A DNA stretch of 64,000 nucleotides from assembly GCF_029222925.1 (NCBI RefSeq), contig NZ_JARHUI010000002.1:310001-374000 (forward strand). Reading direction: 5' to 3'. Positions 1 to 64,000 of the stretch are shown here, in pieces. The notes under the pieces are model-generated. The model ran no database searches. It was not told the DNA's origin and saw only the letters and a list, made by a program, of their open reading frames with translations. This DNA comes from Algoriphagus sp. CAU 1675 (GTDB taxonomy: Bacteria; Bacteroidota; Bacteroidia; Cytophagales; Cyclobacteriaceae). How positions within the stretch are numbered: position 1 is the first letter of the stretch; each line of letters opens with the position of its first letter. The position numbers were made by a program, and so were the translations under genes.

Positions 1-1
1 G

Positions 2-1282
2 AGTCGCTTCACCAATGCTTATGTCATGGGAGGCCATCATGGGGCAATCTGTGCTCCCAGTCGGGCCATGCTCTTGAGCGGAAAAAGCCTGTTTCATGTT
101 TATGACCGACTAAAAGGAGTCAATACCATGCCCATGGACTTCGAAAAGGCAGGATATTCCACCTTTGGAACAGGAAAATGGCATAATGAAAAGGAGGCTT
201 TTGAGGCAAATTTCCAACAGGCAAAAAATGTCTATTTAGGCGGAATGGCCAATCACTACAGCATCGCTTTGAGAGATAAGGGTCCCGATGGAAAGTTGGG
301 AGAAGCAGTCCAAACAGGATTTTCTACCGAGATATTCGCTCAGTCTGCGGTTGATTTTATTCAGGACCATGTAGCTTCGGGCAATCCCAATCCCTTCTTT
401 TGCTACGTAGCCTTTACGGTTCCTCACGACCCCTATTCCCCAGCTCCGGATTTTATCAATCACTACCCGGATGGCACAATCCCCCTGCCCGGAAATTACA
501 TGCCTTTTCATCCATTCCAGTTTGACCAATTGACTGTAAGAGATGAAAACCTGACCGGGTGGCCAAGGAAGCCCGAAGTGATCCAAATGATACTTTCTGA
601 CTATTATGGATTGATCACTCACTTGGACCAACAAATTGGAAGGATCATTTCCACCCTCAAAGAGCAGGGGCTTTATGAAAACACCATCATCGTCTATGCA
701 GCCGACAACGGCTTGGCAGCCGGAAGCCACGGTCTTTTAGGCAAGCAAAATCTTTACGAGCACAGCACGAAAGTCCCTTTGATTCTAAAAGGCCCTGGAA
801 TACCGGAGAACTCAGAATTCGATGCACTCTCCTATCTCTATGACCTCTATCCTACCCTTTCTGAACTGGCCGGACTGCCCAAACCTGAAAATATCGATGG
901 ACATAGCCTTGTACCTGTACTGAACAAAACCCAAGAGGAAATCCGGTCTTCCCTGTTTACAGCCTACCGAAATACCGTCCGAGCAGTTCGCACCAAGGAA
1001 TGGAAACTGATCCGGTACCCGGAGAGAGATTATACCCAGCTTTTCAATTTGGAAAAAGACCCCTTGGAACTAAACAATCTGGCAGAGCAAACCCAATATT
1101 CTTCCCAAATAAGCGAGCTGACCAAACTCTTGGAAGAATGGCAAAATCAAACCGATGATACCGTAGCCTGGACTGCCAATGTCATTAAACCTATGGAATA
1201 TGATCCTGATACTCTGGTCAGAAAACCAGATCAATGGCAGCCAACCTATACTTTGGAGCGGTACTTTTCAAAACAGCCTTAA
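2..1282 (+). CDS. Sulfatase, 5' end outside window
   Basis: The frame is open from base 2, so the gene starts upstream of the window; the ATG at 26 lies inside the domain and is not the start. The motif CAPSR (Cys codon 50-52) is the C-x-P-S-R sulfatase signature, whose Cys is converted to formylglycine by the maturase. Further on are AADNG, KVPLILKGPG and a C-terminal part reading WKLIRYPERDY...LFNLEKDPLELNNL, typical of the DUF4976-like tail of type I sulfatases (choline-sulfatase/N-sulfoglucosamine sulfohydrolase type). It should hydrolyse a sulfate ester, probably on a polysaccharide, in the periplasm; the signal peptide cannot be seen. A sialidase gene begins 11 bases after its stop, suggesting one transcript and shared glycan substrates. 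Exact substrate cannot be read from sequence. Confidence 0.9.
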   Translation, partial: SRFTNAYVMGGHHGAICAPSRAMLLSGKSLFHVYDRLKGVNTMPMDFEKAGYSTFGTGKWHNEKEAFEANFQQAKNVYLGGMANHYSIALRDKGPDGKLGEAVQTGFSTEIFAQSAVDFIQDHVASGNPNPFFCYVAFTVPHDPYSPAPDFINHYPDGTIPLPGNYMPFHPFQFDQLTVRDENLTGWPRKPEVIQMILSDYYGLITHLDQQIGRIISTLKEQGLYENTIIVYAADNGLAAGSHGLLGKQNLYEHSTKVPLILKGPGIPENSEFDALSYLYDLYPTLSELAGLPKPENIDGHSLVPVLNKTQEEIRSSLFTAYRNTVRAVRTKEWKLIRYPERDYTQLFNLEKDPLELNNLAEQTQYSSQISELTKLLEEWQNQTDDTVAWTANVIKPMEYDPDTLVRKPDQWQPTYTLERYFSKQP

Positions 1283-1293
1283 ACCCTAAAAAA

Positions 1294-2463
1294 ATGAAGA
1301 AATTTAGTACAGTATTCCTTTTTAGCTTTTTGAGTTTTTTCGCCTTTGCACAGGAATCCTTGGTATTCAAAGGAGGAACTGAGGGACATGCGATTTATCG
1401 TATTCCGGCAATTATTTCTCTTCCCTCAGGAGAACTTTTGGCTTTTGCTGAAGGCCGGGTGAACGGAAGCGATGACTTTGGAGATGTGAACCTGGTCATG
1501 AAAAAAAGCGAGGATCAAGGTCTTACTTGGTCACCTCTCCAAACCCTGATTGACTATGATACATTGCAGGCAGGAAACCCGGCTCCTGTTGTGGACCTCC
1601 ATGATCCCAACTACCCTAATGGAGTGGTTTATCTTTTTTACAATACCGGCAACAATCATGAATACGACATCAGAATGAACCGGGGTGTAAGAGAAGTTTG
1701 GATGCTCAAGTCCTTCGATTTGGGAAAATCCTGGGAAGCCCCCGTGAATATTACTAAACAGGTCCACCTTCCAAATAATCCTGAATTCAACCCTTCCTAT
1801 ACAAACCCGCAAGACTGGAGACACTATGCCAATACCCCGGGACATGCGTTCCAGTTTCAAGGTGGAAAGTTTAAGGGTAGAATCTATGTTGCCGCAAACC
1901 ATTCATCCGGAAACCCTCAGGATCAATTCGCGGAATATCAGGCCCATGGATTTTATAGTGACGATCATGGAAAAACCTTTCACCTTTCTGAATCCATAGA
2001 AATCCCGGGGTCCAATGAATCCATAGCAGCAGAGCTTTCCCAAGACAGGATGATTATGAGCATCCGAAATCAAAAAGGAGACATTCGGAGCAGAATTTTA
2101 GCCTACTCATCCGATGGAGGCCAAACTTGGGACGAGGCCTATTTTGAAGAGCAATTACCGGATCCGGTTTGCCAGGCTTCGATTCTGAACATAGGCGAAA
2201 GAAAAGGCAAAACCATACTTGCACATTCAAACGCTTCCCATCCAGATCAGAGAAACAATCTTTGCATCAAAATAAGCTTTGATGAAGGCAAAACTTGGGA
2301 TAGGACCATAGCCATTGATAAGACTGAAAACCCGGAGCAAAAAGCCTGGACAGCCTATTCAGACCTAGTACAATTGGAAAGTGATACTCTTGGAATCCTC
2401 TACGAAAGAAACAATTATTCCGAAATTGTATTCAAGCAAATTAGATGGGACAACCTTCCCTAA
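1294..2463 (+). CDS. Exo-alpha-sialidase (GH33-like, BNR repeats)
   Basis: A 389-residue secreted sialidase that should release terminal sialic acids. Residues 1-20 form a signal peptide ending FAFAQ. The YRIP motif at residues 35-38 carries the first Arg of the sialidase triad. Asp-boxes (S-x-D-x-G-x-T-W) are visible as SEDQGLTW (about 72-79), SFDLGKSW, SDDHGKTF, SSDGGQTW and SFDEGKTW, one per propeller blade. The start at 1294 is chosen because it begins the signal peptide; an in-frame start at 1234 would overlap the sulfatase and add 20 non-signal residues. It lies 11 bases after the sulfatase stop, so they are probably co-transcribed. Confidence 0.9.
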   Translation: MKKFSTVFLFSFLSFFAFAQESLVFKGGTEGHAIYRIPAIISLPSGELLAFAEGRVNGSDDFGDVNLVMKKSEDQGLTWSPLQTLIDYDTLQAGNPAPVVDLHDPNYPNGVVYLFYNTGNNHEYDIRMNRGVREVWMLKSFDLGKSWEAPVNITKQVHLPNNPEFNPSYTNPQDWRHYANTPGHAFQFQGGKFKGRIYVAANHSSGNPQDQFAEYQAHGFYSDDHGKTFHLSESIEIPGSNESIAAELSQDRMIMSIRNQKGDIRSRILAYSSDGGQTWDEAYFEEQLPDPVCQASILNIGERKGKTILAHSNASHPDQRNNLCIKISFDEGKTWDRTIAIDKTENPEQKAWTAYSDLVQLESDTLGILYERNNYSEIVFKQIRWDNLP

Positions 2464-2699
2464 AAGAGAAAGTGGCTTCCCTAAAGAAATTCATGAAACC
2501 GCTCCTGGACTGAGCTAATATTCAACCCTAACTGACGAATATCATTTTTTCCGAGATAGAAATTACCGTCATTTAAGTATGACAATACAGCTGTATTTGG
2601 CTGTATTCAGAAGGGGAAGCCCAGAATAAAAGCGACACATTTTGGAATGGAAGTTTGCAAGTCGGGGCTTCAATTCTCCAAACAAAAACCTCTACGGAG

Positions 2700-3365
2700 A
2701 TGAAGGAAAGCCTGAAAATTGAAATCGGCAAAGTCATCTTGGAAGGTGACCTGACCGTCCCCAACCTACCCAAAGGTTTGGTACTTTTTGCTCATGGAAG
2801 CGGAAGTGGAAGAAATAGCCCCCGAAACCATTTTGTAGCAGAGTACCTGAATAAGTTGGGCTATGCGACTTTTCTGATGGATTTGTTTGCAAACACCGAA
2901 TCCGAATTGAGTACTGGGGATTTTGACCTCAAATTTCTCTCAGAACGAATGCGGGAAGTCACCGTAAAGCTCAAGAGTTTCCCCTTCCTTTCCAAGCTCC
3001 CTGTGGGCCTTTATGGATCCAGCACAGGAGCTGCAGTAGCTTTAGTTGCAGCCAGTTATTTACCAAAACAAGTCCATGCTGTCGTTTGTCGTGGTGGAAG
3101 AGTGGACTTGGCTACCGGGTTTCTAGGATTGGTCCAAGCACCTACTCTTCTCGTCGTGGGAGGGAATGACGACTATGTCCTGGAATTAAACAGAGAATCC
3201 TTTGAATTACTGGAATCACCAAAAAAAATTAAAGTGATTCCGGGGGCAGGACATCTTTTTGAAGAGCCCGGGACTCTGGAGGAAGTGGCAAAGGAAACTG
3301 GGGATTGGTTTGAAACTCATCTTTCCCCAATCCCTAAAAACGAGGAAATTGATCAGGTCAACTAA
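2700..3365 (+). CDS. Alpha/beta hydrolase (dienelactone hydrolase-like)
   Basis: A 221-residue cytoplasmic alpha/beta hydrolase with no signal peptide. It shows an oxyanion region HGSGSGRNSPRN, the nucleophile elbow GLYGSSTG (Ser within G-x-S-x-G), a candidate acid in GGNDDYV and a catalytic His in GAGHLF near the C terminus. ATG at 2700 is preferred; the longer frame opens at a TTG (2655) and adds no recognisable fold. It lies 14 bases before a phosphoribosyltransferase gene. Hydrolases of this exact type are often fused to or next to such phosphoribosyltransferases, so a joint function is likely, but the substrate is unknown. Confidence 0.8.
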   Translation: MKESLKIEIGKVILEGDLTVPNLPKGLVLFAHGSGSGRNSPRNHFVAEYLNKLGYATFLMDLFANTESELSTGDFDLKFLSERMREVTVKLKSFPFLSKLPVGLYGSSTGAAVALVAASYLPKQVHAVVCRGGRVDLATGFLGLVQAPTLLVVGGNDDYVLELNRESFELLESPKKIKVIPGAGHLFEEPGTLEEVAKETGDWFETHLSPIPKNEEIDQVN

Positions 3366-3379
3366 CAAAATAAAGAGCC

Positions 3380-4039
3380 ATGTTCAGGGACAGGAAAGAT
3401 GCAGGAACCAAATTAGGGGAAGCTCTTCTGAAATATAAAGATGAAAATCCCTTGGTTGTTGGAATTCCAAGAGGTGGAATGGAAACGGCATACTATGTGG
3501 CCCAGAAACTGGATGCTGAAATGATCCCGATTATTTCAAGGAAACTGGGATACCCCTTCAATCCGGAATTTGCTATGGGAGCGGTAGCCGAGGATGGGAG
3601 CCTTTATATTTCCTCTTTGGCCAGATCCAGAGTAAGTGAAGAACAAATAGAGGAAATCCTTCAGCAACAAAAAAATGAGATCAAACGAAGAGTTGATTTG
3701 CTGCGAAAGGGCCAACCTGTTCCAGAAATGAAAAACCGGACTGTCATCGTAGTGGATGACGGAATTGCCACAGGTGCCACGCTCTTCGCAACCCTGGAAA
3801 TGTGTAAAAAACTCCAGCCGAAAAAACTAATCGTCGCCGCACCTATTGGAGCACCTGAAACCATAGTGAAATTGAAATCCATGTCAGATAAAACACTGAT
3901 CCTGGAAAGTCCGGAAGATTTTTATGCTGTCTCACAGGGATATGAATATTTCACCAACCTCACTGATGAAGAAGCCCTTGAATTTATCAACAAGCATCAA
4001 GAAGCCCGAAAAAATCAAACTCAAACAAACCATAACTAA
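3380..4039 (+). CDS. Phosphoribosyltransferase-domain protein
   Basis: A 219-residue type I PRTase fold protein. The PRPP-binding loop reads VIVVDDGIATGATL, two acidic residues followed by the G-x-A-T-G-A-T loop, which is diagnostic. The N-terminal part has GIPRGGMETAYYVAQKL and RKLGYPFNPEFAMGAVAEDG, as in the COG1926-type stand-alone PRTases, which are not purine or pyrimidine salvage enzymes. Its real substrate is not known. It follows the hydrolase by 14 bases and precedes a small conserved-looking protein by 7 bases, suggesting a three-gene operon. Confidence 0.85.
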   Translation: MFRDRKDAGTKLGEALLKYKDENPLVVGIPRGGMETAYYVAQKLDAEMIPIISRKLGYPFNPEFAMGAVAEDGSLYISSLARSRVSEEQIEEILQQQKNEIKRRVDLLRKGQPVPEMKNRTVIVVDDGIATGATLFATLEMCKKLQPKKLIVAAPIGAPETIVKLKSMSDKTLILESPEDFYAVSQGYEYFTNLTDEEALEFINKHQEARKNQTQTNHN

Positions 4040-4046
4040 CAACAAG

Positions 4047-4469
4047 ATGGAATCTCAGGATAATAAAAAACTAGGACTCTGGATGAACATGGGAAAGGCC
4101 CTTTTGGTCAATTACCAAAACAAAGAAGCTTCCCTGGTGGAAACCATTGACTCTCCAGTAGAAAGCATGGTCCGGTATGAAGGAGAAACTGATCAGAAAA
4201 CCAAATTTAGTGGACAATCCCCTTCATCAAATGAAAACAAGCAAAACAACATCCACCAGGAACAGGTCAAAAAATACTTTTCCCTTTTGGAGGGAAAGCT
4301 ATCAGGATATGATGAAGTTTTGCTGTTCGGACCCGGTACTGCCAAAAAGCAGTTTCTCAATCAACTGGCTTCTAACAAAGCCTTTGCAGATGTAAAAATT
4401 CATACCGAAGACGCAGACAACTTAACTCCAAACCAGTTGTTGAGCTTCGTTAGAAATCACTTTTCTTGA
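4047..4469 (+). CDS. Small unknown protein, possibly release-factor/host-attachment-like
   Basis: A 140-residue soluble protein with no signal peptide, starting 7 bases after the PRTase stop. The start at 4047 (MESQDNKK) is preferred because the longer frame overlaps the PRTase by over 100 bases. The middle (about 55-80) is Lys/Gln/Asn rich and looks like a linker. The C-terminal half, from HQEQVKKYFSLLEG through YDEVLLFGPG to LLSFVRNHF, resembles the C-terminal domain of bacterial eRF1-like (baeRF/host-attachment) proteins, with a predicted strand followed by GPGTAK. This resemblance is my reading only, so the functional name is tentative. Its operon partners are a hydrolase and a PRTase. 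Confidence 0.6.
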   Translation: MESQDNKKLGLWMNMGKALLVNYQNKEASLVETIDSPVESMVRYEGETDQKTKFSGQSPSSNENKQNNIHQEQVKKYFSLLEGKLSGYDEVLLFGPGTAKKQFLNQLASNKAFADVKIHTEDADNLTPNQLLSFVRNHFS

Positions 4470-4493
4470 AATTTTCTTTTGATATAAAAGGGA

Positions 4494-6236
4494 TTACCGA
4501 ATACAGGTTTTGAACTCAGGTCCCGTGGATTTGATGCCCCGGTAAAGCAATTGCTGATCCCCTGATTCATTCCGAAAAACGGTAATCCCTTTTGCTTTTT
4601 CTCTCCAGGCTTTTTTGTAAAGATCCTCCACTTCCTCCACATTTGCCGTGGACGGGAGATTCACAGTTTTAGACACTGCATTATCGGTATAATTTTGAAA
4701 AGCCACCTGATGGCGGAGATGCCATTCCGGGGACACTTCGAGAGCAGTCCGAAAAACTTCCTGCAGATTTTTCGGGATTTCTTGAATATCCAAACAGCTC
4801 CCTTTTTCAAACACCTTTTCGAGAATGGAATCATTCAATAGGTTTTCATCCTGAAGCATCTCCATAAACAGCGGATTGATGCTTTTCAATGTCTCACCCT
4901 GCAGGACGTTTTTTCTCTGAAAAGCCAACGCAAAGAGCGGTTCAATGGAGGAAGAGGTATCTGCCAAAATCGAAATCGTCCCAGTGGGAGCCACACTGGT
5001 TTGGGTAGCGTTCCGCATGGGATGATCTGGAAAATACTTGCTTTTCTCCCAGTTGGGAAAGCATCCCCTTTCCTTTGCCAATTCGGAAGAAGTCTCAAAA
5101 CTTTGATCTTGGATGAATTTCATCAGTTTTGCTCCTAACTCCACCGCCTCTTCCGATGCATAGGGAATCCTGAGTTGGATCAAAAGTTCTGCCCATCCCA
5201 TTACTCCCAAGCCTATTTTTCGATTTGCCAAGGTTGCTTTTTTGATGGAACTGGAAGGAAATTTATTGATCTCCAACACATCGTCGAGAAACCGAACAGC
5301 TAGCTTCACGGTAGTCTTCAGCCTCTCCCAGTCAATTTTTCGGGATTCCCTATTCCCATAATGTGACAAATTGATGGAACCCAGATTGCAGGATTCATAT
5401 GGCAACAAGGGCACCTCTCCACAAGGGTTGGTTGCTTCGATTTTCCCCAAAGAAGGAACTGGATTAGCCTGCTGGATGGTATCGGTAAAAATCAGTCCCG
5501 GATTTCCGGAAAGCCAGGCTTGATAGACTATCTCCTTCCAAATCATCGAGGCCGAAACTTTCCTGGCGACTTTTTGAGTCCGGGGATTGATCAACTCCCA
5601 TTCTTCACCTTTTTCCAGAGCATGCATAAAAGCATCAGAAACCGCCACCGATAGATTGAAATTCCTCAGCCGCTTGCCATTGGATCTTAAGCCGATAAAC
5701 TCAAAAATATCCGGATGGTCAATATTCAAAATTCCCATATTGGCTCCTCTTCGCCTTCCTCCTTGCTTGATATGTTCCGTTGCAAAATCAAAAAGTTTGA
5801 TAAAGGAAACCGGGCCGGAGGATTGTCCACCATGGCCGCTCACAAAGTCTCCGGCGGGTCGCAGTTTTGAAAAGTTAAAACCGGTCCCTCCTCCTTTTTG
5901 CTGCACCATGGCCGCCAACTTGAGCGTTTCGAATATCCCGTTTAAACTATCCTCCACGGGAAGTACAAAGCAAGCGCTCAACTGTCCATAGCCAGTCCCT
6001 GCATTCATCAGGGTGGTGGAATTGGGAAGGAAATCCAACTCAGCCATCATTTCGAAAAATTCCTCTTCCCTCAGCAAGGCAGCTTCTTTTCCAGCATAGT
6101 TCTCTTCCGCTTTTGCTACGGCTTTTGCCACCCTTCGAAACATCCCCTCGGGTGACTCTAAGGTTTTACCTTGGGCATTTCTGAGGAGATATCTTTCCCG
6201 CAGGATTTTCAGGGCATTCTCGGAAAGTGATTTCAT
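4494..6236 (-). CDS. nrdJ: Adenosylcobalamin-dependent (class II) ribonucleotide reductase
   Basis: A 580-residue protein that should reduce ribonucleotides to deoxyribonucleotides using coenzyme B12 radical chemistry. Visible motifs: FLPNSTTLMNAG, LSACFVLPVEDS (first active-site Cys), QQKGGGTGFNFSKLRP, TNPCGEVPL (thiyl-radical Cys with N-x-C-x-E), YESCNLGSINL (third Cys) and the phosphate-binding APTGTISILAD. The catalytic core is complete and there is no N-terminal ATP-cone. The C terminus is short: it ends FKTCIR with a single Cys, whereas most family members finish with a redox Cys pair or a zinc-ribbon. It is convergent with the preceding trio, with 24 bases between the stops. Confidence 0.9.
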   Translation of the reverse strand: MKSLSENALKILRERYLLRNAQGKTLESPEGMFRRVAKAVAKAEENYAGKEAALLREEEFFEMMAELDFLPNSTTLMNAGTGYGQLSACFVLPVEDSLNGIFETLKLAAMVQQKGGGTGFNFSKLRPAGDFVSGHGGQSSGPVSFIKLFDFATEHIKQGGRRRGANMGILNIDHPDIFEFIGLRSNGKRLRNFNLSVAVSDAFMHALEKGEEWELINPRTQKVARKVSASMIWKEIVYQAWLSGNPGLIFTDTIQQANPVPSLGKIEATNPCGEVPLLPYESCNLGSINLSHYGNRESRKIDWERLKTTVKLAVRFLDDVLEINKFPSSSIKKATLANRKIGLGVMGWAELLIQLRIPYASEEAVELGAKLMKFIQDQSFETSSELAKERGCFPNWEKSKYFPDHPMRNATQTSVAPTGTISILADTSSSIEPLFALAFQRKNVLQGETLKSINPLFMEMLQDENLLNDSILEKVFEKGSCLDIQEIPKNLQEVFRTALEVSPEWHLRHQVAFQNYTDNAVSKTVNLPSTANVEEVEDLYKKAWREKAKGITVFRNESGDQQLLYRGIKSTGPEFKTCIR

Positions 6237-6446
6237 GGCAAGTGATTTCCCGGAGAAAATGATTTTTCAAAAACTAATTACCTGAATTTACTAAAAAACC
6301 TCCATCAATTTTGATTTCAGCTGTTCAAAACACTTGCGATTCTCATGCTTAAGTCCCATTGGCTTTCTTGGATTTTTCTTCAAAGGCCTTTTGTTGCCTA
6401 GAATTTAAATCATTAGATTTTGAAGCACTAACAAAAGTCCAAAACC

Positions 6447-7895
6447 ATGAAAATCCACCACTTAGGGGTTTACAAACTCGCGTTATATTCCCTTTTTTTC
6501 AGCCTTGTCCTAACAGGCTGTTCAAAACCGGTAGAAACTACCGAAACCACTACTTCTCATTCAAAGAATTTACTCAGGGATTATGTTCAGGGGCCAGCAC
6601 CGGATTTTCAATATGAAATCGTTTTGACTAAGCAGGAAGAGGGCTATGATTTTTACGTACTTAAGATGATTTCCCAAAAATGGCTCAGCCCAGACTTGGT
6701 TGACCAAAATGAATGGTGGCACTGGGTAAGCATGATCGTACCCAAAGACAGCCCTTTTGAAACCGGCATGATGTGGATAGGCGGAGGCAGTACCAATTCG
6801 GCTATGCCGACCGAACCGGATGCACTGATTCTGGAGGCTGCAAAACAGACCAACTCCATAGTGGCCCAGATCCACAACGTACCCTTCCAACCCATCACCT
6901 TTGCCAATGACGAGTTTGGGGAGCGATATGAGGATGCAATCATTGCCTATGGTTGGATGAAATTTCTGGAAGGAGGAGCCAAAGATGAAGATGCAATCTG
7001 GCTAGCGAGATTTCCCATGACCAAAGCAGTCAAACTTGCCATGGATGCTGTGACTGAGGTGGCTCTCCAAAAGAATCAAAAAGATCTCAAGAAATTCTTT
7101 GTAGCGGGAGCTTCCAAAAGAGGATGGACTACCTGGACCACGGCTGCTACTGACGACCGGGTAATCGCTATTGCGCCTGTAGTAATCGACCTACTCAATC
7201 TGAAACCCTCTTTTCAGCACCATTGGAAAAATTACGGGTTTTGGGCCCCTGCCGTGACGGACTACGTTCGTGAAGGAGTCATGGATTGGATGGGAACTCC
7301 GGAATTTGACCGTTTGCTGGAATTGACAGAGCCCTATTCTTTTGTGGACCAGTTAGACATTCCCAAATTACTTATCAATGCCTCAGGAGATCAGTTTTTC
7401 CAGCCTGACAGTTGGGAGTTTTACTGGAATGATCTCAAGGGAGAAAAACATGTGCAATACGTACCCAATTTTGGCCATGACCTGAGCAAATCAGATGCAT
7501 TTCCCAACCTTATTTCTTTCTATGCCTCCATCCTCAACCAAAGCAAAAGGCCTGAGTACCACTGGGAAATTGAAGGGGATAAAATTCTTATAAAAACCAC
7601 TCCTTCCAATAAACCTGTTTCCGTCAAACTCTGGTCTGCTTACAACCCCCTATCCAGAGATTTTCGGATCGATGAGTTTGGTCCCAACTGGGTGGCTGAA
7701 GAAATCCCCATGAATGAAAGCGGGGAACTGGAAATCCTGATGAAAACTCCCGAAGAAGGGTTCAGAGGCTATTTCGTGGAACTGACTTTTGTGGGAGAAA
7801 CACCCCTAAAGGTTACCTCTGGGATAGAAGTACTACCGAGAGATTACCCTTACGGTGAATTTGTTCCCCAACGGGCTGCAGTTGCCTCCCACTAA
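6447..7895 (+). CDS. PhoPQ-activated pathogenicity-related (PqaA) family lipoprotein
   Basis: A 482-residue lipoprotein; lipobox LVLTGC gives Cys25 as the lipidated residue. The body matches the PqaA-type alpha/beta-hydrolase-like family: NEWWHWVSMIVP, MMWIGGG, EDAIIAYGWMKF, AGASKRGWTTW (nucleophile-elbow position, G-x-S-x-R-G), TDDRVIAIAPVVIDLLN, and INASGDQFFQPDSWEFYWNDL near the C-terminal part of the fold. The biochemical role of the family is not established. It is followed after 9 bases by a CE15-type esterase gene, so the pair may act on the same carbohydrate-derived substrate outside the cytoplasm. Confidence 0.85.
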   Translation: MKIHHLGVYKLALYSLFFSLVLTGCSKPVETTETTTSHSKNLLRDYVQGPAPDFQYEIVLTKQEEGYDFYVLKMISQKWLSPDLVDQNEWWHWVSMIVPKDSPFETGMMWIGGGSTNSAMPTEPDALILEAAKQTNSIVAQIHNVPFQPITFANDEFGERYEDAIIAYGWMKFLEGGAKDEDAIWLARFPMTKAVKLAMDAVTEVALQKNQKDLKKFFVAGASKRGWTTWTTAATDDRVIAIAPVVIDLLNLKPSFQHHWKNYGFWAPAVTDYVREGVMDWMGTPEFDRLLELTEPYSFVDQLDIPKLLINASGDQFFQPDSWEFYWNDLKGEKHVQYVPNFGHDLSKSDAFPNLISFYASILNQSKRPEYHWEIEGDKILIKTTPSNKPVSVKLWSAYNPLSRDFRIDEFGPNWVAEEIPMNESGELEILMKTPEEGFRGYFVELTFVGETPLKVTSGIEVLPRDYPYGEFVPQRAAVASH

Positions 7896-7904
7896 ACTAC
7901 TTAT

Positions 7905-9092
7905 ATGAAAACCTTATTTTCAGCCCTATTCACCCTATTGTTCAGTCAATTCGCTATGTCCCAGCCTACTCCCAATTATGATGAAAGTAAAGTACCTGAT
8001 CTGGTTTTACCTGATCCTTTTGTAAGTGCCAAAGGAAAAATCATTCAGTCTGCCAAGGAATGGGAAGAAATCAGAAGACCTGAAATCTTCAGATTATTTG
8101 AAGAGCAGGTATATGGGAAAATCCCTACGGATTTGGATAATATCAGCTTTGAGGAGGTGAAGGAAAGTGAGAACCCCTACCCGGATCAGGCAATTCTGAA
8201 AGAAGTCAATATCACCGTATCGAGAAAAGGGCAACACTACACCATGCGTCTGAATGTATTTATTCCTAAATCCGGAAAAGGTCCATTTCCTGTGATTTTA
8301 TTGATTAATTACTCCCCAAAATACCCCAATGGGCAGATAGTGGAGGAAGGATTCTGGCCTGTTCCCGAGTTGATAGCGCAGGGTTTTGCAACTGCTTCCT
8401 TCCACGCTGAGACAGTTGCGCCAGATGACAAAATCAGATTTTCGGAAGGGATAATTTCAAAGCTGTACCCTGAACAACTTGAACAGGCAGATGGAATGCG
8501 GGCCTTGGGAGCCTGGGGATGGGGAGCCATGCGTGCCATGGATTACTTCGAAAATAGTGCTCTTTTTGACAGCGAAAAATCTGTCTTAGTAGGACATTCC
8601 AGAGCCGGAAAAGCGACCTTGTGGGCATCGGCCAACGATCCCCGATGGGCCGTAACTATTCCAAATGAATCCGGATGCGGAGGTGCTGCCCTTTCGAAAA
8701 GAAAATTTGGAGAAACAGTTCAGGTGATCAACACTAGCTTTCCTCACTGGTTCAATGACAATTTCAAATCCTATAACAACAAGGAAGAAGAGCTCCCCAT
8801 TGACCAGCATCTTTTGGTCTCCCTGATCGCTCCAAGAGCTATTTATTTCTCCAGCGCGCGGGAAGACCGCTGGGCAGATCCAAAAGGTGAATACCTTTCT
8901 TTGACTTTGGGTAGCAGAGTTTATCAGGAAATTTTCGGAAAGAAGGCAGTCTTCCCTCTTGAGTTTGAGGAATTACAGGGACCGATTCTGCAGCCTTCCA
9001 TGGGCTATCATATCCGGGAGGGCGAACATAATCTTACGCCTGAAGACTGGAAGCATTATTTGGAATTCATCAAACTCAACTTCAAAAATTAA
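7905..9092 (+). CDS. CE15-type glucuronoyl methylesterase / acetylxylan esterase-like
   Basis: A 395-residue secreted esterase with signal peptide MKTLFSALFTLLFSQFAMSQ. The nucleophile elbow GHSRAGK (Ser232, Arg233, Lys236) is the bacterial CE15 signature, followed by NESGCGGAALSKR. The catalytic His lies in REGEHNL (His375). CE15 enzymes cleave the ester between 4-O-methylglucuronate of xylan and lignin alcohols, though marine homologues may act on other uronate esters. N-terminal EIFRLFEEQVYGKIP is also family-typical. It is 9 bases downstream of the PqaA-type gene and upstream of the neuraminidase-like gene. Confidence 0.9.
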   Translation: MKTLFSALFTLLFSQFAMSQPTPNYDESKVPDLVLPDPFVSAKGKIIQSAKEWEEIRRPEIFRLFEEQVYGKIPTDLDNISFEEVKESENPYPDQAILKEVNITVSRKGQHYTMRLNVFIPKSGKGPFPVILLINYSPKYPNGQIVEEGFWPVPELIAQGFATASFHAETVAPDDKIRFSEGIISKLYPEQLEQADGMRALGAWGWGAMRAMDYFENSALFDSEKSVLVGHSRAGKATLWASANDPRWAVTIPNESGCGGAALSKRKFGETVQVINTSFPHWFNDNFKSYNNKEEELPIDQHLLVSLIAPRAIYFSSAREDRWADPKGEYLSLTLGSRVYQEIFGKKAVFPLEFEELQGPILQPSMGYHIREGEHNLTPEDWKHYLEFIKLNFKN

Positions 9093-9175
9093 AACGAAAC
9101 CCTAAAGCACGGGACAGAAATCCCATCAGTTTCCAATTCCTTGAAAAACTATACCTTTTAACCAAAGCACTTTCT

Positions 9176-10177
9176 ATGCAAGCCCTGATACTTTTCCTGC
9201 TTAGCCTAAGCCTATCAAACCAAACTGAAAAACCGGAAGTCAAAATCCTAAAGTCAGAATTCATTTATGAAACGGCTCCCTTTCCCCAATGTCATGCCTC
9301 TACTCTGATTGAAAATGAAGAAGGAATATTGGCAGCCTGGTTTGGAGGCACACATGAACGCCACCCGGATGTCAGCATTTATACTGCCCAACTGAATGGG
9401 GAGAAATGGTCAGAACCAAAAAAAGCAGCGGATGGGGTAGAAAATGAACAAACCCGATATCCAACGTGGAATCCGGTTCTTTATCGTTTGGATAATGGAA
9501 AAACCGTGCTTTTCTATAAAATCGGCCCCAATCCCAGAGAATGGTGGGGAGCCTATAAATTATCCGATGATTTAGGAAAAACTTGGTCAGAGGAAATCCC
9601 TCTCCCTGATGGAATTCTTGGTCCGATCAAGAATAAACCCGTAGCACTTTCGAATGGAAAAATACTGTATCCAAGTAGTTTGGAGACAGAGGAAAAATGG
9701 ACCATTCATGTAGAAAGCTCAGACTCAAACCTTGAAAACTGGAAAAAAACAGAGATTGAAAACGGGAAATTCAATGCCATCCAGCCAACTGTTTTCTTTC
9801 ATCCCGATGGCAGACTGCAAATGCTCTGTAGAACCCAGGAAGGGAAGATCGGTGTGACCTGGTCAGATGACCAAGGCGCAACGTGGACTCCCGTTCAGGC
9901 TACCAATTTGGTTCACAACAATTCAGGAATAGATGGGGTCACCCTCCAAAACGGATATCACCTTTTGCTCTGCAACCCGATTCCCAAAGGAAGAAACAAA
10001 CTATCCCTGATGGGCTCCACAGACGGAGTGAATTGGGAAGAATTGTTGGTGATGGAAGATGAGAAAAAGGGAGAATTCAGCTACCCGGCCATCATACAGG
10101 CTAGTGACGGCACTGTTCACCTGACCTATACCTATAACCGGGAAAAGGTGAAATATGCTCAGCTCAAAATCAATTAA
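9176..10177 (+). CDS. Predicted neuraminidase (BNR, COG4692-like)
   Basis: A 333-residue protein with a hydrophobic N-terminal segment (about residues 2-14) acting as a signal or anchor. One clear Asp-box is SDDLGKTW and another is SDDQGATW. The N-terminal motif FPQCHASTLIE and AAWFGGTHERHPDVSIY are characteristic of the COG4692 sialidase-like family, not of GH33. The exact glycosidic activity of this family is poorly defined; some members act on other acidic sugars. Only 5 bases separate its stop from the ATG of an N-acetylneuraminate lyase/DapA-family aldolase, which supports a role in acidic sugar release and catabolism. Confidence 0.8.
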   Translation: MQALILFLLSLSLSNQTEKPEVKILKSEFIYETAPFPQCHASTLIENEEGILAAWFGGTHERHPDVSIYTAQLNGEKWSEPKKAADGVENEQTRYPTWNPVLYRLDNGKTVLFYKIGPNPREWWGAYKLSDDLGKTWSEEIPLPDGILGPIKNKPVALSNGKILYPSSLETEEKWTIHVESSDSNLENWKKTEIENGKFNAIQPTVFFHPDGRLQMLCRTQEGKIGVTWSDDQGATWTPVQATNLVHNNSGIDGVTLQNGYHLLLCNPIPKGRNKLSLMGSTDGVNWEELLVMEDEKKGEFSYPAIIQASDGTVHLTYTYNREKVKYAQLKIN

Positions 10178-10182
10178 GGCTC

Positions 10183-11109
10183 ATGGATCTCCCTAAACCT
10201 TTCCGGGGCATCATTCCCCCCTTAATTACTCCTCTTCTGGCTGATTTGTCACTGGACCAAACATCACTGGAGAAAATCCTTGAGCATGTAATTGCCGGAG
10301 GAGTGGATGGAGTATTTATTTTGGGAACTACCGGTGAGGCCCCCTCCCTTTCCAAACAACTTAAAAAGGAACTGATCCAAGCAACTGGGGAGATGGTCAA
10401 TGGTAGAATACCTGTTTTGGTTGGGATTACGGATTGTTCTTTTGAGGAAAGTCTTGACTTGGCTGAATATGCCCGAAAGGCCGGCGCAAATGCATTGGTG
10501 GCTACTACTCCATTTTACATGAAAATTGGCCAGGATGAATTGGTTAATTACTTTCAAAAATTGGCTGATGCAGTGGATTTACCGCTTTTCCTCTACAACA
10601 TGCCCTCCCACACGCACTTATCCATTGCTGTGGAAAGGGTCAAGAAATTGAGCCAACATCCCAATATTGTTGGGATCAAGGACAGCTCCGGAGACCTGAC
10701 CTACTTTCAGGAACTTTGTGATGCTTGCAGAGAAATGCCTGAGTTTACGGTTTTGGTTGGACCAGAAGAAATACTCTTGGAAACCCTTCAAATGGGAGGA
10801 CATGGAGGAGTAACAGGAGGATCCAATCTCTTTCCAGACCTCTATGTTTCTGTGATGGAAGCCTTTGACAAAAACGATAAAGCCAGGGCATCTGAACTTC
10901 AGGAGTCTATCGGTTTTTTAAGCAAAAACCTTTACCATCACGGAGGCTATCCAAATGATTATCTCAAGGGGATCAAAGGAGCAATGGCCTTGGAGGGACT
11001 ATGCCAGAAATTCACGGCACTTCCCGTTATTCCTTTCAATGAATCTGAAATGAATACCTTATCCGAAAAGCTTGATACGGTGAAGGCCCAGCTCAGAAAC
11101 ATGATCTAA
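10183..11109 (+). CDS. DapA/NanA-family aldolase (dihydrodipicolinate synthase / N-acetylneuraminate lyase-like)
   Basis: A 308-residue TIM-barrel class I aldolase. GTTGE (residues 48-52), the phenolic Tyr in FLYNMP (Tyr138) and the Schiff-base Lys in GIKDSSG (Lys166) are all present. The motif GTTGEAPSL is closer to DapA or keto-deoxy-sugar aldolases than to NanA, which usually has GSTGE, so lysine synthesis versus sugar-acid cleavage cannot be settled from sequence alone. Context (5 bases after a neuraminidase-like gene, near sialidase and uronate-esterase genes) favours a catabolic sugar-acid aldolase. A terminator-like hairpin follows. Confidence 0.85.
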   Translation: MDLPKPFRGIIPPLITPLLADLSLDQTSLEKILEHVIAGGVDGVFILGTTGEAPSLSKQLKKELIQATGEMVNGRIPVLVGITDCSFEESLDLAEYARKAGANALVATTPFYMKIGQDELVNYFQKLADAVDLPLFLYNMPSHTHLSIAVERVKKLSQHPNIVGIKDSSGDLTYFQELCDACREMPEFTVLVGPEEILLETLQMGGHGGVTGGSNLFPDLYVSVMEAFDKNDKARASELQESIGFLSKNLYHHGGYPNDYLKGIKGAMALEGLCQKFTALPVIPFNESEMNTLSEKLDTVKAQLRNMI

Positions 11110-11134
11110 GAAATTTTATGGATTTTCATCCAAT

Positions 11135-11170
11135 AAAAAACCTCCGATTCTGATTGTATCGGAGGTTTTT
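11135..11170. terminator. Bidirectional intrinsic terminator
   Basis: The 8-bp stem CCTCCGAT/ATCGGAGG (11141-11148 and 11158-11165) has a 9-base loop. A-run on the left and T-run on the right give terminator function in both directions. It lies between the convergent aldolase gene and pntB. Confidence 0.85.
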
Positions 11171-11193
11171 CTTGAAGTATAAATCTATTTCAA

Positions 11194-12579
11194 TTACATA
11201 TCCTTCATTTCGGCCACTACCTTGGTAATGGTCTGCTTTGCATCTCCGAATAGCATCAGACAATTCGGATAGCCAAAGAGTTCATTTTCAATCCCAGCAT
11301 AACCTTTACCCATACTACGCTTACTGACAATGACCGTCTTGGCTTTATCTGCGTTCAGGATTGGCATACCATAGATAGGACTTTGAGGGTTGGTTCTTGC
11401 TGCCGGGTTGACCACGTCATTGGCACCAATCACAAACACCAGATCAGTATTTGGAAACTCATCATTGATGGCTTCCATTTCAATGAGTTTATCATAGGAA
11501 ATATTTGCCTCAGCCAGCAATACATTCATATGTCCAGGCATTCTACCTGCCACCGGGTGGATAGCGAATTTGAAATCAATATTTCTTTTTTCGCACTGTT
11601 CCATCAACTCACGTACGGCATGCTGTGCCTGGGCAACTGCCATACCATAACCTGGAACTACGATAACGGAAGAAACAGAGTCAAACAGCATGGCACTTTC
11701 CTCCACACCGATTTCCTTTATGACCATGGCTGGACCATCCTCTCCTTGTGTAGCTGCTGTCTGGCCAAAGCCTCCTAAAAGGACATTGGTCAGGGAGCGG
11801 TTCATCGCCTTACACATGATCTGAGTAAGGATAATACCGGAAGCTCCAACCAGAGAACCTGCAACGATCAACACGTTATTGTTCAAAATGAAGCCCGTTG
11901 CGCAAGCTGCCATACCTGAATAGGAATTGAGCAGGGAAATCACAACCGGCATATCTGCACCGCCGATTGGAATCACGATCAATACCCCAACGAGCAGGGA
12001 AAGGACCACCAACAAAGAGATATAAAGCGGATCGGTTTGATACATATAGGTAAACACCGCCGCAATCAGGAATGAAATCAGCAACACCAAATTGAGCGCA
12101 TGCTGGCCCTTAAAGGTGATGGGTGAGCCGGAAATTTTTCCATTCAGCTTCATCCAGGCCACTACGGATCCGGTAAAGGTTACCCCCCCGATCAGGACAC
12201 TGAGAATGATACTGACGGAATTGACTGCATCCAGCTGAGTCCCCAAAATCTCGGTTTTGAAGAAGTGGTCAGAAAGGGCCACCCCAAATGAGGCCAGGCC
12301 ACCAAAGCCGTTGAAAAGGGCCACCATTTCTGGGATTTTGGTCATTTCCACCTTTTTGGCGTAATACAGACCGATAGTCCCACCCAATAGCATACAGATG
12401 AAAATTTCGGTCAAAGAGACAACTTCCAGTGTCAGCAGAGTTGCTACAATAGCAATGAGCATACCGACAGAAGAAAGCATATTTCCCTTTCTGGCATCCT
12501 TTGTTTTTCCCAAAAATTTAATTCCCAGGATAAATAAAACGGAGGCAACGAGGTAGGCGATTTGTGTGGTTATACTCAT
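11194..12579 (-). CDS. pntB: NAD(P) transhydrogenase beta subunit
   Basis: A 461-residue membrane protein. The N-terminal two thirds form about nine transmembrane helices of the proton channel (domain II). The C-terminal third is the NADP(H)-binding domain III, with GYGMAVAQAQHAVREL, HPVAGRMPGHMNVLLAEA, VIGANDVVNPAA and KRSMGKGYAGIEN. The complex couples inward proton movement to hydride transfer from NADH to NADP+, giving NADPH. Its ATG overlaps the stop of the preceding small subunit by 4 bases, so the two are translationally coupled. Confidence 0.95.
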   Translation of the reverse strand: MSITTQIAYLVASVLFILGIKFLGKTKDARKGNMLSSVGMLIAIVATLLTLEVVSLTEIFICMLLGGTIGLYYAKKVEMTKIPEMVALFNGFGGLASFGVALSDHFFKTEILGTQLDAVNSVSIILSVLIGGVTFTGSVVAWMKLNGKISGSPITFKGQHALNLVLLISFLIAAVFTYMYQTDPLYISLLVVLSLLVGVLIVIPIGGADMPVVISLLNSYSGMAACATGFILNNNVLIVAGSLVGASGIILTQIMCKAMNRSLTNVLLGGFGQTAATQGEDGPAMVIKEIGVEESAMLFDSVSSVIVVPGYGMAVAQAQHAVRELMEQCEKRNIDFKFAIHPVAGRMPGHMNVLLAEANISYDKLIEMEAINDEFPNTDLVFVIGANDVVNPAARTNPQSPIYGMPILNADKAKTVIVSKRSMGKGYAGIENELFGYPNCLMLFGDAKQTITKVVAEMKDM

Positions 12580-12863
12580 TTCTTCTTAAACATTTTAAGC
12601 ATACGATCTGTAACAGCATATCCTCCTACCACATTGATACTGGCCAGGACAAGGGCACCCATGCCCAACCATTTACTCAGTGTGGTATAACCCATTTCGT
12701 TACAGGCCAAAAGGGCTCCGACAATGGTGATTCCTGAAATCGCATTGGATCCGGACATCAAAGGGGTGTGAAGTGTAGGAGGTACTTTGGAAATGAGTTC
12801 AAATCCCAAATAACTCGCAAGGACCAGAACATACAGTAAAATCAATAAAGAGTCAGCGTTCAT
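12576..12863 (-). CDS. pntAB: NAD(P) transhydrogenase alpha-2 (membrane) subunit
   Basis: A 95-residue protein with three predicted transmembrane helices, corresponding to the C-terminal membrane part of the E. coli alpha subunit. The segment SKVPPTLHTPLMSGSNAISGI is the conserved family signature. The split of alpha into soluble and membrane polypeptides is the Rhodospirillum rubrum-type arrangement. It sits between pntAA (12 bases upstream) and pntB (4-base overlap) in a three-gene operon. Confidence 0.95.
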   Translation of the reverse strand: MNADSLLILLYVLVLASYLGFELISKVPPTLHTPLMSGSNAISGITIVGALLACNEMGYTTLSKWLGMGALVLASINVVGGYAVTDRMLKMFKKK

Positions 12864-12875
12864 AATCTAGGGGTT

Positions 12876-14006
12876 TTAGCTTTTTGGGTTTAGAATATTT
12901 TTGGTGAACTCATGTACCAGCTCTCCCTCATGGGTGATCAGGACACCTTTGGTGATTTCCTCCTCCCTATCCAGATTCAGCCCAAACTGATTGAAAAGAT
13001 GGAGTAACAAGGTGCTGATATTGATGGCATACAACTGGCTGGCATTAGTTGAAAGCAGTGAAGGAAGGTTAGACTCTCCTACCAAGGTGACCCCATGTTT
13101 CACTACAATTTTGTTGATTTCTGAAAGTTCACAGTTACCTCCGGATTCCACAGCCATATCGACAATTACGGAACCGGCTTTCATACTCTTGACCATTTCC
13201 TCAGTGACCAGAATCGGGGATTTCTTGCCCATCACCAATGCTGTGGTAATCACCAAGTCAGCTTCTTTGATTTTTTCCCGAATCAGCTGCTGCTGTTTTT
13301 GCAGGAATTCAGCAGAAACCTCCTTGGCATAGCCTCCCTCAATTTTAACCTCTTCCGCACCTTCCACTGTCAGGAATCTTCCGCCCAGGGATTCTACCTG
13401 CTCTTTGGTTTCAGGTCTAACATCTGTTACCTCCACAATTGCTCCCAATCGTTTTGCTGTGGCGATGGCCTGAAGACCAGCTACACCTGCTCCAAAGATC
13501 AAAACTTTGGCCGGGGTGATCGTTCCGGATGCAGTCATCATCAGCGGAAAGATTTTACCCAAATGGTTAGCTCCCAAAATCACCGATTTGTATCCGGCAA
13601 GGTTGGCTTGAGAACTCAGAGCATCCATTTTTTGGGCCCTTGAAATCCTCGGTACGGCATCCATGGAAATGGAAGTAATGGATTTTTCATTGAGGGCCTG
13701 AATGATTTCCGGATGCTGATAGGCATACATGAAGGAAATACAGGAAGCCCCATTTTTCATTTGCGAGATTTCCTCTTTGGTAAAAAGGTTTACTTTCAGC
13801 AATAAATCGGCGGCAAACACTTCCGCAGATTTGGCAACTTCGGCCCCTGCATTCCGGTAGTCCTGATCCGAATAATACGAACCCTCACCAGCCCCCTCTT
13901 CAATGACTACTTCAAACTCCTTTTTCACCAGGAGTTTCACCACATCTGGAGTTATGGCAACTCTCTTTTCGTAGGCTTTTGTCTCTTTTAATACACCAAT
14001 TTTCAT
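12876..14006 (-). CDS. pntAA: NAD(P) transhydrogenase alpha-1 (NAD-binding) subunit
   Basis: A 376-residue soluble domain I protein, related to alanine dehydrogenase. It opens MKIGVLKETKAYEKRVAITPDVVKLL, and the NAD-binding Rossmann motif is FGAGVAGLQAIATAKRLGAIVEVTDVRP. RAQKMDALSSQANLAGYKSVI is the RQD-loop region (here SQA). It is the first gene of the minus-strand operon pntAA-pntAB-pntB. Confidence 0.95.
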   Translation of the reverse strand: MKIGVLKETKAYEKRVAITPDVVKLLVKKEFEVVIEEGAGEGSYYSDQDYRNAGAEVAKSAEVFAADLLLKVNLFTKEEISQMKNGASCISFMYAYQHPEIIQALNEKSITSISMDAVPRISRAQKMDALSSQANLAGYKSVILGANHLGKIFPLMMTASGTITPAKVLIFGAGVAGLQAIATAKRLGAIVEVTDVRPETKEQVESLGGRFLTVEGAEEVKIEGGYAKEVSAEFLQKQQQLIREKIKEADLVITTALVMGKKSPILVTEEMVKSMKAGSVIVDMAVESGGNCELSEINKIVVKHGVTLVGESNLPSLLSTNASQLYAINISTLLLHLFNQFGLNLDREEEITKGVLITHEGELVHEFTKNILNPKS

Positions 14007-14284
14007 TTCAGAAGGTTTGAATTGAATCTAACATTTAGATCCACGTACATTTTTTCGAATTTAGGTTTTAGCAGGTATTTAACCAGCCTGAAAATAAGAA
14101 AATCAAAATAAATATTTGTTTTTGGACGGAATGCATTTCGAAGTTTTTGTTGCGAAATCGATTTAAACTAACGGAGGGGACATTTAAATGAATCTGTAGT
14201 CAATCCTCACAATACAGGGTAGATTAGTAAATTTTAATCCTTATTTTAAAGCCGTTTCTATTAAACCTCTTTTAACATTAACCC

Positions 14285-15751
14285 ATGAAAGAATCCAAAA
14301 AGGATCAAACCGGACAATCCCGGAGAGATTTTATTAAAAATGCGGCAATCGCCTCCTCCTTTTTTATAGTCCCCCGTCATGTACTCGGCGGAGTAGGATT
14401 TATTTCCCCGTCGGACCAATTGAATCTAGCGGCCATAGGAGCCGGCGGCAAAGGAGCCAGTGATATTTTCAATGCTTCGGTAAATGGGCGTGAACGGGTT
14501 GTAGCCCTTTGCGACGTTGATTTTTCCGGATCTGCAAAGAGATCGGTAGAGAATTTCCCAAATGCAAAGCTCTACGCAGATTACAGGGAAATGCTTGAAA
14601 AAGAAAAGGACATTGATGCAGTAACCATTTCCACTCCAGACCATGTTCACGGCCCTGCTGCCAAATTTGCAATGGAAAGGGGAAAGCACGTCTATGTTCA
14701 GAAACCCATGACCCATAACATCCGGGAAGCCAGAATGCTGACCGAAATGGCCAGAACCCAAGAAGTGGTCACTCAAATGGGAAACCAAGGTGGCTCAAAC
14801 CCTCTTCTGAAACTGGTACAGCAATGGATAGACGAAGACCGTATCGGCGCGGTATCAAAAGTCCAGGTCTGGACCAATAGGCCGGTTTGGCCTCAGGGAG
14901 GCGCCTTCCCAGCTGCTGCGCCTGGAGAAAAACCGGATGCCCTTCAATGGGATCTTTGGTTGGGTCCAGCTCCGGAAATTCCTTTCACACCTAACTTGCA
15001 CCCATTCAACTGGAGAGGTTGGTGGGATTACGGAACTGGAGCATTGGGTGACGTTGGATGCCACCTGATTGATATCCCGTTCCGTACGTTGGGATTACAC
15101 TATCCAACCGATGCGGAGTGTAGCGTGGGATCCGTATTCAGCAAAATGTGGACTGCCGATTACCATCCAGAGGGATGCCCTGCATCCTCATTTATCACTT
15201 TGCACTTTGCCGCTACTGCAAAAAGCAAATCCCCTATTGAAATGACCTGGAGTGACGGAGGCATCAGGCCTTCCCATCCAGACATCATTCCTGCCAACGA
15301 CGATATCGGAGGTGCAAATTCCGCAAACGGGGTTTTGATAATCGGGGAAAAAGGAATTATATCCACCAATATCAATGATTCCTCTCCATTAATGCCAAAG
15401 CTATACCTCAACGATGGAACTGTAGAAATAGGTCCACAAACCGAAGAGGGAATGGAACCTGAATACGGGCACCAAAGGCTTTGGGTAGATGCTTGTAAAG
15501 CTGGTTTTGGCAGCAAGGAGCATCAGGGCCTAACCTCCTCTTTTGACTATGCCGGACCTATGACGGAAACCGTATTGATGGGTAATCTTGCCATCCGTAG
15601 CTATATGCTCAGAAGAGAGAACAGCAAGGGACAAATGGAGTTCTTTGGACGTAGAAAGTTGCTTTGGGATGGTGAAAACATGAGAATCACCAACCTGGAA
15701 GAAGCCAATCAATTTGTTGGCAGAACCTATCGACCAGGATTCGAAGTTTAA
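14285..15751 (+). CDS. Gfo/Idh/MocA-family oxidoreductase with Tat signal
   Basis: A 488-residue NAD(P)-dependent sugar oxidoreductase probably exported folded by the Tat pathway: SRRDFIK at residues 12-18 followed by a hydrophobic stretch ending near VLGG. The Rossmann motif is LAAIGAGGKGASDI and the family lysine appears as VQKPM (the usual E-K-P replaced by Q-K-P, common in exported members). A C-terminal family part includes GALGDVGCHLIDIPFR. Substrate unknown. It is divergent from pnt, with a 278-base intergenic region between them, and is followed by a terminator. Confidence 0.9.
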   Translation: MKESKKDQTGQSRRDFIKNAAIASSFFIVPRHVLGGVGFISPSDQLNLAAIGAGGKGASDIFNASVNGRERVVALCDVDFSGSAKRSVENFPNAKLYADYREMLEKEKDIDAVTISTPDHVHGPAAKFAMERGKHVYVQKPMTHNIREARMLTEMARTQEVVTQMGNQGGSNPLLKLVQQWIDEDRIGAVSKVQVWTNRPVWPQGGAFPAAAPGEKPDALQWDLWLGPAPEIPFTPNLHPFNWRGWWDYGTGALGDVGCHLIDIPFRTLGLHYPTDAECSVGSVFSKMWTADYHPEGCPASSFITLHFAATAKSKSPIEMTWSDGGIRPSHPDIIPANDDIGGANSANGVLIIGEKGIISTNINDSSPLMPKLYLNDGTVEIGPQTEEGMEPEYGHQRLWVDACKAGFGSKEHQGLTSSFDYAGPMTETVLMGNLAIRSYMLRRENSKGQMEFFGRRKLLWDGENMRITNLEEANQFVGRTYRPGFEV

Positions 15752-15770
15752 TGCTTCTTTCCATTCATCA

Positions 15771-15810
15771 ATCAGCCCAGTTCCCAAATGGAATTGGGCT
15801 GATTTTTTTT
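15771..15810 (+). terminator. Intrinsic terminator
   Basis: The stem CAGCCCAGTTCC / GGAATTGGGCTG (one G-T pair, 5-base loop) is followed by eight Ts, 20 bases after the oxidoreductase stop. Confidence 0.85.
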
Positions 15811-15944
15811 ATATCAGTGCATGGACCCTTTGGGTATTCGATTTTTAATACATTAGCTTATTAAAATTCTAACTTCAGACTAATTATCCTGAAATTTTAT
15901 TTATTACAAACACTTAAAATTCAAATTATTTAAAAAGTAGAATC

Positions 15945-16718
15945 ATGAAAAAACCTTTACTCCTTCTCCTTTTTTCAATCCTGATCAGCTTTCCTTCCTT
16001 TTCTCAGGAAGAACCCGAAGCCCCTGCGGACTATGACAAAAACCTCATAAAGGTTAATTTGACCGGCTTTTTACTGAAGAATTATGGATTTCAATATGAG
16101 CGGATGTTGTCCAGAAAAACCTCATTTGCCTTAGGAGTCCGAACCATGCCAAAAGGCGACCTTCCGCTTATGGGATTTTTGGAAAACCAAATAGATGACC
16201 CGGACACTTTCAAGGAAATCGAACGAGTATCCATGGGGAATTTCGCCGTGACCCCAGAATTCCGTTTTTATTTAGGAAAAAAATCAGGACCCAGAGGGTT
16301 TTACATAGCTCCATACCTACGTTATTCTAAATCAGACATAACTGTCAAGGATTTTGAATTCACCTATGAAGTAGAGGAGAATGGGTTCTTTTTTGAGGAA
16401 ACCCGTACCCTGGATCTCAATGGGGATATAAAAGGAATCACTGGCGGCTTGATGTTTGGAGCTCAGTGGAAGCTTGGTAAAAGTTTGTATTTGGACTGGT
16501 GGATCATAGGAGGCTCTTATGGTAGTTCAAATGGAACCATTTCCACTGTAGCTTCCCTGACTCAAGAAGAACAAGATGGCCTTCGCAATGAATTGAACAG
16601 CTTGGACATCCCCGTACTGGAATACGATGTAGAGGTCAACAGCAATGGTGCAAAAATGACTTTCGATGGACCATTTGCCAGCTTGAGAGGGGGATTATCC
16701 CTAGGAATCAAATTCTAA
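15945..16718 (+). CDS. Outer-membrane beta-barrel-like protein (DUF3575-like)
   Basis: A 257-residue protein with signal peptide MKKPLLLLLFSILISFPSFSQ. The mature part has alternating hydrophobic/polar strands, motifs IKVNLTGFLLKNYGFQYERML and FAVTPEFRFYLGKK, and an aromatic C terminus ending IKF, all typical of small Bacteroidota outer-membrane barrels. No enzymatic motif. Monocistronic by context, with a terminator before it and an AT-rich gap after it. Confidence 0.75.
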   Translation: MKKPLLLLLFSILISFPSFSQEEPEAPADYDKNLIKVNLTGFLLKNYGFQYERMLSRKTSFALGVRTMPKGDLPLMGFLENQIDDPDTFKEIERVSMGNFAVTPEFRFYLGKKSGPRGFYIAPYLRYSKSDITVKDFEFTYEVEENGFFFEETRTLDLNGDIKGITGGLMFGAQWKLGKSLYLDWWIIGGSYGSSNGTISTVASLTQEEQDGLRNELNSLDIPVLEYDVEVNSNGAKMTFDGPFASLRGGLSLGIKF

Positions 16719-16830
16719 TTTGAATTAAAAAAAGGTTAAAAGGAAGCAAGCTTGTTTTAAAAATAAAATTCTGCGTTAACTTATTAAACCTTTGTATTTT
16801 TACTGCATCTAAGCCAAAAAACCCATCAAT

Positions 16831-17337
16831 ATGATCAAGAAAATCTCCATAGCAGTTTTAGTCATTCTTGTAGTGATTCAGTTCATTCCCTATGAAAAAA
16901 ATGACAGCAACGACATGACTTATGACGTCTCCAAAAGCTACAATGTGCCGGAAAATGTGCAGACTCTTTTAAAGGGGGCTTGCAATGACTGTCATTCCAA
17001 TCAAACCGTATATCCTTGGTATTCCAAAATCGAACCGATTGGTTTTTGGCTGAATAACCATATTGTAGATGGAAAAAGACATCTCAACTTTTCCAACTTT
17101 ACCCAGCTTCCTCTTGCAGTTCAAAACCACAAATTTGAGGAAACCATAGAAATGGTTGAGGAAAAAGAAATGCCATTGGAATCCTACACAGCCATGGGAT
17201 TGCATCCTGAAGCCAATCTTAGCGATTCGGATCGTCAAGTCCTGATCGATTGGGCTAAGGATCAAATGGCCTACCTCAAAGCCACCTATCCTGCGGATAG
17301 TCTGGTAATGAAAAGAAGAACGCCCCCAGCACAATAA
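16831..17337 (+). CDS. Haem-binding domain protein (single CxxCH)
   Basis: A 168-residue protein with one N-terminal transmembrane/signal segment (residues 4-18) and a c-type haem motif CNDCH (Cys51, Cys54, His55) in the context LKGACNDCHSNQTVYPWYSKIEPIGFWLNNH. This is the pattern of the Bacteroidota haem_bd family. Probably anchored in the inner membrane facing the periplasm, with a role in electron transfer or redox sensing that cannot be defined further. Confidence 0.85.
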   Translation: MIKKISIAVLVILVVIQFIPYEKNDSNDMTYDVSKSYNVPENVQTLLKGACNDCHSNQTVYPWYSKIEPIGFWLNNHIVDGKRHLNFSNFTQLPLAVQNHKFEETIEMVEEKEMPLESYTAMGLHPEANLSDSDRQVLIDWAKDQMAYLKATYPADSLVMKRRTPPAQ

Positions 17338-17342
17338 TCAGG

Positions 17343-17372
17343 AGCCCCGAAATAAAATTCGGGGCTTTTTTT
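17343..17372 (+). terminator. Intrinsic terminator
   Basis: The 9-bp perfect stem AGCCCCGAA/TTCGGGGCT with a 6-base loop and a T-run begins 6 bases after the haem-binding protein stop. Confidence 0.85.
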
Positions 17373-17407
17373 CGATCTAAATCAGGCTTTCCTCTGTATT
17401 TTTAGGA

Positions 17408-18412
17408 ATGAAGAAAATCAACGATTCGGAAGTCCGATGGGGAGTCATCGGAGTAGGGAATGTCTGTGAAGTCAAATCTGCTCCCGCAATGAACTTGATC
17501 CCTCACAGCAAATTGGTCGCAGTCATGAGACGGGATGAGGAAAAGGTTAAGGATTATGCTCAGCGTCACGGAGTCCCTAAATGGTACACCTCAGCTCAGG
17601 CACTGATCGATGACCCTGAAGTCAATGCCATATACATTGCCACCCCACCAAATGCGCACCTGGAACTGACCCGGATGGCCGCGGCTGCAGGAAAACCTGT
17701 ATATGTAGAAAAACCTATGGCGAGAACCTATGCCGAATGTCAAGAAATGATCCAGATCTGCGAGAAGGCACAAGTGCCATTGTATATCGCTTATTACCGT
17801 CGTGCTCTCCCCCATTTTTTAAAGATTAAGGAACTGATGGAGCAGGGAGAGATCGGTGAGATCCGAACAGTTCACATCAACATGAAACAAGTGGTTGAGC
17901 CAGAAATCATTGCAAAACTGAAAAACAACTGGAGAATAAACCCGGATATTTCCGGCGGCGGGTACTTTTTTGACTTGGCATCTCACCAACTGGATCTCCT
18001 GGATTTCTTTTTTGGACCCATCACCCATGCAAGCGGATATGCTTCCAACCAGGCCAAAGCCTATGAAGCGGAAGACATTGTAGTCGGAAGTTTTGCCTTC
18101 AAAAACGGGATCCTAGGCACTGGAAACTGGTGCTTTACCAGTTGTCAGTCCGCCGAAAAAGATGAGGTGATTATTGACGGAAGTAAAGGTCAAATACGAT
18201 TTGAAACATTCGGAAAAGGAGAATTTACGCTAATTCACGACTTTAAAGACACCGAGCATTTCCAAGTCCAACTCCCCCATCATATCCAACAACCTTTGAT
18301 CTCATCCATTGTCGGAGATTTATTGGGAACTGAAACCTGCCCAAGCACCGGGATCTCTGGAGCCCGTACAAATTGGGTTATGGATGAATTGGTAAAAACC
18401 AGAATCGGGTAA
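17408..18412 (+). CDS. Gfo/Idh/MocA-family oxidoreductase, cytoplasmic
   Basis: A 334-residue oxidoreductase without an export signal. The N-terminal Rossmann motif is WGVIGVGNVCEVKS and the catalytic Lys is in VEKPMARTY (the standard E-K-P). The C-terminal domain includes GGGYFFDLASHQLDLLDFFFG with the conserved His. It probably oxidises or reduces a sugar or inositol derivative. It is unrelated in detail to the Tat-exported member at 14285, and no adjacent sugar operon indicates a substrate. Confidence 0.9.
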   Translation: MKKINDSEVRWGVIGVGNVCEVKSAPAMNLIPHSKLVAVMRRDEEKVKDYAQRHGVPKWYTSAQALIDDPEVNAIYIATPPNAHLELTRMAAAAGKPVYVEKPMARTYAECQEMIQICEKAQVPLYIAYYRRALPHFLKIKELMEQGEIGEIRTVHINMKQVVEPEIIAKLKNNWRINPDISGGGYFFDLASHQLDLLDFFFGPITHASGYASNQAKAYEAEDIVVGSFAFKNGILGTGNWCFTSCQSAEKDEVIIDGSKGQIRFETFGKGEFTLIHDFKDTEHFQVQLPHHIQQPLISSIVGDLLGTETCPSTGISGARTNWVMDELVKTRIG

Positions 18413-18553
18413 CAGCGCAGCTAATAGGGGGATGATTAATCCAAAAGGAACAATCCCCTAACAAATACGTACCCCCCAAAATTAAAGGGTAAAACCACTC
18501 TTTTTCAGGGATTTTTACGTAAAATAGACTGGAATTAACAGCTATCACCTGCC

Positions 18554-20317
18554 ATGAAAAAGCACGAAAAATTGGGTGAGCTTTCAGCTACTGCAATATG
18601 TGGCAATGACATTAGCTCTTCCGTTTTATATGTTTCAGCATTAGCCATAGCCTTTGCCGGACAGTATGCCTGGATCACCTTGTTGATAGTTTCTTTTGTT
18701 CTATTCCTCTTTAGAAAAATCTATGGAGAGGTAGTCGGAGCCTTACCATTGAATGGTGGGGCTTACAATGCCCTGCTGAACACTACCAGTAAATCAACAG
18801 CTTCCCTCGCAGCAACTTTGACTCTACTTTCCTATATGGCCACAGCGGTTATATCGGCAAATGAAGGAATCCATTACCTTCACCATATTGTCCCATCCAT
18901 GCCCATTATCCCGGCTACGGTTCTACTTCTGTCCATTTTTGCTTTACTGGTAATTGGAGGAATATCCGAATCGGCCAAGGTCGCCATAGGAATTTTCCTG
19001 TTTCACCTTGGCTCATTAGTCATTCTCAGTGGCTTCATCATTTTCTACCTCTTCCAAAATGGTGTGGGAACCTTTTTTGATAACTGGAACCTTCCACTCC
19101 AGGATGGGGAAGGCATCAGCAAGGCCATCTTTTTAGGATTTGCTGCTTCCATGTTGGGGGTCTCTGGATTTGAAAGCTCGGCAAACTTTGTAGAGGAACA
19201 ACAAAGAGGGGTATTTCCAAAGACTCTTCGCAACATGTGGGCGATTGTCAGTGTGATCAATCCCCTAATGGCCGTTTTCGCTCTGGCTCTTTTTGCGATT
19301 CCTCTTCTTCAAAGTGATGAATTCCAAAACACCTTACTGACAGAAATGGCTCAGCATGTAGGAGGCCAAGGGGTGGCCGTTCTGATTGCCGTGGATGCAT
19401 TTTTAGTCTTGAGTGGTGCCGTTTTGACCTCCTTTGTAGGTGTAACCGGTTTACTTGAAAGAATGGCTCTGGACCGCATCATGCCCCCCTTCTTTCTTCA
19501 AAAGAACAAAAGAGGTAGTTCTTACCGCATCATTTTGATGTTTTTGATTCTCTCTGTTTCTGTTTTGCTGATAACTAAAGGGAATGTAAAACTTCTTGCA
19601 GGGGTATATACCATTTCCTTTTTATCGGTAATGGCCCTGTTTGGGATCGGCAACATTCTACTTAAAACCTACCGAAAAAAACTTCCAAGACCAGAAATCG
19701 CACCTTTTATGGGTGTTCTTTTGGCGATTGCAGCGGTACTCATTGCTTTGACCGGAAACATCCTTATGCCAGCCAAGGAAGGATTACCAAGTAACATTAC
19801 GGTGTTTTTGTATTACTTCATCCCTGCTACACTTTTTGTGGTGGTGATGCTCAACAGAACCTCCTTACTAAAGTTTGTCTTAAATACCATTGAGTATTTA
19901 TTTGGCCCAATCCGAAGATTTGTAGCCCGAATTGACCGAAACATTCACCGAACCATTGACCATATCAACAACCAGGAATTTGTCTTTTTTACCAAGGGGG
20001 ATGACATTGCCACACTCAATAAGGTAATGCTTTATGTTTCTAAAAATGAGCATACCAAAAAAATGAAAATCGCCACTGTTTTGGACAAAGGGCAAAAACT
20101 CCCGGAAAACTTAAAACAAGAAATTTCATTTCTAGATCGGGAATACCCCGAAATTTCCATAGAATTTGTGGAAATCAATGGGACATTTACCCCTGAACTC
20201 ATCCAAGAACTCTCAGAAAAGTGGAGCATCCCTGTCAATTTCATGTTTATCGGTTCGCCTGGAAATAAATTCCCATACCGAATTGAGGAACTAGGGGGTG
20301 TAAGACTAATCATATGA
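18554..20317 (+). CDS. APC-superfamily amino-acid/polyamine permease
   Basis: A 587-residue inner-membrane transporter with about 12 predicted helices up to residue 430. The first-helix motif is LGELSATAICGNDISSSVLYVSALA, and GGAYNALLN and VSGFESSANFVEEQ are APC features. A soluble C-terminal tail of roughly 130 residues (from FGPIRRFVARI) is longer than in most permeases and may be regulatory, with a universal-stress-like alpha/beta pattern. Substrate not predictable. Confidence 0.9.
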   Translation: MKKHEKLGELSATAICGNDISSSVLYVSALAIAFAGQYAWITLLIVSFVLFLFRKIYGEVVGALPLNGGAYNALLNTTSKSTASLAATLTLLSYMATAVISANEGIHYLHHIVPSMPIIPATVLLLSIFALLVIGGISESAKVAIGIFLFHLGSLVILSGFIIFYLFQNGVGTFFDNWNLPLQDGEGISKAIFLGFAASMLGVSGFESSANFVEEQQRGVFPKTLRNMWAIVSVINPLMAVFALALFAIPLLQSDEFQNTLLTEMAQHVGGQGVAVLIAVDAFLVLSGAVLTSFVGVTGLLERMALDRIMPPFFLQKNKRGSSYRIILMFLILSVSVLLITKGNVKLLAGVYTISFLSVMALFGIGNILLKTYRKKLPRPEIAPFMGVLLAIAAVLIALTGNILMPAKEGLPSNITVFLYYFIPATLFVVVMLNRTSLLKFVLNTIEYLFGPIRRFVARIDRNIHRTIDHINNQEFVFFTKGDDIATLNKVMLYVSKNEHTKKMKIATVLDKGQKLPENLKQEISFLDREYPEISIEFVEINGTFTPELIQELSEKWSIPVNFMFIGSPGNKFPYRIEELGGVRLII

Positions 20318-20561
20318 CGGGTCCTTACCACACCCTATTGATTCTAAATGAGATAATACAACAATCACCTACCTATTAAACAGTTACATCCTGGGGAAAA
20401 TCAATTCCAGTTATTTTTTACCAGAAAGAAGAGATAAACTTTCCATCCCAATTTTCTACCGCACCCGAAAAATCCATTTGTATTTAAGTTGGGATTTCCC
20501 CAGCATTGGCAAATTTATTTCCACTTGACCCTTTAAATCTATTTTCACCCCCCAAGAACCT

Positions 20562-23366
20562 ATGACTAAACCTTCTTTACTGGGAACTGCTTTAAGCTTT
20601 TCCCTACTTTTGGGCTTTTTTGCCTGTAAAAGCACCGATGATCCTACCGTCAAACCTGAGGACAACCGATTCACAAAAGTCGTCTTAACGGAAGGAATGG
20701 ACGAGCCCATGGAAATGACTTTTCTTCCCGGAAACCGGGTGCTTTTTGTAGAGCGAAAAGGCGGAGTAAAAATCCTGGATGAAAACACGAGAGAGGTAAC
20801 ACTTGTTGCCACCATTCCTGTCAATACCAAATACACCAATAAAGCCGGAGTTACCCGCGAGGCAGAAGAAGGCCTGATGGGCGTAATCGCTCACCCTGAC
20901 TACGCCAAAAACAACTGGATCTACATGTACTACGCAGATCCTACAGACACGAAACATGTGTTGGCCAGATGGGAACTCAGGGGGAATGAACTGATTGAAT
21001 CCTCCAAAAAAATTGTACTTGAAATCCCTACCCAAAGGGAAGAATGCTGCCACACGGGAGGCGGGATGGTTTTTGATGCCGAAGGTAATCTTTACCTGAC
21101 TGTTGGAAATAACACCGTAAATCCCCGTGTTGGGTCTTCCAACTTGGACGATAGACCTGGCTTCGAAAACAACGATGACCAGCGTGCTCCCGGAAACACC
21201 AATGACCTGAGAGGGAAAATCCTGAGAATCCATCCAGAAGATGACGGAACTTACACCATTCCAGAAGGAAACCTTTTCCCGGTAGGCACAGAAAAAACCA
21301 GACCTGAAATCTACACTATGGGGCACAGGAATCCCTGGAGACCAACCTTGGATAGCGAAACTGGATACCTCTACTGGGGTGAGGTAGGACCAGATGCCTC
21401 GGTCGATTCTATCTGGGGTCCAAAAGGCTATGATGAATTTAATCAGGCAAAAGGCCCCGGATTCTTTGGTTGGCCCTATTTCATCGGGGATAATTTTCCT
21501 TACAACAAGCACGACTTCGACGCGGGCACATATGGTGAGCCATTCGATGTCAACCACCCGGTAAATGAATCCAGAAACAACACTGGACTTAGAGAGTTGC
21601 CGACACCGGTAATACCTGCCATGATTTACTACCCATATGGAACATCTGAGGTTTTCCCTCAACTGGGTAGCTCAGGAAGAAGTGCGACCGGCGGCCCGGT
21701 ATTCAGAAAAGCAGATTTCAAAAAAGACGCTCCTTTTGTATTTCCTGCTTATTATGAAGGAAAATGGCTGATCGTAGACTTCATGAGAGGTTGGATTTTC
21801 GCAGTTTCCATGGATGAAAACGGGGATTATGCGGGAATGGAACGATTCATTCCCAATGAGACCTTTAGCTCAGCAATTGACATGGATTTTGGACCGGATG
21901 GTGCCTTATATATTTTGGAATATGGTTCTGCATGGTTCAGAGGAAATGCCAATTCACGTTTGATCAAAATCGAGTACAACTCAGGTAACCGAAAGCCAAA
22001 TGTGGCTGCATCCTCAGACAAAACTTCTGGAGCCATTCCTTTGACCGTTGCATTCAGTTCAGAAGGAACCAACGATTACGACGATTATGATCAGGGGAAA
22101 CTGGATTATTCTTGGGCAATTACTAATGGCTCAGGATTCAGCCAAACACTAACTGAAGCAAACCCAAGCTTTACTTTCAATGAAGCGGGAACCTATCAGG
22201 TAACCCTTACTGTCACAGATACAAAAGGTGAAACCAACAGTAGCAGCTTGGAAATCAATGCCGGAAATGAGCCTCCAAAAGTTACCATTGATTTGGGAGG
22301 AGTAAACAAATCCTTCTGGTTTGGAGAAAAAGAGCTGGCCTATTCCATCACTGTATCCGACCAGGAAGATGGAAGTACAGCCGATGGATCCATCAAACCG
22401 GAGGAAGTTGCCGTGACCTTTGATTATGTACCGGCAGGTTTTGATCCGATTGAAGTTGCTTCCAAGCAAAGCGGTGTGGAAAATGCAGCGATTCTGAATT
22501 TGGGTAAAAATCTAATCGAGGCAAGTGACTGTAAGTCCTGCCATCAATATGAAGAAAAGTCCATTGGACCAAGCTATCAGGCTGTAGCTGAGAAATATCC
22601 AAATTCAGAAGAAAACACCAAATACCTCATCGGTAAAATCATCAATGGGGGATCTGGTGTTTGGGGAGATCATGGTATGAGTGCGCACCCTTCCTTAAGT
22701 GAGGCTGACGCAAGACGAATGGTTGATTACATCCTTTCTATGAATGATGAGCAGGCCAATATCCCATCACTTCCTTTGAGTGGAACAGTCAACCCTGAGA
22801 TTCCCGAAGGAGAAAACGGTGAAGGAAGCTTCTTGTTGAGAGCAGCTTATTCCGATAAGGGTTCAGGAGCGATGGGTTCGCTCAATGGGATAGACTTTGT
22901 AGCATTGAAATCTCCTTTTATCAATCCACAAACCTCTGTAGAAAGAAAAGGGGTACAACTTCTAACCACTCCAAGTGTAAACTTTATGATGGTTGGTGAT
23001 AATTCCCAGTTTGCTCTGAAAGGCATAGATCTATCTGGGGTAGAGCAAATCGATGTTTTGAGTAGCATCACCCAGAGAAATGGAGCAATTGGTGGATCTG
23101 TAGAAATCCGCCTAGGTTCTCCTACAGGTGAGCTATTGGGCCAGTCCGAAAAAATCGGCAGAAAAGAAGGAGGAGGATTCCGACCACCACAAGGAGTAAG
23201 CATGATCGATTGGAGGAGACAAAATGCGAATCGCGCTGTGGTGAAGATCAAGCCGGCCTCAGGCCAACAGGATCTCTACTTTATCTTCAAAAATCCTGAG
23301 GCAACTAGTGATCAAATCCTGATGAGTATTTTGGAGATCGAGTTTAAAAATAAGGCCGAACAATAA
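20562..23366 (+). CDS. PQQ-type sugar dehydrogenase fused to PKD and cytochrome c domains
   Basis: A 934-residue lipoprotein (lipobox LGFFAC, Cys22). Domains in order: a soluble glucose/aldose dehydrogenase-type propeller (about 40-470; EMTFLPGNRVLFVERKGGV, REECCHTGGGMVFDAEGNLYLTVGNN, YTMGHRNPWRPTLDSETGYLYWGEVGPDA); a PKD domain (about 480-570; YSWAI...FNEAGTYQVTLTVTD); a cytochrome c domain with CKSCH (Cys657, Cys660, His661) and a likely Met ligand in DHGMSAHP; and a C-terminal beta-sandwich, possibly CBM6-like. This should oxidise a sugar and pass electrons to its own haem. It is followed by a terminator and a DUF1080 gene. Confidence 0.9.
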   Translation: MTKPSLLGTALSFSLLLGFFACKSTDDPTVKPEDNRFTKVVLTEGMDEPMEMTFLPGNRVLFVERKGGVKILDENTREVTLVATIPVNTKYTNKAGVTREAEEGLMGVIAHPDYAKNNWIYMYYADPTDTKHVLARWELRGNELIESSKKIVLEIPTQREECCHTGGGMVFDAEGNLYLTVGNNTVNPRVGSSNLDDRPGFENNDDQRAPGNTNDLRGKILRIHPEDDGTYTIPEGNLFPVGTEKTRPEIYTMGHRNPWRPTLDSETGYLYWGEVGPDASVDSIWGPKGYDEFNQAKGPGFFGWPYFIGDNFPYNKHDFDAGTYGEPFDVNHPVNESRNNTGLRELPTPVIPAMIYYPYGTSEVFPQLGSSGRSATGGPVFRKADFKKDAPFVFPAYYEGKWLIVDFMRGWIFAVSMDENGDYAGMERFIPNETFSSAIDMDFGPDGALYILEYGSAWFRGNANSRLIKIEYNSGNRKPNVAASSDKTSGAIPLTVAFSSEGTNDYDDYDQGKLDYSWAITNGSGFSQTLTEANPSFTFNEAGTYQVTLTVTDTKGETNSSSLEINAGNEPPKVTIDLGGVNKSFWFGEKELAYSITVSDQEDGSTADGSIKPEEVAVTFDYVPAGFDPIEVASKQSGVENAAILNLGKNLIEASDCKSCHQYEEKSIGPSYQAVAEKYPNSEENTKYLIGKIINGGSGVWGDHGMSAHPSLSEADARRMVDYILSMNDEQANIPSLPLSGTVNPEIPEGENGEGSFLLRAAYSDKGSGAMGSLNGIDFVALKSPFINPQTSVERKGVQLLTTPSVNFMMVGDNSQFALKGIDLSGVEQIDVLSSITQRNGAIGGSVEIRLGSPTGELLGQSEKIGRKEGGGFRPPQGVSMIDWRRQNANRAVVKIKPASGQQDLYFIFKNPEATSDQILMSILEIEFKNKAEQ

Positions 23367-23375
23367 ATTGAACCT

Positions 23376-23407
23376 GCCCCCGAACTCAAGTATTCGGGGG
23401 TTTTGTT
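23376..23407 (+). terminator. Intrinsic terminator
   Basis: The 8-bp stem CCCCCGAA/TTCGGGGG with an 8-base loop and T-rich tail begins 10 bases after the sugar dehydrogenase stop. Confidence 0.8.
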
Positions 23408-23496
23408 TATCCCAATTCACCCTATTTTGTAAATTGACACCTGACTAAAATAATCTGCCGATTACCCAATTTTCAATATCAATCAACCCAGAAAAA

Positions 23497-24249
23497 ATGA
23501 ATCGATTTACTTTAAACACCCTCTATTTAAGTCTAATTTCCCTCTTGATAGTTTCCTGTCAATCCAAGAACAAGGAGGAAAACAGCTCTGAACCCGAAGC
23601 AATTCAAGACAATCAATTGTCTGATTCCGAAAAAGGAGAAGGCTGGAAACTCTTGTTTGACGGAACCACATTGGAAGGATGGCATGTGTATAACCAAGGT
23701 GAGGCCCCTTCTGCTTGGGAGGTATTCAATGGGGAATTAAGATGCAATCCCGAAAGGACTTCCGACCCGGCAGATTTACTCACCGACAATCAATATGAAA
23801 ACTTTGATTTCAGATTTGAATGGAAGATTGAGGAAGAAGGAAACAGCGGTGTGTTTATTAATGTGATTGAAAAGCCGGAAATCATGTTTGCATGGAATAC
23901 CGGTCCAGAATATCAATTATTATCAAATTCACATTTTGAGGTAGACGTCCCTGTTAAAAAATCAGGATGCCTTTATGGATTCTATGGACAAAAAAATCCT
24001 GCAGAAACCAAATCTTCAGAGGAATGGAACCAATCCAGGATTCTTCAAGTAGACGGTAAAACCCAATTTTACCTAAATGGGGTCCTGACTGTTGAAGTAG
24101 ATTTTAATTCTCAGGCTTGGTCGGACACAGTTGCCAATTCCAATTTCAGCAAATACCCTGATTTTGGCAAATCAACGAAAGGACATATCGCCTTACAGGA
24201 TTGGGCAAAAGGGATTTCATTTAAAAATTTGAAAATAAAGGAACTATAA
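23497..24249 (+). CDS. DUF1080 (3-keto-disaccharide hydrolase-type) lipoprotein
   Basis: A 250-residue lipoprotein (lipobox LLIVSC, Cys21) with a single concanavalin-like DUF1080 domain: GWKLLFDGTTLEGWHVY, FDFRFEWKIEEEGNSGVFI, GPEYQLLSN and GHIALQDWAKGISFKNLKIKEL. Recent work on the family describes hydrolysis of 3-keto-glycosides; whether this member does so is inferred. Its position after a secreted sugar dehydrogenase fits an oxidise-then-cleave scheme. Separated from that gene by a terminator, so independently transcribed. Confidence 0.9.
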   Translation: MNRFTLNTLYLSLISLLIVSCQSKNKEENSSEPEAIQDNQLSDSEKGEGWKLLFDGTTLEGWHVYNQGEAPSAWEVFNGELRCNPERTSDPADLLTDNQYENFDFRFEWKIEEEGNSGVFINVIEKPEIMFAWNTGPEYQLLSNSHFEVDVPVKKSGCLYGFYGQKNPAETKSSEEWNQSRILQVDGKTQFYLNGVLTVEVDFNSQAWSDTVANSNFSKYPDFGKSTKGHIALQDWAKGISFKNLKIKEL

Positions 24250-24270
24250 AATCATTCTTCCCTCCTATTT

Positions 24271-24307
24271 AAAAAGGGCATCCAGATTTGGATGCCCTTT
24301 CTTTTTT
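24271..24307 (+). terminator. Intrinsic terminator
   Basis: The stem AAAGGGCATCCA / GGATGCCCTTT with a short loop and T-rich tail lies 22 bases after the DUF1080 stop. Confidence 0.85.
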
Positions 24308-24530
24308 AGAGGTTGATGTACTGTTAATTCAAACTTGGAGAGAAAAAATCGAAAAATCCACCCCACCCTTGTTAATAAAACCGTAAAATTTCGACCTAAC
24401 CAAATTTCCTCCTGCACATTACCCGTTTTCAGGATAGAAACTTCCACTAAAAACCTTATATTTTTCTGCGAATATCAATAAACCCCAACCCGATTACCCA
24501 TCGGACAAAACCAAAATCTCACCTTCGCCT

Positions 24531-27020
24531 ATGGCAGCAGGCCAACCGAATCAGATCAAGCGGAAATATGTTTTTAGACCCAGCCTGACTTTTGGCTTAC
24601 TTCTGACAACCCAGTCCCTGCTTTTCGCCCAAAGCCTAGGTAATGAAACTTCTTCATTCTGGTTATGGGACTTATTGGGCAGGCTTCATCCCATGGCCGT
24701 GCATTTCCCAATTGGCTTATTGATTTTTGCAGCATTTTTGGAATTCCACACGCTTCGAAACTTCAATCACCCGCTTCGCCATGGCATCCGATTGCTCACA
24801 CTCTTTGGTGGATTGGCAGCAATTCTATCAGCAGGTTTCGGGGTCTTATTAGCTTGGACCGAAGACATGGGAGGAGAAACCCTCGATCTGCATAGGTCTT
24901 TAGGATTTATCTCGGCAGCCCTGGGAATTGCCTTGCTTTTCTCTCTTCGAAAAGTTTCTGGACCCAACCCGAAACCCATTTCCATTAAACTATTTAGGAG
25001 TTTGTTACTGATTTCCGGTTTGGGAGTAGGTCTGGCCGGGCATTATGGAGCCTCCCTTACTCACGGAGAGAATTATTTATCAGAAACCCTACCCTGGAAT
25101 CAGGAAACTGAAGCCCCGGAATCCTTAACGGTCAATTTAGCGTCTTTTTCCGCTTCCTTAAGTCCTGAACAAGAATTCCAACTCGCTACCAATGTCCGCT
25201 CTGTTTTTGCACACAATTGCTACAAATGTCACTCAGGAGCAAAAATTGAAGGGGATTTGCGACTGGACGAAAAAGAATTTGTCTTCGCAGGTGGAGAAAA
25301 CGGCCCCATAATTTTCCCTGGAGATCCATCCAAAAGTGAGCTGATCCGAAGAATTTCACTTTCCAAAAACCATCGGGATGTCATGCCTTCCAAAGGGAAA
25401 TTATTGAGAAATGAGGAAATAGAACTCTTGAAACTCTGGGTGGAAAAAGGCGCTCCCTGGCCGGATGGAGTCAATCAGCAATCCGTGTACAGAGTCGCTG
25501 AATTAGCTCCAAGAAACCCTGCCCTTCCTTTATCCCAATCTGGACTGGAAAACCCAATAGACCTTTGGGTTGACAACTATTTCCAGAAAGAAGGATTGGA
25601 TTGGTCGGCACCTGTTGATGACCGGGTTTTTATGAGGAGGGTCTACTTGGACATCATTGGCTTTCTGCCCAAACCGGAGGAACTTGAAGCCTTCCAACTG
25701 GATGAAAATCCAAACAAGCGGAAGAACATAATCGAAAATCTGCTTCAACGACAAGATGATTTTGCCCAACACTGGCTAACATTTTGGAACGATGCTTTGA
25801 GAAATGATTACACGGGAACGGGGTACATTACCAACGGCCGCTTTGCAATTACAGACTGGCTGTACCAATCCATCCGGGAAAATAAACCCTATGACCAGTT
25901 TGTCAAGGAGCTCCTGAACCCCAATGAAAAATCAAAAGGATTTATCGAGGGAATCCGCTGGAGAGGAACTGTCAATGCCAGCCAAAGGACCGAAATGCAG
26001 GCAGCGCAAAATGTAGGACAGGTTATTCTCGGACTCAACCTAAAGTGTGCCTCCTGCCATGACAGCTTTATCAGCGATTGGAAACTGGAAGAAGCCTATG
26101 CCTTTGCCAATATTTTTGCGGACTCCACGCTGGAGATCAGTCGCTGCGAACAACCAACCGGCCAAATGGCAAAGACCAAGATTCTCTGGGAGGAACTGGG
26201 AGAAATAGACAGTGCCGCCTCCAAAGCCGAAAAGCTTCAGCAACTGGCAGAAAAACTCGTTCAACCAGCCAATGGAAGATTGTACCGGACCCTAGTCAAC
26301 AGAATCTGGAAGCAATTGATGGGAAGAGGGATTGTAGAACCGGTAGATGAAATGGACAATCTCCCCTGGAGTCAGGACTTATTGGACTGGTTGGCTGTGG
26401 ACTTTGTAGAAAATGGCTACGACCTCAAGCGCCTGATTTTTCAGATTACCACCTCGAGGATTTACCAAAGCCAATCCATAGGATTGAAATCTCAGGAATT
26501 GTTGACTGCTGAGGATTTTCAATTCCAGGGGATCGTTAGAAGAAGGATCACCGCAGAGCAGTTTTCCGATGCAGTCAGTGCCCTTGTCCACCCTCTTTTT
26601 GAGGAAAAAGAACAAAAATTCAAACCCAACCAATTGCTTACAGAACAGCTCCCTAGCTCTGGCTTTATTAGGGCCTCCTTGGTTGCCAACAATCCTTTCC
26701 TTACAGCACTTGGACGCCCCAACCGCGAGATCGTCTCAACTAGCAGGGATTCACAGGCAAGTTTGCTCCAGGCATTGGAGCTCAGTAACGGGGAAAGATT
26801 AAGCATTGCCCTGCAAAAAGGTGCCAAAACATGGGCATTCCAGTACGAATCCCCAAGTCAATTAACTGAGGAAATCTTCAAGAGGGCACTCTTGAGGAAT
26901 CCTTCCGAAAAAGAAATGGAAGTGGCTCTGCAGACATTTGGAGAGAGAGCGGACCCTCCAGAAATTCAGGACTTACTGTGGGCAATCCTTCTCCTTCCAG
27001 AATTTCAAATGATTTACTGA
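24531..27020 (+). CDS. DUF2231-PSCyt1-PSCyt2-PSD1 (DUF1549/DUF1553) protein
   Basis: An 829-residue membrane-anchored protein. The N-terminal 170 residues hold several membrane helices of DUF2231 type (HPMAVHFPIGLLIFAAFLE). Then a planctomycete-type cytochrome domain with CYKCH (Cys230-His234) and DVMPSKGKLLRNEEI; then DUF1549 (DRVFMRRVYLDIIGFLPKPEE) with a second haem-like motif CASCH (Cys506-His510); then DUF1553/PSD1 (RTLVNRIWKQLMGRGIVEPVDEMD). Such proteins pair with DUF1501 proteins, as here 9 bases downstream. Biochemical role unproven; electron transfer linked to periplasmic or surface degradation is the usual inference. Confidence 0.9.
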   Translation: MAAGQPNQIKRKYVFRPSLTFGLLLTTQSLLFAQSLGNETSSFWLWDLLGRLHPMAVHFPIGLLIFAAFLEFHTLRNFNHPLRHGIRLLTLFGGLAAILSAGFGVLLAWTEDMGGETLDLHRSLGFISAALGIALLFSLRKVSGPNPKPISIKLFRSLLLISGLGVGLAGHYGASLTHGENYLSETLPWNQETEAPESLTVNLASFSASLSPEQEFQLATNVRSVFAHNCYKCHSGAKIEGDLRLDEKEFVFAGGENGPIIFPGDPSKSELIRRISLSKNHRDVMPSKGKLLRNEEIELLKLWVEKGAPWPDGVNQQSVYRVAELAPRNPALPLSQSGLENPIDLWVDNYFQKEGLDWSAPVDDRVFMRRVYLDIIGFLPKPEELEAFQLDENPNKRKNIIENLLQRQDDFAQHWLTFWNDALRNDYTGTGYITNGRFAITDWLYQSIRENKPYDQFVKELLNPNEKSKGFIEGIRWRGTVNASQRTEMQAAQNVGQVILGLNLKCASCHDSFISDWKLEEAYAFANIFADSTLEISRCEQPTGQMAKTKILWEELGEIDSAASKAEKLQQLAEKLVQPANGRLYRTLVNRIWKQLMGRGIVEPVDEMDNLPWSQDLLDWLAVDFVENGYDLKRLIFQITTSRIYQSQSIGLKSQELLTAEDFQFQGIVRRRITAEQFSDAVSALVHPLFEEKEQKFKPNQLLTEQLPSSGFIRASLVANNPFLTALGRPNREIVSTSRDSQASLLQALELSNGERLSIALQKGAKTWAFQYESPSQLTEEIFKRALLRNPSEKEMEVALQTFGERADPPEIQDLLWAILLLPEFQMIY

Positions 27021-27029
27021 TTTAATGCT

Positions 27030-28460
27030 ATGCTGCTAAAAACAACAATAAATCGCCGGGATTTCATAAAAAGAACCAGCGCAGCTGCAATCTCCACCAT
27101 GGGATTGGGGGCGCCATTGGCCGGTTTACTATCTTCCTGCGGTTCCGGTACGCTTCCCTCCACAGCCGATTCAGTAATCCTCCTGTTTATGGCCGGCGGC
27201 ATGGCACATACCGAAACCTTTGACCCAAAAAAATTCACACCTTTCCGAAAAGGAATGGAGGCAAAAGAAGTGCTCAGCACATTTCCTTCTATTCCCACCA
27301 AACTGGATGGCATTCACTTTTCTGAAGGACTGGAAAACATAGCTTCAGTTATGGACAAAGGCACTTTGATCAGATCCTACATTGCAGCTGACCTTGGGCA
27401 TATTTTACACACCAGACATCAATATCATTTCCATACCTGCTACGAACCCCCTCAATCCGTCATGGTTCCCCACCTTGGAAGTTGGATCGCAAAGGAAAAA
27501 GGAGCTCTTAATCCGGTAATCCCCCCTTTTATCAATATAGGACAGCGGTTCACAGTAGGAGAAGGAGAAGAGTTAAAGGCTTTTCATAGTGCGGGTTTTC
27601 TGGGATCTGAATATGGACCCTTCCTCATCCCAGACCCATCAGCAGGACTGGACGCTGTAAGACCTCCAATTGGGATGGATTCCAAACGATTTGAATCCCG
27701 AAACCAATTATACAAGGATTTGATTTCCGCAGGCCCCATGGGGGAATTCGGTTCGGATTATCAGAAAGAATCCCTGAGCAGGTCTATGGAACAAGCCTAT
27801 ATGCTCCTCAATTCTCCGGAAGCCAAGGCCTTTGATTTGAGTCAGGAACCGAAGGAGAGCTATGACAAATACAATACAGGAAAATTTGGTCTGGGTTGCT
27901 TACTTGCCAAGCGTCTGATCGAGCAAGGTGCCCGATACATTACTGTGACTACGGAGTACGAACCTTTTTTTGGCTGGGATACCCATGACAATGGACACAC
28001 CCGCCTCAAGGACATGAAAAAACTCATTGACTCTCCTATCGCCCAACTGATCAAGGACCTGGATCAAAGCGGAAGGCTGGAACGAACTCTGGTCATTGTA
28101 GCCAGCGAATTCAGCAGGGACATGCTGACTGAAGGCAGACCTGACCTGAAAGTAAAAGATCAAGTCGAAGTACCGGACATCATCGAGGATATGAAAAATT
28201 ACGGAATGCATAGGCATTTCACAGACGGATGTTCAGTACTGATGTTTGGAGGAGGGATCCGGCGTGGACATGTATTTGGAAAAACAGCAGATGAACGTCC
28301 CTGCAAAACCATTGAAAATCCTATAAAAATCGACAGCATCCACCAGACCATCTACCATGCCCTGGGAATTCCAGCTGATCTCAAGTATGAAATAGAAAAG
28401 CGTCCTTTTTATACCACCCCGGATGGACATGGACGTGTGGAGCACGGACTTTTAGCCTAG
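27030..28460 (+). CDS. DUF1501 family protein (sulfatase/alkaline-phosphatase-like fold), Tat signal
   Basis: A 476-residue protein with a twin-arginine signal (NRRDFIKRTSAAAIS, residues 6-20) and a possible lipobox-like LLSSC. The DUF1501 body shows SVILLFMAGGMAHTETFDPK, HTRHQYHFHTCYEPPQSVMVPHLGSWIA, FGWDTHDNGHTRLKDM and a C-terminal RGHVFGKT. It is the obligate genomic partner of PSD1/DUF1553 proteins and is almost certainly co-transcribed with the gene 9 bases upstream. The function of the pair is unknown. Confidence 0.9.
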   Translation: MLLKTTINRRDFIKRTSAAAISTMGLGAPLAGLLSSCGSGTLPSTADSVILLFMAGGMAHTETFDPKKFTPFRKGMEAKEVLSTFPSIPTKLDGIHFSEGLENIASVMDKGTLIRSYIAADLGHILHTRHQYHFHTCYEPPQSVMVPHLGSWIAKEKGALNPVIPPFINIGQRFTVGEGEELKAFHSAGFLGSEYGPFLIPDPSAGLDAVRPPIGMDSKRFESRNQLYKDLISAGPMGEFGSDYQKESLSRSMEQAYMLLNSPEAKAFDLSQEPKESYDKYNTGKFGLGCLLAKRLIEQGARYITVTTEYEPFFGWDTHDNGHTRLKDMKKLIDSPIAQLIKDLDQSGRLERTLVIVASEFSRDMLTEGRPDLKVKDQVEVPDIIEDMKNYGMHRHFTDGCSVLMFGGGIRRGHVFGKTADERPCKTIENPIKIDSIHQTIYHALGIPADLKYEIEKRPFYTTPDGHGRVEHGLLA

Positions 28461-28890
28461 AAATCAAAAGAAAAGAAGAGGATTTTCAAGCTTATTGAAA
28501 TCTTAAGCAGATTTTAAGAATTTTCTAAAACCCCCAAAAAGGCACTTTTCGTATAAGTTTTTAGAAAATCAAAGCTCATGTTTCCCTACAATTTAAAAAA
28601 GGGGATATCTTGTTATTTAAATTTTTTATTAAAGTATGTTTTTTTGAATGCTTTATTTTAAATAACATTAAAAATACAATGTAACCTTATTCGTATTTTT
28701 TTACGTTAACTCAAACAAAAACAGGTTCTTTAAAATAAGTTTTAAAAATTGGCGCGATTTTCGTTTTAGTATGCATGCAGCCTTTTTAGAAAAACCTGCA
28801 TCTCTTAATAGAGAAGGGTTCGACAAAAGGAGGCAAAATGAAAACCAACCAACCACAAAAAATGAATATCCACTTCTAAACCACAAAACT
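28461..28890. other. Long AT-rich intergenic region
   Basis: 430 bases without a credible gene. Contains a perfect 10-bp inverted repeat, GTTATTTAAA at 28612-28621 and TTTAAATAAC at 28657-28666, with a 35-base spacer; it could be an operator or a weak hairpin. An upstream in-frame start at 28771 exists for the next gene but is not preferred. No clear TAnnTTTG box recognised. Confidence 0.5.
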
Positions 28891-30324
28891 ATGAACAAGC
28901 AACATTTCAATCGATGGGCTTTTGCCCTGGTAGCAGGAATACTCCTGTTGACTGGTTTGGGGGCTCAAAAAGCAAAAGCTGAAAGCTATAACGGCTATAT
29001 AGGTGTTTCCTTTCAGGTATTCTATGATGAATTGATGCCCTACGGGGACTGGGTAAGAGACGCAAGATATGGATATATCTGGCTTCCTGCCGTAGGACCT
29101 GACTTCCATCCTTATGGATCAAATGGACACTGGGCCATGACCGAATACGGTAATACTTGGGTATCTTATTACGATTGGGGCTGGGCTCCTTTCCATTACG
29201 GAAGATGGTATTTCGATGACTACTACCAAAGCTGGGCCTGGATTCCTGGATACGACTGGGGACCTGCCTGGGTAAGCTGGAGAAGTGGCGGAGGATACTA
29301 TGGATGGGCTCCTTTGGGACCGACTGTTTCCGTAAATGTTCGAATAGGAATCCCAAGTTTCCATTGGGTATTTCTTCCCCAGGTTAGGATCTATGACCGA
29401 TATGCCTACCGTCATTATGCACCTTACAGAAATCGGGTGAAGATCATCAACAGAACGACCATCATCAACAACACTGTAGTGTATAATAACAACACTTACA
29501 TCAGTGGTCCTAACAGAAGAGAGATCGAACGCGTGACTCGAAGAGCAGTTCCTGTGTACCAGCTTCGCGCAAGTAACAGACCAGGAAGAGCCGCTATGAG
29601 CAGAAACGCTGTAGACATGTATCGTCCGGAAATAAATGCATCCAGAGGAAGAACCGCAGATGCCAGACCTTCTAGAGTGGTTGAACCAAATCAGGCTAGA
29701 TCCAACCGGTCAACTTATGCGACCCCTTCTTCTAGAAATGCAAACCAGGGCTCCAGAACTCAGACTAGATCTGCCACTCCTTCTAGTAGAGGAAATCAGG
29801 GAGGTTCAAGAGTCAACTCTGCTCCTTCCAGATCCTCAAATTCAGGAGTAAGATCTGCCAACCCTTCAAGCGGGAGAGGCTCTGAATTCCAGACCAAGCC
29901 CTATCAGGACAACAGAAGCAGAACTTCTGCCCCAAGTCAAAGCAGACAGAGATCAGTAGGAACCCAGTCCAGTCCTTCCAGACAGAACAACGTTCGTACC
30001 GCTCCTAGCCAGCAAAGACAAAGCAACGTAAGAACTGCCCCTAGTCAGCAGAGACAAAGCAACGTAAGAACTGCCCCTAGTCAGCAGAGACAGAGTAATG
30101 TGAGGACTGCTCCTTCTCGTTCAAACTCCCAGGTTCGCTCTTCAAGCAGAACCCAAACTTCAAGACCAGCGGTAAAACAATCCGCCCCTAGCAGACAGAG
30201 TGGAGCGAGAGTTTCGAGTCAAAGTTCAAGAAGCAGCGCCCCTAAAGTGAGCAGAACAAGCCCTAGCAGAAGCAGCTCCTCTACAGGAAGCAGAAGTTCA
30301 AGAGGAAACAACAGAGGTAATTAA
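28891..30324 (+). CDS. DUF6600-type protein with Ser/Arg-rich repetitive tail
   Basis: A 477-residue exported protein. The start at 28891 gives a good signal peptide (about residues 9-30, ending AKAES); the longer frame from 28771 adds a polar, non-signal N terminus. Residues about 30-180 are a Trp/Tyr/Gly-rich domain with repeated GYIWLP, WGWAPFHYGRWYFDD, WAWIPGYDWGPAWVSWR and YYGWAPLGP, as in DUF6600. From about 270 on the protein is low-complexity, rich in Ser, Arg, Gln and Pro, with a 12-residue tandem repeat (see 29986). Likely cell-surface or periplasmic, possibly binding polyanions; function unknown. Confidence 0.8.
   Translation: MNKQHFNRWAFALVAGILLLTGLGAQKAKAESYNGYIGVSFQVFYDELMPYGDWVRDARYGYIWLPAVGPDFHPYGSNGHWAMTEYGNTWVSYYDWGWAPFHYGRWYFDDYYQSWAWIPGYDWGPAWVSWRSGGGYYGWAPLGPTVSVNVRIGIPSFHWVFLPQVRIYDRYAYRHYAPYRNRVKIINRTTIINNTVVYNNNTYISGPNRREIERVTRRAVPVYQLRASNRPGRAAMSRNAVDMYRPEINASRGRTADARPSRVVEPNQARSNRSTYATPSSRNANQGSRTQTRSATPSSRGNQGGSRVNSAPSRSSNSGVRSANPSSGRGSEFQTKPYQDNRSRTSAPSQSRQRSVGTQSSPSRQNNVRTAPSQQRQSNVRTAPSQQRQSNVRTAPSQQRQSNVRTAPSRSNSQVRSSSRTQTSRPAVKQSAPSRQSGARVSSQSSRSSAPKVSRTSPSRSSSSTGSRSSRGNNRGN
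29986..30120 (+). repeat. 36-bp tandem repeats inside the DUF6600 gene
   Basis: Three full 36-bp units (29986-30021, 30022-30057, 30058-30093) and a partial fourth encode S/N-N-V-R-T-A-P-S-Q-Q-R-Q. Units 2 and 3 are nearly identical at DNA level, suggesting recent slippage or unequal exchange. The repeat keeps frame. Confidence 0.9.
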
Positions 30325-30344
30325 TCTGAATTCTAAACCAACTT

Positions 30345-30379
30345 AAAAGCATAACCAAAATACTGGTTATGCTTTTTTT
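30345..30379 (+). terminator. Intrinsic terminator
   Basis: The 13-bp perfect stem AAAAGCATAACCA/TGGTTATGCTTTT (30345-30357, 30364-30376) with a 6-base loop and T-run follows the DUF6600 gene. Confidence 0.9.
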
Positions 30380-30457
30380 GTTTCTGGATGTGGATCTTAT
30401 TCGTTGGCATTACCTCATTTTTCCTAACTTATTAACCTGAAAAAAACCACGAACCCT

Positions 30458-33400
30458 ATGAAGCGATTTATAGCCATTTGCTTATTTATTTTACAATCTT
30501 CAGCTTTTGCCCAAACAAGCTTTGATTCAAGTCTTCCCATCAAATACCGAAACATTGGGCCATTCCGAGGTGGAAGGTCTGTGACAGCCACCGGAGTGAT
30601 GAATGACCCCCTTACCTATTACTTCGGTACTACGGGAGGCGGACTTTGGAAAACCACCGATGCAGGGCAGCATTGGAACAATATTTCCGACGGATTTTTT
30701 AAAACAGGTTCTGTGGGAGCCGTAGCCGCATCCGAATCCAACCCCAATATCCTCTACGTGGGTATGGGAGAGCATCCCCCACGCGGAGTGATGAGTTCCT
30801 ATGGGGATGGAGTCTATAAATCCACCGATGCTGGCAAAACCTGGAAGAAAATAGGCCTGGAGAAAACCCAGCATATCTCAAGAATCCAGATCCACCCTAG
30901 CAATCCGGACATCGTCTATGTCGCTGCACAGGGAACCCTGTATTCTCCAAATGAAGAACGAGGCATCTACAAATCCACTGATGGAGGTCTGACTTGGGAG
31001 AAAGTCCTTTTTGTAGACAACATGACCGGAGCCGTGGAATTATCCATGGACATGAACTTTCCGGAAATCCTCTATGCCGCCATGTGGGAGCATCAGCGTT
31101 TCCCTTGGCAGGTCAAATCTGGAGGCCCGGGATCGAATCTCTACAAATCAACCGATTCAGGAAAGACCTGGAAAAAACTCGAAAATGGACTTCCTGCCGA
31201 GAAAGGGAAAATGGCCATTTCAGTCTCAAGAGCCAATTCGAACAAGGTTTATGCCTTGATAGAAAGTGACACCTACAAGGATTTGGGAGGCCTCTTTGTA
31301 TCCAACGATGGAGGAGAAAACTGGACCTTGGTGAATAAGGACAATCGATTGACGCAAAGAGCCTGGTATTACATCGAGGTATTTGCTGATCCTCAAAATG
31401 AAAACAAGGTCTATGTGCAGAGCGCTCCCATGTTGGTATCCATTGATGGAGGAAAGAACTTTGAGAGCATCGATGGTGCACATGGAGATTACCACGATCT
31501 CTGGATCAATCCCAACAATCCGAACAACCTGATCCTTGCTGATGACGGTGGTGGATCCATTTCTTTCAACGGTGGTAAAACCTGGTCCACCCAAAACAAC
31601 ATGCCTACCTCCCAATTCTACCGGATCAATGTAGACAATCAATTCCCTTACCGAATCTATGGTGGACAGCAGGACAATACTTCCGTGGTGATTTCCAGCT
31701 TGGCTTTGGGACGTGGAAACATTACCCAGGAACACTGGAATTACTCCGCAGGTGGGGAATCTGCCTTTCTGGCCTTCGATCCGGATGATCCAAGATATGT
31801 GCTTGGAGGCAGCTACCAAGGCACGATTGAAGTTTTGGACATGCAGACTCAGGGCTCAACCAATATCATGGCGGCTCCCATCCAGTATCTTGGGATGGAC
31901 GCCAAGGACATGAAATACCGCTTCAACTGGAATGCACCTATCATTTGGTCCCAGCATGAACCGAACACCTTTTACCACGGGGCACAAGTCCTGCTCAAAA
32001 CCCAGGATTGGGGAAAAACCTGGACAGAGGTTTCTCCTGATCTGACCAGAAACGAAAAAGAAAAGCAGGGAAAAGCTGGGGTTCCATTTACCAATGAAGC
32101 TGTGGGAGCGGAAAACTACGGAACACTGGCTTATGTGATAGAATCTCCGCATGAAGCCGGAGTGATCTGGACCGGATCTGATGATGGATTGGTGCAACTG
32201 ACCCGGGATTTTGGCAAGACCTGGATCAATGTCACTCCAAAGGGCCTACAGGAATGTCTGGTTAATGCCATTGAGGTTTCTCCTCACGATCCTGCCACAG
32301 CTTATATCGCTACCACCCGTTACAAGTTCAACGACCATACTCCGGGCATCTACAAAACCACCGACTACGGAAAGACCTGGACCAATATCTCCAAGGGAAT
32401 TCCTTATGGAGCCTTTACCCGGGTAGTGCGGGAAGACACCGAGAAAAAGGGGCTGCTCTTTGCAGGAACTGAGTTGGGCATGTACATCTCCAAGGACGGC
32501 GGTGCCAACTGGACTCCTTTTCAACTCAACTTACCGATCACACCTATTACGGATCTCAAAGTGGCCCACAATGACCTGATCGTGGCAACCTCTGGCCGCT
32601 CCTATTGGATTCTGGATGAACTGAATGTAGTCAGAGAACTTCAACCCAAGGTTGAAAACATCACGCTCTACACTCCGGAAGACGCACTTTTGGGCAACTG
32701 GTATTCTTCCATGAACGGAGGAAATCTGGACGACTTTACAGGAATGAGTTCCGATGGAGGATTGAACCCTGCCAATGGAATGGTCATTTACTATCACCTG
32801 CCGGAAAATATCAGCGATTCCACCGAGCTGACCTTGGAATTCTTGGACGCCAATGGCAATCTGGTAAGAAAGCTATCTTCCAAAAAAGATCCCGAATCCA
32901 AAACCTGGGCAGGAGGTCCTCCAGCTGCAGCTACAATTTCTGCACGAAAAGGCCTGAACCGATTTGTCTGGGATTTGCGCTACCCTACCCTGCCGGGAAT
33001 TCCAGGAGTCTATATAGAATCCAGTTACCGAGGTCACAAGGCCATCCCGGGAACCTATACCGTGAAGCTAAGCGGAGGGGGAATCAGCACGGAAGCAAAA
33101 GCGGAAATCAAGGACATCCCTGCCTATAAGCTAACTCAAGCCGATTATCAGGCCTATCATGAGTGGATGAGCCAATTGGAATCCGAGGTGATAACCATGC
33201 ATACGATGGTCAATACCGCCAAGGACTATCAGGATCAATTGGCAGGTCTCTTGAAAAAACTGGAAGGAAATGAAGCCCTTCAAGGCCTCAAAAGCGAGGG
33301 AGAAAAGCTGATCAAAGAACTCAAGGCTTGGGATGAAAACATGGTCCAGAGAAGATCCACAGCTTATGATGATGTAGAAAACTTCCCCAATAAATTCAGC

Positions 33401-33598
33401 GCCAACTTTATGTTTATGATGAACCATGGAGAAAGCTCCATTCCTAGAGTCAACGAAGGTACCAAAGCCGAATATGCACGGTTAATGGAAGAGTGGGAAC
33501 CGCTAAAAGCCGAAGGTGATCGATTGATCCAAACTGCTATTCCAGCCTTTAATAAGCTGGCAAATGAAGCTGGAGTTGGGGTATTGTTTGTGAAGTGA
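30458..33598 (+). CDS. Large BNR/VPS10-like secreted beta-propeller protein
   Basis: A 1046-residue secreted protein with signal peptide [19 protein letters not shown]. Residues about 25-740 hold many Asp-box motifs ([56 protein letters not shown]), consistent with two seven-bladed propellers as in sortilin/xyloglucanase-like proteins. A beta-sandwich follows ([20 protein letters not shown]), then a helical C-terminal part (from about 890). Despite 'glycosyl hydrolase' annotations of such proteins, no catalytic pair is evident; binding, or peptide and surface processing, are equally possible. Confidence 0.85.
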
Positions 33599-33610
33599 TT
33601 GGATGAATTG

Positions 33611-33660
33611 ACCAATTGTAAATTGGTAAGGATATATGGGTGGGATTGCAAATCCCACCC
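33611..33660. repeat. REP-like hairpin doublet, copy 1
   Basis: Two perfect hairpins with 3-base loops: ACCAATT-gta-AATTGGT (33611-33627) and GGGTGGGATT-gca-AATCCCACCC (33638-33660), joined by a linker containing AAGGATA. It is followed by a conserved tail, CAGCGTTCAACTGAACTTC. Same architecture as the copies at 33734 and 46454. Confidence 0.85.
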
Positions 33661-33733
33661 AGCGTTCAACTGAACTTCAAAAGTGCTTAGGAAATACTTT
33701 ACCTAGTGGAGTATTGTTTGTGAACTGATATTT

Positions 33734-33782
33734 CCAATTACAAATTGGTAGGGATATACGGGTGGAATTTCCAATTCCACCC
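33734..33782. repeat. REP-like hairpin doublet, copy 2
   Basis: CCAATT-aca-AATTGG (33734-33748), linker with GGGATA, then GGGTGGAATT-tcc-AATTCCACCC (33760-33782), then a tail like that of copy 1 (CTTTCAACTGAACTTCAAAA). The stem bases differ from copy 1 in a compensating way, so base pairing is conserved while sequence is not. Confidence 0.85.
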
Positions 33783-33960
33783 GGCTTTCAACTGAACTTC
33801 AAAAGCGCTATGAAGAATTTACGCCTAGAGAGGTGAAAAGCTTCAACCAAATTTAACATATGTTATAATGGAAGGTAAAAAAAGAAAATTTAAATAGAAA
33901 ATTAAACTATTAAATTAAAGAATCAAATTATAAATTTTTATTAAGATAAAAGGACAGGCG

Positions 33961-35745
33961 ATGATAACTAATATAGAATTTTTAGGAAATGACACAAATG
34001 GACTTAAGCGATATTCAATTAAGGTAAGTATTGATAAAGACCTTGATTTGGTAGAGAAATTGACAGGTAAAATCTCTTTTTCAAAAATTCTAGAAATTAG
34101 TTTTCACAATCTCGCTTGGAATAACACCTTAAACTTAAGGTCCAATTTTCAAATAGAAATTCCAATTATTGAATTTTCAAAACTAATTCACGATGACACC
34201 GAATCCTTTGAGGTAGAAAAAATTTCTTCAAATAGTTTAAAAGGATTAGAAGAGGAACTTGAATTAAAAGTTTTAAAATCGCAATTAAAATGGAATAAAG
34301 ACTTTATTCTTTATTGTCTTATAAATTTATTTCCAGACTTGAATGAAACAATTAATTTCAATGAGCTAGATAAATATTACTTAAATAATAACAAATACAA
34401 TAAAGATTATTCCCCAAAAAATCTTAGACCTATTCTTGCTCAAGAAAAACCTAACATAGATTTACTAAAAGAAATTCTTTCTAATCTCGAGATCATTAAA
34501 TCATTAGAATTCAAACCTCATAATTTTAAAGAAGAAGAATTCATCGGTGAAAAACCTAAAAAAAGCTTTCTAAATAAATTAACAGGTCAATATAAAATTG
34601 ATCTTAAAAAATATGAGGATTTAAAGAAAAATCATCTCCAAAATCAGCAAGCAAAGAAAGAAGTAAAACTTCAAAAAATAAAGAAATATAAAACTCTGAC
34701 TAACGAATTTGCAAATGATTACATTGAACTTATCAAGGATAAGATAGAATCAATCCATAGCAAAAGAAATCAGAGTGAAGAGAATTTTGAATCAAAAATT
34801 AAAAATTTATTAGACCAAAATATAATAAATTCATATTACAAATTTAAATACGAATTATTTTTAAAAAATGATTCCCTATTATTAGAATTTTTTCTCCCTT
34901 CATTTGAGGACTTTTTAGACTCAAGAAATGTAAAAACAACAAAAACTGGAATTAAAAATTCAGAAAAAGAATATAAAGAAATCTGTATTTCGATAATTTT
35001 CGGATTAGCTGATTTTATATTCAAAAATGACAATGAGAAAAAGATTAAGCAATTATATTTTAATTGCTTCATTTCATTCATAGACAAATCAATAGGCAAA
35101 CTAAAAGAAAATTGCATAATTTCTATATCTTTTTCTAGGGATGAGTTTTATGGAATAGATCTAAATCATATTGACCTATCTGAAGCATTTAAGAAGTTTA
35201 ATGGTCTTGCAGCTTCAAATATTTCAGAAAGTATTTCGGTAAGGCCGATAATGACTATAAATAGAGAGGATAAAAGATTTGTTGAAAATAAGGATATTAT
35301 TCAGTCCATTGATGAAAGAACAAATTTAGCAATAATGGACTGGGAAGATTTCGAGCATCTAATTAGAGATTTATTTGAGAAAGAGTTCAGTTCATCAGGA
35401 GGCGAAGTAAAAATTACTCAATCTAGTAGAGATGGAGGGATTGATGCTATTGCCTTTGACCCCGACCCAATTCGAGGAGGGAAAATTGTTATTCAGTCCA
35501 AAAGATATACAAATGTTGTTGGAGTCTCTGCCGTTCGAGACCTTTATGGAACAATGATTAATGAAGGAGCAAATAAAGGTATTCTAGTGACTACTTCCCA
35601 CTTTGGTAGTGATGCGTATCAATTTTCAAAAAATAAACCCCTAAGCTTAATTGATGGAGACAATCTTTTACAGCTATTGATAAAACATAATTTTAAAGCA
35701 AAAATTGATATTAAAGAAGCAAGGGAAATAAGGAAAAACGGTTAA
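33961..35745 (+). CDS. Mrr-type restriction endonuclease domain protein
   Basis: A 594-residue cytoplasmic protein. The C-terminal about 130 residues are a PD-(D/E)XK Mrr_cat domain: MDWEDFEHLIRDLFEKEF, then RDGGIDAIAFD (catalytic Asp495 of G-G-x-D) and IVIQSKRY (Gln512-Ser-Lys514, the Q-x-K variant), then GILVTTSHFGSDAYQFS. The N-terminal 450 residues are Lys/Asn/Glu/Leu-rich and helical, with no domain I recognise; they may sense modified DNA or another trigger. The gene is visibly much richer in A+T than its neighbours, suggesting transfer. A membrane-protein gene follows after 32 bases. Likely a type IV restriction or other anti-phage role. Confidence 0.85.
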   Translation: MITNIEFLGNDTNGLKRYSIKVSIDKDLDLVEKLTGKISFSKILEISFHNLAWNNTLNLRSNFQIEIPIIEFSKLIHDDTESFEVEKISSNSLKGLEEELELKVLKSQLKWNKDFILYCLINLFPDLNETINFNELDKYYLNNNKYNKDYSPKNLRPILAQEKPNIDLLKEILSNLEIIKSLEFKPHNFKEEEFIGEKPKKSFLNKLTGQYKIDLKKYEDLKKNHLQNQQAKKEVKLQKIKKYKTLTNEFANDYIELIKDKIESIHSKRNQSEENFESKIKNLLDQNIINSYYKFKYELFLKNDSLLLEFFLPSFEDFLDSRNVKTTKTGIKNSEKEYKEICISIIFGLADFIFKNDNEKKIKQLYFNCFISFIDKSIGKLKENCIISISFSRDEFYGIDLNHIDLSEAFKKFNGLAASNISESISVRPIMTINREDKRFVENKDIIQSIDERTNLAIMDWEDFEHLIRDLFEKEFSSSGGEVKITQSSRDGGIDAIAFDPDPIRGGKIVIQSKRYTNVVGVSAVRDLYGTMINEGANKGILVTTSHFGSDAYQFSKNKPLSLIDGDNLLQLLIKHNFKAKIDIKEAREIRKNG

Positions 35746-35777
35746 CATAAGAAGTTTCAAATAAATAATTTTTAAAA

Positions 35778-36467
35778 ATGGATTTTTGCCAATCACTTAT
35801 AAGCAACTCTAATATAATAACAACTTGGATTCAATCCTTTGCTGCTTTGGCAAGTGTTACACTACTCTTTAAGGGGTATTTAATCGCTAAAAATTTTCGC
35901 AACGAACATAAGGAGAAAATAAGAATCGAAAGAGAGCATCGATTTGCAGAAAAGATTCTTGAATTGATGAAAAAAATTGATTTAGAGATGAACTCATTAT
36001 TTGACACTAAAATTCTAGAAACTCAAGAAGGAAGGCATGAAGTTCAAAGAATTAATCAATTAACTGATCCCTGTACTTTGCAAGGAATTACAAAAATTCG
36101 ATATTACTATCTTAGGCATATTGCCGTTAAACTAAACAAACCACATAAATGGCCATTAATACTTTCAATATTTAGAGAAATGGAGCTATTTATTGAATAC
36201 TTTGAAAGTAAATCCATGTCAGAAAGTAAGGTTAGAATGATATTTGCCTGTAAGGCAATTATCGAATGGATTGAAGACACTTTTCTCATATTAGCAAATG
36301 AAAAATTTGGAACGTTAGACGAATATTTACAACATTTTGAGATAAACATTATACATAATTTTCCAGATACTATGTTGGTTAAAAGTCCCTTCATAGATAG
36401 GTACCAAAAATATAGAGATAAATTAACCAAAGAGGTTTTTAACATTTTAAAAGGAAATAAAAGATAA
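35778..36467 (+). CDS. Unknown protein with one N-terminal membrane helix, paired with Mrr-type nuclease
   Basis: A 229-residue protein. Residues about 15-35 (TTWIQSFAALASVTLLFKGYL) form a single transmembrane helix, followed by a basic, charged, helical cytoplasmic part (KNFRNEHKEKIRIEREHRFAEKILELMKKID and onward), with no recognised catalytic motif. This topology resembles small membrane proteins of unknown function common in defence islands. A+T-rich like the preceding nuclease gene and 32 bases after it, so probably the same operon and the same acquired segment. An in-frame gene remnant starts right after its stop. Confidence 0.7.
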   Translation: MDFCQSLISNSNIITTWIQSFAALASVTLLFKGYLIAKNFRNEHKEKIRIEREHRFAEKILELMKKIDLEMNSLFDTKILETQEGRHEVQRINQLTDPCTLQGITKIRYYYLRHIAVKLNKPHKWPLILSIFREMELFIEYFESKSMSESKVRMIFACKAIIEWIEDTFLILANEKFGTLDEYLQHFEINIIHNFPDTMLVKSPFIDRYQKYRDKLTKEVFNILKGNKR

Positions 36468-36686
36468 GAAGCATACTCCCCTACTCCTTCTTATCAGACC
36501 TTTCAAAAAGCCATAGAGCACGATAATCCCGAGATATGTGCAAACACGATGATCACCTTAATTAAAATCTGCACTTATCTACTAAGTCAACAAATCAAAA
36601 AACTAGAAATAGAGTTTGTGAAAGAGGGTGGATTGAGAGAGCGAATGACTAGAGCAAGAATTGAGGAAAGAAAAAAGAATCGATAG
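36468..36686 (+). pseudogene. Remnant of a four-helix-bundle suffix-domain protein
   Basis: In frame directly after the TAA at 36465-36467, the sequence reads SYQTFQKAIEHDNPEICANTM, then ITLIKICTYLLSQQIKKLE, then EFVKEGGLRERMTRARIEER and a stop at 36684. This matches the C-terminal part of four-helix-bundle suffix proteins (relatives of the 23S rRNA intervening-sequence/Avd family), especially EGGLRERMTRAR. The N-terminal bundle is missing and the first in-frame ATG (36548) is internal, so I call it a 5'-truncated pseudogene. Its left edge probably marks the right boundary of the AT-rich insert. Confidence 0.65.
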
Positions 36687-36795
36687 TTTTTTAGGACAAG
36701 TGAGAAATTTGGAACTCAGGCCCAAGTGTCACAAATGTCCCAAAAAAGCTACTAATTACATCAAAAAGTAGTAACACAATATTGTAATTAGGCAT

Positions 36796-36882
36796 TTCTA
36801 CTCCCTTCTGGGAGTAGAATCATGGTTAGAACTAGGCGTAGTTTGCAACTACGCCTTCCTATCCAAACGAATTTGTAATTCG
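36796..36882. repeat. Hairpin cluster with REP-like doublet (opposite orientation)
   Basis: First a 10-bp hairpin, TTCTACTCCC-ttct-GGGAGTAGAA (36796-36819). Then GGCGTAGTT-tgc-AACTACGCC (36835-36855), a linker TTCCTATCCAAA (reverse complement contains GGATA), and CGAATT-tgt-AATTCG (36868-36882). This is the reverse-strand orientation of the doublet at 33611. It ends about 30 bases before the next gene. Confidence 0.8.
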
Positions 36883-36913
36883 CAAAACCTTCCAAACCCA
36901 GTCTTTCCCAAAA

Positions 36914-37747
36914 ATGACCCCCGACTCCCTCACTAACTTCCTTTATCTGGCAGATACTTTACCCAAAAAGTATCCTGAGTTTTATGCCCGTTTGGAAAAG
37001 GAATTAAAGGAGCAGAAAGTTGATTTTGACTTTTTACCCGGCACCAAAGATGTCTGGGCGGTAGATTATATGCCGATTCAGGTTGGGGACCGATTTATTC
37101 AGTTTCGATACGATCCGGGCTATCTCAAACCCCAAACTTTCCACAAAACCATCTCCGACGTGGATGCGATTTGTGCCGCTTTGGGAATCGAAACCGTGAA
37201 ACCGGATATTGTACTGGATGGAGGAAACTTGGTTCGCTCTCAGCATCAGGCCATTTTGACCAACCGGGTTTTTCAGGACAATCCGGATTGGGATCGCAAG
37301 AAATTGCTTTTCCAAATTCAAGACCTTTTGGAGCTGGACCGGATTATCCTGATTCCTGAGCAGCCCGGGGATTATACCGGACATGCGGACGGGATGGTTC
37401 GGTTTATCGACGAGCATACCCTTCTAGCCAATGACTTTTCCCGGGAGGAGAAAGAGTTCTACGAAGCCTTTGAAATTGCCCTGCACAATACCGGATTGGA
37501 GGTGGTTTACCTTCCCTACAATGTCTACCAAAACCCCAATAACAACTACGCCAATGGAGATTACATCAATTACCTCCAGATGCGACAGGGGATTTTCGTA
37601 CCTACCTTCGGACTTCCGGAAGATGAAAAAGCAATTCAGGTTATCGAGACTTGCTTCCCAGACCAAAAAATAATTCCCATCGAATCCAACGACCTCGCAA
37701 AGGACGGAGGGATATTGAATTGCATCAGCTGGAATATTTTTAAATAG
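36914..37747 (+). CDS. Agmatine deiminase / peptidylarginine deiminase (PPAD)-family protein
   Basis: A 277-residue cytoplasmic protein of the guanidino-group-modifying superfamily. Visible motifs: DVWAVDYMPIQ (first Asp; the usual W-x-R-D-x-x-P has lost its Arg), LDGGN, YTGHADGMVRFID (the G-H-x-D pair) and the nucleophile Cys in DGGILNCISWNIF at the C terminus. At 277 residues it is shorter than typical agmatine deiminases (about 340), the N-terminal part being abbreviated. It probably deiminates a guanidino compound; whether that is agmatine is unclear because substrate residues cannot be assigned. No associated putrescine genes. Confidence 0.8.
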   Translation: MTPDSLTNFLYLADTLPKKYPEFYARLEKELKEQKVDFDFLPGTKDVWAVDYMPIQVGDRFIQFRYDPGYLKPQTFHKTISDVDAICAALGIETVKPDIVLDGGNLVRSQHQAILTNRVFQDNPDWDRKKLLFQIQDLLELDRIILIPEQPGDYTGHADGMVRFIDEHTLLANDFSREEKEFYEAFEIALHNTGLEVVYLPYNVYQNPNNNYANGDYINYLQMRQGIFVPTFGLPEDEKAIQVIETCFPDQKIIPIESNDLAKDGGILNCISWNIFK

Positions 37748-37867
37748 GGATTTCTCTTTCCATCCCCCCAACCCATATTCTAACTATTGGCTGTTAGTTT
37801 AAAATTGTAAGATTTCCCTTATTTTTAATTTACACTCCGAAGTTGTTTCCTTCAAACCGACATCAAT

Positions 37868-38224
37868 ATGTTATCCAAAACCAAAAACACAATACTTTCT
37901 GCATTTTTACTAGCATCCCTTACAGCATGTAAAGAAGAACCCATAGCGGTTGATTTCCTGAAGTTTCAAAATGACCTTGTCTTGTTTACTGTAGAAAACA
38001 ATACGGGAGAAGACATCTACTCCATTGGATTTGAAATCACTTACTTTACTTCAGATCATTCTATAATTGACGTCGACACCTTAAAGTTTTCCAAAACTTC
38101 CGATCCGGAGGGCATCCAAAAACCATTTGTTGAGGCAGGAAGTGAAACGTTCTTTTCCTATTCCATGCCCCCAAACACATCCTCGGCTTCTGCCAGAGCT
38201 TTTGAATTCAGTTTCAACAAATAG
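37868..38224 (+). CDS. Small lipoprotein of unknown function
   Basis: A 118-residue lipoprotein with lipobox LTAC (Cys21). The mature part is beta-rich (FLKFQNDLVLFTVENNTGEDIYSIGFEITYF), suggesting an immunoglobulin-like sandwich. Family not recognised. It stands alone; the following 246 bases up to the next gene show no structure apart from a promoter-like box. Confidence 0.7.
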   Translation: MLSKTKNTILSAFLLASLTACKEEPIAVDFLKFQNDLVLFTVENNTGEDIYSIGFEITYFTSDHSIIDVDTLKFSKTSDPEGIQKPFVEAGSETFFSYSMPPNTSSASARAFEFSFNK

Positions 38225-38444
38225 GCGCCATCGGGGTGTTGAATAGAATTGATTCTTAAAAAGGCGTTTGCCAGAGTGTAGCTTGCATCTTCGCTCCCTT
38301 ATCCCATCGAATCCTTTAGCCAGATTTTAATCCACCCAATCCCTTTGATAATTAGACTAAACTTTGCGGGAAAGATCAATTTTTGTTCAAAAAATATTTT
38401 TGATAGGGACTACTTAGAACTATATAAATAATCGAAATAGAGAT

Positions 38445-38452
38445 TATATTTG
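38445..38452 (+). promoter_or_regulatory. Possible Bacteroidota -7 box
   Basis: TATATTTG matches the TAnnTTTG consensus, 18 bases before the ATG at 38471. No convincing -33 TTG at the right distance, so tentative. Confidence 0.35.
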
Positions 38453-38470
38453 GATCTAACCCAAATCCAA

Positions 38471-40450
38471 ATGAAAAATTTTTCGCTCTTTCTTTTGTTA
38501 TTCCTCTTTCTCGCATCTTGTCAAGAAACTGAGGATCCTGGCTCTGTAAAACCAAAGGTAACAACAGGAGGGGCTGAACTATTGGATATTGGTGGTGTGA
38601 CCTTAGTTGGAGAACTTTCCACTATCGAATCAGTAGTAAAACATGGTTTTTTTCTTGCCCAGGATACATCTCAATGGGAAAAATCAGAAAATAATTTAGA
38701 CCTCGGACGTCCTTCAACATCAGGAAGATTCGAAACAAAAGTTTTCCAGGGACTTTTATCAGGACAAACCTATTATTTCAAAGCCTATTTGAAGACTCAA
38801 TTCGAAACAATCTATGGCAAAACGGTTGCCTTTGTGTCCAAAGGAGGAAGATTCCCAACCATTGCGCGAATCGAACCATCCCAAGGGCATCTTGATGAAG
38901 ACATCAATATTTATGGAGAAAAATTCAATTCTTCTTTGGGAAGACTGAAGATTCTTTTTGACAATGTCTACAGTCAGTACACAAACCAAACATCAGACAC
39001 AGTCATAACCGCCAGAATACCCAGATTGCTGGGAAAATCAAGCTTTATGATTCGTTTAGAAAATGATTATGGGGCACCTGCTACTGTTTTCCCCTATAGT
39101 CTAGCCACTCCTGTGATTGAAAGCGTTTTTCCTGAAAAACCTCAACTTGGAAACATCCTGACGATCAAAGGCAATCACTTCGACAAAGAAAAAGCAAGGA
39201 ATAGAGTCACTGTTAATAACTACCAGGCTGAAGTCCTTGAAAGCAAGCGAGATGAATTAAAGATCAGAATTCCCGAATCCATTAACGCACCTGAATTGGA
39301 GATTACCCTCGAAGCACAGGTTCAAACAGTCAAACCTGACTTTATAATAAGAATTGCCGAACCTATCATAGAAAGTTATCCCACTACAGTGAAGGTTGGA
39401 CAGACTATCGAAATAACCGGGCAAAATTTTCATTTCAATGGCGGAACTTTGGTTTATTTCAATGGCAGGCTAGCTAATGTAGTGTCTGGGGATGATAATT
39501 CCCTAAAAGTAATCGTGCCTGAAGCCCCCTACCCTGATGGAAAAGCCATTTTAGAAGTTGAAGTTGCAACTCTTAAAACCCAGGGAGACCAAGAGATTGT
39601 AATTGATGAGGATTGGCTAGTTGTATCTGACCAGCTTCCTTTTAGAGGAGCAAATACATCCTATGTTATCAATGATATTGCCTATGTTTTTGGCCAATCC
39701 AAGGATGTAAATGATCCCAAAACATATATTTTCAAGTTCAATCGGGCGGATTATACTTGGTCGAAATCCCCTTCACCTCTTACCGAAATTTACAGGGGAG
39801 TGACTTCGACACATACTAAAGACAAAATTTATTTCTACACTCAGAAAGACACGGACACCTTTTATGAATATGACCCGACCTATGACTCTTGGACAAAAAA
39901 GGCTGACTTTCCGGGTGAAAGAAGAGATGGGGCAGTGATTTTTTCAGCTAATGAAAAAGTCTATCTAGGACCAGGAAGGAATAATGATAATTATGGAACG
40001 CCAGTTGGCGGGATGTATGTATACTCGCCAATTTTGGATGAATGGAAACAATTAAATGATCCACTGCCATTTGTAAGGTCAAAACCTCAGGTTCTGGTGT
40101 TTGACAACTCAGCCTACATTTTTGATGGTGCGCTCAATTCCGGGGATTATCAAACTTACAAGTATGACATCTTGAATGATTTATGGCAAGAATCAACTCC
40201 TTCTTTGGCGGTAAGATCCGGTACTACAGCCTTTAAATATAAAGGGAAAGGTTATTCGGCATTAGGGTCCATTTTTGATGACGAAAATAATTTATTGGAA
40301 TTTGATCCGGTTTCAGAAAAATGGTCGCTGGCCGGTCGTATAGGTTTCAAACAACGTTCTCCTGCTTTTTCATTTGTGATCCAAGACGAGGTTTTTGTCG
40401 GTGGGGGAGACGATGAATATGATATACTAAAATGGGTAAATCCCCGCTAG
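38471..40450 (+). CDS. IPT/TIG and Kelch-repeat lipoprotein
   Basis: A 659-residue lipoprotein (lipobox FLASC, Cys17). After an N-terminal fibronectin-like segment (about 30-125) come three IPT/TIG domains: FPTIARIEPSQGHLDEDINIYGEKF, then ATPVIESVFPEKPQLGNILTIKGNHF, then AEPIIESYPTTVKVGQTIEITGQNF. The C-terminal 270 residues form a Kelch-type propeller (repeats such as YTWSKSPSPL, YDSWTKKADFPGERRDGAV, LDEWKQLNDPLPFVRSKPQ, NDLWQESTPSL). Surface ligand-binding is likely; no enzyme motif. The start at 38471 is chosen for the lipobox; the longer frame begins at a TTG. Confidence 0.85.
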   Translation: MKNFSLFLLLFLFLASCQETEDPGSVKPKVTTGGAELLDIGGVTLVGELSTIESVVKHGFFLAQDTSQWEKSENNLDLGRPSTSGRFETKVFQGLLSGQTYYFKAYLKTQFETIYGKTVAFVSKGGRFPTIARIEPSQGHLDEDINIYGEKFNSSLGRLKILFDNVYSQYTNQTSDTVITARIPRLLGKSSFMIRLENDYGAPATVFPYSLATPVIESVFPEKPQLGNILTIKGNHFDKEKARNRVTVNNYQAEVLESKRDELKIRIPESINAPELEITLEAQVQTVKPDFIIRIAEPIIESYPTTVKVGQTIEITGQNFHFNGGTLVYFNGRLANVVSGDDNSLKVIVPEAPYPDGKAILEVEVATLKTQGDQEIVIDEDWLVVSDQLPFRGANTSYVINDIAYVFGQSKDVNDPKTYIFKFNRADYTWSKSPSPLTEIYRGVTSTHTKDKIYFYTQKDTDTFYEYDPTYDSWTKKADFPGERRDGAVIFSANEKVYLGPGRNNDNYGTPVGGMYVYSPILDEWKQLNDPLPFVRSKPQVLVFDNSAYIFDGALNSGDYQTYKYDILNDLWQESTPSLAVRSGTTAFKYKGKGYSALGSIFDDENNLLEFDPVSEKWSLAGRIGFKQRSPAFSFVIQDEVFVGGGDDEYDILKWVNPR

Positions 40451-40595
40451 AAGCAGTCTTGCGAACTAGTTTAGGACATTATCCCAACGATTTCAAATTA
40501 TAAGGAACCCGCCCTAAATGGAATTTTAATTCCCATCTCCATTTCAACCTAGCTTGTTTCCCCCAGCTGAGAGTAAAAAGAACATGGTAAGGACT

Positions 40596-40644
40596 AGGTG
40601 TAGTTTAAAACTACACCTTCCTATCCCTAGGAATTTGTAATTCG
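40596..40644. repeat. REP-like hairpin doublet
   Basis: AGGTGTAGTT-taa-AACTACACCT (40596-40618), linker TCCTATCCCTA, then GAATT-tgt-AATTC within 40631-40643. Same orientation as the copy at 36835. Confidence 0.8.
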
Positions 40645-40699
40645 ATCGCAGGCTACTCCTTGATTTTATTCCCTACTATTTTTGGATCGCTTCCCACTA

Positions 40700-40790
40700 A
40701 GTGCAGGTCAGGCTAAACATTTCGCTGCGCTACATTTTTTAGCCCTCCTACTCCCCGCACTGCATATGCACAAACCTTGCAAGGCGTTAC
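40700..40790. repeat. Integron attC-like imperfect palindrome C
   Basis: Outer arms AGTGC (40700) and GCACT (to 40761), inner arms GGCTAAA and TTTAGCC, then CATATGcacAAACCTTG. The same CATATG-AAACC-TTG ending occurs in elements A (40981) and B (42518). A 31-codon frame lies between this and element A. Confidence 0.45.
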
Positions 40791-40823
40791 TGACAAAATT
40801 CAACAAATGCTGAATGGAAGGAG

Positions 40824-40919
40824 ATGAAGTCATCGATTGAAAGTCCAATTCAAATGGACATGATTGAATTTAAAAAATGGGAAAATTCGAAAATTGAATA
40901 TACTTGTGATGATTTCTGA
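40824..40919 (+). CDS. Very small ORF between attC-like elements
   Basis: A 31-codon frame (MKSSIESPIQ...TCDDF) with a purine-rich GGAAGGAG immediately before it. It is the only open frame in the roughly 190-base stretch between elements C and A. It could be a minimal cassette gene or a remnant. No family recognised. Confidence 0.2.
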   Translation: MKSSIESPIQMDMIEFKKWENSKIEYTCDDF

Positions 40920-40980
40920 ATAGGGACAGACATTTGACAATGACAAATGTCAGCGAAACAAATAAAGTTGAAATAAAAAA

Positions 40981-41112
40981 CGCAACTAAAAAGCATCTAT
41001 GGCTTATGTCGGGGAACGGCTACCATCAAGGTTTTCTTACCGAAGCCCACATTGCTTTCGGTGGACAAGTAATCGCTTCGAAACCGCCGCAATCCATATG
41101 AAAACCGTTGTA
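40981..41112. repeat. Integron attC-like imperfect palindrome A
   Basis: Outer arms CGCAAC (40981) and GTTGTA (41107), next arms CATcTATGG and CCATATG, with a diverse interior holding AGCCCAC and GTGGAC around a loop. About two thirds of positions align with element B at 42518. It ends 26 bases before the S41 protease start. Confidence 0.55.
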
Positions 41113-41137
41113 CTTCATGCAAAAATGTAACAACTAC

Positions 41138-42517
41138 ATGAAAAAAGGATACTTACTAATTTTAATACTTCTCTTGACACTTCCTTCCTTCGGACAAAAA
41201 AAGTTTTCCAAACAGGAAGTGATCGAAGACTTGCAGTATTTACGTGAATCTTTGGAAGAGGCACATTATAATCTATATACCTACGTAACCAAGGAAGCAT
41301 TCAATCAAAATTTTGAAAATATAAGAGCTTCCATTACCAGTGACAGTCTATCCCTTCTAGAAACGACAAATTTATTCCAAGCTGTCATTTCTAAGGCCAA
41401 CAATGGCCATACCGAGATTCCTTTCCCAGTGAGTTCTTATATAGCTTATGCGGGTTCGGAAGGCACAGTTTTTCCATTAGAACTGGCTTTTGAAGATGGT
41501 AAGGCACTCATCCGAAAGAATTTTTCTAATCTTGATTCTCTGGAAATTGGGACTGAAGTTATCAGTATAAACCAGCGCACCATCAATCAGGTATTATCGG
41601 AAATTTACCCACTGATCTCGGCAGAAAGAAGGTACTTCAAGCTTGCCAAGCTAGAGCTTTTTTCATTTCCAAGACTCTACTGGCAGGCTTATGGGGAACA
41701 GAAAAATTTTGAGGTAGAGGTAAAGAAAGATGGTGCAATAAAGATATACCAACTGAATTCAGTCCACCTTATTAATGATTTTGAAAGCAAGAGAAACGAG
41801 ATATGGTCCGAGACAAGAGATTTACAGATTCTAAATGATGTTGCCTATTTAAAACCAGGGAATTTTGGGGGTGATGAACAGAAATTCAGGCAGTTTATAG
41901 ATTCAGCTTTTGTGGAAATTAACAGCAGAAAACTGCCTGATCTAATCATCGACCTTAGAAATAATCTTGGTGGGGATGATTTTTTCAGCAACTATCTGGT
42001 GTCATACATTGCCGACAAGCCATTCCTATGGAATTCAGAATTTACACTTAAAACAAGTGCTATTTTAAAAGCCCATGTCGAAAAGAACTACGACACTACT
42101 GAACCATACTGGGAAAATGTAATGACTCATGAAGACGGAAGCATCTATACCTATGAGTTTGAAGCATATAATCCGCAACCTGAAGATAAAAGATATACAG
42201 GAAATGTTTATGTCTTGGTTAATAGGCAATCGCATTCTCAGGCAGCGGTAATAGCCGCTCAGATACAGGACTATAAATTTGCCACCATTGTGGGTGAGCA
42301 AACTGGCGACTTCCCAAGTTTACTTGCTTCACAATATGGATACTTTTTGCCCCACACAGGAATCGAGGTGAAAATTTCCAAGGGATATATCGTTCGCGTA
42401 AATGGAAGCAAAAAGGCTGAAGGTGTTATCCCTGATATTTATATAAAAGACCATCTAATAGATGAAAATGATGAAATATTAGATGAATTATTGGAACGAA
42501 TAAAGAAAAACCACTAA
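41138..42517 (+). CDS. Secreted S41-family peptidase
   Basis: A 459-residue protein with signal peptide MKKGYLLILILLLTLPSFGQ; the start at 41138 is used because the longer frame begins in the attC-like repeat. S41 features: AHYNLYTYVTKEAF near the N terminus, AVISKANNGHTEI, PDLIIDLRNNLGGD (the D-x-R-x-N-x-G-G motif) and the catalytic Ser region NRQSHSQAAVIAAQI (Ser365/Ser367). PDZ not obvious. It is the sole gene between two attC-like elements: its stop codon (42515-42517) is immediately followed by ATACAAC of element B. This fits a gene-cassette arrangement. Confidence 0.85.
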   Translation: MKKGYLLILILLLTLPSFGQKKFSKQEVIEDLQYLRESLEEAHYNLYTYVTKEAFNQNFENIRASITSDSLSLLETTNLFQAVISKANNGHTEIPFPVSSYIAYAGSEGTVFPLELAFEDGKALIRKNFSNLDSLEIGTEVISINQRTINQVLSEIYPLISAERRYFKLAKLELFSFPRLYWQAYGEQKNFEVEVKKDGAIKIYQLNSVHLINDFESKRNEIWSETRDLQILNDVAYLKPGNFGGDEQKFRQFIDSAFVEINSRKLPDLIIDLRNNLGGDDFFSNYLVSYIADKPFLWNSEFTLKTSAILKAHVEKNYDTTEPYWENVMTHEDGSIYTYEFEAYNPQPEDKRYTGNVYVLVNRQSHSQAAVIAAQIQDYKFATIVGEQTGDFPSLLASQYGYFLPHTGIEVKISKGYIVRVNGSKKAEGVIPDIYIKDHLIDENDEILDELLERIKKNH

Positions 42518-42640
42518 ATACAACAAGGCATATTGCTTATGACGGGAAACGGCTGCCAGCAAGGCGCTCCGTAGCCCACTTTGTTTCTGTGGACAGGAAA
42601 GTGCTTCGAAATCCGCCACTTGCCATATGCAAACCCTTGA
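42518..42640. repeat. Integron attC-like imperfect palindrome B
   Basis: Begins ATACAACAAGGCATAT directly after the S41 stop and ends GCCATATGCAAACCCTTGAC. Outer arms pair (CAAGG with CCcTTG, GCATAT with ATATGC); the interior has AGCCCAC...GTGGAC as in element A. Confidence 0.55.
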
Positions 42641-42760
42641 CTGAAAGCTTAAAATTTCAAGTTTTTTCCAAGCTGATCTTTCATTTTTACTTCGGAATGC
42701 CGGCTTTTTAACTTCGAATGTGATCCTTTTTGGTCTGGGCAGGCTCCTTTCTACCCCTAT

Positions 42761-42773
42761 GAATTTGCAATTC
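42761..42773. repeat. Partial REP-like hairpin
   Basis: GAATT-tgc-AATTC preceded by CTACCCCTAT. Only the small hairpin of the doublet family remains. Confidence 0.55.
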
Positions 42774-42806
42774 GGTCTTTTGGGTTTAATTTAAATCCAT
42801 CAGCAA

Positions 42807-42951
42807 AGCCTTTCGAAGGCTTCAACCTCCGTTTGGATTATCCTGACCAAGTCCGTCAGGGAAACTCCACGATTTGCATATTTTAAGACACATCCGATGA
42901 AAAACTTCCCCAGCCATCTTTTCTACCTAGTTTTTGGAGCACTCCTCTTCT
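42807..42951 (+). pseudogene. Truncated duplicate of serine hydrolase promoter and first codons
   Basis: This stretch aligns with 47482-47626, the upstream region and start of the serine hydrolase gene at 47572. Bases 42891-42944 are identical to 47566-47619 (54 bases), covering ATG at 42898 and the signal-peptide codons; upstream similarity is weaker. After about 18 codons the match ends and no hydrolase coding follows, so this is a broken copy. A 4.7-kb segment lies between the two copies. Confidence 0.85.
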
Positions 42952-43022
42952 ACAGATGGTAAGGATAATAGGGAGGGAAAAAAGAATAGGAGGCAGGAAA
43001 TGCAAGCTTCATTTAGCGATCA

Positions 43023-43148
43023 ATGAATTTTAGAGAATATAAAATGAAACGACAATTAGAAAAGGTTTCTTCAATGAAAGATATAACCGCCGATAAGGAT
43101 GCGAATTCGAAAAAATCTGAGAAAATTCAAAAAATTTTCAACTTTTGA
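43023..43148 (+). CDS. Possible small ORF upstream of the peptide operon
   Basis: A 41-codon frame (MNFREYKMKRQLEKVSSMKD..., ending IQKIFNF), basic and hydrophilic with no signal peptide. It ends 48 bases before the secreted-peptide gene. No family recognised; it may be random or a leader. Confidence 0.25.
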   Translation: MNFREYKMKRQLEKVSSMKDITADKDANSKKSEKIQKIFNF

Positions 43149-43155
43149 TTATAGG

Positions 43156-43173
43156 ATATATATATATATATAT
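43156..43173. repeat. (AT)9 simple repeat
   Basis: Eighteen bases of alternating A and T, 23 bases before the start of the cysteine-rich peptide gene, in the probable promoter/5'-UTR. Confidence 0.9.
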
Positions 43174-43196
43174 TTCCAAAAACAAATTATAAAATC

Positions 43197-43451
43197 ATGA
43201 AAAACAAAAAAATCTTCTTATCCTTTACCGTAGCATTGGTATTCTCTTTCCAAATTAGCCTATTTGCCGACTGCGGACTTCCACCTTCCGAAGGATGCGA
43301 ACTTATTTCAGGAGGGGGGCCTTGTTCAGGCGATCCTGATGCTTCAGTATACCTTTGTAACGGAAATATTCAAGTTTATAGCACGCTTCTTCCAAGTGGA
43401 GGTTGTGCAGGTTCACATAGTGATTGCATGTCCACTCCTACTCTCGGATAA
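43197..43451 (+). CDS. Small secreted six-cysteine peptide
   Basis: An 84-residue precursor. Residues 1-24 are a clear Sec signal (MKNKKIFLSFTVALVFSFQI...SLFA), leaving a mature peptide of about 60 residues with six Cys (26, 34, 43, 54, 70, 77), rich in Gly, Ser and Pro with little charge. Six Cys suggest three disulfides. It heads an operon of three lipoproteins; the next gene starts 22 bases later. The arrangement resembles NVEALA-type peptides upstream of 6-bladed propeller lipoproteins in Bacteroidales, but the NVEALA motif is absent. Possible roles: bacteriocin-like toxin, signalling peptide or ligand. Not recognised as a known family. Confidence 0.75.
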   Translation: MKNKKIFLSFTVALVFSFQISLFADCGLPPSEGCELISGGGPCSGDPDASVYLCNGNIQVYSTLLPSGGCAGSHSDCMSTPTLG

Positions 43452-43473
43452 ACCACAGGATATCAATTACTTC

Positions 43474-44637
43474 ATGAGAAAAACCTTCTTATACACACTA
43501 TTTGCCTTAATCGTCTTAACGTCGTGCAAAAGTGAAAAAGGAAAAGCTGGGATCGGGTTTGAAAGCAATCTGGTCCTGGCAGATTCTTTAATTTTACATT
43601 TGGATGAAAAATCAACTTCCGAATTTAATTATCATCAAATTAGTGAATTTGCGAAAAATGAATCGTTTTTAAATTTAAATCTGGTCAATCAAAGTTTAGA
43701 TTTTTATTCATTAGAAACTGGAAAGTTAATATATAGAATACCCTTAAATTCTCACGGCCCAGAAGTAGTGCCTAACTTGGGTGGTTTTTTTTTCCATAAT
43801 AAGGATAGCATTTTTATACTTCCAAAAATGTCGCTTTTTAATACCACTCTAATTGATTTAAATGGAAACTTTTCTAAAGGATATTCTCCTATTTCTCATG
43901 AAGATCAATTAGTTCCAGGTTTAATTAATCACTTTTCGAATTCAGCAAATCCAACTTATTTTATAAAAAACTCTTTATATTTTGATCAAGGAATCTTGAA
44001 AAACACCGCAGCTCCGGGTGTACTCGCTGAGAACTATCGATTATCCGGTAGATTTAATCTTGATACTGATTCTGTATTTTTGTTTCCAAAATCTGGATTC
44101 CCTCACTTCTATCAAGATAAAACCTTCCCTATCTATCTTTCTGTTTCTTCTCGAATTTTAGATTCTGAATTACAATGGATTTATTCTTGGAACGCTTTAG
44201 ACAGTATTCTGATTTTCGATTTGGAAATGGAAAATAAAAAATCTTTTTATTCAAAGAGCAAATACCGAGATCAAAACTTCCCAAGCATAGCCAATGCTGG
44301 ACCTTCTGAGAGTCTTGAACTTATTATTTCAAATACTCATTATTGCAAAATCATACATGATCCATACAGAAAACGATACTTAAGATTTGTTCAACTGGGC
44401 AGAAACTTCGATCCCTATACAGACAACTCAATTTCCTCGGTATTCAAAAATGATTTCAGTATTATGATTTATAATGAAAATTGGGAACTGCAAGACGAAT
44501 ATTTTTTCAATGGTAATATTTACAATTTATACCATTCCTTTATCGGAAAAAAAGGACTTTATATGCCTAAAACAAATCCTTTTTACACGAGTCTAGATGA
44601 GGACAATGTAGTATTCGATATTTTTGAAATCAAATGA
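43474..44637 (+). CDS. DUF4221-type lipoprotein
   Basis: A 387-residue lipoprotein (lipobox LTSC, Cys18). The start at 43474 is chosen for the signal peptide; the longer frame from 43264 overlaps the peptide gene and has no signal. The pattern DSLILHLDEKSTSEFNYHQI, NLVNQSLDFYSLETGKLIYRI and GFFFHNKDSIFIL matches Bacteroidota DUF4221 proteins, thought to form a beta-propeller. Function of the family is unknown. Its stop overlaps the next ATG (ATGA at 44634-44637), showing translational coupling. Noticeably A+T-rich. Confidence 0.75.
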   Translation: MRKTFLYTLFALIVLTSCKSEKGKAGIGFESNLVLADSLILHLDEKSTSEFNYHQISEFAKNESFLNLNLVNQSLDFYSLETGKLIYRIPLNSHGPEVVPNLGGFFFHNKDSIFILPKMSLFNTTLIDLNGNFSKGYSPISHEDQLVPGLINHFSNSANPTYFIKNSLYFDQGILKNTAAPGVLAENYRLSGRFNLDTDSVFLFPKSGFPHFYQDKTFPIYLSVSSRILDSELQWIYSWNALDSILIFDLEMENKKSFYSKSKYRDQNFPSIANAGPSESLELIISNTHYCKIIHDPYRKRYLRFVQLGRNFDPYTDNSISSVFKNDFSIMIYNENWELQDEYFFNGNIYNLYHSFIGKKGLYMPKTNPFYTSLDEDNVVFDIFEIK

Positions 44638-45047
44638 AGTATATCTACCTTCTAGCAATTCTCAGTCTATTTTGCTGTAAAAAATCGAGTTCTCAAGAAA
44701 ATAAAATCGAAGAGTATCTTGACACGTTGGAAATCCCAAAGTCAAATAAGGTGCTGATTATTTACATAGACGGGTGTACTAGCTGTTTTGTAAATCATAA
44801 GACCCTTACTGAAGAAGCAAGTAAAAACGATGAATATCAAATAATCGTGGTCACTAAAAGCAGAAAAAAAGCGGTTTTATTACTAGGAGAAGATCTTATT
44901 CCTAAAGTTTATCTTGATACGGATTTAATAGCTGTTGAATCAGGCTTAGTCAGTGGATTTCCAGTGGTTTTTTCTTTCAGTGAAGATGGCCGCTTAATGA
45001 ATGTGACACAGATCGATTACTCATCGAAAAATCTATCCCTACCATGA
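44634..45047 (+). CDS. Small lipoprotein with CxxC (thioredoxin-like) motif
   Basis: A 137-residue lipoprotein; lipobox SLFC/LFCC gives Cys14 or Cys15. After it, VLIIYIDGCTSCFVNHKTL (Cys48, Cys51) looks like a thioredoxin-fold strand followed by a C-x-x-C active site. A later FPVVFSF matches the cis-Pro region expected of that fold. I infer a membrane-tethered thiol-disulfide enzyme. With a six-Cys secreted peptide in the same operon, an obvious hypothesis is disulfide formation or isomerisation of that peptide. It overlaps both neighbours by ATGA. Confidence 0.65.
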   Translation: MKYIYLLAILSLFCCKKSSSQENKIEEYLDTLEIPKSNKVLIIYIDGCTSCFVNHKTLTEEASKNDEYQIIVVTKSRKKAVLLLGEDLIPKVYLDTDLIAVESGLVSGFPVVFSFSEDGRLMNVTQIDYSSKNLSLP

Positions 45048-46090
45048 AAAATCCCATACTATTTTTGCTTGTATTGGTATTTCTTTCCTGTAATTCCCAA
45101 TCTAATTCATTTTTTGATGATTGCATGAAGCCCGATTTTTCGCCATTCGTTATCTCGGATATCTATTTAGAAATAGAACCCGCTATCAGAAATTTTGGGT
45201 TTGAACTAAAAAAGACCAGTGATGGAGGATATATATTTTTCGTCCCTTTTTGGGGAGACGCATACAAATTCTCACCAGATCGGAAAATTGAATTCAAATT
45301 GTCTTTTAATTCAAAATCGCTCTCAGAAAATAAGGAGCGTATTAATTATATCAGTGGAACAACTCCAGCTTTTGATGTTTTTGGAGATAATATCTACTTC
45401 CTACAAAGTAATCGGACAATAAAAATCTATAATCTTCAAGGGAAAGAGGTAACTAATTACTCGTTGAACATTACTGATATAAGTATTGATGACATGGAAG
45501 TCATTGGTGAGGATATAGTTATTTTGAGTGGTACGCAGGTTGTAGAAGACAAGGTAGTCTTGAGTTTTTTCAAAATGAATTTAGTTGAAAACACACTAGA
45601 AACCATCGAAAAGATTGATCTAAAAACAAGAAAGAACCCATTTTTCATAAAATTCAATGAAAATGAGGCACAGGTACTCATCGAAAGAGATTCAAGCATC
45701 ACAGAATTGGATTTTGAAAAAAGAAGTATTCACAATATTAGTTTTAATCAGGCCAAAAATCGTGATTACAATAAGTATGATATTCCAATTGACGTTGATT
45801 ATATTTCTCTTCCAGAAGAAGAACAACGAAAATATCGAAATGATAAAACGATAAAATTCGGTTTTAATGAAAGTGAATTGATAATCTTACACGAGGTGGC
45901 AAACAAATCGAAAAGCGGCAAACCTTATGAAAAATTGTTAACGAAACACTCTTTACCAAACGGAAAGGTGCATGAAAAATTAGGATTAGAGGGGATAATT
46001 GACTTTGATAAATGTGGAAACATCCTTCAAATTGAGGAAATCAACGGTGAATACTACATAAGTATTAAGTCTTTTGAATCTGTTAAGTAA
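45044..46090 (+). CDS. Beta-propeller-like lipoprotein, last gene of peptide operon
   Basis: A 348-residue lipoprotein (lipobox LSC, Cys16). Repeated short motifs (GDNIYFLQSNRTIKIYNLQGKEV; GEDIVILSGTQVV; FNENEAQVLIERD) recall the 6-bladed propeller/BF3164-type lipoproteins of Bacteroidota that accompany NVEALA-type peptides. It may be a periplasmic or surface receptor, or immunity partner. Its ATG overlaps the previous stop by 4 bases. No enzymatic residues identified. Confidence 0.65.
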   Translation: MKNPILFLLVLVFLSCNSQSNSFFDDCMKPDFSPFVISDIYLEIEPAIRNFGFELKKTSDGGYIFFVPFWGDAYKFSPDRKIEFKLSFNSKSLSENKERINYISGTTPAFDVFGDNIYFLQSNRTIKIYNLQGKEVTNYSLNITDISIDDMEVIGEDIVILSGTQVVEDKVVLSFFKMNLVENTLETIEKIDLKTRKNPFFIKFNENEAQVLIERDSSITELDFEKRSIHNISFNQAKNRDYNKYDIPIDVDYISLPEEEQRKYRNDKTIKFGFNESELIILHEVANKSKSGKPYEKLLTKHSLPNGKVHEKLGLEGIIDFDKCGNILQIEEINGEYYISIKSFESVK

Positions 46091-46640
46091 AAATCCATTC
46101 TTTCATTAGCATTCAAAGAGAGTTACCTCCCCTCTGACGATAGTTTCTGTTTGAATGACAAAAATTCGGTGACTAGGAGTAGTTTGCAACCATGCTTTAC
46201 AATTCCAACGAATTTGTAATTCGATTTACCATCTCCTCACCCCCTCTGAGCATAGATTCTGTTTGAATGAAAAAAAGCCGGTGACTAGGCGTAGTTTACA
46301 CCTCCCCCCACCCCTCCAAAACAATTCTTCGCAATCTTCTGTCAGAGCGGGCTTGGTGGAAAAGGCTGAAGATTATTTATATTCCAGTGAAAAAAATTAT
46401 GCAGGTCTGAAAGGGCTGATAGATGTAGATTACTGGTAGTTGGGATGTGTATGGCCAATTGCAAATTGGCTTGGATATTAGGGTGAAGTTACAAACTTCA
46501 CCCAGCGTCCAATTGGACTTCAAAGATTCAGGGCAGAAACTACGCCTTTCCATCCCTACGAATGAGTAATTCGATCCCACTCTGATCCTTGATTTTACTA
46601 CCTCCCATTTATAGATCAATCCCAATAACTACTGAAAAAT
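46091..46640. repeat. Intergenic repeat array with degraded REP-like elements
   Basis: No gene. Two direct repeats of roughly 65 bases (about 46126-46191 and 46231-46300) share TTCTGTTTGAATGA and GGTGACTAGG-GTAGTTT. Within, CGAATT-tgt-AATTCG (46209-46223). A full forward doublet follows: GCCAATT-gca-AATTGGC (46454-46470), linker TTGGATATTA, and GGGTGAAGTT-aca-AACTTCACCC (46481-46503). Then a partial reverse element around 46543-46575. Confidence 0.75.
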
Positions 46641-46653
46641 CAAATGGTTTATT

Positions 46654-46694
46654 TAGGGTTTCTATAGGGTTCTGTTAATTTTCAGATAGGGTTT
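46654..46694 (+). promoter_or_regulatory. Three TAGGGTT direct repeats
   Basis: TAGGGTT at 46654, 46665 and 46687, with a degenerate inverted copy about 46717-46730, 135 bases upstream of the DUF6266 gene. It could be an operator; no known binding protein. Confidence 0.35.
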
Positions 46695-46828
46695 TAATAG
46701 GCTTAAAGCTATAAAAAACCTATAGTACCCAACTGTATTCCAGTAAATTACAGCTCCTAATCCTTTGTTCTCTGCATATTTCTCTTTAGTTTGAGTATTG
46801 TTTCGTTTAACCTCTAGATTTTTTTATT

Positions 46829-47479
46829 ATGGCCACTTTACCCAACTCCAATGTAATCCTGCCTAAAGGAAAACTCGGAAACCTGGTTTTCTACACCTTG
46901 AACGGCAAGACAGTCGTTCGTAGCAGGCCCTCACAAAATCACAAAAACAAGCACAATCCCAGCCCTCTGCAGCTTATCCAACGGGAAAAACTCAAGACTA
47001 TCAATGCCTTTCTCAAGCCCATCAAATATGCCCTGGACTTCGGTTATCAGGAATTCCTAACCCAAAGCAAAAAGGGGATACACTTGGCCTACTCCGAAAT
47101 CAACACCAAGGGATACAATTATACCCGGGAACCAAGAATCGATCCTGCATTTTTGCGCATCAGTAAGGGAAATTTGCTAGGGCCAGAGAATCCTCAGGCC
47201 ACTAAAAAAGGGAATTCGGTAGAATTCACTTGGACGGACAATTCCAAGGAAGGTAAAGCCCGGGAAACTGATGAAAGCTTTATTTTGCTCTATAGTCCTG
47301 AGGAAAAGAAATTTATTTGGGCAGAAACCCGGTTTCGAAGAAATTTAACTCAAGGTGTAATTGAGTTGGGCCCGGAAAAATCAACCATCAACTGGCATGT
47401 CTACATGGCATTCAGCCAGCTGGATATAAAAACCAAGAAATATCAGCTCTCGGATTCGGTATATTTGGGAAAGCTGTGA
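46829..47479 (+). CDS. DUF6266 family protein
   Basis: A 216-residue protein with no signal peptide. The N-terminal segment GKLGNLVFYTLNGKTVVRSRPS is the hallmark of DUF6266, a Bacteroidota family of unknown function, some members of which contain a C-terminal Ig-like part (here from about 125: EFTWTDNS..., IELGPEKSTINWHVYMAF). It is located between the repeat array and the intact serine hydrolase copy. Confidence 0.8.
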   Translation: MATLPNSNVILPKGKLGNLVFYTLNGKTVVRSRPSQNHKNKHNPSPLQLIQREKLKTINAFLKPIKYALDFGYQEFLTQSKKGIHLAYSEINTKGYNYTREPRIDPAFLRISKGNLLGPENPQATKKGNSVEFTWTDNSKEGKARETDESFILLYSPEEKKFIWAETRFRRNLTQGVIELGPEKSTINWHVYMAFSQLDIKTKKYQLSDSVYLGKL

Positions 47480-47571
47480 AAATCCTTTCAAAGGCTTGAT
47501 CCTGTGTTTGGATTATTCAGAGCAAGTCCATTAGTGGAACCAAACCATTTTCACATTTTAAGTCTCATCCG

Positions 47572-49161
47572 ATGAAAAACTTCCCCAGCCATCTTTTCTA
47601 CCTAGTTTTTGGAGCACTCTTATTCTCATGCAATCCAAAGCCAACAAGTGATGTTGACACTAAATCCACAACTCATCTTTTTTCAGACACCTACCAAAAG
47701 CCGTTTTTTGAGCAGGATGACCGAGTAGAAAGGATAAAAAAGATTGCACCTGAACTGGAAAAGTTGATGGCTGATTATGCAAAGTCCCGAAATATTCCGG
47801 GTATTGCATACGGAATTGTGGTCGACAACCAACTCGTGATTTCCTTTGCAACTGGCTTGATGAATCTTGAGCAGAAAAGCCCGGCCAGCCCCAGCGCTTC
47901 TTTTCGAATTGCATCCATGAGCAAGAGTTTTACGGCCATGGCCATTGTAAAACTACGGGATGAAGGCAAATTGTCCTTAAGCGATCCGGTCAGTAAATAC
48001 ATCCCTGAAATGGCTAATCTTAAGTACCTGACCCAAGATGCACCGTCCATAGCTATTGAAAACCTCTTGACCATGACCTCCGGATTTCCGGAGGACAATC
48101 CCTGGGGGGACCGTCAATTGGATGAATCTGACCAAATGCTGATGGACATGATGACAGAGGGGGTCTCCTTTTCCAATGTTCCCTCCTATGAATACGAGTA
48201 TAGCAACACGGGTTATGCCCTACTCGGGAATATTATTTCCCGGGTCTCGGGAATGCCCTATCAGGAATACATCACGCAAAACATTCTATTGCCTTTGGGC
48301 ATGGAGCAAACCTATTGGGAATACGACCAGGTCCCTCCTGGTCAACTGGCAATTGGGTATCGTTGGGAGGATGAGGAATGGAAATTGGAACCCATGCTTC
48401 ACGACGGGTCTTTTGGAGCCATGGGAGGTTTGATTACCTCCATAGAGGATTTCAGTAAATACGTCAGTTTTCATCTTTCTGCCTGGCCTCCAAGAAGTGA
48501 TGTGGACGATGGTCCTATTCGTAGGAGTTCACTAAGAGAAATGCAAACACCACAATTCCCCAGACTAAACGCCAATGCAAGAAACTTTAGCGGTGAACCC
48601 TGTCCTGCTATTTCCGGGTACGGCTATGGCCTTGGCACCATAGAAAACTGTGATGGATTGAAAAGAGTCGGACACGGTGGAGCGCTACCGGGTTTTGGAA
48701 GCAATTATGTTTTCTTTCCCGAATATGGGATCGGAATCATGGCTTTTTGTAACCTGACCTATACCAGCCCTTATCCACTCAATGAGATTGGGAAATTGGT
48801 ATTTGAAACTGCAGGTCTGAAACCAAGACAATTACCTGTTTCGGATATTCTGCGTGAACGCCAAGAACAGCTCACTCAATTAATTCAAAAATGGGACACG
48901 GATTTGGAGGAAAAAATCCTGGCTGAGAATTTTTATCTGGATAAATCCAGAGCGCATAGGATCCAAGAAGTGCAAGGTGTTTTGGAACAAGCCGGAGCTA
49001 TCCTTTCCATTGGAGAGCTTTCACCTCAAAATCAGCTTAGAGGCGGTTATAAAATTCAAACCCAGAATGGAGAAATCGGAATTTTCTTTACACTAACCCC
49101 TGAAAAAGACCCCAAAGTGCAACAATTGGACATCTTATTTCTATCAAAGGAATCTGAGTAA
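47572..49161 (+). CDS. Serine hydrolase (class C beta-lactamase-like) lipoprotein
   Basis: A 529-residue lipoprotein (lipobox LFSC, Cys20). Active-site motifs: S-x-x-K as SMSK (Ser115, Lys118), Y-x-N as YSNTG, and H-G-G as HGGALPGF. A C-terminal extension of about 120 residues (from LKPRQLPVSD) is longer than in plain beta-lactamases and is seen in esterase/peptidase relatives. Likely a periplasmic esterase, peptidase or transpeptidase-like enzyme rather than an antibiotic-resistance enzyme. Its start is duplicated at 42898. Confidence 0.9.
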   Translation: MKNFPSHLFYLVFGALLFSCNPKPTSDVDTKSTTHLFSDTYQKPFFEQDDRVERIKKIAPELEKLMADYAKSRNIPGIAYGIVVDNQLVISFATGLMNLEQKSPASPSASFRIASMSKSFTAMAIVKLRDEGKLSLSDPVSKYIPEMANLKYLTQDAPSIAIENLLTMTSGFPEDNPWGDRQLDESDQMLMDMMTEGVSFSNVPSYEYEYSNTGYALLGNIISRVSGMPYQEYITQNILLPLGMEQTYWEYDQVPPGQLAIGYRWEDEEWKLEPMLHDGSFGAMGGLITSIEDFSKYVSFHLSAWPPRSDVDDGPIRRSSLREMQTPQFPRLNANARNFSGEPCPAISGYGYGLGTIENCDGLKRVGHGGALPGFGSNYVFFPEYGIGIMAFCNLTYTSPYPLNEIGKLVFETAGLKPRQLPVSDILRERQEQLTQLIQKWDTDLEEKILAENFYLDKSRAHRIQEVQGVLEQAGAILSIGELSPQNQLRGGYKIQTQNGEIGIFFTLTPEKDPKVQQLDILFLSKESE

Positions 49162-49244
49162 AAAGGCTATCCGGTGAAAATTTAGAGGCTAAACTGTAGG
49201 GAAAGATATATTGACCAGGGTATCTTCCCCATTACCCCAAATTT

Positions 49245-50297
49245 ATGAAACCCCAAATCATTCGAATTCTTAGAATTATCATGCCCCTCATGGCCCTAGC
49301 TTCCTTGGTGATATTTGTCCCTTGGACTTTGGTCAGCGTGTGGTTGGCACCCCTTCCGGTAACGGTACAAGAACAGGCCAATGCCGCAATCGGGTATGGA
49401 TTGGATGGGATCATCGTCTATGTGGATCAAGGGGGAAAGGAGCCTGTGTCCTATACGGCCGGTTTGAAAAATAGGGAAAACAAAATCCCAGCGGATCCAA
49501 ATTCCCTCTTTAAAATCGCCAGCATCAGTAAATTATACATTGCCACAGCTACAGCAAAATTGGCCAATGATCAAAGGCTTTCTCTGGATGCCACTTTGGC
49601 CGACTACCTGCCAGAGCTCAAGGAAAGAATTGAAAACGCAGATCAGATTACCCTTAGAATGCTCGTGCAGCATAGAAGCGGCATCCCCAACTATAGCGAT
49701 TATCCGGATTATCCATGGGACCACGCCCCGGATAATCAGGGAGCATTAGCCTTTGTCTTGGATACGCCAGCGGATTTTCTACCCAATGAAAAATACGCCT
49801 ACTCCAACACCAACTACCTGCTGATCGGAGAAATACTAGATCGGACTTTAGGCTACAGCCACCATGATTATATCCGGCAGGAGATTCTGCTTCCACATGG
49901 ATTAAATCATACCTACAACCTGCTGAGCGAAGTCGATATAGACAAGGTGATGAGTGGGTACTTCGTCGGTTATGGACCCGATATCAAGAACAACGATTTT
50001 CCAAATCCCGGCGGCTCCATGGTGGCTACAATACAAGATGTGGGAAAATTCCTGAGGATTTTAAACGATGGCTCTTTGTTAAATGATGATGAACAGGCCA
50101 TCTACTCTTCCATTTATGATTACGGCCATACCGGGCTGGTACCCGGCTATTCAAGTATAGCCCGATACCATGCAGATATAGATGCGGTGGTGATCCAGTT
50201 TGTGAATACCAGTGGTGGAGATACCTGGACGATTTCAGAGATGATTTATAATCGAATCGTAAAAATCCTAAAAAAGGGAAAAGACAAGGAATCTTGA
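49245..50297 (+). CDS. Membrane-anchored serine hydrolase (beta-lactamase-like)
   Basis: A 350-residue protein with one N-terminal membrane helix (about 10-35), then a beta-lactamase-type domain: SISK (Ser93, Lys96), YSNTNY, and GHTGLVPGYS in place of the K-T-G/H-G-G triad. It should face the periplasm. It follows the longer serine hydrolase on the same strand, 83 bases later; they are only distantly similar. Confidence 0.9.
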   Translation: MKPQIIRILRIIMPLMALASLVIFVPWTLVSVWLAPLPVTVQEQANAAIGYGLDGIIVYVDQGGKEPVSYTAGLKNRENKIPADPNSLFKIASISKLYIATATAKLANDQRLSLDATLADYLPELKERIENADQITLRMLVQHRSGIPNYSDYPDYPWDHAPDNQGALAFVLDTPADFLPNEKYAYSNTNYLLIGEILDRTLGYSHHDYIRQEILLPHGLNHTYNLLSEVDIDKVMSGYFVGYGPDIKNNDFPNPGGSMVATIQDVGKFLRILNDGSLLNDDEQAIYSSIYDYGHTGLVPGYSSIARYHADIDAVVIQFVNTSGGDTWTISEMIYNRIVKILKKGKDKES

Positions 50298-50513
50298 AAT
50301 TAACAGCTCGGGCAGCAGAAAACCGAAAGACAATACTTTATTCCTCTGAGTTAAAAAAAATAGATTCCCTGAACTTTCCCCGAATCTAACTCACCCCCCA
50401 CAATTAACTACCCTAATTCAGTTTTGAAATATGATTTAGGATTGGATTCTTTCTGGGTATTTCGAACTTTACCGATTCTTACCAAAGCAAATCAAACCTA
50501 AACCAGAATAACC

Positions 50514-51416
50514 ATGACTAAAAAACGAATTTTATTTACTGGGGGCTCGGGAAAGGCAGGAAAACATGTTATTCCCTACCTGCTTGAGCAGGGACATCGG
50601 GTATTGAATGTAGACCTGAAACCGCTGGACTACCCGGGAGTAGACAATCTTATCGCTGATATCACGGATTCCGGGCAAATGTTTAACGCCATGACTTCCT
50701 ATGCCGGTTTTGACGAAATGGAGCCGGGCACCGGGGTTCCCAAATTTGATGCGGTGGTCCATTTTGCGGCCGTTCCCCGAATCCTGATCAATCCAGACAA
50801 TGAAACCTTCCGTGTCAACACCGTTGGAACCTATAATGTAATAGAAGCAGCAGTGAAGCTTGGGATCAAGAAGATTGTCATTGCTTCCTCCGAGACGACC
50901 TATGGAATCTGTTTTTCAGACGGTCAGACAGACCCAAAATATCTTCCACTAGATGAAAACTACGATGTGGATCCCATGGATAGCTATGGCCTTTCCAAAG
51001 TAGTGAATGAGCAAACGGCCCGCAGTTTCCAGAGAAGATCGGAGGTGGATATTTATTCTTTGCGAATAGGAAATGTGATCGAACCACACGAGTACAAAGA
51101 GCTGTTCCCGCATTATTTCAAACACCCGGAAGTACGCCGCAGAAATGCGTTCTGTTACATTGATGCCAGAGATTTGGGGCAGATAGTGGATTTGTGCCTG
51201 AAAAAAGACGGACTGGGATATCAGGTCTTCAATGCCGGCAACGATCACAATGGAGCCGTTATCCCAAGCAAAGAATTAGCAGAGCGCTTTTTCCCTGGGG
51301 TGCCCCTTACCCGAGAACTGGAAGAACATGAGGCCTTGTTTTCAAACCGCAAGATTCGAGAGGTTTTAGGCTTTAAAGAGCAGCACAACTGGCGAAATTA
51401 TTTGAATTGGGAATAA
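50514..51416 (+). CDS. NAD-dependent epimerase/dehydratase (extended SDR)
   Basis: A 300-residue extended SDR. The dinucleotide-binding motif is FTGGSGKAGKHV (the T-G-G-x-G-x-x-G type), the catalytic Tyr/Lys are in YGLSKVVNEQ, and the upstream Ser is in ASSETTYG. HFAAVPR is the equivalent of the structural N/HxAA motif. Possible activities are nucleotide-sugar epimerase or uronate dehydrogenase-like; the sequence does not decide. A terminator follows. Confidence 0.85.
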   Translation: MTKKRILFTGGSGKAGKHVIPYLLEQGHRVLNVDLKPLDYPGVDNLIADITDSGQMFNAMTSYAGFDEMEPGTGVPKFDAVVHFAAVPRILINPDNETFRVNTVGTYNVIEAAVKLGIKKIVIASSETTYGICFSDGQTDPKYLPLDENYDVDPMDSYGLSKVVNEQTARSFQRRSEVDIYSLRIGNVIEPHEYKELFPHYFKHPEVRRRNAFCYIDARDLGQIVDLCLKKDGLGYQVFNAGNDHNGAVIPSKELAERFFPGVPLTRELEEHEALFSNRKIREVLGFKEQHNWRNYLNWE

Positions 51417-51425
51417 TTATCTCTT

Positions 51426-51472
51426 AATCCCCTGAGCGTTACTGAAGATTGCACTCAGGGGATTTCTGTTTT
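51426..51472 (+). terminator. Terminator-like hairpin
   Basis: AATCCCCTGAG pairs with CTCAGGGGATT across a 17-base loop, followed by a T-rich tail, 9 bases after the epimerase stop. Confidence 0.65.
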
Positions 51473-51550
51473 CACCCCCTCCAGCTGAAGGCATCACTCC
51501 GCTATTTCTGCAAAGTTTTCAGAATAAAATTCTGTCTACTTCATTTTTTG

Positions 51551-51558
51551 TACCTTTG
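51551..51558 (+). promoter_or_regulatory. Bacteroidota -7 promoter box
   Basis: TACCTTTG is an exact TAnnTTTG match about 75 bases upstream of the SulP gene start at 51634, with no gene overlapping it. Confidence 0.55.
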
Positions 51559-51633
51559 CCGACTCAAAAACAGCATAGCTACTCAGAGCATGGGAATCAA
51601 TTCCCAAAGCCTTTCTATCCAAACCTATTCCAA

Positions 51634-53163
51634 ATGAAGAAATACTTCAACCTCTTTGACTTCTCCCAAAAAGTAAACTATAAAACAGAAATCCTTTCCG
51701 GGCTGACTGTAGCTATGGCGCTGATCCCTGAAGCAGTGGCTTTCGCATTTATTGCAGGAGTTTCTCCCCTGACAGGACTCTATGCTGCTTTTATGATGGG
51801 CTTGGTCACTTCCATTCTTGGAGGAAGGCCCGGTATGATCTCCGGAGCTACCGGAGCAGTGGCAGTAGTTTTGGTGAGTCTGGCCGCCTCCCATGGAGTG
51901 GAATATATTTTTGCCACGGTAATTTTGGCGGGACTACTTCAGGTTGCAGCCGGCACCCTCCGCTTGGGAAAACTCATGAGACTGGTTCCCCACCCGGTGA
52001 TTTTCGGCTTTGTCAATGGACTGGCTATCATCATTTTCATGTCCCAATTGGATCAGTTTAAAGGAACAGATGGCTCCTGGCTCAGCGGGATGGAATTGTA
52101 TGTTCTCTTGGGGTTGGTTCTTTTGACCATGCTGATCATCTGGGGACTTCCAAAACTCACCAAAGCCATTCCGGCTTCTCTAACCGCTATTTTGGTGGTA
52201 TTTGGTCTGGTAAGTCTTTTGGGAATCGACACCAAAACCGTGGGTGATATGGCAAGTATCAAGGGGGGCTTCCCTCCTTTCCATATTCCTTCAGTTCCCT
52301 TTACTCTGGAAACCCTTCAGTTGATTTTCCCTTATGCCGGGATTGTGGCCGGTGTAGGATTAATCGAAAGTCTCTTGACCTTGAACATCATAGACGAAAT
52401 CACAGAGACCCGGGGAAGGGGAAATAAAGAAGCTATTGCCCAAGGCACCGCAAACATCCTTTCCGGACTATTCTCCGGCATGGGAGGCTGTGCGATGATC
52501 GGCCAGAGTTTGATCAACGTTTCTTCCGGCGCCCGGGCCAGACTTTCCGGGATTGTGGCATCGGTCATGCTCTTGGTTTTCGTCATGTTTGGTTCCGGTT
52601 TGATCGAGCAAATGCCCATGGCTGCATTGACAGGTCTGATGATCATGGTATCTATAGGGACCTTTGAATGGGCAAGTTTGAAGACCTTTACCAAAATGCC
52701 TAAATCTGATGTATTTCTAATGGTTTTGGTAACCCTGATTACTGCAGTTCTTCACAACTTGGCACTGGCCGTTTTGATCGGAGTGATTCTAGCCGCTCTC
52801 TTTTTTGCATGGGACAATGCCAAAAGGATCCGTGCCCGAAAATACGTTGATGAAAATGGGGTAAAGCATTACGAAATGTACGGTCCTCTGTTTTTCGGTT
52901 CCATCACAGCATTCAATGAGAAATTTGACGTGCTCAATGATCCCCAGGAAGTGATCATTGATTTTGCGGAAAGCCGTGTGGTGGACATGTCCGCCATTGA
53001 AGCTCTGAACAAAATCACCGAGCGCTACTCCAAAGTGGGTAAAAAAATCCATCTGAGACATTTGAGTCCAGACTGCAGAAAGCTGATCGAAAAGGCTGAT
53101 GCCATCATCGATGTCAATGTAATGGAAGACCCTACCTATAAATTGGTGGTGGACAAGGTCTGA
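51634..53163 (+). CDS. SulP-family anion transporter with STAS domain
   Basis: A 509-residue inner-membrane protein. The SulP signature reads AGVSPLTGLYAAFMMGLVTSILGGRPGMISGATGA in the first repeat; about 10-12 helices to residue 410, then a C-terminal STAS domain (VIIDFAESRVVDMSAIEAL, residues about 450-470). Could carry sulfate, bicarbonate or dicarboxylates. ATG 51634 is preferred; the longer frame reads through the promoter box. Terminator follows. Confidence 0.92.
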   Translation: MKKYFNLFDFSQKVNYKTEILSGLTVAMALIPEAVAFAFIAGVSPLTGLYAAFMMGLVTSILGGRPGMISGATGAVAVVLVSLAASHGVEYIFATVILAGLLQVAAGTLRLGKLMRLVPHPVIFGFVNGLAIIIFMSQLDQFKGTDGSWLSGMELYVLLGLVLLTMLIIWGLPKLTKAIPASLTAILVVFGLVSLLGIDTKTVGDMASIKGGFPPFHIPSVPFTLETLQLIFPYAGIVAGVGLIESLLTLNIIDEITETRGRGNKEAIAQGTANILSGLFSGMGGCAMIGQSLINVSSGARARLSGIVASVMLLVFVMFGSGLIEQMPMAALTGLMIMVSIGTFEWASLKTFTKMPKSDVFLMVLVTLITAVLHNLALAVLIGVILAALFFAWDNAKRIRARKYVDENGVKHYEMYGPLFFGSITAFNEKFDVLNDPQEVIIDFAESRVVDMSAIEALNKITERYSKVGKKIHLRHLSPDCRKLIEKADAIIDVNVMEDPTYKLVVDKV

Positions 53164-53181
53164 TACCTATTAATTGCAATT

Positions 53182-53213
53182 AAGAGCGGGGCCATCAAAC
53201 CCCGCTCTTTTAT
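53182..53213 (+). terminator. Intrinsic terminator
   Basis: The 10-bp stem AAGAGCGGGG/CCCCGCTCTT with an 8-base loop and a T-rich tail is located 18 bases after the SulP stop. Confidence 0.9.
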
Positions 53214-53289
53214 TTGGAACTAACATCTCCTTATCCATTTTTTATTTTTTATATTCCATACGATAAACCCTCTTTTTAAAAAAGGACAC

Positions 53290-53691
53290 ATGGAAACCGA
53301 TATTATTTTGACTTTACTATTTACTGGATTCACAATTGTGGGGATTGTTTTGGACCAGAAAGGGAAGCATATCCTTTATAAAGGGAAAAGAGCCCAAGCG
53401 GTGATTTTTAAAAACAACCGAAAAGGAGTACATGATCGAATGTATTATCCGGTGGTCCGATTCAAAACCGAAGCAGATGTATGGATCACTCAGGAACTGA
53501 GTATAGGTTACTTTCCTGCAAAAAAAGAGGGGAAAAAGGTTGAGGTTCTTTATGACCCTGAAGACCCTACCCAAGTGGAAATCAACTCCTCTTTTCAATT
53601 GGAATTTTTACCCAAACTTTTTATTGCAGTAGGATCTTTCGGTTTGGTTTTGGGGATTTTAGAGTTATTTGAAATCACCCAGTTCGTTTAG
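53290..53691 (+). CDS. DUF3592 membrane protein
   Basis: A 133-residue protein with a hydrophobic helix at each end (about 5-22 and 112-128) and a soluble beta-rich middle: GKRAQAVIFKNNRKG..., YYPVVRFKT and VEVLYDPEDPTQVEIN, the last a DUF3592 hallmark. Function unknown. Confidence 0.8.
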   Translation: METDIILTLLFTGFTIVGIVLDQKGKHILYKGKRAQAVIFKNNRKGVHDRMYYPVVRFKTEADVWITQELSIGYFPAKKEGKKVEVLYDPEDPTQVEINSSFQLEFLPKLFIAVGSFGLVLGILELFEITQFV

Positions 53692-53792
53692 TTATATCCC
53701 ATTTACAAATCCCCTCTTAAGCCTTAGTCCTTCAAAAATCTCTTTTTTTTCAACATTTGAAGAGAGAGCAGGTATATTCGTAGGGAATTGGA

Positions 53793-55196
53793 ATGAAGGC
53801 AGCCCCTATGGAAATCCAACAAATCAAAAAGGTACTTCCCATCATCTTGGCTACTGCCATTTTTATGCAGATGCTGGATTCAACCATCCTGAATACCTCT
53901 CTTCCTTCCATTGCCAGGGATCTACAGGAGTCCCCGCTTAATATGCAGAATGCCATCATCAGCTATGTGCTAACCTTGGCTCTTTTTATGCCGATCAGTG
54001 GATTCTTGGCAGATAAATTCGGAACAAAAAAGATCTTTATTCTCTCCCTCACCCTTTTTGCTCTCGGCTCCCTGTTTTGTTCACTATCCCAAAACCTGAA
54101 CCAACTGGTTCTTTCCCGGGTCCTTCAAGGTTTTGGTGGAAGCTTGATGACACCGGTTGGGCGCTTGACCCTGATAAAAACTTATCCTAAAAACGAACTG
54201 GTCAAGGCCATGAATTATGCCATTGTCCCTGCCCTAATCGGTCCTGTTTTGGGGCCATTGGTAGGTGGATATTTGGTCGATTATCTTTCCTGGCATTGGA
54301 TCTTCTTGATCAATATCCCTATTGCTATCCTTGGTATTCTGCTTAGCATTAAATTTCTACCTGATTATACCTCAAAGAGTCTGGAATTTGACCTAAAAGG
54401 ATTTTTGATCTTTGGCGCAGCTTCTTTTATGCTTTCTATTTCTTTGGAATTGCTTGGCAACTCGGTGCAAACCACCCCGATCTTGTTGGCTTTGACCTTA
54501 GGTTTTTTAATGCTTTACTTTTACTACCGGCATGCTAAAAAGGAGGAAAACCCGATCTTTCCCCTGAATCTATTTCAGGTTCGCACCTTCCGAGTTGGCA
54601 TTTTAGGTAATCTGGTTACCAGAATAGGTATCAGTTCTGTTCCATTATTACTACCTCTGATGATTCAGATCGCCTATAAACAATCCGCAGTCGTATCCGG
54701 ATGGATGGTTGCCCCTATGGCTTTGACGGCTATGTTTGGTAAATCTTTCGTGATCCGGATTCTTAACCGTTTTGGCTATAGAAAAACCCTTTTGATTAAT
54801 ACCCTGGTTATTGGATTATTGATCTGTTCAATGGCATTGCCTGGGATTCACTCCTCCTTTTATTGGCACCTTCCATTGATTGCCATACTAGGTTTTTTCA
54901 ATTCCATCCAATTTACCTCCATGAATTCCATTGCCATCGCTAATCTTAGACCCTATCATACCAGCAGTGGAAATTCCCTGATTTCGGTCAATCAACAACT
55001 TGCAATAGGCTTTGGAATTGCTTTTGGCTTGGTGATCCTCAAGCTGTTTGAAGGAGATGTTAAATTGATCCAACATGATATTCACAATGCCTTCCGCTAT
55101 ACTTTTTTGGTCATCGGAAGCTTGACTGTACTTTCCGGATTGGTATTCCGTCGGCTTCATTTCCGGGACGGAGATAATCTGAAAGTCAGGAATTGA
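53793..55196 (+). CDS. MFS drug/proton exporter, DHA2 (14-TMS) type
   Basis: A 467-residue major facilitator with about 14 helices. Motifs: MLDSTILNTSLPSIARDL (helix 1, the D-x-T-I-V/L-N-x-A/S-L-P signature), GFLADKFGTKKIF (motif A) and ALIGPVLGPLVGGYLVD (motif C of antiporters). EmrB/QacA-like multidrug efflux is likely. A start at 53808 (MEIQQ) is equally possible. No adjacent regulator or membrane-fusion gene. Confidence 0.9.
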   Translation: MKAAPMEIQQIKKVLPIILATAIFMQMLDSTILNTSLPSIARDLQESPLNMQNAIISYVLTLALFMPISGFLADKFGTKKIFILSLTLFALGSLFCSLSQNLNQLVLSRVLQGFGGSLMTPVGRLTLIKTYPKNELVKAMNYAIVPALIGPVLGPLVGGYLVDYLSWHWIFLINIPIAILGILLSIKFLPDYTSKSLEFDLKGFLIFGAASFMLSISLELLGNSVQTTPILLALTLGFLMLYFYYRHAKKEENPIFPLNLFQVRTFRVGILGNLVTRIGISSVPLLLPLMIQIAYKQSAVVSGWMVAPMALTAMFGKSFVIRILNRFGYRKTLLINTLVIGLLICSMALPGIHSSFYWHLPLIAILGFFNSIQFTSMNSIAIANLRPYHTSSGNSLISVNQQLAIGFGIAFGLVILKLFEGDVKLIQHDIHNAFRYTFLVIGSLTVLSGLVFRRLHFRDGDNLKVRN

Positions 55197-55466
55197 TTGC
55201 CCATTCAACCTGTCCCTAAACAGCATGTCTTTTCATTGGTAGTATCTTCCGGACCATCATACCCACGACTGGCATAAACTTAAGCAGTACTTTCTTTTTG
55301 GAACGGCAACTTGAGTACTGAACAGGATTTTATCATCCTGCAAACCATCCACAAGCAATCCCAAGAGAAAAAACAGGAGGTCCCAGTACCTGAATTTTTT
55401 CCTGGGTTCCCGAATACATTTACTAAATACTTTTTACCTTGAGTTAGCACCACTTTTCCCCTTGAA

Positions 55467-57242
55467 ATGAAAAAATACGCCCTCAGTCTTTTTGGGATTT
55501 TCCTTGCTTTCCAAGCATTGGCCCAAGATGTCTTTTTCTCAGTTAATCAAGTCGGTTTTCAGCCCCAAGACAGCAAAAAAGCAGTCCTATTTTCCCGAGA
55601 AAAAATTAAAAACAAAATTGAACTGCTTCGACTGCCGGATTCCAGTTCGGTAGCCAGCCTAAAGCCCATAGGTATTGAATCCGGCGTCTGGGGTGATTTC
55701 CACTACTATCAAATTAACTTTTCCAACATACAGGCTGAGGGAGAATATTTGCTATGGCATCCACAAAGCAAAACACCTAGCTCTCCCTTCCAGATTGGAG
55801 TAGAAGCCTATAGGGGTCTTTCGGAAGAACTGTTGGAATTCATGCGTCAGCAGCGTTGCGGATACAATCCCACCTTGGATATGGTTTGCCATGAAAAGGA
55901 CAGCAGAAGCTTCTTTGGCCCCATGCCGGACAGCACCTATGTAGATGCTTCCGGAGGATGGCATGATGCCGGTGACCAACTCAAATACCTGATTACAGGC
56001 AGTTATGCCACTGGGCATATGCTGTTGGCTTATCAGCTTTTCCCGGAGCAGTTTGAAGATCAAGTCAATGCGCTTGGGCAGCCTGGCTCCAATGGAATTC
56101 CGGATGTATTGGACGAAGCAAAATGGGGCTTGGACTGGCTACTCAAACTTCATCCGGCACCGGACCAACTGATTCACCAAATTGCAGATGACCGGGACCA
56201 TCGAGGCTTCAAAATCCCCAATCAGGACAATGCCGATTACGGATGGGGACCTAACAGCTACCGAGCGGCATATTTTGCAACGGGAGAACCTCAAGGCTTG
56301 GGAAAATTCAAAAGTGAATCCACCGGTATGGCCAACATAGCAGGAAGGTCTGCAGCTGCCTTGGCCCTGGGATCTAGAGTTTGGAAGGAAATCGACCTCT
56401 CTTACTCGATCAAATGTCTGAATGCAGCAAAAACCCTTTATGAACTGGGAAAAAAATATGAGGGGTATCAGCAAGGCAATTCCTTTGGAGCGCCCTATCG
56501 CTACAATGAAGAAACTTGGAATGATGATATGGAATGGGCAGGAGCAGAATTATATAAGGCTACCGGAGAAAAACAGTATCTCACTGAGGCCAAAGAGTAC
56601 GCCCTGAAAAGTGCCAATGAGGATTCATGGACCGTCAGAGATTCGGCCTCCCATTACCAACTTTATCCATTTATCAACTTGGGCCATTATTCACTACATG
56701 AAGTAGCTGATGAGGAGTTCAAGAGGACATTGGAAAGCTTCTACAAAGAAGGAATAGAATACACCCTACAAAAGGCAGCAAACAGCCCTTTCGAAGTGGG
56801 TATTCCCTTTATTTGGTGTTCCAACAATCTGATGACCAGTTTGGCCACTCAGCTGATACTCTATGAGAAAATGACCGGGGATCAAAATTATCATTCTTAC
56901 CTTTTGGCTCAGAGAGACTGGCTATTCGGAAAAAACCCTTGGGGGACCTCCATGTTTACGGGAATTCCCAAGAATGGGGATTTTCCGGTTTATGTACATA
57001 CAGCACCCTATGTGCTTCTTGGCTTGCAGGTTCCCGGAGGATTGGTAGACGGTCCGATTTTCAGGACTATTCATTCCAGTCTTTTGGGATTAAACTTAGA
57101 AAGACCCGATGATTATGAAGGAAGGCAAAACCCATTTGTGGTTTATCATGATGCTGTGGGGGACTACAGCACCAATGAACCCACCATGGATGGCACTGCC
57201 GGTTCAATTTTGATGATGGCCTATTTCAGTGCAGCAAAATGA
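55467..57242 (+). CDS. GH9 endoglucanase-type glycoside hydrolase
   Basis: A 591-residue secreted enzyme with signal peptide MKKYALSLFGIFLAFQALAQ. An N-terminal Ig-like CelD_N domain (about 22-110; VNQVGFQPQDSKKAVLF) precedes the (alpha/alpha)6 GH9 domain. The catalytic base region is GGWHDAGD (Asp167, Asp170) and the acid is in DYSTNEPTMDG (Glu571). It should cleave beta-1,4 (or mixed-linkage) glucans. No CBM or T9SS tail is seen, so it is likely periplasmic. Its stop overlaps the start of a HAD phosphatase gene by 4 bases. Confidence 0.92.
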   Translation: MKKYALSLFGIFLAFQALAQDVFFSVNQVGFQPQDSKKAVLFSREKIKNKIELLRLPDSSSVASLKPIGIESGVWGDFHYYQINFSNIQAEGEYLLWHPQSKTPSSPFQIGVEAYRGLSEELLEFMRQQRCGYNPTLDMVCHEKDSRSFFGPMPDSTYVDASGGWHDAGDQLKYLITGSYATGHMLLAYQLFPEQFEDQVNALGQPGSNGIPDVLDEAKWGLDWLLKLHPAPDQLIHQIADDRDHRGFKIPNQDNADYGWGPNSYRAAYFATGEPQGLGKFKSESTGMANIAGRSAAALALGSRVWKEIDLSYSIKCLNAAKTLYELGKKYEGYQQGNSFGAPYRYNEETWNDDMEWAGAELYKATGEKQYLTEAKEYALKSANEDSWTVRDSASHYQLYPFINLGHYSLHEVADEEFKRTLESFYKEGIEYTLQKAANSPFEVGIPFIWCSNNLMTSLATQLILYEKMTGDQNYHSYLLAQRDWLFGKNPWGTSMFTGIPKNGDFPVYVHTAPYVLLGLQVPGGLVDGPIFRTIHSSLLGLNLERPDDYEGRQNPFVVYHDAVGDYSTNEPTMDGTAGSILMMAYFSAAK

Positions 57243-57910
57243 GTTTAAACCATACATATTTAAATAATGTAAAAGCCTTGATCTTCGATATGGATGGGAC
57301 TTTGGTGGACAATATCCCCTACCACCTTGAAGCTTGGCTTCATTTCCTAAGCGATCATGGCATCCATCTTCTCCCTGAGGAATTTCATGCGCAAAATCAC
57401 GGCACCATAGATGAAATGATCGCCCGTTTCTTTCCCCATGTCATGTCCGAAGAGAAAATCATCGAACTGGGGACTGAAAAAGAGGATATCTACCGAAGAA
57501 TTTACAAGCCCCATCTTAAAGAGGTGAAAGGCTTAAGTGGATTTCTGGAAACCATGAAGTCTAAAAAGCTCAGTCTCCATTTGGCTACCATGGGCGATGA
57601 GGTCAATATCAATTTTACCCTAGAAGGTCTGGGAATCCTGGAACTCTTTGACTCGATTACCGGAGGACATGAGGTAAAGCATGGTAAACCACATCCGGAA
57701 ATTTTTGAAAAAGCTTTGAAAAAATCCCATGTCAGGCCTGAGGAATGTCTGGTATTTGAAGATTCAGGCGGAGGAATTCGGGCTGCAAAAGCTGCAGGAT
57801 TAACTGTAGTAGGAATTACCACTTCCCATACCAAACAGGAATTGATGGAAATGGGATGCGATGAAGTGATCTCTGATTTTGACGAGGCTCAAAAGTTATT
57901 TGAGGATTAA
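57239..57910 (+). CDS. HAD-family phosphatase / beta-phosphoglucomutase-like
   Basis: A 223-residue cytoplasmic HAD protein. Motif I FDMDGTLVDN (Asp17, Asp19), motif III Lys region HGKPHPEIF and motif IV VFEDSGGGIRAAKAAG. Of the beta-PGM/phosphatase subclass by length and cap position. Translationally coupled to the GH9 gene (ATGA overlap), suggesting a role in metabolising sugar phosphates from glucan breakdown. Confidence 0.88.
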   Translation: MSLNHTYLNNVKALIFDMDGTLVDNIPYHLEAWLHFLSDHGIHLLPEEFHAQNHGTIDEMIARFFPHVMSEEKIIELGTEKEDIYRRIYKPHLKEVKGLSGFLETMKSKKLSLHLATMGDEVNINFTLEGLGILELFDSITGGHEVKHGKPHPEIFEKALKKSHVRPEECLVFEDSGGGIRAAKAAGLTVVGITTSHTKQELMEMGCDEVISDFDEAQKLFED

Positions 57911-57921
57911 ACAGAATCATT

Positions 57922-57953
57922 AAAAAAGGAGCGGAAGAAACCGCTCCTTTTTC
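57922..57953. terminator. Bidirectional intrinsic terminator
   Basis: The stem AAAAAGGAGCGG / CCGCTCCTTTTT with a 6-base loop lies between the convergent HAD gene and the minus-strand serine hydrolase. Confidence 0.9.
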
Positions 57954-57958
57954 CATCT

Positions 57959-59206
57959 CTATTCAACCAGTGTAAAGACCATTTGGCGGAATTTCCAGCC
58001 ACTTTCATCCCCATTGCCTGAGCCGGACGTCTGTTTGAAAATCAAACCGATGATGTTTTCTGTAGGATCTGCAAAGTATTGGGTATTGAAATAGCCTCCC
58101 CAGTCAAAAGTCCCTTTGCTTCCGATTCCTCCCATAGCAACACCTACTTCATCTACCAATCCGAATGCTAAGCCATAATCCTTACCGCCGTTTCCAAGTA
58201 AATCCCCTACTTGGTTGGTCATGATAGTCTCAATAGTTTTGGAGCTCAATAATTTTTTCCCGTTCAACTCTCCTCCATTGAGGTACATCTGAAGGAATTT
58301 TCCATAATCCTCTGTTGTGCTGGAAAGTCCAGCCCCTCCTGAAAAGAAGGTCTTTGCACCGGCCTTTGGGTAAGCAGGGTCATAAAAAGTGACCGGAAAA
58401 GATTCCCAAGCGGAATTTCTATAGGTATGAACCGTCACCAATCTTGGAGCCTGTTGTGCACTCAGATAAAACCTTGTATCATTCATTCCCAGTGGATCAA
58501 AGATCCTTTCTTTCAAAAACTGATCAAATGGCATTCCTGACACGATCTCTATAAAATACCCCAACACATCCAAGCCCTCACTGTAAGTGTATTTACTACC
58601 CGGCTCGTGATGCAGCGGAAGCTTGGCCAGTTTTTTCACACTTTCTCCGATAGTGACTTTTTCAGTAGTAAAAAGGTCCGTGATACCAGCCTTCTGGTAG
58701 ATCATTTTCATCCGCTCATCACCGTCAATCACACCATATCCCAAGCCGGAAGTATGAGTCAATAGATGACGGATAGTAATTTCCTTGGATGCCGGTCTGC
58801 TTGTGTAAGTGGTATCCGAATACCTGAAGGAATTAAGGATTTGAGGATTTTTAAACTCAGGGATAAACTTTGAAATAGGATCATCCAATCTGAATTTACC
58901 TTCCTCCCAAAGCATCATAACAGCTGTGGAAGTAATGGCCTTGGTCTGTGAAGCAATTCGGAAAATAGAATTTTTCTCCATTGTCTTTTTGGACTCCACA
59001 TCAGCATACCCTTTTGCTTCATGGTAAACTACTTTCCCATCTTTTAAAACCATGGCTACCAAACCCGGAACCTGGCCAGAGCGAACGGTTTCCTCCAGCA
59101 TAGCATCCAGTTTTTTCACCCGCTCCGGAATAATGCCGGGAACTGATTGGCTGAATGCAGACAAGGAAAGGATGAAAAACGAAACAAGTAACTTGACTTT
59201 CAACAT
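57959..59206 (-). CDS. Secreted serine hydrolase (beta-lactamase-like)
   Basis: A 415-residue protein with signal peptide MLKVKLLVSFFILSLSAFSQ (start at 59206; eight further upstream codons are possible but not needed). Active-site S-x-x-K is SQTK (Ser86, Lys89), Y-x-N is YSEG (variant), and GSKGTFDWGGYFNTQYF is the equivalent of the third motif. Resembles class C beta-lactamase-like esterases (EstB type). Single gene. Confidence 0.9.
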   Translation of the reverse strand: MLKVKLLVSFFILSLSAFSQSVPGIIPERVKKLDAMLEETVRSGQVPGLVAMVLKDGKVVYHEAKGYADVESKKTMEKNSIFRIASQTKAITSTAVMMLWEEGKFRLDDPISKFIPEFKNPQILNSFRYSDTTYTSRPASKEITIRHLLTHTSGLGYGVIDGDERMKMIYQKAGITDLFTTEKVTIGESVKKLAKLPLHHEPGSKYTYSEGLDVLGYFIEIVSGMPFDQFLKERIFDPLGMNDTRFYLSAQQAPRLVTVHTYRNSAWESFPVTFYDPAYPKAGAKTFFSGGAGLSSTTEDYGKFLQMYLNGGELNGKKLLSSKTIETIMTNQVGDLLGNGGKDYGLAFGLVDEVGVAMGGIGSKGTFDWGGYFNTQYFADPTENIIGLIFKQTSGSGNGDESGWKFRQMVFTLVE

Positions 59207-59302
59207 AGACAGATAGTTTAATTCTGTCAAAATATATTTTTCCAGAACAAATAGCTATCAAAAAAATGACAATTGGTGATTCTAGGTCACCAAGCGCATC
59301 TC

Positions 59303-60427
59303 CTAGGAAAGACTCTCAAAAATCAGGTGAGCAGCCGTATCTGAGGCAGAGCTTTCACCCAGTTTCTCAAGAACCAAATCATAGCCCTGTAACATTTCCC
59401 CTTTGTAAACAGGGTTAGTAAGTATTGTTCGGAGTTCCTTTTCCAAGTTGGAAATGGAGAAATCCTGCTGGATCAGCTCTTTTACCACCTGTTTTTCGGC
59501 AATCAGATTTACCAAAGAAATATAAGGCACCCGGATCAGTTTTTTTCCAATAGCATAGGATATCGCACTGGTTTGATAAACCACAATCTGGGGAACCCGG
59601 AATAGAGCAGTCTCGAGAGTTGCAGTTCCGGAAGTGACAACTGCGGCAGTAGCATGGGAAAGAAGGTCATAGGTTTGATTATAAACTACCTTCAACCCCG
59701 CATTGATGGCTGGTTGATAGAGTTTTTCATCCAAACTGTCCACTCCTGCAATTACAAATTGCGCATTGGGAAAAACAGAGACTAATTCCACCATCCTGCT
59801 CAGCATTTCCTGAAGCTCCTGCTTTCTGCTTCCTGGTAGCAGGGCTATGATAGGTGCATAGCTCAGTTCATTCTTCTGAAAGAAAAAATCATGAGGTTTA
59901 AATTTGCGGATTTCATCCAAAAGCGGATTTCCTACATACGCTACCTCCATGTCAAACTTTTTGAAAAAATCCGGTTCAAATGGCAATATCGAATAAATAT
60001 GATCCGTATTGGCTTTGAGTTTAAGGGCTCTTTTTTGATTCCAGGCCCAAACCTTGGGAGGAATGTAATAATGAACAGGAATTCCTTTTTCCTTGGCAAA
60101 GGCGGCAATTTTCATGTTAAATCCCCCGTAATCAACCAAAATCAGGGCATCTGGCTTGAAAGCGGTCAGATCATTTTTGACCAAGTTGAGGTATTTGAGC
60201 ACCTTGCGGAATCCCAAAACCACTTCTAAAAATCCCATCAAGGCTACCTCAGAATAATCAACAGCAAGATCCACTCCGGCCTCTTTGGAGTAGCTGCTCC
60301 CCATTCCTCTAAACTGCAAACTGGAATCAAGAGACTTTAAGGACAGCACCAGGTTTGATGCGTGTAAGTCACCAGATCGCTCTCCGGAGATAATGTATAT
60401 TTTATTTTTTTTGACCACAGAGGACAC
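59303..60427 (-). CDS. lpxB: Lipid-A-disaccharide synthase
   Basis: A 374-residue GT19 glycosyltransferase of lipid A synthesis: joins UDP-diacylglucosamine and lipid X on the cytoplasmic membrane face. Motifs: YIISGERSGDLHASNL at the N terminus, DYGGFNMKIA, YYIPPKVWAWNQKR, ALLPGSRKQEL and TSGTATLETALF. No ATG exists before the first motif; the usable starts are GTG at 60427 or 60418, both within the left inverted repeat of the GxxExxY element, implying that insertion of the element removed the original start. Confidence 0.92.
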   Translation of the reverse strand: MSSVVKKNKIYIISGERSGDLHASNLVLSLKSLDSSLQFRGMGSSYSKEAGVDLAVDYSEVALMGFLEVVLGFRKVLKYLNLVKNDLTAFKPDALILVDYGGFNMKIAAFAKEKGIPVHYYIPPKVWAWNQKRALKLKANTDHIYSILPFEPDFFKKFDMEVAYVGNPLLDEIRKFKPHDFFFQKNELSYAPIIALLPGSRKQELQEMLSRMVELVSVFPNAQFVIAGVDSLDEKLYQPAINAGLKVVYNQTYDLLSHATAAVVTSGTATLETALFRVPQIVVYQTSAISYAIGKKLIRVPYISLVNLIAEKQVVKELIQQDFSISNLEKELRTILTNPVYKGEMLQGYDLVLEKLGESSASDTAAHLIFESLS

Positions 60428-60910
60428 GGAGAAAAAGGCTTTAGTTTCTCAGTCTAATAAGACCATCTACTAACCTCAAGACATTAAAATTTATCAGTAA
60501 CCCAATTTTATACCCACTCAATTTTAAATAGGTAATCATCTGAGCCTTATGAATATCTTTAATTTTTTTTACACTCTTTAATTCCAAAACTATTTGATCT
60601 TCTATAACCAAATCCAATCGATAGCCACATTCTAGGTATAAGCCATCAAAATAAACCGGTAACGGTTTTTCCATTTCGACTTTTAAGCCTTCAGATTTTA
60701 ATCTGTGAAACAAACAATTTTGATACGTACTTTCAAGAAGGCCTGGTCCTAATTTTCGATGAACATAAATTGCTTCACCGATTATTCTCTCAGTTACATC
60801 AAAATCTCCCATGCTTAAAACCAGAACCGTTTCAATAAAAATGATATCTAAAAAAAATTATTGAATGAAATAGTTTAAAAAACGAATAAATCTCTGTGCT
60901 CTCTGTGGTA
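60414..60910. mobile_element. About 0.5-kb unit with terminal inverted repeats carrying a GxxExxY gene
   Basis: Left end ACCACAGAGGACACGGAGA (60414-60432) and the right end (60891-60909), read in reverse complement as ACCACAGAGAGCACAGAGA, match at 16 of 19 positions. Inside is only the GxxExxY gene. The unit starts within lpxB's first codons and ends 5-6 bases from the queD stop. No target-site duplication is obvious. Confidence 0.6.
60441..60812 (-). CDS. GxxExxY protein (PD-(D/E)XK nuclease superfamily)
   Basis: A 123-residue protein. Near the N terminus is IGEAIYVHRKLGPGLLESTYQNCL, containing the G-x-x-E-x-x-Y motif (GLLESTY), then YRLDLVIEDQIVLELKSVKKI, whose D...E-L-K is the nuclease-like core (D-x(n)-E-x-K), and KAQMITYLKLSGYKIGLLINF. 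The family is widespread and of unproven role, often associated with repeated sequences. Here it is flanked by inverted repeats. Confidence 0.9.
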   Translation of the reverse strand: MGDFDVTERIIGEAIYVHRKLGPGLLESTYQNCLFHRLKSEGLKVEMEKPLPVYFDGLYLECGYRLDLVIEDQIVLELKSVKKIKDIHKAQMITYLKLSGYKIGLLINFNVLRLVDGLIRLRN

Positions 60911-60914
60911 AAAA

Positions 60915-61334
60915 TCACTCCCCAAAATACTCCACAAAATTTCTTGGCGTCTCATAAAGGGTCAATTTGTACAAGCCTCCATTGGGGGTGATCTCCTTGA
61001 TCGCTGGTTCGAGGATTTTCCAGAACTCCATGATCAGGATTTCGCAAGAGGCCATTTTTCCCTGCATAAAATCCACATCCACGTTCAGGTTTTTATGATC
61101 TACCTTATCAATCACTAACCTTCTGATGAGGGTACTCAGCTGTTTGAGGTCCACCACAAAACCCGTATCCGGATCCGGAAGCCCCTTGACGGTTACGATC
61201 AACTCGAAATTATGCCCATGCCAATTCACATTGGCACAAGGACCGAAAACCTCAAAATTCTTCTCATCAGACCACTTGGGGTTCCAAAGTTTGTGGGCTG
61301 CATTGAAATGTTCTTTTCTGCAAATGTGGATCAT
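60915..61334 (-). CDS. queD: 6-carboxytetrahydropterin synthase
   Basis: A 139-residue PTPS/QueD-family protein for the queuosine/7-deazapurine pathway. Zinc ligands lie in FNAAHKL and NWHGHNF, and the catalytic Cys in GPCANVNWHGH. It begins at ATG 61334; one codon upstream is a GTG also in frame. Its C terminus YETPRNFVEYFG is family-typical. No other queuosine genes in the window. The inverted-repeat unit begins right after its stop. Confidence 0.9.
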   Translation of the reverse strand: MIHICRKEHFNAAHKLWNPKWSDEKNFEVFGPCANVNWHGHNFELIVTVKGLPDPDTGFVVDLKQLSTLIRRLVIDKVDHKNLNVDVDFMQGKMASCEILIMEFWKILEPAIKEITPNGGLYKLTLYETPRNFVEYFGE

Positions 61335-61398
61335 CACCTCTTGAAATTCGGCGCAATTTAGGCAAAAGTAAAGAGAATAGAAATCAGGACACTAAGCA

Positions 61399-61427
61399 AA
61401 AGAAAAGCCCGATCTTAAACCGGGCTC
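61399..61427 (-). terminator. Intrinsic terminator (minus strand)
   Basis: On the minus strand, AGCCCG...CGGGCT (stem of 6 bp, loop 9) is followed by TTTTCTTTT, just downstream of the gene ending at 61435. Confidence 0.75.
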
Positions 61428-61434
61428 TAATGAG

Positions 61435-62148
61435 TTATTTTGAGGTTTCATTCAGCTTTTGAAAGAATATCACCAAGTGATCTTCCCGATCCAAACTCAA
61501 CTTATTTTCCTTGATGATGGATTTGGCCAGTTCCTGATCGGACTCATGCAAAGCCTTCAGGATACTGTTGGTCCGCGCTTTTACAGAAGTCACCTCTTCA
61601 TTTTCATCAATGAGGTAGATACTCTCCTCAAAGACAAACATTTTTCCAGCAGTAGGTGCATAGGAGTTTTTGGGAGGAGTGACAAGATCAGAATAGAATC
61701 TTCTTACTAAACTGTATTTTTTGCCCTCGGCCAATACATTGACCAAATCATTGGGATTAACACCTCTGATAAATTCAAATCCTTTTTTAAACAGCAATTT
61801 GGTCAGCAGCCCACTGGCACTACCTCCAGAAGTAGCGATGATTAGGGAAGGTCTTTCCAGCATCACGTACTCGAGGTAATTTTTATTCAGGATAATGGTG
61901 TTTCCGGCCTCATTGATGACTTCCAGTTCATTTTCATGGATATTGAACCGATAGGCTACATTCTCCTTTAGGCCGGCATTGGTAGTGCCAATATCGGCGC
62001 GTGACCAATCCTCAAAAAGGTAGGGAGAACCATCCACCCCGGAATATCCCGAAAGTCTCGCAGGTGCTCCATTCATATGCACATTGCTGATTTGAGCAAA
62101 AGAAGTTTGGGCAATTAAAATCCCAATTGCAATTAAAAATTTTCTCAT
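61435..62148 (-). CDS. Exported protein of unknown function coupled to T9SS cargo
   Basis: A 237-residue protein with signal peptide MRKFLIAIGILIAQTSFAQ. It reads as globular (VHMNGAPARLSGYSGVDGSPYLFEDWSRADI..., IILNKNYLEYVMLERPSLII). No family that I recognise. No sorting tail, so it probably stays periplasmic or at the membrane. Its start overlaps the stop of the upstream T9SS cargo gene by 4 bases, so the two are co-translated and may work together. Confidence 0.75.
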   Translation of the reverse strand: MRKFLIAIGILIAQTSFAQISNVHMNGAPARLSGYSGVDGSPYLFEDWSRADIGTTNAGLKENVAYRFNIHENELEVINEAGNTIILNKNYLEYVMLERPSLIIATSGGSASGLLTKLLFKKGFEFIRGVNPNDLVNVLAEGKKYSLVRRFYSDLVTPPKNSYAPTAGKMFVFEESIYLIDENEEVTSVKARTNSILKALHESDQELAKSIIKENKLSLDREDHLVIFFQKLNETSK

Positions 62149-64000
62149 TGTCTTATTAACTTTTTGTGTAAGGTTAAATTGTTGGTAAACATTTTCAGTA
62201 TATAAATTCCTTTATTGGCCGGCAAACTCAATTCAACCTGCAATTCAGAGCCATTCTTTTGGAACTCCTGATTGAGGTAAACCCTTCCTGCCATATCAAT
62301 CAACTGGAAATCGATTGGCCCCATATAATCGTTGGAAACAGTAATTGTCACTTGGTCTTCAGAGGGCACTGGTCCCACAAATATCCCAAACCTGTTCAAA
62401 TCTGCCTCCTGATTTGGAATAGCTGAGATGACAACTGGGTCGGAGATTCTATTGCAAACATCTCCAACAATGGCTACCTGATACAAACCGTCTTCACTTG
62501 CTGCATAGGTTCTGCTAGTTGCCCCTTCTATTGGCGCTCCATTTAGATACCATTGGAAGGCTGTTCCTGGCTGTTGAGAAGTCAAATTTGTACCATTAGC
62601 AACGATCACAGGTTTTACAAGTTCATTTTCGCCGATTTCCACAGTTTGTTCATAAGTGGATGAACTTTGGCCATTGGACACCACCAATTTGACCGTATAA
62701 GTTCCTGTGGTGTTAAACACAAAAAACGGATTAGCCAAAGTCGAAGATCCCAAGCCAGCAAAATCCCAACTGTAAGATGAAATAGTACCATCGCTTAGAT
62801 TTTCAAAGTTTACAGCAGCACCAACACAGGTAAAACTGGTTCGGAAATTGGCGAAGAGGATGTCCTCGCAATTTTGGGTCAGCCATCCATTACTATTTTC
62901 AATCTGAGCTGAAGTCCCCAAATTAACTATCGCCTGCCCTTGCAAATCCACATTGCTCACCGAAATATGATCAAGACAGGTTTTTCGGTGAATGTCATGG
63001 ATAATCTTTCCTTTGGAGGAGGCTTGGATCAAGGATTCATTTAAAGTAGAACCAAATGAAAAAATGCTGTCCAAAACATTCAATTCCCCATTTGAGCCCA
63101 AATCAAGAGTTGCTGATGAACCAATCCCCAAAGAATTTAGACTAAGAGAAGTAATCCCCAAATGAGCTTTTCCATCTGCGATTTGAATATTCTGAATCTT
63201 TTCACTCAACAGCGTTAAATCACCAGATTTGATTTTTAGCCAAAGTATAGGTGTACCCGATTCATTCTTAAAGGTCCCTGTTCCTCCCTGGTAAGTAAGG
63301 TTAACTCCTTCCATCACGGAAGAATTGCTTTCAAAAGTTATATCCTGTGAAAAAATAAGGTTTTGGAAGGTGCCAGAAAGTGCCCCCCCAGTCTTAAGCT
63401 CAAGGCTTTTCAATTTCACCTCATTGTAATCAAAAGAAACAGATGCAGCTGCATTAATCCTCACAGAGGACAATTGACTCCCAGAGATCACTTTCCAGTT
63501 GCCTGAATTGAAAGCCAGTTGAACGTTATCAAACAAAGCATCTCCAAATTCCAGCACTTTTGAATTGGTACCGGCATTCTCAAAATTTAAGGTTCCATTT
63601 CTGACTTCTGTGATTTGGTTACTTATTCTCAATCCATCATTGATGGTGAAAAGGTTTCCTTTTAAATCCAATTCTACTAATTGGTCACCAAATAAATTTA
63701 GACTAAAGACATTTGCTTCAGAATTGACATTTATAATAAGGGAACCGCCCTGAGCACCTTCAAATACTACGCGTGTCTTTGGTCCCGGTGTTTTTCCCGC
63801 TGGAGCCCCACTAATTTGAGTAGACCAGTTGTTGGAGTCTTCCCAATTCCCACCTGAGGACCCAATCCAATAAAGGGTTTCATCTGCACCGTCCTCAGAA
63901 CCTGCTGTCATTACCAATGAATACTGCTGAACGTCAAACTTCAAAGAACCTTTATGAGAGACTCTAACACGATATTTTTTGGGAGCGGGATTGGGAATAT
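62145..64000 (-). CDS. Large T9SS-secreted multidomain protein, N terminus outside window
   Basis: The frame is open to the window end; the apparent start near 63944 is an internal TTG, and upstream codons read NPAPKKYRVRVSHKGSL in frame. So the gene is 5'-truncated here. Visible order: the end of a beta domain, a beta-rich ADETLYWIGSSGGNWEDSNNWS segment (common in surface proteins), a repeat-rich beta-helix-like region, a PKD domain (SYSWDFAGLGSSTL...FNTTGTYTVKLVVSNG), an Ig-like part (FQWYLNGAPIEGATSRTY) and the C-terminal T9SS sorting domain (VTITVSNDYMGPIDFQLIDMAGRV...GIYILKMFTNN). The N-terminal catalytic domain, possibly a subtilisin-like protease, is not visible. Confidence 0.85.
   Translation of the reverse strand, partial: IPNPAPKKYRVRVSHKGSLKFDVQQYSLVMTAGSEDGADETLYWIGSSGGNWEDSNNWSTQISGAPAGKTPGPKTRVVFEGAQGGSLIINVNSEANVFSLNLFGDQLVELDLKGNLFTINDGLRISNQITEVRNGTLNFENAGTNSKVLEFGDALFDNVQLAFNSGNWKVISGSQLSSVRINAAASVSFDYNEVKLKSLELKTGGALSGTFQNLIFSQDITFESNSSVMEGVNLTYQGGTGTFKNESGTPILWLKIKSGDLTLLSEKIQNIQIADGKAHLGITSLSLNSLGIGSSATLDLGSNGELNVLDSIFSFGSTLNESLIQASSKGKIIHDIHRKTCLDHISVSNVDLQGQAIVNLGTSAQIENSNGWLTQNCEDILFANFRTSFTCVGAAVNFENLSDGTISSYSWDFAGLGSSTLANPFFVFNTTGTYTVKLVVSNGQSSSTYEQTVEIGENELVKPVIVANGTNLTSQQPGTAFQWYLNGAPIEGATSRTYAASEDGLYQVAIVGDVCNRISDPVVISAIPNQEADLNRFGIFVGPVPSEDQVTITVSNDYMGPIDFQLIDMAGRVYLNQEFQKNGSELQVELSLPANKGIYILKMFTNNLTLHKKLIRQ

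What the first reader, a model, noticed from the sequence alone, without database searches (positions are those of the whole stretch)
43197..46090. Four-gene operon: six-cysteine secreted peptide, DUF4221 lipoprotein, CxxC lipoprotein, propeller lipoprotein
Seen: an 84-residue secreted precursor with six Cys is followed 22 bases later by three lipoproteins linked by two successive ATGA overlaps. The middle one has Cys48-x-x-Cys51 in a thioredoxin-like context. Known: Bacteroidota small peptides (NVEALA type) accompany 6-bladed propeller lipoproteins, and DUF4221 is of unknown role. Inference: the CxxC lipoprotein folds the peptide's disulfides while the propeller-like lipoproteins act as receptors, immunity or export partners; a bacteriocin-like or signalling system. 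The operon is AT-rich, lies among repeats and is bracketed by a duplicated gene start, so it appears acquired.
Basis: partly seen in the sequence, partly recalled or inferred. Interest (0 to 1): 0.78.

Follow-up and report, generated by a model that had tools for sequence, protein, structure and literature searches.

The report
Secreted cysteine-peptide cassette with lipoprotein partners
In an Algoriphagus bacterium four genes in a row encode a small secreted peptide, probably held together by disulfide bonds, and three membrane-anchored partner proteins; the same four-gene set recurs across the bacterial family, so it is a real and apparently undescribed functional unit, but what the peptide does is unknown.

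Summary
At 43197-46090 lie an 84-aa secreted precursor with six mature Cys, a DUF4221 lipoprotein, a 137-aa Cys48-x-x-Cys51 lipoprotein and a fourth lipoprotein, tightly packed. (1) A search with the CxxC protein alone found it in 41 of 295 genomes and 23 of 83 genera of the family; every copy inspected has DUF4221 directly upstream, and most have a Cys peptide before and a further lipoprotein after. (2) The CxxC protein is predicted to have a thioredoxin fold (ResA/CcmG-like), gene 4 a beta-propeller. Peptides nearly always carry an even number of Cys, and the genome lacks DsbB and VKOR, so a dedicated disulfide enzyme is plausible. In two relatives the CxxC domain is fused to gene 4. Corrections: recent acquisition is not supported; the peptide is not NVEALA; no known surface-export signal was found; sister cassettes lack the CxxC gene. 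Most likely a secreted disulfide-stapled peptide with its own periplasmic maturation/binding set; toxin or signal is open. New variant of the Bacteroidota 'Cys peptide + propeller lipoprotein' loci.

The parts
43197..43451 (+). 84-aa Sec-secreted peptide precursor; mature part of about 60 aa with six Cys (C-x7-C-x8-C-x10-C-x15-C-x6-C)
   Evidence: relatives in L045, L046, L047 and others; dN/dS 0.225; no Pfam, NCBIfam or PDB match
43474..44637 (+). DUF4221 lipoprotein
   Evidence: PF13970 E 8e-21; profile of its relatives hits solved DUF4221 structure 3s9j, E 7.5e-51
44634..45047 (+). CxxC lipoprotein, predicted thioredoxin-like fold, Cys48-x-x-Cys51 and Pro110
   Evidence: C48 invariant, C51 and P110 nearly invariant in 30 relatives; AlphaFold2 pLDDT 85; PDB matches ResA and CcmG
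45044..46090 (+). fourth lipoprotein, predicted beta-propeller, distant relative of DUF4221
   Evidence: AlphaFold2 pLDDT 82; 3s9j is PDB match no. 2; hhalign with DUF4221 prob 91.5, E 8.8e-7
42805..42951 (+). partial copy of the start of the serine-hydrolase-like gene at 47572 (84% to 47480-47626)
46129..46337 (.). intergenic repeats downstream of the operon; related copies at five other places in the genome

Best explanation
The operon is one functional unit. It makes a Sec-exported peptide (read from sequence) that is stapled by two or three disulfides (inferred from Cys parity) and acts outside the cytoplasm, together with its own set of lipoproteins. The thioredoxin-like CxxC lipoprotein is the local thiol-disulfide partner that oxidises or shuffles the peptide's Cys (inferred). 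The two propeller lipoproteins bind the peptide or the CxxC protein and hold it for maturation, release or self-protection (inferred); DUF4221 is the constant partner of the peptide, gene 4 the physical partner of the CxxC domain. The likeliest final role is action on other cells, as a bacteriocin-like or signalling peptide; which of the two is not decided.
For: Search by the CxxC sequence alone: 41 of 295 genomes, 23 of 83 genera; every family CxxC ORF inspected has DUF4221 immediately upstream on the same strand, often overlapping by 4 bases; 33 of 49 ORFs passed the strict peptide filter and 32 of 49 the gene-4 filter. Cys peptide upstream: 41 of 64 DUF4221 genes against 12 of 245 control genes, many of these 12 being lipoprotein genes themselves or next to a cassette. 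Mature Cys number even in 37 of 40 peptides; the three exceptions look like errors of my cleavage-site rule. Thioredoxin-like fold and propeller fold. Fusion of CxxC domain and gene-4-like propeller in one 447-aa protein (L054, L055). Peptide divergence tracks DUF4221 best (Mantel rho 0.68; partial 0.56 given gene 4). Genome lacks DsbB and VKOR while the controls ring; its only DSBA match has no signal peptide. Bacteroidetocin precedent: a thiol oxidoreductase gene beside a 4-Cys peptide, needed for full activity (PMC6671954).
Against: Sister cassettes without a CxxC gene (L048-L051, L053) have six-Cys peptides too, so the CxxC protein is not required for such peptides. One family member has CPSS instead of CxxC (L101) while its peptide keeps four Cys. 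The nearest folds, ResA and CcmG, are reductants in their own systems (general knowledge). No transporter or dedicated protease is in the operon, so release across the outer membrane is unexplained. The L047 peptide has three Cys. The Mantel values are inflated by common descent.
Confidence: 0.5

Rival explanations
1. Toxin and immunity: the peptide is a bacteriocin-like antagonist; one or both propeller lipoproteins neutralise it in the producer, from the periplasmic side.
For: Patchy distribution, very diverse peptides with a conserved partner, and several peptide + lipoprotein units side by side (L046, L056, L101, L123, L133). No known surface-export signal, so the lipoproteins may face the periplasm.
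Against: 350-aa propellers are unlike known small immunity proteins (general knowledge); no export or lysis gene; the peptide is under purifying, not diversifying, selection between close species (dN/dS 0.225); no telling PADLOC or phage-family match.
Confidence: 0.3
2. Peptide signalling: the peptide is a pheromone read by the propeller lipoproteins.
For: Several distinct peptide + propeller pairs in one genome (this window, L012, L014) would suit multiple private channels; the peptide tracks DUF4221.
Against: I saw no transmembrane sensor or regulator that recurs with the cassettes; lipoproteins alone cannot pass a signal inward; no known export signal to the surface.
Confidence: 0.2
3. The peptide is not a messenger but a small subunit of a periplasmic redox or metal-handling complex with the propellers and the thioredoxin-like protein; its Cys may bind metal.
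For: CxxC domain fused to a gene-4-like propeller (L054, L055); ResA/CcmG-like fold; some peptides end in C-x2-C-x3-C or similar.
Against: Cys spacing varies widely between peptides, unusual for a metal site; the peptide sequences vary strongly between cassettes.
Confidence: 0.2
4. A recently acquired, selfish or decaying island with no shared function among the four genes.
For: Low GC, repeats and a duplicated gene start around it; different neighbours in most genomes.
Against: In A. hitonicola the same four genes follow directly on the two genes whose homologues lie about 10 kb upstream here, with the same low GC (0.324); purifying selection on all four; fixed gene order across genera.
Confidence: 0.05

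Closest known systems
NVEALA peptide loci of Bacteroidales (PF14055) with DUF4221 or other propeller-type lipoproteins
   Same: Small Cys-bearing secreted-type peptides directly before lipoprotein genes, often in tandem; in L214 NVEALA peptides lie next to a DUF4221 gene (5e-68 to my profile) and CxxC-bearing proteins with weak similarity to my CxxC profile lie nearby in L214-L216.
   Different: No NVEALA motif or PF14055 match here or in the whole genome; the leader is an ordinary signal peptide; the CxxC lipoprotein here is a short separate gene fixed between the two propellers.
Bacteroidetocins (class IIf bacteriocins; PMC6671954)
   Same: Four-gene locus with a small peptide of four Cys and a thiol oxidoreductase gene, in a phylum whose Bacteroides members are said to lack general disulfide machinery.
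   Different: Those have a 15-aa double-glycine leader, a peptidase-containing ABC transporter and a five-TM protein; here a Sec signal peptide, no transporter and two propeller lipoproteins.
DUF4221 family, solved as 3s9j (BVU_1028)
   Same: Gene 2 is a member; gene 4 has a related predicted fold.
   Different: I found no known function; six of the ten DUF4221 copies in this genome lie in an array without peptides (L011).
ResA / CcmG (TlpA-like) thiol-disulfide oxidoreductases
   Same: Thioredoxin-like fold and CxxC position.
   Different: Only moderate TM-scores (about 0.42); no Pfam thioredoxin model reaches its cut-off for the window protein; a 137-aa lipoprotein always next to DUF4221; direction of its redox reaction unknown.

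Membership tests
DUF4221 (PF13970) | Gene 2 matches above the Pfam gathering score | tested here: met
   75.4 bits against 23.4
DUF4221 (PF13970) | Gene 4 matches above the Pfam gathering score | tested here: not met
   No Pfam match; only remote similarity by profile and fold
NVEALA peptides (PF14055) | Match to the NVEALA model | tested here: not met
   No match for the peptide nor anywhere in the genome
NVEALA peptides (PF14055) | Peptide gene next to a propeller lipoprotein gene | tested here: met
   Gap of 22 bases to DUF4221; similar layout in L214
Bacteroidetocins | Double-glycine leader | tested here: not met
   Leader is a hydrophobic Sec-type signal peptide ending in ISLFA
Bacteroidetocins | Peptidase-containing ABC transporter and TM protein in the locus | tested here: not met
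   None seen among the ORFs around the operon (read by eye); genes either side of the operon are S41 and DUF6266
Bacteroidetocins | Thiol oxidoreductase gene beside a Cys peptide | tested here: met
   CxxC lipoprotein with predicted thioredoxin-like fold two genes downstream; activity not tested
Thioredoxin-like thiol-disulfide oxidoreductases | Thioredoxin fold with CxxC at the start of a helix after the first strand and a Pro before a later strand | tested here: met
   Strand 39-44, helix 49-63, C48/C51, P110 before strand 111-115
Thioredoxin-like thiol-disulfide oxidoreductases | Redox activity on a substrate | not testable with these tools
   Needs an enzyme assay
Surface-exposed Bacteroidota lipoproteins | Export signal after the lipid Cys (C-X-K-(D/E)2 or S-D-D type) | tested here: inconclusive
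   0 of 44 CxxC and 0 of 65 DUF4221 proteins carry either motif, but the signal is not defined for Cytophagales

The most novel reading that the evidence does not exclude
A widespread, undescribed class of Bacteroidota systems in which a Sec-exported disulfide peptide works between cells with a dedicated lipoprotein triad (two propellers and a thioredoxin-like oxidase) that stands in for the missing general disulfide machinery and for a dedicated transporter or immunity protein.
Probability: 0.3. Interest if true: 0.78.

Novelty: new variant of a known kind. Interest (0 to 1): 0.55.

Why it matters
Small Cys-rich peptides beside propeller lipoproteins recur in Bacteroidota but I found no known role for them, and the held library has no paper that mentions NVEALA or DUF4221. 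A compact cassette with a defined peptide, a fixed partner set and natural variants (with and without the CxxC gene, with a CxxC-propeller fusion) makes the question testable in culturable environmental species, and would show how bacteria without DsbB or VKOR handle secreted disulfide peptides.

Tried and rejected
Defence or phage origin: PADLOC and PHROGs gave only weak matches, the phage one being a generic thioredoxin domain. NVEALA membership: rejected. Recent acquisition: orthologues of the gene at 47572 lie in quite different surroundings in six relatives, so no empty site could be shown; the A. hitonicola and G024 comparison points instead to a resident locus. A search for named relatives with the broad CxxC alignment failed for lack of a conserved stretch; the DUF4221 alignment found only A. 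hitonicola and A. marinus. Promoter and terminator scans did not exceed shuffles. Weak class-wide CxxC hits include thioredoxin-like and other proteins without DUF4221 beside them and were not counted. Paper searches on NVEALA, DUF4221, PF14055 and DUF5128 found nothing relevant.

Full report
Observation. The four genes are present as described. The peptide precursor (43197-43451) is MKNKK...ISLFA followed by a mature part of 60 residues with six Cys; the DUF4221 gene starts 22 bases later; the next two starts overlap the previous stops as ATGA. PF13970 hits gene 2 at 8e-21; the other three genes have no meaningful Pfam or NCBIfam match.

Host. A degenerate search with close DUF4221 relatives found A. 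hitonicola (85%) and A. marinus (60%), whose contig lengths and identities fit G015 and G026, genomes of the window's own genus. The window therefore comes from an Algoriphagus species.

Conservation. The genus search with gene 2 led to loci in which the same order recurs: A. hitonicola (L045), A. marinus (L046), G001 (L056), G039 (L057), G043 (L058 with a shortened CxxC frame, and L060), G056 (L059); G013 (L047) has peptide, DUF4221 and CxxC without gene 4. A profile of the CxxC protein alone, run over 295 genomes of the family, rang in 41 genomes and 23 of 83 genera. I fetched 40 places. Wherever the CxxC ORF could be called, DUF4221 lies directly upstream on the same strand; the search did not use adjacency, so this is an independent result for the loci outside the eight seeds. 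By strict filters 33 of 49 ORFs had a Cys peptide and 32 of 49 a further lipoprotein-size ORF downstream, 26 both; the filters miss real cases, the window itself among them, because of the start codon chosen. One of the 49 ORFs is a false label (L064, a DUF4221 protein).

Is the peptide association more than chance? In the same loci 41 of 64 DUF4221 genes have a small secreted-type ORF with at least four Cys upstream, against 12 of 245 other genes of at least 250 aa; many of those twelve are again in front of lipoproteins, two of them tested DUF5128 propellers, or beside a cassette. The loci were chosen around these families, so the Fisher value should be read as a contrast, not as a genome-wide probability. 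Mature Cys numbers are mostly 4 or 6, even in 37 of 40; the three odd counts come from my simple cleavage rule cutting behind a Cys. The L047 peptide, outside that filter, has three. In L047 the third and fourth Cys of the window peptide are both gone while the last two remain, which fits C3-C4 and C5-C6 pairing (inference).

Structures. The CxxC protein model (pLDDT 85) has a strand, CxxC at the start of the long helix, strand, helix, strand, and a conserved Pro before the next strand: a thioredoxin-like fold, best PDB matches ResA and CcmG. The TM-scores are moderate (about 0.42), so this names the fold class, not a close relative. Gene 4 (pLDDT 82) is a propeller, with the DUF4221 structure 3s9j as second match, and hhalign also links it to DUF4221. 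The DUF4221 profile matches 3s9j at 7.5e-51.

Partners. In L054 and L055 a CxxC domain and a gene-4-like propeller form one 447-aa protein, which suggests that these two parts work together. Distances between cassettes correlate for all gene pairs; the peptide follows DUF4221 most closely (0.68; 0.56 after removing gene 4). Common descent contributes to all these values.

Disulfides. The genome has no DsbB or VKOR match, although the controls ring; its single DSBA match is a protein without a signal peptide. Bacteroidetocin loci offer a precedent in the same phylum: a 4-Cys peptide with a thiol oxidoreductase gene whose deletion weakens activity (PMC6671954). Against an obligate role, cassettes in G046, G070 and G025 have six-Cys peptides without any CxxC gene, and L101 carries CPSS instead of CxxC.

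Location. None of the lipoproteins carries the export signal known from other Bacteroidota (PMC5080379). This speaks weakly for a periplasm-facing position and against a surface receptor; the signal has not been defined in Cytophagales.

Acquisition. GC of the operon is 0.332, but that of the A. hitonicola copy is 0.324 as well, and there the cassette follows directly on the homologues of window genes 28771-30324 and 30458-33598; in G024 a DUF4221 + gene-4-like pair lies between the same two genes. So the cassette is an old resident of this neighbourhood, with about 9.6 kb lying between here, rather than a fresh arrival. On a longer time scale it does move: most genomes have it among other neighbours.

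Wider view. Outside the family the CxxC-DUF4221 pair appears in a few genomes, there at times preceded by a 150-170-aa Cys-bearing lipoprotein (L170, L177, L178). In Bacteroidales, NVEALA peptides stand before DUF4221 and other lipoproteins with CxxC proteins nearby. The window cassette is thus a distinct variant of a Bacteroidota-wide layout for which I found no known function.

Verdict. Shown: a conserved four-gene unit with a secreted-type even-Cys peptide, under purifying selection. Predicted: two propeller-type lipoproteins and a thioredoxin-like fold. Inferred: disulfide bonds, maturation by the CxxC protein, binding by the propellers. Open: toxin, signal or complex subunit.

Noticed in passing
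L011 (G000:C1:164000-180000), 4933-11807: Six DUF4221-type lipoprotein genes in tandem in the same genome, without any Cys peptide beside them.
   Followed up: partly
L012 5414-6899 and L014 4822-6300: Two further pairs of a Cys-rich secreted peptide and a DUF4221 lipoprotein elsewhere in the same genome, with unrelated peptides.
   Followed up: partly
L056 8193-13338: Three tandem units of a 63-68-aa Cys peptide and a lipoprotein (DUF5128 propeller in the two tested) just downstream of a full four-gene cassette.
   Followed up: partly
L096 5407-9633: A transposase-like ORF (8057-9262) sits between the peptide and DUF4221, and gene 4 is broken: a cassette in decay.
   Followed up: no
L101 3189-3578: CxxC family member with CPSS in place of CxxC, while its peptide keeps four Cys.
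   Followed up: no
L170, L171, L172, L173, L177, L178: In other families a 150-170-aa Cys-bearing lipoprotein, a 380-436-aa protein (DUF4221-like in L170, L177, L178) and a CxxC protein stand in the same order.
   Followed up: partly
L214-L216, L218: NVEALA arrays also hold proteins that look like signal peptidases and repeated 540-680-aa proteins near the CxxC proteins.
   Followed up: no
window 43197-43451: The peptide gene has GC 0.431, while the three lipoprotein genes behind it have 0.31-0.35; it also has fewer synonymous changes (pS 0.24 against 0.39-0.43).
   Followed up: no
window 46829-47479: DUF6266 gene between the operon and the serine-hydrolase-like gene whose start is duplicated upstream of the operon.
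   Followed up: no
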